Virus record (IMG/VR): IMGVR_UViG_3300044701_002728
Span: 1 to 20,001 of that record
From: a virus
Direction: 5' to 3' (one strand)
DNA length: 20,001 nucleotides
Shown one piece after another: positions 1 through 20,001 of this stretch. Position numbers and translations under genes: made by a program. The first letter of the stretch is position 1. Each line of letters opens with the position of its first letter. Under the pieces are notes generated by a model. That model worked only from the letters and a program-made list of their open reading frames with translations, did not search any database and was not told the DNA's origin.

Positions 1-140
1 ATTGCTCTCTTATCGATATGTGCAATCCAGTGTTTCTCATGAGTTGGATGTTTCAATAGAACAAAATTTAGCATCTTATCGTCTATCTCTACACCAATAT
101 ATGGTTTTCCAGTGATTGTATCGTTTATTAGTCGTTTCAT
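1..140 (-). CDS. Hypothetical protein, 3' part beyond left edge
   Basis: The 5' end of a gene that runs off the left edge; 46 codons are visible, starting MKRLIND. The ATG at 140 is preceded by GGAAAAG at a suitable distance. An in-frame ATG twelve bases upstream is possible but has no ribosome site. The start overlaps the stop of the 24-codon ORF before it as ATGA, so translation is probably coupled. I recognise no domain in the visible part. Confidence 0.6.
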   Translation of the reverse strand, partial: MKRLINDTITGKPYIGVEIDDKMLNFVLLKHPTHEKHWIAHIDKRA

Positions 141-211
141 GATCTTTTCCATATCATCATTGGTTTATATTGATCCAATACTTGATTATCAAGTTTAGCG
201 TTATCGGTCAT
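137..211 (-). CDS. Very small ORF (24 aa) in an ATGA-coupled chain
   Basis: It encodes MTDNAKLDNQ followed by 14 residues. Its ATG overlaps the TGA of the preceding membrane-protein gene, and its own TGA overlaps the ATG of the next gene. There is no Shine-Dalgarno sequence of its own, so translation would depend on termination-reinitiation. It could be a real peptide or just the link carrying ribosomes to the next gene. The double ATGA overlap is the only support. Confidence 0.35.
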   Translation of the reverse strand: MTDNAKLDNQVLDQYKPMMIWKRS

Positions 212-384
212 TTTTTATAAACATCGTAAATTATAATACGTATTAATCCACACGTTACCATCACAGCCGGTATCGCAACGCGTGGTTCTGTGAATAACCC
301 TATAACAACTAGGGTTATTAACGGTATGGCAATTAGTAGAGTTGCTATCTGTACCGTTAGTGGTAGTTTAAAGAATGCCTTCAT
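208..384 (-). CDS. Small membrane protein (58 aa)
   Basis: The protein starts MKAFFKLPLT. A hydrophobic segment at about residues 10-32 is a probable membrane helix, and a second hydrophobic stretch lies at about 37-53, followed by a Lys-rich end. The ATG overlaps the stop of the preceding gene as ATGA and the stop overlaps the following ORF in the same way, giving a four-gene coupled chain from 599 to the left edge. No family recognised; small membrane proteins of this kind are common in early regions of large phages. Confidence 0.6.
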   Translation of the reverse strand: MKAFFKLPLTVQIATLLIAIPLITLVVIGLFTEPRVAIPAVMVTCGLIRIIIYDVYKK

Positions 385-599
385 ATGTTATCCTTCATTT
401 CCATATACGGAGCAATATCATTATCGAATATTTGAGCCATAGTATTCCAGAGAGACTCTCGTTCTTCTTGATACATGCCTGAAGATAGGTGATGAGAAAG
501 AGTGATGTTTCCTGCGAATTCTCTAATTCCTTTGTCGATCCCATAGTCGTGTCTATACGTATAGCACATGGATGTGATGATTTGTTCTCTAGTTCTCAT
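381..599 (-). CDS. Conserved small phage protein (72 aa)
   Basis: Starts MRTREQIITS; GAGG stands six bases before this ATG, so it is preferred over in-frame starts further upstream that have no ribosome site. The layout 'EQIITSMCYTYRHDYG ... EERESLWNTMAQIFDNDIAPYM' looks like a small soluble protein seen in many large phages, but I know no function for it. The stop overlaps the next gene's start by ATGA. Confidence 0.7.
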   Translation of the reverse strand: MRTREQIITSMCYTYRHDYGIDKGIREFAGNITLSHHLSSGMYQEERESLWNTMAQIFDNDIAPYMEMKDNI

Positions 600-607
600 A
601 GATTGCC

Positions 608-814
608 TCATTCGGGAATTTTTATAACAGATGCCCAGTGTAAAATCATCCAGTCGTCTAAACAATTTTCTTTAGTGATTAAATCAAACTTACCGACCGA
701 TTCCATTTTCCCTTTCCAATATTCCCAATATTCCGCTAGTATTTCTTCTTCAGTGAGAATCTCAGTTATTGGATTATTATGTTCATCGGGATAGTGTATT
801 TGATATAGTTTCAT
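608..814 (-). CDS. Conserved small acidic phage protein (68 aa)
   Basis: Starts MKLYQIHYPDEHNNP. It is acidic, with an 'ILTEEEILAEYWEYW' helix and a Trp-containing C-terminus (DDWMILHWA). Small proteins with the YPDEHNNPITEILTEEEI pattern occur in tevenvirus-type and other phages, as far as I remember, without known function. The ribosome site is weak (GTGAG) and lies over the stop of the preceding gene six bases upstream, which suggests coupling. Confidence 0.7.
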   Translation of the reverse strand: MKLYQIHYPDEHNNPITEILTEEEILAEYWEYWKGKMESVGKFDLITKENCLDDWMILHWASVIKIPE

Positions 815-820
815 TTTGAC

Positions 821-1009
821 TCACGATAAAAATGCAATGGCGAAAATGATTGATGTCAAACAGGTAGAAATGATTAATGTTTTTACTGCCACTTTACAGA
901 ATGGTTGACGCTTTTCATCTTGAAATGTAGACCAAAATTCTCGAGCAGCGTCGAGAATGCCTGTGATAAGAAAAACAAACAGCGGAAACAATAAGACCAG
1001 TTTAAACAT
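821..1009 (-). CDS. Small membrane protein (62 aa), two helices
   Basis: Two hydrophobic segments, at about residues 2-18 (FKLVLLFPLFVFLITGI) and 42-61 (KTLIISTCLTSIIFAIAF), flank a charged middle (DAAREFWSTFQDEKRQ). This predicts a hairpin membrane protein. No family recognised; an early host-membrane modifier is one possibility. It sits six bases ahead of the next gene in a run of small early-type genes. Confidence 0.6.
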   Translation of the reverse strand: MFKLVLLFPLFVFLITGILDAAREFWSTFQDEKRQPFCKVAVKTLIISTCLTSIIFAIAFLS

Positions 1010-1045
1010 TATACATCTCAGATTGTACTCTTGATTAAAGAATCA

Positions 1046-1243
1046 TCACTTCCCATGTTGTGCGGTGACACGTTTGTCTACACACAAAACTCCGGAAGGT
1101 GCTTTCACTAAAACACCACCCTTCTGTTCGCACGTTTTGTTCTTATCGTCTATTGATAGCAGAGAAGCTACCAGGACAATAGCGAAAAGCACGATAGTGA
1201 ATATCATGATTCCTATTAGGAAGAATTTATCTGATTTGCGCAT
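1046..1243 (-). CDS. Small membrane-anchored protein (65 aa)
   Basis: A short basic N-terminus (MRKSDK) is followed by a strong hydrophobic helix at about residues 8-30, then a hydrophilic tail with two cysteines (KTCEQKGGVLVKAPSGVLCVDKRV). The tail would be periplasmic if the helix works as a signal anchor, and the Cys pair could form a disulfide. 'C..KGGV.V....G..CV' tails occur in short phage inner-membrane proteins of unknown role. GAGACGACCG ahead of the ATG serves as ribosome site. Confidence 0.65.
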   Translation of the reverse strand: MRKSDKFFLIGIMIFTIVLFAIVLVASLLSIDDKNKTCEQKGGVLVKAPSGVLCVDKRVTAQHGK

Positions 1244-1262
1244 CGGTCGTCTCGTGCAGTCG

Positions 1263-1439
1263 TTAAAGGATTTTTCTGCAGAAAGCGAGATCTGTTTTAA
1301 CTCTCGCTTTCATCTTTTTAAGACGATCCCAAAGAATATCGCTACCTTGCATATATGCCTCGATAACGTCTTCGTTTAGAGTTTGCAGCCTTTCTTCCAA
1401 ATTAACAATTTTCTGCTTGAGTGTTTCTTCTACTATCAT
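1263..1439 (-). CDS. Hypothetical coiled-coil-like protein (58 aa)
   Basis: Starts MIVEETLKQK. The ATG at 1439 is preceded by GGAGTGCGC, a better site than the in-frame GTG six bases upstream. Heptad-like Leu/Ile spacing through 'LKQKIVNLEERLQTLNEDVIEAY' suggests a short coiled coil, followed by a basic C-terminal half. No family recognised. Confidence 0.6.
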   Translation of the reverse strand: MIVEETLKQKIVNLEERLQTLNEDVIEAYMQGSDILWDRLKKMKARVKTDLAFCRKIL

Positions 1440-1482
1440 GCGCACTCCAAATAAAAGGATAAATGATCGAGATGTTTACTGT

Positions 1483-1692
1483 CTATCGTAAAAGCCAATC
1501 ACCATTCAAATTGTCCAAATATTCTTGATACTCACTTTTCATCATTTCTTCGAATTGTTTTTTGGAATCGATATCGTGTAACCTAGACAAAGACTTTGCC
1601 TGTTCATCAGACCACCGTGGCGCAAGATTACCTTTCCATTCTTCAAACGTCATAGGTTTCTTGGGTAGCTGTTGATAATTTTTTATATCCAT
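1483..1692 (-). CDS. Hypothetical soluble protein (69 aa)
   Basis: Starts MDIKNYQQLPKK; AGG stands nine bases before the ATG. The protein is hydrophilic, with a Trp-containing segment (FEEWKGNLAPRWSDEQ) and an acidic/aromatic C-terminus. It follows the next gene upstream by three bases, so the two are probably co-translated. No domain recognised. Confidence 0.6.
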   Translation of the reverse strand: MDIKNYQQLPKKPMTFEEWKGNLAPRWSDEQAKSLSRLHDIDSKKQFEEMMKSEYQEYLDNLNGDWLLR

Positions 1693-1695
1693 AAA

Positions 1696-1959
1696 TCACT
1701 TACCTCGTCCAGCTGCGCGTTTTTCTGGTTTATTGTTGGCGATGCTTTTGAATGCTTGTTTGATCATACCAGTGGCTTCAGATGGAGTATGACCTCTGTG
1801 CACTAGCTGTTTCTTTGCTTTTTTCTTGGATCTTTTCAGTAACTTCTTCGCTTCCCATTCAAGTTTGAATGCAGATGGCTGTTTGACTTCATCTTGCTGT
1901 TCGACTTCAACGGGCTGCTCGATTTCACCGGGCTGTTTGACTTCATTTAGCTGTTCCAT
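1696..1959 (-). CDS. Lys-rich protein with N-terminal E-V-x-Q-P repeats (87 aa)
   Basis: The N-terminus is a degenerate pentapeptide repeat (EVKQP, EIEQP, EVEQQ, EVKQP) over about residues 5-28. The rest is very basic (KKLLKRSKKKAKKQ), ending AAGRGK. The basic half could bind nucleic acid; the acidic repeat may be a flexible spacer. GGAG precedes the ATG by five bases. The repeat could change in number by slippage. No family recognised. Confidence 0.6.
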   Translation of the reverse strand: MEQLNEVKQPGEIEQPVEVEQQDEVKQPSAFKLEWEAKKLLKRSKKKAKKQLVHRGHTPSEATGMIKQAFKSIANNKPEKRAAGRGK

Positions 1960-2018
1960 ATTTTCTCCATTAGCGTAGATATTGTAACTATTTTACTACA
2001 GTAATAATTGCAAAGCAA

Positions 2019-2044
2019 ATAAAAAAAGCCATCCGAAGATGGCT
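2019..2044 (-). terminator. Rho-independent terminator
   Basis: On the minus strand, AGCCATC, loop TTCG, GATGGCT makes a perfect 7-bp stem with a UUCG tetraloop, followed by seven T. This is a textbook terminator. It ends the transcript carrying the 2185-2433 gene and the structured RNA just upstream of it. Confidence 0.93.
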
Positions 2045-2184
2045 CGAACAGTACTGCGGTCCGACCCCTCTTACCTAGACTTAGCTAGACCCTTTCAGGT
2101 GGGTGGTTCCTTGCATCGGCTTAGGGAACCTCGGTGCTGCTGGGAAATCACGCTCCAAACACCTAAACCACTACATAAGTTTAT
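2045..2184 (-). ncRNA. Candidate structured RNA before a terminator
   Basis: The 140 bases between the stop at 2185 and the terminator hold no plausible ORF but are rich in complementary segments when read on the minus strand. GGTTCC pairs with GGAACC across a 14-base loop; TTTAGGTG pairs with CACCTGAAA (one bulge) around it; GGTC and GACC flank one G. GC content is higher than in the neighbouring genes. It could be a 3'-UTR-derived small RNA or an independent one. I see no clear promoter immediately upstream and do not recognise a known family. Confidence 0.5.
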
Positions 2185-2433
2185 TTAGTGATCAACAATT
2201 CGGTACTTCTCTGCCATTGTCAAAAATTCATGAATAAAATTTTCCCTGGATTCCTGCAAAATTGAATACTGGTGAGAAGAATTATTTGATGTGACCGCAG
2301 TGGCAATAAGTTCTTCCACCATTTGAATCATTCTTTCAAAATCTTCCACTTGTGCGCTACACCAAACTTCTTTAACCTTTGGGCGTTCGCGTTCTATTTT
2401 ACGTATTTCAATAATTTCTCTTATACCGTACAT
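2185..2433 (-). CDS. Hypothetical protein (82 aa)
   Basis: Starts MYGIREIIEI; GAGG stands six bases before the ATG. It is predicted mostly helical and charged, with no membrane segment. It is the first gene after the terminator following the fibre gene, so it needs its own promoter, but none with a good -35 is visible in the AT-rich gap. Its mRNA would continue into the structured region and terminator downstream. Confidence 0.6.
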   Translation of the reverse strand: MYGIREIIEIRKIERERPKVKEVWCSAQVEDFERMIQMVEELIATAVTSNNSSHQYSILQESRENFIHEFLTMAEKYRIVDH

Positions 2434-2443
2434 TATATACCTC

Positions 2444-2492
2444 GCAAAAAATAAAAAAAATAAAATAATACAGGGCTGTTTTTCAGCCCTGT
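2444..2492 (-). terminator. Rho-independent terminator after fibre gene
   Basis: On the minus strand, ACAGGGCTG, loop AAAAA, CAGCCCTGT forms a perfect 9-bp stem followed by a long T-rich tract interrupted by A. It closes the transcription unit of the collagen-like and Gly/Gln-rich protein genes. Confidence 0.93.
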
Positions 2493-2517
2493 ATTAATAC
2501 ACATAAAACACATCATG

Positions 2518-3105
2518 TCAAATGATATGCCAATTTCCTCCACGGAATATTACAGTGACAGATTCATTTGATACAGAAATAGTGTAGTCTTGATAACCAT
2601 CTATCAATTCTGCACCTGCTCCAACAATGGTGATCTTACGATTACCAAGTGGTGGTTTCATTTCTGCTTTAATAATATAGATTTTTCCATCTTCTGCATC
2701 TGCTGGGAGATGTATTGTTGTTGGTTCTTTACTATCGACTCCAATGTAGCAATCACTCGTTGTCGCATAATATGCGGATCCCGTAAGAACTGTATTAACA
2801 ACTCCGTCCGTTGGTCCAGGTTCACCTCTTGGTCCAGGTTCCCCTTGTGGTCCAGGTTCACCTCTTGGTCCAGGTTCCCCTTGCACTCCAGGTTCACCAT
2901 GCAATCCAGGTTCCCCTTGTGGTCCAACTTCTCCCGTAGCGCCTTTCTCTCCCGTCTGCCCCTTCTCACCTTGATCTCCTTTCGGTCCAGCTGGACCAGC
3001 TGGTCCAGGAATTCCAGCACCACCAGCAATTAATACTGCAGTATCATTATCGCTGATAGACTGTAGTGGTGGTATCCAACATGGGGCATAATATGGCATA
3101 ATCAT
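2518..3105 (-). CDS. Collagen-like phage fibre/structural protein (195 aa)
   Basis: A short N-terminal segment ([10 protein letters not shown]) is followed by about 22 Gly-X-Y triplets, roughly residues 30-100, many reading [12 protein letters not shown], then a C-terminal domain of about 90 residues ending GGNWHII. Collagen triplets in phages form trimeric stalks; a C-terminal domain of the '[15 protein letters not shown]...ITIVGAG' type is seen on fibre and head-decoration proteins. I infer a virion fibre or decoration. GGGGG five bases ahead of the ATG at 3105 favours this start; an ATG twelve bases earlier lacks a ribosome site. The triplet region is internally repetitive DNA. Confidence 0.8.
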
Positions 3106-3119
3106 ATGAGCCCCCATTA

Positions 3120-3875
3120 TTATCTAATGTTTGTGTTGGTGTTAGCTGGGTTAGCCGTTAGTGTACCAGAACCAACATTAATGGCTTCGTTAGTTGAACG
3201 AATCTGTTGTCCAAGACCCCAGATAAGATTTGCCAACTGACCATATTGTGCTTGGCTCTGTTGTTGCTGTTGCATTTGATTGATGTTATTTGTCGTGGTG
3301 ACTTCAACGCCTCGAGCAGCAAGGGCTGAATGCTCACGATTACGTAACTCAATAATTGCAGCATTTGCGTCAGCTAGCTGACGCTGCAAGTTCATTTCAT
3401 ATTGTTGAGTGATTAAAGAACGAGTCTTGTCACCATCGTTCTGAACGTCTTTGGACAACTCATAACGATTTTCCATTACTTGTTGTTGAAGACCATTCAA
3501 CTGTTGAGCAAGAACCATTGTACCTGCATTCACTGCCTCTTTTACTCCATCAACACGTGCAGCAAGAGACGCTGTGGTGTTGTTGAATTGAGAAGTGATA
3601 CCGATAGTTTGGTTTGCTTGGCTTGCTTCCATAGCAGCAGTTGCAACCGCAGTGGCTTTGTCAACAGCACCGATTGCTGCCATCAAATCCATGTTGGCTT
3701 GATTCTGCTCTGGTGGGTTACGAAGAACTGCGCCATTAATACCATCTGCACCACCACCAAACAGATTTCCGTTGTTGCGTAGCAGTGAGCCTAGGATAAG
3801 ACCGCCGATTAGACCGCCTCCTCCAAAACCACCACCTAGGAAATCACCACCACCTGTACTTAAACTTGAATCCAT
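3120..3875 (-). CDS. Gly-rich/Gln-rich coiled-coil protein, probable virion component (251 aa)
   Basis: The N-terminus (residues about 1-45) is strongly Gly-rich ([18 protein letters not shown]), mixed with hydrophobic residues. The middle is Ala/Gln-rich and helical, typical of a long coiled coil ([29 protein letters not shown]). A poly-Gln stretch ([11 protein letters not shown]) and an Asn/Thr-rich tail follow. Proteins with this layout occur beside structural genes in several phages without assigned function, as far as I recall. GGAG precedes the ATG. The collagen-like fibre gene follows its stop closely, so both are probably expressed together in the virion. Confidence 0.7.
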
Positions 3876-3915
3876 ATTGATTCTCCTTTATTGTTTTTAT
3901 TGTCGAGAGTTTAAA

Positions 3916-3945
3916 GTGATGAACGCCATCACCAAGCGACTTGGT
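3916..3945 (-). other. Two adjoining perfect hairpins in a 5' leader
   Basis: Between the genes ending at 3967 and starting at 3875, the minus strand has ACCAAG-TCG-CTTGGT directly joined to GTGATG-GCGTT-CATCAC (they share two bases). Both have perfect 6-bp stems. No T-run follows, so this is not a standard terminator. It may stabilise or attenuate the downstream mRNA. Confidence 0.45.
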
Positions 3946-3966
3946 ATTAACCAAATTCTTTTTATT

Positions 3967-4224
3967 TTAAGAAGAAGTTACTTCAGCCAATGCTGGAGTC
4001 ATTGGTTGCCCAGCAGTTAAAGCTGGTAGATGTTCATGGGTTAATGCATCACCTTCTTCTTCCTCTGTGATCTTGATAGTCTTTTCGATTAACATATCGA
4101 TGTGTTTGTCCGTGACGGACTCATGACCGACGTGTTCTAAAAGAGTTTCATACAGTGGGATATCTAGTGAAACAACACCATGTTCATGGGTTACTTCTGT
4201 GATTGTTTTGACGCGCTTGCGCAT
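3967..4224 (-). CDS. Hypothetical His/Glu-rich protein (85 aa)
   Basis: Starts MRKRVKTITEV; GAGG stands eight bases upstream of the ATG. A basic N-terminus precedes an acidic, His-containing body (VTHEHGVVSLDIP, EEEEGDALTHEHLPALTAGQP) and a Pro/Ala-rich tail. No family recognised. It is the first gene after the 4345-4540 RNA region and precedes two probable structural genes, so a minor structural or assembly role is possible by position only. Confidence 0.6.
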   Translation of the reverse strand: MRKRVKTITEVTHEHGVVSLDIPLYETLLEHVGHESVTDKHIDMLIEKTIKITEEEEGDALTHEHLPALTAGQPMTPALAEVTSS

Positions 4225-4344
4225 ATTGAATTCCTCTTTGTTTTTATTATTATTGGGAATGGATCTTCTGTGAGACCCTAATAGTATTTAGTCAAAAAAA
4301 TCTTCAGAACCATAAAATTCTCGTGTTTTTTTGAAAAAAATATT

Positions 4345-4540
4345 TTACCACATTGAAGCATACTCTGTCGCCGTTTTTGCCACGCTGGTAACGACCAAGA
4401 CCTCAAAGAATATGCTTGAAAATGGTGGCTAGTGTTTACTAGCCCAGCGAATCCCTGCCCTCGGGAGATTTACGCGGAAGCCTCCGCAACTCCGTACATG
4501 CTACGCTGTCCTACACCCTTGCATGGGTTTTATACCCTTA
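4345..4540 (-). ncRNA. Candidate structured RNA region downstream of RNA ligase
   Basis: No plausible ORF, but several strong hairpins on the minus strand: GGGT-ATAAA-ACCC, GCGGA-GGCT-TCCGC, and GGCTAGT-AAAC-ACTAGCC directly followed by ACCA. The leftmost 81 bases (4348-4428) form a long interrupted stem, with nine consecutive pairs AAGCATATT/AGTATGCTT and outer pairs CATT/AATG and CCA/TGG. This outline resembles the element found twice in the tRNA cluster (14067-14156, 14256-14364). A T-rich run follows at lower coordinates but not directly at the stem. The remaining intergenic bases down to 4225 are AT-rich, with nothing else I can assign. Confidence 0.5.
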
Positions 4541-5617
4541 TTATTTCTCTGACATTAAATATCGGTTACTCACGCATTTGAACGTTATAGCATCACTGCA
4601 CTCTTTAAACACAACGCCTTCTCTCTCGCAACCTTTAAGACCTATAACACTCTTACCTTCAGCGAACTTTAACAGCCCGTCAACGCCTTGAATGCCGAGA
4701 GTGTCGTATAGTTTTGCTTCCGCAGCAAGAACAGGAACATGCTTCAAGCCCATTGCATCAATCAAATGACGACGAATAGCAGGCATCATGTAGAAACCGC
4801 CAGAGATGTTGTAAACATCAAAAACTCGGAACTCTGTTTCCTTCAGATTGTAAATGTTACCCTGTATCCCTGGACCAATCAGTTCACCCTGAATAGCGAA
4901 GTCACCCTTGGTAGCGAAGTCACGTGACGTGAAACATGCGCGCATTTTTTCTTCAATACCTTCCTTGCGCGCAGCTGCCCAGAAAGCATTACCATCAGTT
5001 TCCTTTAGGTCAATATTGCGGCTGCACACTCCAAACTCACCATCAATCAGATAGCAAGTCATGCTGCTACCTTCCAACTTCTCTGTGACTTCAAAAGCCA
5101 ATCCCAGCGCGACTGCGTCATTAATCTCTTGTACAAGATTTTGGCAACGCTCTTGGTCAGTTTTAGGAATTACAGTAGGGAAATTACCTTTGGCTTGCCC
5201 AGCTAGCTGGGCAGACACTGGAGCTTCCCACTTTTGGATATTCAACCACTCTGAAACATCATCACCTTCTTGGAATATATGAGCCATAGAGTCTGGTCTG
5301 TGTACCATCAGTCCAGTGGGACATATAGTCCCCGCCATCAGCAGACCTTGACTTAGTTGACCGCGCAGCTTAACAGTGCGCAGACGCTCACCTTTAACAC
5401 CGTAGTATTCTCGTGGCTCTTTACCTCTGCTCAGGAATGGAACCAACTCAGTAGGAATCCAGCTATCGATCTCGAAATATACAGCGAGATCACCGACTGC
5501 AAATTCATTCTTCTTGACAACAACTTTCCATCCACCGACAATCGCGACTTCAATCGCGTCTGCGCCCTCGATGGCTACAATTGCATCAATTTTTCGAACA
5601 CTAGCAAGTTTACGCAT
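4541..5617 (-). CDS. RNA ligase, Rnl5/DRB0094-like (358 aa)
   Basis: An ATP-dependent nucleotidyltransferase that seals RNA breaks. Residues about 1-115 form an N-terminal OB-like domain typical of the DRB0094 (Rnl5) family. Motif I is K180-L-E-G (EKLEGSS), K180 being the lysine adenylated in catalysis. Motif IV reads EGVVFK and motif V FKCVSNRYL near the C-terminus. Length fits the family. GGAG precedes the ATG at 5617; an in-frame GTG lies just before it. A consensus sigma70 promoter stands immediately upstream. Its place next to a large tRNA cluster suggests repair of tRNAs cut by host anticodon nucleases, as for T4 Rnl1/Pnkp; that role is inferred. Confidence 0.9.
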   Translation of the reverse strand: MRKLASVRKIDAIVAIEGADAIEVAIVGGWKVVVKKNEFAVGDLAVYFEIDSWIPTELVPFLSRGKEPREYYGVKGERLRTVKLRGQLSQGLLMAGTICPTGLMVHRPDSMAHIFQEGDDVSEWLNIQKWEAPVSAQLAGQAKGNFPTVIPKTDQERCQNLVQEINDAVALGLAFEVTEKLEGSSMTCYLIDGEFGVCSRNIDLKETDGNAFWAAARKEGIEEKMRACFTSRDFATKGDFAIQGELIGPGIQGNIYNLKETEFRVFDVYNISGGFYMMPAIRRHLIDAMGLKHVPVLAAEAKLYDTLGIQGVDGLLKFAEGKSVIGLKGCEREGVVFKECSDAITFKCVSNRYLMSEK

Positions 5618-5643
5618 CACAAATCTCCTGAATTAATACAGGT

Positions 5644-5672
5644 ATTATACCATAACTAGGTATAATAGTCAA
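5644..5672 (-). promoter_or_regulatory. Sigma70 promoter for RNA ligase
   Basis: TTGACT, 17 bp, TATAAT with TGG before the -10 (extended -10). The -35 overlaps the stop codon of the GIY-YIG gene. The start point would be about 20 bases before the ligase ribosome site. Confidence 0.88.
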
Positions 5673-6391
5673 ATATTATTTAATTTCCCAACAACAAACC
5701 CGTCTAGAACTACTTCTGGCGCACACACGATGTTAATGACTCCATTGTTGTACCATTTCATCCCTTTATGATTTGGTGGGTTATTATTCACAACCCTACC
5801 TCTATACATACCTTCTGGTATTTGAGAACCTTTTTTGAGCTTAATGTTAGTATTCCCATCAGTTACCCAAAATGAACCCTTTATCTTAGAGCGATCGCCG
5901 CCAAGTTTTTCAGACAGTTGTTTTTTCTGTTCATCGCTCCACTTATTGCCGAAGTTAGGATTATTTTCTTTATCATAATTTCTGATTTTGGAGTGAGATT
6001 TCATCGCTTCTGAACGTCTCTGTTTCAATTCTCGCGCTAGATTTTCGCCATACATGTCTTCATACGTCTTACCCTTAGTGTATAATGAACCAACTAAAAA
6101 CCCAAATTCCGTAGCATTACATCTGTTGAAAAATAAGGGATTGTTCGCAACATTGAACTTTTCATGTAATCGCATTTCCATCTTTAATGCCTGCTCACGA
6201 GAATTGAAGATAAATAAAATCTTTTTATTGAATTTATCTATCCCATAGGCATCAATCGCCGCGTTAACATATTTACTGCTAGACATGTAAGTGTCTTTTG
6301 ATGGGTGACATTTACAAGAGCGATACCCATAATAGTATTTCTCTGTAGATCGTTCGTCGGTGCAGGTTATTCTATAAACATAAAAGTACAT
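5669..6391 (-). CDS. GIY-YIG homing endonuclease with NUMOD3 motif (240 aa)
   Basis: A free-standing Seg-like endonuclease expected to cut one DNA strand or both at a cognate site and spread its gene by recombination. The N-terminal GIY-YIG domain shows Y4-V-Y6, Y20-Y21-G22, R24, the likely metal-binding Glu in MEMRLHEKF (E72) and N89. A NUMOD3 DNA-binding motif (NPNFGNKWSDEQKK, about residues 144-158) follows, then a C-terminal part with Asn/Gly-rich turns that may hold a further NUMOD copy. GGAGG precedes the ATG. A TATAAATA late box inside an inverted repeat stands just upstream. It separates the RNA ligase from the YkuK-like gene. Confidence 0.9.
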   Translation of the reverse strand: MYFYVYRITCTDERSTEKYYYGYRSCKCHPSKDTYMSSSKYVNAAIDAYGIDKFNKKILFIFNSREQALKMEMRLHEKFNVANNPLFFNRCNATEFGFLVGSLYTKGKTYEDMYGENLARELKQRRSEAMKSHSKIRNYDKENNPNFGNKWSDEQKKQLSEKLGGDRSKIKGSFWVTDGNTNIKLKKGSQIPEGMYRGRVVNNNPPNHKGMKWYNNGVINIVCAPEVVLDGFVVGKLNNI

Positions 6392-6402
6392 AATTCCTCC
6401 TT

Positions 6403-6418
6403 TTATTATTTATAATAA
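6403..6418 (-). promoter_or_regulatory. T4-type late promoter box inside an inverted repeat
   Basis: The minus strand reads TTATTATAAATAATAA: the late consensus TATAAATA (6407-6414) sits within an inverted repeat TTATT/AATAA, ten bases before the GGAGG of the endonuclease. T4 I-TevI and other homing genes keep a late promoter inside a hairpin that limits early translation; the arrangement here is similar. Confidence 0.6.
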
Positions 6419-6445
6419 CAAAGCACTCAGACATCAACCCTTATC

Positions 6446-6931
6446 TCAAACAACCTTCTTTTGGTTATCTAAAACAAACTTTAGTCTGTCCGCTGCGTAA
6501 CTTGCTGCCCAAGCGTTGGGTTTAACGATTGGTATAACATTACACGTGCCACGAATATATCCAGTGGCTTCTTGAATCACGCATGAAGAACCCTTAGATT
6601 GATCTGGTGATATATCCAGATGAATCTGCACATCTCTGTTTTCCAACACATCATGCAATTTCAAATATAATTCTGCGATCTTCATTGTTTCATTCATAAG
6701 GCGCATACGTGGACGATTTTTCTTTTGATCCCAGTCACGCTCTCTTTGGACTTCACCAAAGATTTTGCATCCATGCTTACCATCAATGTGTACTACAACA
6801 GCTAGAGTGTAATCCGCATACCAGTCATCACCGATAAGAAATCGTTCAGAGTCTGCACCGATGTAGATTTTGGTTTCGGGACTTTGCGCTTCAATGAACG
6901 TTTTTACTTCATCAATATTGATTTGTTTCAT
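6446..6931 (-). CDS. YkuK/DUF458-like RNase H-fold protein (161 aa)
   Basis: The pattern IGADSE (D27) in the first strand, an internal 'HLDISPDQSKGSS' (D106) and a C-terminal 'GYIRGTCNVIPIVKPNAWAASYAADR' match the DUF458/YkuK family, which is predicted to adopt an RNase H-like fold with acidic metal ligands. The activity of the family is, to my knowledge, unproven; a nuclease role is inferred. AGGG stands nine bases ahead of the ATG. It lies between tRNA-Gly(GCC) and the GIY-YIG gene and may be transcribed with the tRNAs. Confidence 0.78.
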   Translation of the reverse strand: MKQINIDEVKTFIEAQSPETKIYIGADSERFLIGDDWYADYTLAVVVHIDGKHGCKIFGEVQRERDWDQKKNRPRMRLMNETMKIAELYLKLHDVLENRDVQIHLDISPDQSKGSSCVIQEATGYIRGTCNVIPIVKPNAWAASYAADRLKFVLDNQKKVV

Positions 6932-6961
6932 GATTACACCCTAGTACCTCATTGAAAATTA

Positions 6962-7036
6962 TGGAGCGGGTGGCGGGAATCGAACCCGCAACTTGTCCTT
7001 GGCAAGGATATGTGTTACCATTAGCACCACACCCGC
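6962..7036 (-). tRNA. tRNA-Gly(GCC)
   Basis: Complete cloverleaf with acceptor GCGGGTG/CACCCGC, anticodon loop TTGCCAA, T-loop TTCGATT, discriminator T and encoded CCA. It is the last tRNA of the cluster in transcription order. Confidence 0.95.
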
Positions 7037-7137
7037 ATATTCGGCACCGACCATTTTAGTTTCCGGGGTTCGGTAGTCACACACCCTTAGTTCCGTTGTT
7101 CAGACGGGACATGCTCTTGCCTTCTTTTGCATGTTCT
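7037..7137 (-). other. Structured spacer between tRNA-Trp and tRNA-Gly
   Basis: A 101-base gap, longer than most spacers in the cluster. On the minus strand it can be closed by GGCA/TGCC around two inner helices, CCGT-7 nt-ACGG (extended by CCC/GGG) and ACCGA/TCGGT. It may be a decayed tRNA or a small RNA. An 11-codon ORF in it is not convincing. Confidence 0.3.
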
Positions 7138-7210
7138 TGGCATCCCTCGAGGGACTCGACCCCCACTTACAGTTTTGGAGAATGCAGTGCTGCCATTACA
7201 CCAGAGAGAT
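7138..7210 (-). tRNA. tRNA-Trp(CCA), with degenerate features
   Basis: Acceptor ATCTCTC/GAGGGAT, discriminator G as in bacterial tRNA-Trp, encoded CCA, anticodon loop CTCCAAA. Oddities: a T-C mismatch in the anticodon stem, another at the base of the T-stem, and G instead of T at the first T-loop position. It may be poorly functional. Confidence 0.8.
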
Positions 7211-7221
7211 ATTATTCTTTA

Positions 7222-7470
7222 TTACCACTTATAATAACCATCCCACACATTTGTTTTAACATCGCGTGGGTGTAGTTTTTCATGTTGTTTTAACAATTCG
7301 TAAATTGCGTTAAAAACATTCTGGTCCAATTTTTCTCTACCATTTCCAGTGTTGACCATCAATATATTGACATATTCACTAAAATATTGCGTACCCCAAA
7401 ACAATTCCATCTTTTCTGCAATATGTGGAGCTGTCTGTTGAATTAGTTGGAACTGTGCTGTATTTTTCAT
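7222..7470 (-). CDS. Conserved hypothetical phage protein (82 aa)
   Basis: Starts MKNTAQFQLIQQTAPHIAEKMELFWG. The layout 'APHIAEKMELFWGT..F..Y...L' recalls small proteins encoded near tRNAs or structural genes in several phages; no function known to me. It lies between tRNA-Gly(TCC) and tRNA-Trp. No Shine-Dalgarno is visible: the ATG comes 17 bases after the tRNA-Gly CCA, and the gap holds TATGGTATAAT, an extended -10 with no good -35. It may be translated from the processed 5' end left after tRNA maturation. Confidence 0.65.
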   Translation of the reverse strand: MKNTAQFQLIQQTAPHIAEKMELFWGTQYFSEYVNILMVNTGNGREKLDQNVFNAIYELLKQHEKLHPRDVKTNVWDGYYKW

Positions 7471-7486
7471 GATTATACCATAAAGT

Positions 7487-7561
7487 TGGAGCGGGTAGTC
7501 GGTAACGATCCGACTACTCAAGTTTGGAAGACTCGAATGTATCCATAAACACCTTACCCGC
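7487..7561 (-). tRNA. tRNA-Gly(TCC), odd T-loop
   Basis: Acceptor GCGGGTA/TACCCGC, anticodon loop CTTCCAA, discriminator T, encoded CCA. The T-loop reads ATCGTTA instead of TTCRANY, which would disturb the usual T54-A58 pair. Acceptor and T-stems are perfect. Confidence 0.85.
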
Positions 7562-7612
7562 GTATTCTACATCTCGTGACAATGGTGTTGCCAACATACA
7601 CTAACGAAATAC

Positions 7613-7686
7613 TGGTGCCCATACACAGAATCGAACTGCAAATTTCGGATTACTAAACCGATGTTATACCATTTAACTATATGGGC
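7613..7686 (-). tRNA. tRNA-Thr(AGT), A at wobble position
   Basis: All 74 positions fit a cloverleaf with acceptor GCCCATA/TATGGGC, discriminator A, CCA, and a D-arm identical to that of the Thr(TGT) copies. Loop TTAGTAA gives anticodon AGT; there is one T-T mismatch next to the loop. A34 outside Arg(ACG) is rare in bacteria. It probably arose from a Thr(TGT) copy. Confidence 0.85.
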
Positions 7687-7696
7687 AAACTAAACT

Positions 7697-7770
7697 TGGT
7701 GGAGGATGAGAGAATCGAACTCTCATAAACAGCTTGCAAAGCTGCCGTAATCCCATTATACTAATCCCCC
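7697..7770 (-). tRNA. tRNA-Ala(TGC)
   Basis: Acceptor GGGGGAT/ATCCTCC with a G-T wobble, anticodon loop TTTGCAA on a GCAGC/GCTGT stem, T-loop TTCGATT, discriminator A, encoded CCA. Confidence 0.92.
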
Positions 7771-7776
7771 ATAATA

Positions 7777-7851
7777 TGGCTCCGAGAGTAGGGATCGAAC
7801 CTACGACCAAAAGATTAACAGTCTTCTGCACTACCGCTGTGCTATCTCGGA
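7777..7851 (-). tRNA. tRNA-Asn(GTT)
   Basis: Acceptor TCCGAGA/TCTCGGA, anticodon loop CTGTTAA, T-arm GTAGG-TTCGATC-CCTAC, discriminator G, encoded CCA. Confidence 0.95.
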
Positions 7852-7858
7852 ATAAATC

Positions 7859-7943
7859 TGGTGCGGATGGTGAGACTCGAACTCACACGATTTTACTCGC
7901 TGGAACCTAAATCCAGTGCGGCTACCAATTACGCCACATCCGC
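7859..7943 (-). tRNA. tRNA-Leu(TAG)
   Basis: Type II tRNA with long variable arm; acceptor GCGGATG/CATCCGC, anticodon loop TTTAGGT on a CTGGA/TCCAG stem, discriminator A, encoded CCA. Confidence 0.94.
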
Positions 7944-7982
7944 GCTAAACTGTCTACTACTTATAAAACATTTATCATTCAA

Positions 7983-8059
7983 TGGTCGGAGTAGTAGGGA
8001 TCGAACCTACGACCTCATGGTCCCAAACCATGCGCACTACCAGGCTGTGCTATACTCCG
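7983..8059 (-). tRNA. tRNA-Pro(TGG)
   Basis: Acceptor CGGAGTA/TACTCCG, anticodon loop TTTGGGA on a CATGG/CCATG stem, T-loop TTCGATC, discriminator A, encoded CCA. Confidence 0.94.
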
Positions 8060-8062
8060 AGA

Positions 8063-8144
8063 AAACTTGGTGCCCCTTGATGGAATCGAACCAACGATTG
8101 ATGATTACAAGTCAACTGTTATACCATTTAACTAAAAGGGCAAT
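8063..8144. repeat. 82-bp perfect direct repeat, copy 1
   Basis: Contains tRNA-Thr(TGT) plus a few flanking bases and is identical to 8816-8897. The two copies bracket 671 bp holding tRNA-Met-like(CAT) and the SAM decarboxylase-like gene, so homologous recombination could delete or amplify this segment. Confidence 0.95.
8068..8141 (-). tRNA. tRNA-Thr(TGT), copy 1
   Basis: Acceptor GCCCTTT/AAGGGGC, anticodon loop CTTGTAA, T-loop TTCGATT, discriminator A, encoded CCA. Base-for-base identical to the copy at 8821-8894 and part of an 82-bp direct repeat. Confidence 0.95.
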
Positions 8145-8175
8145 CATTATTGAAAATACTGTTATAATATTCTCA

Positions 8176-8209
8176 ACAATGCTCTCTGTCCCTAAACAGA
8201 GAATATTGT
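8176..8209. other. Long hairpin in the spacer between two tRNAs
   Basis: CTCTGT-6 nt-ACAGAG with outer pairs ACAAT/ATTGT. On the plus strand it is followed by TCTTTTT, like a weak terminator against rightward transcription. On the minus strand it lies in the 225-base gap between tRNA-Met-like(CAT) and tRNA-Thr. The rest of this gap holds another perfect 7-bp stem, TATGCGA/TCGCATA (8247-8278 area), and no gene I can support. Confidence 0.4.
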
Positions 8210-8366
8210 GTCTTTTTAATATTGGACGACGATCCTCAGGTCTAGAAGTCCGTATGCGAAGTCCACCATCACTCGCATATTTTTAATGATAGGGCTTTCA
8301 CCTACCTCGCGGAAGTGTGGATAACTGAATAGGGATGATCAGTCATAGCCATCGCGGGACTAATTT

Positions 8367-8440
8367 TGGTTGCGGAGGGCGGAGTCGAACCACCAACTGA
8401 AGCATATGAAACTTCTGAGATACCGTTTCTCTACCCCGCT
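8367..8440 (-). tRNA. tRNA with CAT anticodon, partly initiator-like
   Basis: A 74-base cloverleaf: D-stem GAGA/TCTC, anticodon loop TTCATAT, T-arm GGTGG-TTCGACT-CCGCC, discriminator A, encoded CCA. Position 1 (A) faces A at 72, a mismatch, and the D-stem has A11-T24; both are features of bacterial initiator tRNA. The anticodon stem GAAGT/GCTTC lacks the three G-C pairs of initiators. It may be Met, initiator-like Met or, after lysidine modification, Ile(CAT). Confidence 0.88.
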
Positions 8441-8441
8441 A

Positions 8442-8801
8442 TCAATCTGCATTTCTGGTGATAAAATTCATTCTCATCTTTTTAGCACCAAAAAATTCTT
8501 GTACTGTTCGTTTCACTACATCAGCTTCAAACTCTTTACAACTAAACACATCAATATATATGTGCCCATGATGATCAATAAAATGTCCTGTTATACATGA
8601 TGTAGTAATCAATTGCATCAAACTATACCCTTCTTTACCTTCATCGCCTGGGCATAAAAATTCAATGATAGGTTCACCATGCGCAACCATATCGATTCTT
8701 TGAATCAGCACTTTAACGAAATTATAAATGTTTTGCTTGTCTTTCATTGAGTCAACATCACACTCAGAACAATCAAGCATTAAGTGGTATCCCCAGTACA
8801 T
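8442..8801 (-). CDS. S-adenosylmethionine decarboxylase-like protein (119 aa)
   Basis: Resembles the prokaryotic SpeD proenzyme, which cleaves itself before a serine to form a pyruvoyl cofactor and decarboxylates SAM for spermidine synthesis. The segment 'TTSCITGHF ... YIDVFSC' places S68, H73 and C88 with the same spacing as S63, H68 and C83 of Thermotoga SpeD: processing serine, processing histidine and catalytic cysteine. HLMLDCSEC near the N-terminus and a FFGAKKM C-terminus also fit. The protein is complete and near normal SpeD length. AAGGA stands five bases before the ATG. It sits among tRNAs, between two identical tRNA-Thr copies. Polyamine supply for DNA packaging or translation, or SAM depletion against host methylation defences, are possible roles. 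Confidence 0.8.
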   Translation of the reverse strand: MYWGYHLMLDCSECDVDSMKDKQNIYNFVKVLIQRIDMVAHGEPIIEFLCPGDEGKEGYSLMQLITTSCITGHFIDHHGHIYIDVFSCKEFEADVVKRTVQEFFGAKKMRMNFITRNAD

Positions 8802-8815
8802 AATTTCCTTTCAAT

Positions 8816-8897
8816 AAACTTGGTGCCCCTTGATGGAATCGAACCAACGATTGATGATTACAAGTCAACTGTTATACCATTTAACTAAAAGGGCAAT
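8816..8897. repeat. 82-bp perfect direct repeat, copy 2
   Basis: Identical to 8063-8144, same orientation. It carries the second tRNA-Thr(TGT). The perfect identity over tRNA and flanks points to recent duplication or ongoing gene conversion. Confidence 0.95.
8821..8894 (-). tRNA. tRNA-Thr(TGT), copy 2
   Basis: Identical in all 74 bases to 8068-8141: anticodon loop CTTGTAA, discriminator A, encoded CCA. Confidence 0.95.
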
Positions 8898-8967
8898 ACT
8901 AAACAAGATTCGCTATGTTTTCAATAACAGTGAAAATTTTTAAATTGCTGAAAGAACCCTAAAAACT

Positions 8968-9042
8968 TGGCGACCTGGCGGGGAATCGAACCCCGATAAT
9001 CGGATAGACAATCCGAAGTAATAACCTTTATACGACCAAGCC
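8968..9042 (-). tRNA. tRNA-Asp(GTC)
   Basis: Acceptor GGCTTGG/CCAGGTC with two G-T wobbles, anticodon loop TTGTCTA on a CGGAT-type stem, T-arm CGGGG-TTCGATT-CCCCG, discriminator G as in bacterial tRNA-Asp, encoded CCA. Confidence 0.93.
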
Positions 9043-9048
9043 ATAAAT

Positions 9049-9133
9049 TGGTGGAGATGATAGGATTCGAACCTATTAGTCCTAAGAAACTGATTTACAG
9101 TCAGCCGCCACCCTCCAACTTAGCCGCATCTCC
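9049..9133 (-). tRNA. tRNA-Tyr(GTA)
   Basis: Type II tRNA with long variable arm; acceptor GGAGATG/CATCTCC, anticodon loop CTGTAAA, T-loop TTCGAAT, discriminator A, encoded CCA. Confidence 0.94.
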
Positions 9134-9302
9134 GAAAAAGGGGCAGTTGTTTTTAGAGTATCTGCCAAACTCATTAGTGGGAAGAACACAACTGCGCGTA
9201 TTCTTCAATGCCACTTGTTTATGCCACACGCGTCAGATTCGACTGCCGACTTAGAGTGGTCTTATGAGATAAACAAAAACTTCAAACAACCTAACAAACA
9301 TA

Positions 9303-9331
9303 ATTATACACGAAGCATACAATTAAGTCAA
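9303..9331 (-). promoter_or_regulatory. Sigma70 promoter inside the tRNA cluster
   Basis: TTGACT, 17 bp, TATAAT with TGT before the -10, located just after tRNA-Cys and driving tRNA-Tyr and those beyond. The leader between about 9296 and 9134 has a tRNA-like outline (GTTTAT/ATAAAC ends, a GTCGG...CTGAC helix with TCGAAT in its loop) that does not fold as a true tRNA. Confidence 0.85.
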
Positions 9332-9339
9332 CAACTTTC

Positions 9340-9414
9340 TGGAGCACAGAGCGAGAATCGAACTCGCGAACAACAGTTTTGCAGACTGCGACATTACCAT
9401 TCTGTCATCTGTGC
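9340..9414 (-). tRNA. tRNA-Cys(GCA)
   Basis: Acceptor GCACAGA/TCTGTGC, anticodon loop CTGCAAA on a GCAGT/ACTGT stem, discriminator T (the Cys identity base), encoded CCA. Confidence 0.95.
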
Positions 9415-9420
9415 ATATCT

Positions 9421-9495
9421 TGGTGCGCCGAGTAGGAATTGAACCTACACTCCCAGAATTATGAGTTCTTCGCTTTACCATTAAGCTATCGGCGC
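9421..9495 (-). tRNA. tRNA-Met(CAT), elongator-like
   Basis: Acceptor GCGCCGA/TCGGCGC fully paired, anticodon loop CTCATAA, T-loop TTCAATT, discriminator A, encoded CCA. There is one A-G mismatch at the base of the anticodon stem. Met or Ile(CAT) cannot be separated by eye. Confidence 0.9.
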
Positions 9496-9510
9496 AATTC
9501 ATATCATAAC

Positions 9511-9586
9511 TGGCACGGCTGGAGAGATTCGAACTCCCGACCTATTGGGTAGAAGCCAACTGCTCTGTCCACTGAGCTACAGCCGT
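9511..9586 (-). tRNA. tRNA-Arg(TCT)
   Basis: Acceptor ACGGCTG/CAGCCGT, anticodon loop CTTCTAC, T-loop TTCGAAT, discriminator G, encoded CCA. It decodes AGA/AGG, rare in many enterobacterial hosts. Confidence 0.94.
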
Positions 9587-9601
9587 ATATTCAATACCGC
9601 A

Positions 9602-9796
9602 TCAAGGTTGTTCTGGTTTCCATCCATACTGTTCAGCAAATTTCTCAGCGGATCGCCGATAGCTATATTCTCGCACAATTGTTGTCACATAGCATTCACT
9701 TTGACGTATAGTGTCGAACTTTAGTTCGCGCACAATAACTACGAACTTAGGGTATGCGGTAGTCGCCAGTCGAATGTGTGCTGTGAACTTTTCCAT
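9602..9796 (-). CDS. Hypothetical protein (64 aa)
   Basis: Starts MEKFTAHIRL; GGAG stands six bases before the ATG. Alternating hydrophobic/polar residues suggest beta strands in the first half and a helix at the C-terminus (RRSAEKFAEQYGW). A small RNA- or DNA-binding fold is possible but not shown. It has its own consensus promoter 60 bases upstream and reads into tRNA-Arg. Confidence 0.65.
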   Translation of the reverse strand: MEKFTAHIRLATTAYPKFVVIVRELKFDTIRQSECYVTTIVREYSYRRSAEKFAEQYGWKPEQP

Positions 9797-9855
9797 CGCG
9801 AACTCCTTTGCGTGTATCTAGTTATAACGTGTTTTGATTAACTATCATAAGACAT

Positions 9856-9884
9856 ATTATACTTCAATTATGTATATAAGTCAA
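9856..9884 (-). promoter_or_regulatory. Sigma70 promoter
   Basis: TTGACT, 17 bp, TATAAT, lying between the metallopeptidase gene and the 64-aa gene, and reading on into tRNA-Arg, tRNA-Met and tRNA-Cys. Confidence 0.88.
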
Positions 9885-9923
9885 GCATTATTTTTGCTGG
9901 ATTTAATATAACTTCAACAGGAA

Positions 9924-10292
9924 TCAATGCCGCAACATATCTAAAATTTGGTTTTCAGAATATTTCGTTATATTATACTTAGAAGCAATCATCTTCGCCA
10001 TCCAAGGAAACGCATCATAATTATAGTAAGATGCTTGAACCTTATATGCTTCTATCTCGCAGTTTAACCTATATGTCTCAGAACACATATACCAAATTCC
10101 GTGCGTTCCGAGAGTTCTATACCACTGCTTGACGTGCGTCAATTCATGCTGAAACAATCCTTCGTCCACACCTTCATATTTCGGACGAATGCGAACATAA
10201 GGTCCATTCACGATTCCACCGAATCCATTTTTAATATTATCTGTATAGTGCACTAGCGCAGGAAGAATTTTGTATACAAAAGTCAATTTCAT
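9924..10292 (-). CDS. Putative zinc metallopeptidase-like protein (122 aa)
   Basis: The motif H49-E-L-T-H53 within 'FQHELTHVKQWYRTLG' is a classic HExxH zinc site; E79 or E82 in 'LNCEIEAYKVQ' could be the third ligand. This resembles short phage and bacterial metallopeptidase domains (DUF4157-like pattern HELTHVxQ). The substrate is unknown. The ATG at 10292 is chosen over an in-frame GTG at 10304, where a MIAN extension would precede it; neither has a strong ribosome site. It follows tRNA-Leu(TAA) closely and is probably expressed from the promoter upstream of that tRNA. Confidence 0.72.
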   Translation of the reverse strand: MKLTFVYKILPALVHYTDNIKNGFGGIVNGPYVRIRPKYEGVDEGLFQHELTHVKQWYRTLGTHGIWYMCSETYRLNCEIEAYKVQASYYNYDAFPWMAKMIASKYNITKYSENQILDMLRH

Positions 10293-10314
10293 ATTCGCTA
10301 TCACTTTCTTTAAC

Positions 10315-10398
10315 TGGTGCGAGTGGAGGGACTCGAACCCTCAAGCCTTGCGGCGGCAGATTTTAAGTCTGCTGTGTATACCGTTCCACCACACTCGC
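10315..10398 (-). tRNA. tRNA-Leu(TAA)
   Basis: Type II tRNA; acceptor GCGAGTG/CACTCGC, anticodon loop CTTAAAA on a CAGA-type stem, long variable arm, T-loop TTCGAGT, discriminator A, encoded CCA. Confidence 0.94.
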
Positions 10399-10407
10399 GT
10401 CTAAACT

Positions 10408-10436
10408 ATTATACCACATTTATTCTTGCATGTCAA
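10408..10436 (-). promoter_or_regulatory. Perfect-consensus sigma70 promoter before tRNA-Leu
   Basis: TTGACA, 17 bp, TATAAT with TGG before the -10: full consensus in both hexamers. Transcription would begin within a few bases of the mature tRNA-Leu 5' end, so little 5' trimming is needed. Confidence 0.92.
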
Positions 10437-10474
10437 CAAATATTTTCACAACAGACGTTCAAGGATGAATTATA

Positions 10475-11230
10475 TTAATTACCATCCCATGTTTTATACC
10501 ATTTCCAAAAGGCTCTTTGCATGGTGTCATCAGTTTCCCATGGAATACTGGGATCGAGTATACCCCTTCCCCAGACTTCCCATGGAATACTCCAACCCAT
10601 CATACCACCCTTCCAGCTACCGGCTCTTTCTCCCAGTTCAACATCAGAATCACAATTTACGACACGTTGCTTTAGGTTTGGCCAAGGTAACCATTTAAAC
10701 CATCTCCATCTCCACTCTCGTTCTTCTCCAGTCAAACGAATTTTGGCAATCTGTTTTCTACCATCTTTAGTGTGCCGCGTCAGAGTGATAAATTTTGCAA
10801 CAAGAACTTGAACTTCATCTTGACGATTACTGTGTTTTTCAAACACATCATACCAGGTTATCTCGCGTTTCTTTTGTGCTGGTGTGCGCATCGGATATTT
10901 ATTTCTATGATAAACCTCACCGTTTGGATATAACAGATCATGCCTTACGATCTCCCATTTCCATGGCATATTAATATTAAATGATCGGTCAGCACCATAC
11001 GATAGCCAAATAATAGAATCATGAAATGATACACCGTAACGCGGCGCTTGTGTTTCAAAATCTTTCCATGGTTTGGTTCTCCATAGATTAATGGAAATAT
11101 AGAATCGCCAAAAAGCGAATACTAATCTAACACAGTATTCATCCCATCCATCAGATGGCCATTGCAACTGTATCATGTACAATCTATATTCTGAGAATAT
11201 AATCTCACCCCAGGCTTTGCGTATATTCAT
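10475..11230 (-). CDS. Tryptophan-rich conserved phage protein (251 aa)
   Basis: By my count 23 of 251 residues are Trp (about 9%), often as W-x-W pairs (EWRWRWFKWLPWP, MPWKWE, FWKWYKTW). Conserved-looking blocks include 'RHDLLYPNGEVYHR', 'KKREITWYDVFEKH' and 'ELGERAGSWKGGMMGWS'. Proteins with the same 'LPWPNLKQR...GERAGSWKGG' pattern occur in several phages, as far as I recall, with unknown function. GGAG stands four bases ahead of the ATG. It has its own promoter between it and tRNA-Ser(GCT). The phage also encodes a tRNA-Trp. Confidence 0.75.
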   Translation of the reverse strand: MNIRKAWGEIIFSEYRLYMIQLQWPSDGWDEYCVRLVFAFWRFYISINLWRTKPWKDFETQAPRYGVSFHDSIIWLSYGADRSFNINMPWKWEIVRHDLLYPNGEVYHRNKYPMRTPAQKKREITWYDVFEKHSNRQDEVQVLVAKFITLTRHTKDGRKQIAKIRLTGEEREWRWRWFKWLPWPNLKQRVVNCDSDVELGERAGSWKGGMMGWSIPWEVWGRGILDPSIPWETDDTMQRAFWKWYKTWDGN

Positions 11231-11262
11231 GGCGCTCCAATAAAATAATTATTCACACACTC

Positions 11263-11291
11263 GTTATATTAAATTATGCGAGCGTTTGCAA
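11263..11291 (-). promoter_or_regulatory. Sigma70-like promoter for the Trp-rich gene
   Basis: TTGCAA, 17 bp, TATAAC. The -35 begins two bases after the CCA of tRNA-Ser(GCT). A CATAAT also occurs in the spacer but at the wrong distance. Confidence 0.65.
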
Positions 11292-11292
11292 C

Positions 11293-11385
11293 TGGCGGTG
11301 AGTGTGGGATTCGAACCCACGAGCCATTGTTTAGATGACTAACACCTTAGCAGGGTGCCGATTTCAGCCACTCATCCAACTCACC
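11293..11385 (-). tRNA. tRNA-Ser(GCT)
   Basis: Type II tRNA of 93 bases; acceptor GGTGAGT/ACTCACC, anticodon loop CTGCTAA on a CACC/GGTG stem, long variable arm, T-loop TTCGAAT, discriminator G, encoded CCA. Confidence 0.95.
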
Positions 11386-11404
11386 AATTTCTTTTCTTCT
11401 AAAA

Positions 11405-11439
11405 ATGAATCCGCTGCATTACCATCCTGCCCACTCTCC
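11405..11439 (-). pseudogene. Possible tRNA 5'-half remnant
   Basis: Directly after the phosphoesterase stop, the minus strand reads like the 5' half of a tRNA: GGAGAGT, a D-arm-like GCA...TGC with GG in the loop (GCAGGATGGTAATGC), then AGCGGATTCAT. No matching 3' acceptor or T-arm follows before tRNA-Ser(GCT). I read it as a truncated tRNA. Confidence 0.4.
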
Positions 11440-11443
11440 TAAA

Positions 11444-12023
11444 TCACATCGCTGGACCATTACCGTTACGGAATCCAACTTCTCCACCTTCGTCTTTGAT
11501 TCGTTTAAGAACGTCTTCAAAAATAATTGGTCGATAATCAGTTTGTTCAACGCAGACGCAATGATATCTAGTATCAATAACATGACCACCATAACCGTCG
11601 TCTTTCATGACTCTTTGATAGTGTAAGTGTCCATGAATATTGACACCAAAACGACCAAGAGAATCTGGATGCAACGGTATGTGAGAAAGAATCATACCAT
11701 TCATCACATGATATGCGCGAAGTTCTCTAAAGTATTCACGATATTCATCGTCTTTAAAGATGTCATGGTTACCGCGAATTAAAACTTTATCACCGTTCAA
11801 ACGTTTCATGACACCCAATGCTTTACGGTTAATCACTACATCACCCAAGTGATAAACTTTGTCATTCGGCTTCACGGTTTCGTTCCAAACTTTTACCATG
11901 TATTCATCCATCTCATCTGGATCTGTCCATGGTCTTAATTTTGTTACACCATCATCACGAGTAAATCTGCATACGCCAGCGTGACCGAAAGTGTGTGTCA
12001 GATACCAGAAATACTGATGGCAT
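11444..12023 (-). CDS. Calcineurin-like metallophosphoesterase, interrupted by a 1-base frameshift
   Basis: A two-metal phosphoesterase; substrates of small phage members are unknown. The ATG at 12023 follows AGGAGGA and encodes MPSVFLVSDTHF, holding the first metal motif DxH. After TTT at 11988-11990 one extra C (11987) moves the frame; the next frame continues GHAGVCRFTRDDG and then HLGDVV, RGNHD and GHLHY, the remaining metal motifs. Read across the shift the protein has 192 aa. Without a shift, translation stops after 22 codons, and an internal ATG at 11911 would give a 155-aa product lacking DxH. The first 26 bases overlap the end of the HNH gene. Either a +1 recoding site or a broken gene. 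Confidence 0.7.
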
Positions 12024-12822
12024 GTGACTTCCTCCTATAATCGTTAGCGGAGAATCGTTCACCGTTTCTCCATTTGTTAATCAAAGAAAGAACCAATTCT
12101 TGTTCTTCCCAAACCATATCATATGATTCTATTTTACTACACAACTCATTAAAAGTCATCCCAGACTTTTCTCTCTTGGAAGAGTTTTCACTATGCGTAA
12201 TAATATTACAGTTGCAAGGATGTCTAAGAATTTCTGGAAATACCCCAACATCAAATCCAAACTTTCTAGATAAAATGTGATCTCTAACGAGTCCATTTCT
12301 ATTGGTTTTGACGTTGAATATACCAACAGTTTCTAACAACGATTTATCCGCATAATTCCACATAGATTGTATCCACTCACTATGCTCAACATATATTTCA
12401 TAATCATCTTTATCATCATCAGAAACCCAGTAACCAAGGTCAACAAAATTTTCTCTCTGTCGTTGTTTATATTCATCGGTGAACTTCTCTCTAGACTTAA
12501 TACCAATTATCTTTTTGGTATCCTCAGAATGTGGTCTTGAATATGATTCTGAATTTCTATGACCGTGCATTGACTCTATTCGGTCTTTAGAGAATTTCAC
12601 TCCCTTATTAGCAGACCCAGCCTTTTGTCGATAAACATCATCAACTTTAGATTTGACAAGATCACTCTGTTTAGTTTTTTGTTCGTCTGACCACGTTTTA
12701 CCATAGTTTGGATTATTCTCTCCGCTATGGTATACACCAGAGCACTTTCTGCTGCATGTCTTTGCTGTAGTGGTATACTCAGTTGAACACACTGGACATA
12801 TCTTTATTGGTTTTTGTTTCAT
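11998..12822 (-). CDS. HNH homing endonuclease with zinc finger and NUMOD3 motifs (274 aa)
   Basis: The N-terminus has a Cys4 zinc site (C9, C12, C23, C27). A NUMOD3 motif follows at about 36-52 (NNPNYGKTWSDEQ) with a weaker copy near 70-105 (NKGVKFSKD; SRPHSEDTKK). The HNH core lies at about 178-216: RDHILSRKFG (D181-H182), RHPCN (H201) and ITHSENSSKRE (N213, K216). It should cut a site in the phosphoesterase gene it occupies and spread by double-strand-break repair. AAGGA precedes the ATG, and a TATAAATA late box lies 25 bases upstream. A 5' fragment of the phosphoesterase gene lies just upstream and a second 5' end overlaps its stop, so its insertion split that gene. Confidence 0.9.
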   Translation of the reverse strand: MKQKPIKICPVCSTEYTTTAKTCSRKCSGVYHSGENNPNYGKTWSDEQKTKQSDLVKSKVDDVYRQKAGSANKGVKFSKDRIESMHGHRNSESYSRPHSEDTKKIIGIKSREKFTDEYKQRQRENFVDLGYWVSDDDKDDYEIYVEHSEWIQSMWNYADKSLLETVGIFNVKTNRNGLVRDHILSRKFGFDVGVFPEILRHPCNCNIITHSENSSKREKSGMTFNELCSKIESYDMVWEEQELVLSLINKWRNGERFSANDYRRKSHAISISGI

Positions 12823-12846
12823 AGTCGTTCCTTTTCAGTACACAAC

Positions 12847-12854
12847 TATTTATA
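12847..12854 (-). promoter_or_regulatory. T4-type late promoter box for the HNH gene
   Basis: An exact TATAAATA on the minus strand, 25 bases before the HNH start codon and within the remnant just after the truncated phosphoesterase stop. Late promoters ahead of homing endonuclease genes are known in T4. Confidence 0.55.
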
Positions 12855-12858
12855 ATTT

Positions 12859-12909
12859 TCAGAAGTTAAGACCAAAGTGTGTATCACTCACTAAGAATAC
12901 ACGCGGCAT
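12859..12909 (-). pseudogene. Truncated 5' end of the metallophosphoesterase gene
   Basis: ATG at 12909 (with AAGGA in the end of the gene before it) opens MPRVFLVSDTHFG, the same N-terminus as the downstream phosphoesterase (MPSVFLVSDTHF), then LNF and a stop. The two copies agree in protein but differ at many third positions. This is the original gene start, cut off from its body by the HNH insertion. Confidence 0.8.
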
Positions 12910-12913
12910 ATGC

Positions 12914-13105
12914 TTATCCTTTCTTTCCAATACGTTCTGCAATTCTACGACGAAGGTCATGAATGTACTCATTATGCCATCCATCTTTGAACTGCGGATA
13001 TTTCTGTGAAAACTGTTCAGCTTTTTTCAGATATTGCTGAAGTTCTTTTATTGACTTAGAAGCGTAGTGGGCTTCACGGTCGAAGTGTCTTGTATTGTAA
13101 CCCAT
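12914..13105 (-). CDS. Hypothetical basic protein (63 aa)
   Basis: Starts MGYNTRHFDREAHYASKS; GGAG lies six bases before the ATG at 13105. In-frame codons further upstream run into tRNA-Ser(AGA) and are excluded. Predicted helical and basic (LRRRIAERIGKKG), without membrane segments. It lies between tRNA-Ser(AGA) and the split phosphoesterase, four bases before the old start of that gene. No family recognised. Confidence 0.65.
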   Translation of the reverse strand: MGYNTRHFDREAHYASKSIKELQQYLKKAEQFSQKYPQFKDGWHNEYIHDLRRRIAERIGKKG

Positions 13106-13125
13106 GATACGCTCCTTAATTAAAA

Positions 13126-13215
13126 TGGCGGAAGTGGTAGGATTCGAACCCACGGAGCCAATGAAGACTCGACTGCTTTCTAGGCAGCTGCCTTAGACCA
13201 CTCAGCCACACTTCC
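13126..13215 (-). tRNA. tRNA-Ser(AGA), A at wobble position
   Basis: Type II tRNA; acceptor GGAAGTG/CACTTCC, anticodon loop CTAGAAA on a GCTGC/GCAGT stem, long variable arm, T-loop TTCGAAT, discriminator G, encoded CCA. All helices are intact, so the A34 is not simply decay. A34 would have to act unmodified or as inosine. Confidence 0.93.
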
Positions 13216-13222
13216 ATAAACT

Positions 13223-13298
13223 TGGTGCACGTTGATGGATTCGAACCACCGACCTCAATCTTGTAAGGATTGCCTTCTAACCACTGAATTAAACGTGC
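13223..13298 (-). tRNA. tRNA-Val(TAC)
   Basis: Acceptor GCACGTT/AACGTGC, anticodon loop CTTACAA on a CAATC/GATTG stem, T-loop TTCGAAT, discriminator A, encoded CCA. Confidence 0.95.
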
Positions 13299-13304
13299 AT
13301 ATAT

Positions 13305-13391
13305 TGGAGGAAGATAACGGAATCGAACTGTTACCGCTCTCGCAGTAGGATGGTTTTCAAGACCATTTGCGCACCATGCACCCTATCTTCC
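13305..13391 (-). tRNA. tRNA-Ser(TGA), overlapping the HNH stop
   Basis: Type II tRNA; acceptor GGAAGAT/ATCTTCC, anticodon loop CTTGAAA on a TGGT/ACCA stem, long variable arm, T-loop TTCGATT, encoded CCA. The discriminator is T, where bacterial tRNA-Ser has G. Its first nine bases encode the last codons and stop of the HNH gene. Confidence 0.92.
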
Positions 13392-13829
13392 TTTGTTCTT
13401 TGCTTTGTACGTTGGTAACTGTGTATCACAATTACTACAAACAAATCTTAAATTCACTAAACGATTATCGTTGTTAATTCCGTTGATGTGATCAAGAATC
13501 AGTGGCATAGGATTGCCGTTCCATTCTGGACCAATACCGCAACAAGCACAACGATACTCAATCAAATTCTCTTCGAGTATTCTGGCTTTAAGAGAGTGTC
13601 TTGTATAACTAGAATTTTCTACCATAACCTCTTCAAGAGGATATCGATCTTTCCAGTACTGGATTCTTCCAGTTTTCTTACCTTTGTTCCAAGCCACGTG
13701 TCCTTTTTTGGCACCAGCTAATGGACTTCTAACTTTCTTAACCGCGTTTGGGTTTTGTTTACACACATTTTCGTGCGCCTTTAAAGAACCAGCATTGTTT
13801 ATCTGTTTACCGCAAAATTGACAATTCAT
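13383..13829 (-). CDS. HNH homing endonuclease in the tRNA cluster (148 aa)
   Basis: A compact free-standing HNH endonuclease. N-terminal zinc finger with C3, C6, H19, C23; a basic linker (KKGHVAWNKGKKTGR); then a zinc-stabilised HNH core with C94/C97 and C131/C134 around D113-H114-I-N-G, N123 and RFVCSNC. The last nine bases, including TAG, lie inside tRNA-Ser(TGA). Just upstream is the 5' half of another tRNA-Ser, which suggests the gene entered a tRNA. GGAGG lies in the loop of a TAGTA/TACTA hairpin (13832-13846), likely limiting translation. Confidence 0.9.
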   Translation of the reverse strand: MNCQFCGKQINNAGSLKAHENVCKQNPNAVKKVRSPLAGAKKGHVAWNKGKKTGRIQYWKDRYPLEEVMVENSSYTRHSLKARILEENLIEYRCACCGIGPEWNGNPMPLILDHINGINNDNRLVNLRFVCSNCDTQLPTYKAKNKGR

Positions 13830-13831
13830 AG

Positions 13832-13846
13832 TAGTACCTCCTACTA
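13832..13846 (-). promoter_or_regulatory. Hairpin presenting the HNH ribosome-binding site
   Basis: TAGTA-GGAGG-TACTA: the complete Shine-Dalgarno forms the loop of a 5-bp hairpin that ends three bases before the ATG at 13829. It could reduce early expression, as known for T4 homing genes. Confidence 0.5.
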
Positions 13847-13878
13847 TTATTTAGTCAAAAGCATCTTTTACACGAACT

Positions 13879-13908
13879 GTAGTAATAAACCAACTCTACC
13901 ACGCTTCC
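13879..13908 (-). pseudogene. tRNA-Ser 5'-half remnant next to HNH gene
   Basis: GGAAGCGTGG plus a D-arm GTAG...CTAC, without the rest of a tRNA. The junction CCA-AGTTTAT-GGAAG is the same as that joining tRNA-Val to tRNA-Ser(AGA), so a tRNA-Ser once followed tRNA-Ile here. The HNH gene now follows it. Confidence 0.6.
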
Positions 13909-13915
13909 ATAAACT

Positions 13916-13990
13916 TGGTACCGATGAGTGGGATTGAACCACTGACCAATGCCTTATCAAGACACTGCTCTTCCACTGAGCTACATCGGC
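13916..13990 (-). tRNA. tRNA-Ile(GAT)
   Basis: Acceptor GCCGATG/CATCGGT (one G-T), D-stem GCTC/GAGC, anticodon loop TTGATAA, T-loop TTCAATC, discriminator A, encoded CCA. Confidence 0.94.
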
Positions 13991-13997
13991 AAAAATT

Positions 13998-14068
13998 TGG
14001 TGGATCAAAGCGGAATCGAACCGCTACCAACACTGCGGCGCACTGGTAATGCCGAACTATTTTGACCC
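13998..14068 (-). tRNA. tRNA-like gene without recognisable anticodon
   Basis: Acceptor GGGTCAA/TTGATCC, T-arm AGCGG-TTCGATT-CCGCT, discriminator A and encoded CCA are intact, but the length is only 71 bases. The central part does not give a D-arm plus a seven-base anticodon loop with T33. The best helix is ACCAGTG/TGTTGGT with an eight-base CGCCGCAG loop. An alternative loop TTACCAG would read ACC (Gly) but needs a bulged stem and no D-arm. Probably a tRNA-like RNA or pseudogene. Its first two bases join the RNA element at 14067. Confidence 0.6.
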
Positions 14069-14156
14069 ATATTGAAACACACTGGCTTCGTCCTCTCCTG
14101 ATCGTGCTAGGCAGCGAACTGAGATTGTCCGGCTCGCGCAATGCGCTTCAATATGG
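14067..14156 (-). ncRNA. Structured RNA element, copy A (90 nt)
   Basis: Read on the minus strand, CCATATTGAAGCGCATT pairs with AGTGTGTTTCAATATGG over 17 consecutive positions, three of them G-U/U-G. On the plus strand those would be A-C mismatches, so the structure belongs to the minus-strand RNA. The 56-base interior contains shorter complementary pieces. It lies between tRNA-Gln and the tRNA-like gene. Same stem, different interior in copy B. Family not recognised. Confidence 0.6.
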
Positions 14157-14255
14157 CTAGTCTGCCCTCTTTTCACTCGGCTACTATGCTTAACCAGGAT
14201 TTGCACCTTTCGAGAACGGATATTCTGAGTACCCATTTTTAGAACTGACTATCTA
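14157..14255 (-). other. Spacer between the two RNA elements
   Basis: Ninety-nine bases without a supported gene. There are tRNA-like traces: TAGTC near the 5' end matches GACTA followed by GCCA at the 3' end, and AGG-TGCAAAT-CCT resembles a T-arm, but it stands in the middle and no cloverleaf forms. A strongly decayed tRNA is possible. Confidence 0.3.
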
Positions 14256-14364
14256 CCATATTGAAACACACTAATACACATGTTAGCTCATTTGTGCTTG
14301 CGGTGCGCTAGCTGTGCACCGAACAGTCGCCACTCTGTCTTTCCTTTAATGCGCTTCAATATGG
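14256..14364 (-). ncRNA. Structured RNA element, copy B (109 nt)
   Basis: The same 17-base arms as copy A, with an unrelated 75-base interior containing CGGTGC-9 nt-GCACCG. The 5' arm starts with the CCA of tRNA-Gln, so tRNA 3' processing and folding of this stem would compete. The conserved closing stem with variable centre suggests a protein- or RNase-recognised terminal helix. Confidence 0.6.
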
Positions 14365-14437
14365 CACCCCCTGATGGATTCGAACCACCGCATGTCGGAA
14401 TCAAAATCCGATGCCTTACCAACTTGGCTAAGAGGGT
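14362..14437 (-). tRNA. tRNA-Gln(TTG)
   Basis: Acceptor ACCCTCT/AGGGGGT, D-stem GCC/GGC, anticodon loop TTTTGAT on a CGGA/TCCG stem, T-loop TTCGAAT, discriminator G, encoded CCA. First tRNA of the cluster in transcription order. Confidence 0.94.
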
Positions 14438-14472
14438 ACAAAAAGTCCCGAATTTTTAAAGAATGGGAGAGA

Positions 14473-14501
14473 ATATTATCTCATGTTGACTGTTTCGTCA
14501 A
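14473..14501 (-). promoter_or_regulatory. Promoter for the tRNA cluster, with inverted repeat
   Basis: TTGACG, 17 bp, TAATAT, placed between the terminator at 14508-14542 and tRNA-Gln. The -35 lies in a perfect inverted repeat GTTGAC-GAAACA-GTCAAC (14485-14502), a possible operator. Confidence 0.7.
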
Positions 14502-14507
14502 CCCCTA

Positions 14508-14542
14508 AAAACAAAAAACCCCTGGAGTATCTCAGGGGTTTT
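14508..14542 (-). terminator. Rho-independent terminator
   Basis: On the minus strand, AAAACCCCTG, loop AGATACTC, CAGGGGTTTT followed by TTGTTTTT. It lies downstream of two strong promoters and just before a third one, so it isolates a short transcript. Confidence 0.92.
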
Positions 14543-14685
14543 GGTGAGTATATAGATACTTTTATCTACTCGCCACCCCATTACTATTATTAATCTCATA
14601 TCCAACCTGTGAGAGTGAACCTGTCCAGCTACTTAATAGTGGTCGACTCTGCTCTAACATGGATATTGCTCTTAATTTCATAGTA
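14543..14685 (-). ncRNA. Candidate small RNA between tandem promoters and a terminator
   Basis: Transcripts starting near 14685 (or 14770) and ending at the terminator would be about 180 (or 260) nt. The 3' part folds as GAGTAGATA-AAAG-TATCTATA-TACTC, and upstream GGGGTGG could pair with the CCCC of the terminator stem, giving two exclusive structures. A 39-codon ORF (14562-14681, start MKLRAISML) fits inside but has no Shine-Dalgarno and would begin almost at the RNA 5' end. A regulatory RNA seems likelier than a peptide. Confidence 0.55.
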
Positions 14686-14691
14686 GAAAGA

Positions 14692-14720
14692 ATTATGCCT
14701 TAAAAATGATTATTAGTCAA
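14692..14720 (-). promoter_or_regulatory. Tandem sigma70 promoter P2
   Basis: TTGACT, 17 bp, CATAAT. The -35, the whole spacer and all but one base of the -10 are identical to promoter P1 85 bases upstream. Confidence 0.85.
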
Positions 14721-14764
14721 GCGTTTTCTGAAAAGTTCTACATAAAGTAGGGATGCTCAACATC

Positions 14765-14772
14765 TATTTATA
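14765..14772 (-). promoter_or_regulatory. T4-type late promoter box
   Basis: Exact TATAAATA on the minus strand, five bases beyond the P1 -10. It could give late expression of the same small RNA unit; only the sequence match supports it. Confidence 0.4.
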
Positions 14773-14776
14773 AACA

Positions 14777-14805
14777 ATTATACCTTAAAAATGATTATTA
14801 GTCAA
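14777..14805 (-). promoter_or_regulatory. Tandem sigma70 promoter P1
   Basis: TTGACT, 17 bp, TATAAT, placed directly after the dCMP deaminase stop. Its spacer is identical to that of P2, which marks a duplicated promoter. Confidence 0.88.
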
Positions 14806-14806
14806 G

Positions 14807-15241
14807 TTATTTTTCAAGATTTTCAACTTCCACACCACATTTTTTCAAAAACTGCACACCAAGGTCGTCACGGTATGCTTCTCTGTAATACACTTTGGAG
14901 ATACCAGCACCATAAATCATCTTAGCGCACTGTATACAAGGAGCGTGAGTGCAGAAAAGACTGGAACCATCTGCTCGTTCACCATCCCTAGCCAACTTGA
15001 GTATTGAATTTGCTTCTGCGTGTATAACTTCATCTTTTGTTTTTGTATAAACTGTGTCATCTTCTCCATGAATCGTTTCCTCACATTCGTTTGTCCATCC
15101 AGCAGGCATGCCATTATATCCGATCGAGATGATACGATTGTCTTTCACAACAACAGCACCAACCTGCAATCGTTTTGCAGTGGACAACTGCGCGAATCTC
15201 TCGGCAGTGTCCATAAATGCGTCAACCCACTTCTGTTTCAT
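14807..15241 (-). CDS. cd: dCMP deaminase (144 aa)
   Basis: Converts dCMP to dUMP, the substrate of thymidylate synthase, feeding phage dTTP synthesis in the cytoplasm. The zinc site is clear: H74-A-E76 (VIHAEANSIL) and P101-C102-I-Q-C105 (HAPCIQC). The N-terminal block 'STAKRLQVGAVVVKDNRIISIGYNGMPAG' is typical of the family, as is the NxCE segment (TNECEE). Length is slightly shorter than T4 Cd. The ATG follows the stop of the DUF6433-like gene by 13 bases; AGG lies ten bases upstream. It is the last gene of an operon with rnh. Confidence 0.95.
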   Translation of the reverse strand: MKQKWVDAFMDTAERFAQLSTAKRLQVGAVVVKDNRIISIGYNGMPAGWTNECEETIHGEDDTVYTKTKDEVIHAEANSILKLARDGERADGSSLFCTHAPCIQCAKMIYGAGISKVYYREAYRDDLGVQFLKKCGVEVENLEK

Positions 15242-15254
15242 AACTATAGCCTAA

Positions 15255-15698
15255 TTAGGTATTATTGTCAACAGGTTTCTTCGTTTCTTTCTTTTCTGGT
15301 GCGGGGATGATTCCTGCGTCGCTCACGAGTTTATGTGTAATTTTTGGGTACAGTTTGGTCAACTGTTGATCTTTAACTGCAATCAAAACTTTCGCTTCTT
15401 CTGGATGAATACCTTCCAACAATCCAATAAACAATGCTTCTCTGCGGATAGGTTTCACTTCTGGTTTACAGAAAACATTATAGAATCTTTTACACTCAAC
15501 ATAAAGATTAGTGTCTGTCATCCCCATTGGTTGATCCGCAGGTTTAAATGGCGGCTCACCCTCTGGCAATTGAAACTTATAAGATGGTAGAAATGCATGC
15601 GCGAAAATGACCTTTAAAAGAAATTCATCTTTATATTTGGTAATTGACTTGGGATCATCATTGATGCTCTTGAGCATTTCAGTTAAATATTGTTTCAT
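15255..15698 (-). CDS. DUF6433-like conserved phage protein (147 aa)
   Basis: N-terminal helix (MKQYLTEMLKSINDDPKSI), a motif 'YKFQLPEGEPPFKPADQPMGMTDTNLYVECKRFYNVF' and a C-terminal 'RREALFIGLLEGIHPEEAKVLIAVKDQQL..LYPKITHKLV' resemble a protein conserved across T4-like and cyanophage genomes (DUF6433 type). Function unknown to me; its position between RNase H and dCMP deaminase fits a replication or nucleotide-metabolism context. GAGGG precedes the ATG by six bases. A Lys/Pro-rich tail ends the protein. Confidence 0.75.
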   Translation of the reverse strand: MKQYLTEMLKSINDDPKSITKYKDEFLLKVIFAHAFLPSYKFQLPEGEPPFKPADQPMGMTDTNLYVECKRFYNVFCKPEVKPIRREALFIGLLEGIHPEEAKVLIAVKDQQLTKLYPKITHKLVSDAGIIPAPEKKETKKPVDNNT

Positions 15699-15714
15699 TA
15701 AAACCCTCTAATTT

Positions 15715-16620
15715 TTAGAAATCTTCTAGTTCATCAAGAAGTAAACGACATTTGTTTGCTATGAGATAATTCATAACAGACATTTTATCGGCTTTCGGCT
15801 TATTACTTAGGTGTGCATTGATGATAGATTGTTTAACTTCTTTGGGGATGTTGTCGAACGCAACCAATACTGCGTTACGGTGCCAATTCCGTTTTTCTTC
15901 ATCAGTGCGACACGCTGCTACACCCTTTTCTATAAATTCTGCAAGTCGTTTTGCGCTCACTGGCTTCTGCCTATCTCCAGAAACAAAAACATCATCTTTA
16001 GATAGAATGTTAGGAATACCGTCGCCAGCATCACCTTTAACGATGTGTTCTACCGTAAAGTCAATTATTTCTTGCTTTGATGCTTGAATAAATTTCTTCT
16101 GCATCGGCGACCATTGACGCACATTACCTGAAGAAAATGGCTCCAGCTGCAGTTGCTTGAAATCTTTGTCAGAAGAAAGAATAAGAACCTTCTGCGGTTC
16201 CTCAACCAACCCCTCTACAATCAGATCATTAGTCTGTGCCCACTCAGTCATGACTGCAATAACGTCGTCTGCCTCTGCGCGGTCGACGTGAATAACTCGC
16301 CATGGAAAATGTTCAGCAATATCTTGCCTCATTTCATTGAGCGTGTCAAAAATCAGACGCCAATCAAGGTCACTTGCTTCGCGATTCTTCTTACGAGACG
16401 CTTTGTAATGTTCAAACACTTCTCTGCGCCAATAGTTACGACCGTCGCAACAGATGATCAGTTCACCATATTCTTTACCATACTTTTTCTTGTGCGACTT
16501 GAGTGTAGATAGAGTCACGTGACGAATCAGATTCTTCACTTCTGATTCGTCACCCTTGAGTTCTCGCTGAAAGGTGAGAATGGCAGCAAGTGCTACCTGA
16601 GAGTAGTCTACGAGTATAAT
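15715..16620 (-). CDS. rnh: T4-type RNase H / 5' nuclease, start codon apparently ATT (301 aa)
   Basis: FEN-1-like nuclease that removes RNA primers from lagging-strand fragments. Motifs in order: LVDYSQVAL (D5, equivalent to T4 D19), ICCDGRNYWRR, RAEADDVIAVM, ILSSDKDFKQL, and GDAGDGIPN near the helix-hairpin segment. From the stop of the previous gene (16636) to 16540 the frame has no ATG, GTG or TTG; the first is GTG at 16539, which would drop the D5 motif. AGGGAG lies seven bases before ATT at 16618-16620, so I choose this codon (ATT at 16624-16626 is too close). The resulting 301 aa matches the 305 aa of T4 RNase H. In T4, rnh is also downstream of dsbA. Confidence 0.92.
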   Translation of the reverse strand: MILVDYSQVALAAILTFQRELKGDESEVKNLIRHVTLSTLKSHKKKYGKEYGELIICCDGRNYWRREVFEHYKASRKKNREASDLDWRLIFDTLNEMRQDIAEHFPWRVIHVDRAEADDVIAVMTEWAQTNDLIVEGLVEEPQKVLILSSDKDFKQLQLEPFSSGNVRQWSPMQKKFIQASKQEIIDFTVEHIVKGDAGDGIPNILSKDDVFVSGDRQKPVSAKRLAEFIEKGVAACRTDEEKRNWHRNAVLVAFDNIPKEVKQSIINAHLSNKPKADKMSVMNYLIANKCRLLLDELEDF

Positions 16621-16635
16621 TTTAATTCTCCCTAA

Positions 16636-17049
16636 TCAATGTGCAACCAATAATAATGTTTCTGGCACTTCAACTTCTTCCCCCATTTTACTTTTTACGT
16701 AGCAGCGCATAGCTGCGATAAGGGGCGTGGAACCATAAGCCCATGCTTCTTTAGAAGCTGGTACGGTTTTGAAGTCTGAAGTGACGTACCCATCTTTTCG
16801 TTTTGCTCTCCATGCGTACCAGTACCCATCCCGTTTCTCTATTACATTTATCTCTCGCTCGATGATTATCCCACCTTGCGCCCAGTCGGTTGTGAACATC
16901 AGGTCGCACAATTGCACGAAGCCATGAGTCTTATGCGGCGGCAGCATCTTTTCAGTCTCGGGGCAATAGTCGGTGTACCCTTCACACGTAGCAACTGCCC
17001 AAACGAGAGCAACGTCTGTCAGTTCGTTGACATTAATTCGCCGCATCAT
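16636..17049 (-). CDS. DUF2591-like phage protein (137 aa)
   Basis: Starts MMRRINVNELTDVALVWAVA; GGAG stands seven bases before this ATG, which overlaps the TAA of the preceding gene as TAATG. The early 'LTDVALVWAVA', the central Trp-rich part and C-terminal 'STPLIAAMRCYVKSKMGEEVEVPETL' (compare NPLRAAMIVFL) are the pattern of DUF2591 phage/prophage proteins, with no proven function. It is translationally coupled to the 370-aa gene and directly precedes rnh. Confidence 0.7.
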   Translation of the reverse strand: MMRRINVNELTDVALVWAVATCEGYTDYCPETEKMLPPHKTHGFVQLCDLMFTTDWAQGGIIIEREINVIEKRDGYWYAWRAKRKDGYVTSDFKTVPASKEAWAYGSTPLIAAMRCYVKSKMGEEVEVPETLLLVAH

Positions 17050-18161
17050 TAAAACGCTCCAAGAAGAATACAATCCTGATTTATCCTACCATTCGGTGTA
17101 GTAGGTTTAGTCGTCAATTTCTTAAATGCAGCAGTCAATGCTCTCTTACCCATTGACAATCCCTTGAAGAATTGCTCCGGTTTGCGTAGCGTCACTGAAA
17201 TAGATTCCTTAATACTGAACCCGATAATCGTCGTACCTTTAACACTAAGCGTACTCATGTCTGCTCTGTATACCTGAACCTTACGGTACTTCGTATTATA
17301 TACCCACAACTCACTCGCAGTGAGAATGTCTTCTGGTTTACAAGATTTAAGATTGAGTTCGGCGAATTCTTTCATGTACTTCAGTTTGCCAACAACTTTG
17401 CTTGGTGGAGTAGCCTTGCGTTTGCGCGGTGCTCTAGTAGCCTTGGCAGTCTGCACCATCTGATGGCAATCGGCAACAATTTCTCCAACAAATTTATGGA
17501 ATGCCTTTAGCTCTCGCTTGCTGAAATTTGAATATCCCTCAACAAGCTGATCATCTTCTCCGTTGACCACAGCATCAAGTTCGTTGTAGAGTTTAACGAA
17601 TTTGTCTCCGATTCGCTTTGCAATCGGTGCTGCCACTGAGTTCGCTAGAAGATAATTCTTGGCAGAAAAAGTCGTCTTGCCGTTGTTGGATACAAAATCA
17701 TCAATAGCTCCCTCAATCTCGCCAGCGAGTTCTCTCGCCTTTTCTTCCATTCGTTCTTGAATGGAAATGACGTTAGAAGTGGGCGATTCTGCTGGTTTCT
17801 TTTCTTTGATGATCTTATATTTTTTGACAAGTTTCGCGACAGTGTCACTAATAAAATTGATGTGTTTCTCAGTCAAATACTGTTCGCGTGTTTTCAACCG
17901 ACAGATAATCGCCAACTGTCGAATTTCTGCATCGGTGGCTTTATTGATAGCCAACACTTCATGTTTTTTGTTGAATTTTGCAAAATACTCTAACGCATAC
18001 TTGCGAAGGATTTTCTCGTTAGCATGTTCACTATACCACGATAGCGCGGAATTAAGACTGGTGTTGTAATTTTCCAGGGTCACTGATGGTTCATTAGCCA
18101 ACAATTCCTTGCGTGATTGCAAAATTACATGACCTTTAACTCGACTTTTTGATGTGCTCAT
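17049..18161 (-). CDS. Unknown helical phage protein (370 aa)
   Basis: The largest gene of the right half. It begins MSTSKSRVKGHVILQSR; helical and Lys/Glu-rich segments (about 60-190) precede a basic linker (ATRAPRKRKATPPSKVVGK, about 243-261) and a C-terminal region with beta-like alternation (VYNTKYRKVQVYRA, VKGTTIIGFSIKES). I do not recognise a family. Lying between dsbA and rnh, and having a basic linker, it may act on DNA or in replication/late transcription. GGAGG lies ten bases before the ATG, a long spacing. It has its own promoter. Confidence 0.7.
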   Translation of the reverse strand: MSTSKSRVKGHVILQSRKELLANEPSVTLENYNTSLNSALSWYSEHANEKILRKYALEYFAKFNKKHEVLAINKATDAEIRQLAIICRLKTREQYLTEKHINFISDTVAKLVKKYKIIKEKKPAESPTSNVISIQERMEEKARELAGEIEGAIDDFVSNNGKTTFSAKNYLLANSVAAPIAKRIGDKFVKLYNELDAVVNGEDDQLVEGYSNFSKRELKAFHKFVGEIVADCHQMVQTAKATRAPRKRKATPPSKVVGKLKYMKEFAELNLKSCKPEDILTASELWVYNTKYRKVQVYRADMSTLSVKGTTIIGFSIKESISVTLRKPEQFFKGLSMGKRALTAAFKKLTTKPTTPNGRINQDCILLGAF

Positions 18162-18189
18162 AGGTGTAAAACCTCCATTAATAATATGT

Positions 18190-18218
18190 ATTATACATCA
18201 AATCGCATTTAAAGGCAA
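18190..18218 (-). promoter_or_regulatory. Sigma70-like promoter of the rnh operon
   Basis: TTGCCT, 17 bp, TATAAT with TGNT-type extended -10, 30 bases before the 370-aa gene start. The same TTGCCT variant is used at 19802-19830. Confidence 0.82.
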
Positions 18219-18247
18219 GTGTTTTTTGCGACACTCTACATGTAGGT

Positions 18248-18493
18248 TTATTTCGTGACTGTATCGTAAATCTCCACGAATTCTTCGTGGTCTGCAATTT
18301 CTTGCGTTAGATTTTGCTTATGATAAGTCTTAGCAATTTTACTAATGATTTTTTTGGGGATAGAATGTTTTTGGGATTGGTCTTTCACAATTTCACGAAT
18401 CAGATCACGTTCGGCTTCTGTTCTCGTCATCGACGCGCTGATTTCACGAACAGCACCTTGCAGTTCTTTCTTTTGCTCTGGGGTCAAATTCAT
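18248..18493 (-). CDS. dsbA: DsbA-like double-stranded DNA-binding late-transcription protein (81 aa)
   Basis: Similar in size and pattern to T4 DsbA, a dsDNA-binding protein linked to late promoters: 'MTRTEAERDLIREIVKDQSQKHSIPKKIISKIAKTYHKQN' has the expected helix, the IPKK/IDKK turn and the YHKQN motif, then an acidic C-terminus (EEFVEIYDTV). In T4 dsbA is close upstream of rnh, as here, which supports the call. The ATG overlaps the previous stop as TAATG and AAAGG lies before it. Confidence 0.82.
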   Translation of the reverse strand: MNLTPEQKKELQGAVREISASMTRTEAERDLIREIVKDQSQKHSIPKKIISKIAKTYHKQNLTQEIADHEEFVEIYDTVTK

Positions 18494-18687
18494 TATTTAC
18501 CTTTCACGGAAACATTTGCGCGGAGAAAAGCGCCAAGCAGAATAACCGCAAACCATGTCTTGATGGTGTATGGGATTAGTATAGTTGGAAATAGGCTGTT
18601 CAGTGCCCAAATCGTTAGGAGTGGTCCGATAATGATCCCTCCGACGATAATCATAGACAAGATGATAATTTTATTGTACTCACTCAT
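18493..18687 (-). CDS. Small membrane protein (64 aa), two helices
   Basis: Hydrophobic segments at about residues 7-30 (IIILSMIIVGGIIIGPLLTIWAL) and 41-55 (IKTWFAVILLGAFL) predict a small inner-membrane hairpin ending in a basic tail (RANVSVKGK). Its ATG overlaps the preceding stop (ATGA) and its TAA overlaps the dsbA start (TAATG), so it is tightly coupled to both. No family recognised. Confidence 0.65.
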   Translation of the reverse strand: MSEYNKIIILSMIIVGGIIIGPLLTIWALNSLFPTILIPYTIKTWFAVILLGAFLRANVSVKGK

Positions 18688-18983
18688 AGTTCAATCCTAA
18701 CTTGTTTCAACGAGTCCCAGCGGAAAGATCTCCACTCTTGTTTTTCTGTGTCGAATACTCGAAACGCATCTTCGCTGAGGGATCGAGCAGTAGAGCCACT
18801 TTCCGTCTGTTTTGGTTGTTTGTCATTCGGAATTCTGTTCTCTGAAAGAGTGCAGAATAGTTCTCGTTCTGTACCATCTTTCTTGGTAAACACAACGCAC
18901 AGATTTTTTGTAGCATCATCGTGCAAAACTCCCTTGAGCCATGTTTTAAATTCAGGTGTTTGGTTCGCTTGTATTGTCTTCAT
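18684..18983 (-). CDS. WYL_2/DUF2693-like SH3-barrel protein (99 aa)
   Basis: The sequence 'VVFTKKDGTERELFCTLSENRIPNDKQP ... DAFRVFDTEKQEWRSFRWDSLKQVRIEL' has the signature of the small phage family WYL_2 (formerly DUF2693), predicted to fold as an Sm-like SH3 barrel and possibly to bind nucleic acid. The ATG at 18983 is preferred to an in-frame TTG two codons earlier. The start lies inside the end of the preceding gene. Confidence 0.8.
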   Translation of the reverse strand: MKTIQANQTPEFKTWLKGVLHDDATKNLCVVFTKKDGTERELFCTLSENRIPNDKQPKQTESGSTARSLSEDAFRVFDTEKQEWRSFRWDSLKQVRIEL

Positions 18984-19200
18984 TATCAAATCTTACTTTC
19001 AAATCATTAATCAAAGGCGTAAAAAATTGTTTAAATTCCTGTTTAGTGAAAAATGTAGTGCATCTACTATTAATATTTCTCTTGCCGCGTTTATCATCAA
19101 GGTATTTAATAATTGTAAATTCAACAACATCATAACAATGATCCTTGATTTTAAATGCAGTTAAACCACCGTCATGTCCAAATTCATATGTGCTGGCCAT
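18952..19200 (-). CDS. Hypothetical protein (82 aa)
   Basis: Starts MASTYEFGHDGGL; AAGGA stands five bases before this ATG at 19200, while in-frame codons further upstream belong to the overlapping 47-aa gene. The protein is basic and mixed alpha/beta, with a Lys/Arg-rich middle (DDKRGKRNINSR). It overlaps the following gene start by 32 bases. No family recognised. Confidence 0.65.
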   Translation of the reverse strand: MASTYEFGHDGGLTAFKIKDHCYDVVEFTIIKYLDDKRGKRNINSRCTTFFTKQEFKQFFTPLINDLKVRFDNEDNTSEPNT

Positions 19201-19327
19201 AAGATTCCTTTTTGTGTTTCGGATTACGAATGTATTTAATCTTACTCTCAACTATACGCATTCGATATTTGGGAGTTCGAAGATCTTTTGCAACAAGATT
19301 TCTAGGTTTTGAATCCTTATTATACAT
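19184..19327 (-). CDS. Very small basic phage protein (47 aa)
   Basis: MYNKDSKPRNLVAKDLRTPK, then 'YRMRIVESKIKYIRNPKHKKE'. The pattern 'NLVAKDLRTPKYRMRVV..K..Y.RK' belongs to a family of tiny basic proteins found across tailed phages, function unknown. It starts four bases after the preceding stop and its last 17 bases overlap the next gene. Net charge suggests RNA or DNA contact. Confidence 0.7.
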   Translation of the reverse strand: MYNKDSKPRNLVAKDLRTPKYRMRIVESKIKYIRNPKHKKESYGQHI

Positions 19328-19330
19328 GAT

Positions 19331-19564
19331 TCACTTTCGTTGGTCAAATTTCTTTAATACGTCTTTTGCATCTTTTAAATCTTCTAGTTCTACGATTTCA
19401 TCCATCGTCGCCAGAATTACCAATTCTTGCAATGTGTCTGCAAGTTTCTGGTCTTCCTCATCCAGTAAATTATACCAATCAGAATACTCTTCATCAGTTT
19501 GCAATGTCCACATATGATCTAGCATTTCCGCTTGATATGGCGTGAGGTTGTCTATCTGAATCAT
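19331..19564 (-). CDS. Small acidic protein (77 aa)
   Basis: Starts MIQIDNLTPYQAEMLDHMWT. Strongly acidic and helical (LDEEDQKLADTLQELVIL, MDEIVELEDLKDAKDVLKKF). The N-terminal 'LTPYQ..MLD.MW.....EE...W...L' is a pattern I have seen in small proteins of many phages, function unknown; charge and size are compatible with DNA mimicry, which is speculative. GAGGG precedes the ATG. Confidence 0.7.
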   Translation of the reverse strand: MIQIDNLTPYQAEMLDHMWTLQTDEEYSDWYNLLDEEDQKLADTLQELVILATMDEIVELEDLKDAKDVLKKFDQRK

Positions 19565-19573
19565 ATAAAACCC

Positions 19574-19774
19574 TCAAGAATTAAATGTATCAAATGGAGA
19601 AAAATCTTCTAGTTGTTGAGAATAACTCATAGCTTCATGTTGTCTCAACAACTCATTATCTTCCATAAGTTCTTCAAAAAGATTATCCGTTTGCGTATCG
19701 CGTTCGAAAGCAGCAAGGTTTGCGAGTTCAGCATTCACTTCTTGAATGGTGAGTAGACCAATATTCTGATTCAT
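19574..19774 (-). CDS. Small acidic hypothetical protein (66 aa)
   Basis: Starts MNQNIGLLTIQEVNAELANLA; AAGGA stands seven bases before this ATG at 19774, so upstream in-frame codons reaching into the promoter are rejected. It is acidic, predicted helical (NLFEELMEDNELLRQHEAM). First gene of the operon running leftward from the 19802 promoter. No family recognised. Confidence 0.68.
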   Translation of the reverse strand: MNQNIGLLTIQEVNAELANLAAFERDTQTDNLFEELMEDNELLRQHEAMSYSQQLEDFSPFDTFNS

Positions 19775-19801
19775 AAAATTCCTTCTCAACTTTATACGTC
19801 T

Positions 19802-19830
19802 ATTATACATTAAATTAAAATAAAAGGCAA
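19802..19830 (-). promoter_or_regulatory. Sigma70-like promoter of the small-gene operon
   Basis: TTGCCT, 17 bp, TATAAT, placed directly after the terminator at 19843-19873 and reading into the genes from 19774 leftwards. Confidence 0.83.
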
Positions 19831-19842
19831 CATATTTCTGCA

Positions 19843-19873
19843 AAAGAAAAAAACCCCTGTATACAGGGGTTTT
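19843..19873 (-). terminator. Rho-independent terminator
   Basis: A perfect palindrome AAAACCCCTGTA/TACAGGGGTTTT followed on the minus strand by further T (TTTCTTTTG). Being symmetrical it could also act on the other strand, but no plus-strand genes are present. Confidence 0.92.
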
Positions 19874-19890
19874 GCAAAAACGATGCTGGT

Positions 19891-19971
19891 TTATGCGTTA
19901 CCAGACACTCTGTAAAATGAAAAATAGAACTGCACCATGAACCACATCCAGAAGTCGAAAAAATTTGCCAT
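19891..19971 (-). CDS. Tiny aromatic membrane peptide (26 aa)
   Basis: Encodes MANFFDFWMWFMVQFYFSFY and six more residues, with seven Phe in all and two Trp. It is predicted to insert in the membrane as a single helix. AAGGG stands six bases before the ATG, and the terminator follows 18 bases after the stop, which supports a real gene. No family recognised. Confidence 0.5.
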   Translation of the reverse strand: MANFFDFWMWFMVQFYFSFYRVSGNA

Positions 19972-19980
19972 TTAAAACCC

Positions 19981-20001
19981 TTATTTGGTTGCAGTTTTAA
20001 T
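19981..20001 (-). CDS. C-terminal end of an upstream gene (right edge)
   Basis: Six codons (IKTATK) and a TAA, nine bases before the tiny membrane ORF, on whose ribosome site it nearly abuts. The frame is inferred from the stop only, so the identity is unknown. Confidence 0.3.
   Translation of the reverse strand: MKTATK

Follow-up and report, generated by a model that had tools for sequence, protein, structure and literature searches.

Exchangeable RNA hairpins at the CCA ends of tRNAs in phage tRNA arrays, and their kinship with the intervening segment of permuted tmRNA

Several systems offer points of comparison for RNA that lies between the tRNAs of phage tRNA arrays. In permuted two-piece tmRNA an intervening segment follows the CCA of one piece and precedes the 5′ G run of the next; the permuted transcripts are cleaved by tRNA-processing enzymes and the intervening sequence is absent from mature tmRNA (PMC11915505), and in one survey 50 of 53 two-piece phage tmRNAs were from marine or aquatic phages (PMC9004378). 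The intervening sequences of bacterial 23S rRNA have a long closing stem, a variable interior and a sporadic presence, are exchanged between genomes and are cut by RNase III, although they sit in helix tips of one RNA. The phage T4 tRNA cluster includes stable non-tRNA RNAs and RNase III sites within a phage tRNA transcript, but no CCA-anchored cassette family is known to us there. The ornate RNAs GOLLD and ROOL are large phage RNAs near or around tRNAs.

Here, we describe RNA hairpins that start at the CCA tail of a tRNA or other structured RNA, in some cases end in the first bases of the next RNA, and also form the spacer of two-piece tmRNAs. They were recognized in a 20,001-nucleotide stretch of viral DNA (IMG/VR record IMGVR_UViG_3300044701_002728, positions 1 to 20,001; ‘the window’ below), are widespread in large phages known from aquatic and other metagenomes, and correspond to no family in Rfam 15. 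The locus lies in a minus-strand tRNA array with 23 tRNAs called by ARAGORN in the window, and its order in RNA sense is tRNA-Gln, element B, a 99-nt RNA (M), element A, a tRNA-like unit and tRNA-Ile, behind a weak promoter-like match. The features are as follows.

14515..14542, minus strand: terminator-like hairpin upstream of the promoter-like site (1 site in the window against 0.6 in shuffles).
14472..14501, minus strand: promoter-like TTGACG-17-TAATAT ahead of tRNA-Gln (3 sites in the window against 1.4 in shuffles, and thus weak).
14362..14437, minus strand: tRNA-Gln(TTG), whose CCA (14362-14364) is the first three bases of element B.
14256..14364, minus strand: element B, a 109-nt hairpin with left arm 14348-14364, right arm 14256-14272 and an interior of 75 nt.
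14157..14255, minus strand: M, a conserved 99-nt structured RNA that exactly fills the space between B and A, with closing stem TAGTC/GACTA.
14067..14156, minus strand: element A, a 90-nt hairpin with left arm 14140-14156, right arm 14067-14083 and an interior of 56 nt.
13998..14068, minus strand: tRNA-like unit GGGTCAA...TTGATCC-ACCA (limits and acceptor stem read by eye), not called by ARAGORN and scoring 20.8 bits with Rfam tRNA-Sec, below the cut-off of 47; its G1-G2 (14067-14068) are shared with element A.
4426..4540, minus strand: stretch before the third element (approximate limits), ending GCTAGTAAACACTAGCCA-(CCA), like the end of module S1 of other phages (resemblance judged by eye, not by a search).
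4348..4425, minus strand: third element, with a type I interior and diverged arms in which 16 of 18 positions pair, counted by eye.

A first-pass annotation made from the sequence alone had described A and B as two copies with identical 17-base arms and different interiors, and this observation is confirmed by our analysis, with coordinates, arms and interior lengths all correct. There are 4 and 5 arm matches in the window against 0.08 and 0.07 in shuffles. In minus-strand RNA all 17 positions pair, with G.U at positions 11 and 13 and U.G at 16, whereas in plus-strand RNA these three are A.C mismatches; fold z-scores are -5.5 and -4.5 on the minus strand and -1.75 and -3.3 on the plus strand. 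B begins with the CCA of tRNA-Gln, and A begins with the CCA that follows M and ends in G1-G2 of the next unit, as the annotation had it for the tRNA-Gln junction and the two-base overlap. The locus recurs in two other IMG/VR records of the same phage at 99.99-100% identity, and is thus unlikely to be an assembly error.

The interpretation placed on these copies is partly supported. RNA-level selection on the stem, residence in tRNA arrays on the tRNA strand, register with the mature tRNA ends, and the absence of a fitting named family all hold, and we extend them in showing that the same cassettes are intervening segments of permuted tmRNA and that sequence-unrelated arms occur in the same place. 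One repeated element with one fixed fold is not supported, and the suggested interplay with tRNA processing is inferred from position and the tmRNA precedent, no transcript data having been available. No Rfam family reaches its gathering score: in the A/B region the only overlapping hit with more than 15 bases is 16.6 bits against 77, the third copy gives 22.1 against 170 on the other strand and 16.7 against 48 on its own, and all 21 gathering-score hits in the window are tRNA. A, B and M are called neither by ARAGORN nor by the Rfam tRNA model and are not canonical tRNAs. There is no GOLLD or ROOL hit in the window at gathering score or around A and B at E up to 10, and A and B are much smaller than these RNAs. 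The literature, in a limited search of open-access papers, named no such hairpins.

The family is widespread. The pattern CCATATTGAA-N(60-90)-TTCAATATGG matched at least 120 stretches in IMG/VR, from which 119 distinct elements were used (loci collected in this work are numbered with the prefix L). Compensatory changes in relatives had been proposed beforehand as evidence for a structured RNA, and a lack of covariation as evidence against it, and compensation is what we find: pairs 11-17, left free by the search pattern, covary, such that among 115 elements pair 12 is CG in 85, TA in 18, TG in 8, AT in 3 and GT in 1, pair 14 is CG in 82, TG in 17, TA in 15 and AT in 1, and pair 16 is U.G in 81. 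Pairing fades after positions 17-18. Of 60 elements with an upstream tRNA end within -10 to +60 nt, 58 start exactly at C74 and two start 17 and 21 nt after the end; the other 59 have no such tRNA. Of the 38 elements that lie just before a tRNA, 21 share its first two bases, but 55 of the 119 touch no ARAGORN tRNA at either end. The elements are 63-251 nt long, within the limits of the search.

A sequence-blind test asked which tRNAs with an encoded CCA start a stem of 15 positions, with at most one mismatch, at C74. In loci fetched by the arms, 116 of 1297 such tRNAs do so against 1.2 in shuffles, and 48 have left arms other than CCATATTGAA; in 92 loci fetched by interior or by M, the figure is 45 of 670 against 0 in one shuffle each. 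At least nine of these 161 hits look like search artefacts and are still in the totals: L010 2107, L033 1572, L023 7303, L183 12293 and L200 2828 span another tRNA, L059 3928 and L114 12683 span two elements, and L070 960 and L105 3211 rest on six G.U pairs. In 110 distinct CCA-anchored arm pairs, 97.3% of cells at positions 4-17 pair, against 74.9% when right arms are re-dealt, and for the 47 with other left arms the values are 94.2% and 56.9%; the hairpins were picked for pairing, but shuffles yield only the 1.2 given above.

The hairpins are not spread evenly over tRNAs. In the first set they follow Glu in 20 of 59, Gln in 15 of 46, Lys in 16 of 57 and Leu in 23 of 113, against Met 0 of 102, Asp 0 of 60, Ala 0 of 54 and Ser 1 of 97. 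In the second set they follow Lys-UUU in 17 of 24 and Glu-UUC in 10 of 34, whereas Gln (3 of 28) and Leu (4 of 46) are near expectation, and Gln, Leu-UAG (2 of 18) and Arg-ACG (0 of 23) did not replicate. Counts in the first and second sets are 13 and 17 for Lys-UUU, 20 and 10 for Glu-UUC, and 15 and 3 for Gln-UUG, against within-locus expectations of 4.2 and 2.2, 6.5 and 3.7, and 5.4 and 1.7, respectively. Because the loci share ancestry the isotype P values are indicative only, but de-duplication of the first set (858 tRNAs, 91 with hairpin) left the trend, and leaving out 8 cases in the second set that bear a query motif left 37, of which Lys-UUU 13 and Glu-UUC 10. The excess at Lys and Glu tRNAs is the strangest of these findings, and together with that at Gln in one set it ties the elements to the question of why phages carry tRNAs at all.

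One reading of this bias, which we consider very unlikely, is that the stem shields the CCA end as a counter-defence that keeps selected phage tRNAs (Lys, Glu, Gln) as protected precursors against tRNA-attacking immunity. tRNAs are targets of anticodon and tail nucleases (PMC12409363, PMC12851939), Cas12a3 cleaves CCA tails and viruses are said to need yet unknown means of resistance to it (PMC12851939), and the CCA lies within the duplex in the 58 tRNA-linked elements that start at C74. There are no functional data for such a role, however, a sealed CCA cannot be charged, tmRNA intervening segments have the same anatomy, the related loci are not independent, and Gln is not significant in the second set. 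A broader version, also unlikely but not excluded by the evidence, is that large phages share a common pool of RNA cassettes with a standard duplex handle, plugged in at CCA ends (above all of tRNA-Lys, tRNA-Glu and tRNA-Gln) and into tmRNA and swapped between genomes, in which the duplex hides the CCA tail and the fast-changing interiors act as decoys or effectors against host immunity that attacks tRNAs.

Interiors are modular, forming 94 groups among the 119 elements, and show no excess local folding (mean z -0.07, about 0 on both strands), such that the elements could not be recognized by interior fold stability. Alike interiors sit in different neighbourhoods (L026 after tRNA-Leu and L044 after tRNA-Gln; L077 between tRNAs and L101 between other RNAs), and one interior recurs with different, compensated arms. 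Conversely, L037/L107 and L069/L121 have flanks 96-100% identical over 72-103 nt but unrelated interiors, and the same tRNA pair occurs without an element, joined by 9-10 nt, in L048 and L057 (flanks 76-90% identical). These features could be accounted for by selfish mobile repeats, either MITE-like or like the 23S rRNA intervening sequences, that tolerate insertion at tRNA ends because the RNA is trimmed, and the sporadic presence of the elements and their interior G+C of 0.50, against 0.41 for the loci, are in keeping with this. A match of the arms to a simple mobile DNA repeat found outside tRNA transcripts in both orientations had been named in advance as an outcome that would count against a structured RNA, and occurrence in both orientations relative to transcription was not observed: of 101 elements oriented with a margin, 92 have all tRNAs within 3 kb on their own strand, 3 have none, and 6 have all on the other strand, but of these six, five have one mismatch in either reading and one is a near-tie, so that they do not show a real reversal. 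Target-site duplications and linked transposases or recombinases were not sought. The arms also covary into unrelated sequences and the isotype bias is seen in two sets, and we regard the mobile repeat explanation as unlikely.

The third copy provides the link to tmRNA. Its interior (type I) alone recurs in 46 stretches and, together with a pattern for its second half (36 stretches) and a fuzzy scan of the collected loci, in 43 distinct places, the window copy being counted once through L139 of the same phage. The arms differ and stay complementary: in 39 aligned copies 9 of 11 outer pairs change on both sides (45 cells), 99.0% of cells pair over all 22 pairs tested, and 0 of 500 shuffles reach any of the five measures, although the inner pairs hardly vary and say little. 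The alignment omits L131, L158, L133 and L207, which have other arms or an indel, and has the window copy in place of L139; a separate tabulation in which outer pairs mix two registers was not relied on. In 23 of the 43 places the cassette is the intervening segment of a permuted two-piece tmRNA, of which 21 pass a test of 7 of 7 paired acceptor bases, L068 rests on a motif flag and L202 on reading by eye. The same script found 24 permuted tmRNAs with 7 of 7 acceptor pairs, 21 holding a type I cassette, two (L115 and L121) another long-stem hairpin, and one, in phage DLP6 (L124, around 7900), a 31-nt segment; this candidate is not in the feature list of the DLP6 record for that stretch. Loss of the segment from the mature RNA was not examined, as no RNA data were at hand.

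A and B share with the tmRNA intervening segment a start at the CCA of a structured RNA (tRNA-Gln for B, M for A), but they do not lie between two acceptor strands that pair with each other: the upstream unit is a complete tRNA-Gln or RNA M and the downstream unit a different RNA. We thus do not class them as tmRNA intervening segments, although in our reading they work like one. A, B and most of the 119 elements join different RNA genes, have many interior families, and have arms of 17 bp with CC paired to GG, usually without the TGA bulge seen by eye in the tmRNA form. They differ from the 23S rRNA intervening sequences in sitting between RNA units in register with CCA. The 17-bp stem length is compatible with an RNase III substrate, cleavage itself not having been assayed, and neither the 23S rRNA comparison nor similarity to the T4 cluster RNAs was tested. 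An identity as introns or halves of split tRNAs was rejected on reading of the sequences because the boundaries fall at CCA and G1, without a splicing test, and an identity as part of GOLLD because L101 1-2000 has no GOLLD hit even at E up to 1. One locus, L092, does have a GOLLD RNA (7302-7765, 207.5 bits) with a tRNA hit inside it, followed, by eye, by a long-stem hairpin with different arms before a tRNA.

We favour, with moderate confidence, a model in which A, B and the third copy are exchangeable connector hairpins in long transcripts of tRNAs and other structured RNAs. The stem starts at the CCA 3′ end of the upstream RNA and in some cases ends in the first two bases of the downstream tRNA, so that the future ends sit at the base of one helix, and during maturation the hairpin would be cut out or cut up, at its 3′ side by RNase P when a tRNA follows, and at its 5′ side by 3′-end processing, possibly after RNase III cleavage of the long stem, as the intervening segment of permuted tmRNA is removed from the same place. 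Shared arms would let phages swap whole cassettes by recombination, while the interior varies and some interiors are conserved RNA motifs. The analysis itself demonstrates the structure, its covariation, the register with RNA ends, the strand, the exchange, the isotype preference and the identity of type I cassettes with tmRNA intervening segments, whereas transcription as one precursor, excision, the enzymes, recombination at the arms and any job of the interior are inferences made without transcript, cleavage or protein data, and we have no account of why interiors are kept, changed or conserved. A plain spacer would need neither elements of this length nor a near-invariant 42-nt interior such as type I, homologous tRNA pairs manage with 9-10 nt, the lack of any hairpin starting at a CCA in the stretches of DLP6 and X1 examined and the 31-nt segment in the permuted tmRNA of DLP6 indicate that processing does not require the element, and the excess at Lys and Glu tRNAs is not predicted by a general connector. 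The 55 elements that touch no ARAGORN tRNA, the lack of excess local structure in the interiors, and the failure of all 28 tRNAs of BUCT-ZZ01, which has long-stem hairpins on its tRNA strand, to pass the C74 test also count against this model. What is new is a widespread and unlisted family of RNA elements that links phage tRNA arrays to permuted tmRNA through a shared cassette and gives a testable lead on how phages process long RNA arrays; removal of a segment from permuted tmRNA is already described.

A possible though tentative alternative is that the elements are a class of stable small RNAs in which the 17-bp stem is a common handle and the interior the active part, with many families, merely freed by tRNA processing. 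The type I interior is nearly invariant over 42 nt while its arms change, although its first or second half was fixed by the search patterns. A second type (type II) is tRNA-like and keeps a T-arm in 23 distinct elements, with complementary arms of differing sequence, and a T-arm motif is present in 13 of the 119 interiors; the type I, type II and M searches each fixed part of the sequence, so conservation there is partly by choice. Recurrence of one interior in different contexts and compensating changes inside interiors, seen by eye in L034/L112 and L066/L101, also fit this view, but the 94 interior groups and the interior fold z of about 0 do not, and a fixed register with CCA is not needed for a free small RNA.

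Among named phages, BLAST of one element gave 11 records at E of 3 or worse. In the stretches of DLP6 and X1 examined (35 kb and 37 ARAGORN tRNAs each) no hairpin starts at a CCA, and DC31 has one 21-bp hairpin not at a CCA. The isolate BUCT-ZZ01 (L126) has several long-stem hairpins of 14-24 bp on its tRNA strand, one enclosing a tRNA, and a permuted tmRNA (21953-22249), but 0 of its 28 ARAGORN tRNAs (16466-33715) pass the C74 test; the record’s annotation of this stretch lists only CDS. The similar hairpins of this isolate make tests possible. In bacterial genomes the strict arm pattern gave 0 hits and the type I core 1 hit, on a 3-kb MAG contig labelled Halanaerobiaceae (L209, 2080-2390) that holds what reads as a permuted tmRNA with a type I cassette and is perhaps a misbinned phage contig.

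The RNA M between A and B is conserved in 13 aligned sequences, in a short form of 98-99 nt (9) and a long form of 150-155 nt (4), and has no Rfam hit at gathering score. A right-arm-like sequence precedes each, and a hairpin with at most 2 mismatches in 15 starts at the CCA after 8 of the 9 short forms (not L211) and after none of the 4 long forms. In 9 sequences there are 26 predicted pairs, 8 with changes on both sides, and the closing stem changes as TAGTC/GACTA, GAGTC/GACTC and TGGTC/GACCA. L101 878-1770 is a chain of conserved RNA modules S1-S4 separated by elements, with no ARAGORN tRNA in between and no Rfam hit to them even at E up to 1, and S1 has 12 hits, S2 5, S3 6 and S4 18 in the loci searched. 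L022 13185-13378 is a group I intron match just above threshold (53.4 bits, cut-off 50) near the RNA array.

The window also encodes several proteins on the minus strand beside or within the array. An RNA ligase (4541-5620; PF09414 with PF21189 OB-fold, phrog_968) lies next to the third element, and DC31 has a 50% identical one. An RNase H-like PF04308 protein (6446-6931) lies beside the tRNA array; an ORF cluster of this protein spans 32 of the loci compared and it occurs in 76 phage records, making it a candidate nuclease, with no functional link shown. The product of 10475-11230, inside the array, matches Acb3, a CBASS inhibitor (PF25187, 1.3e-20). Homing-type genes are present among the tRNAs at 5669-6391, 11998-12822 and 13383-13829, with SegE-like GIY-YIG (just under its cut-off) and NUMOD3 matches, and 13383-13829 resembles a Gordonia phage HNH gene at the DNA level. 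A dispersed A+T-rich 41-nt repeat (family D8, 63-73% identity to its reference copy) is present at 9855, 14691, 14776, 18189 and 19801.
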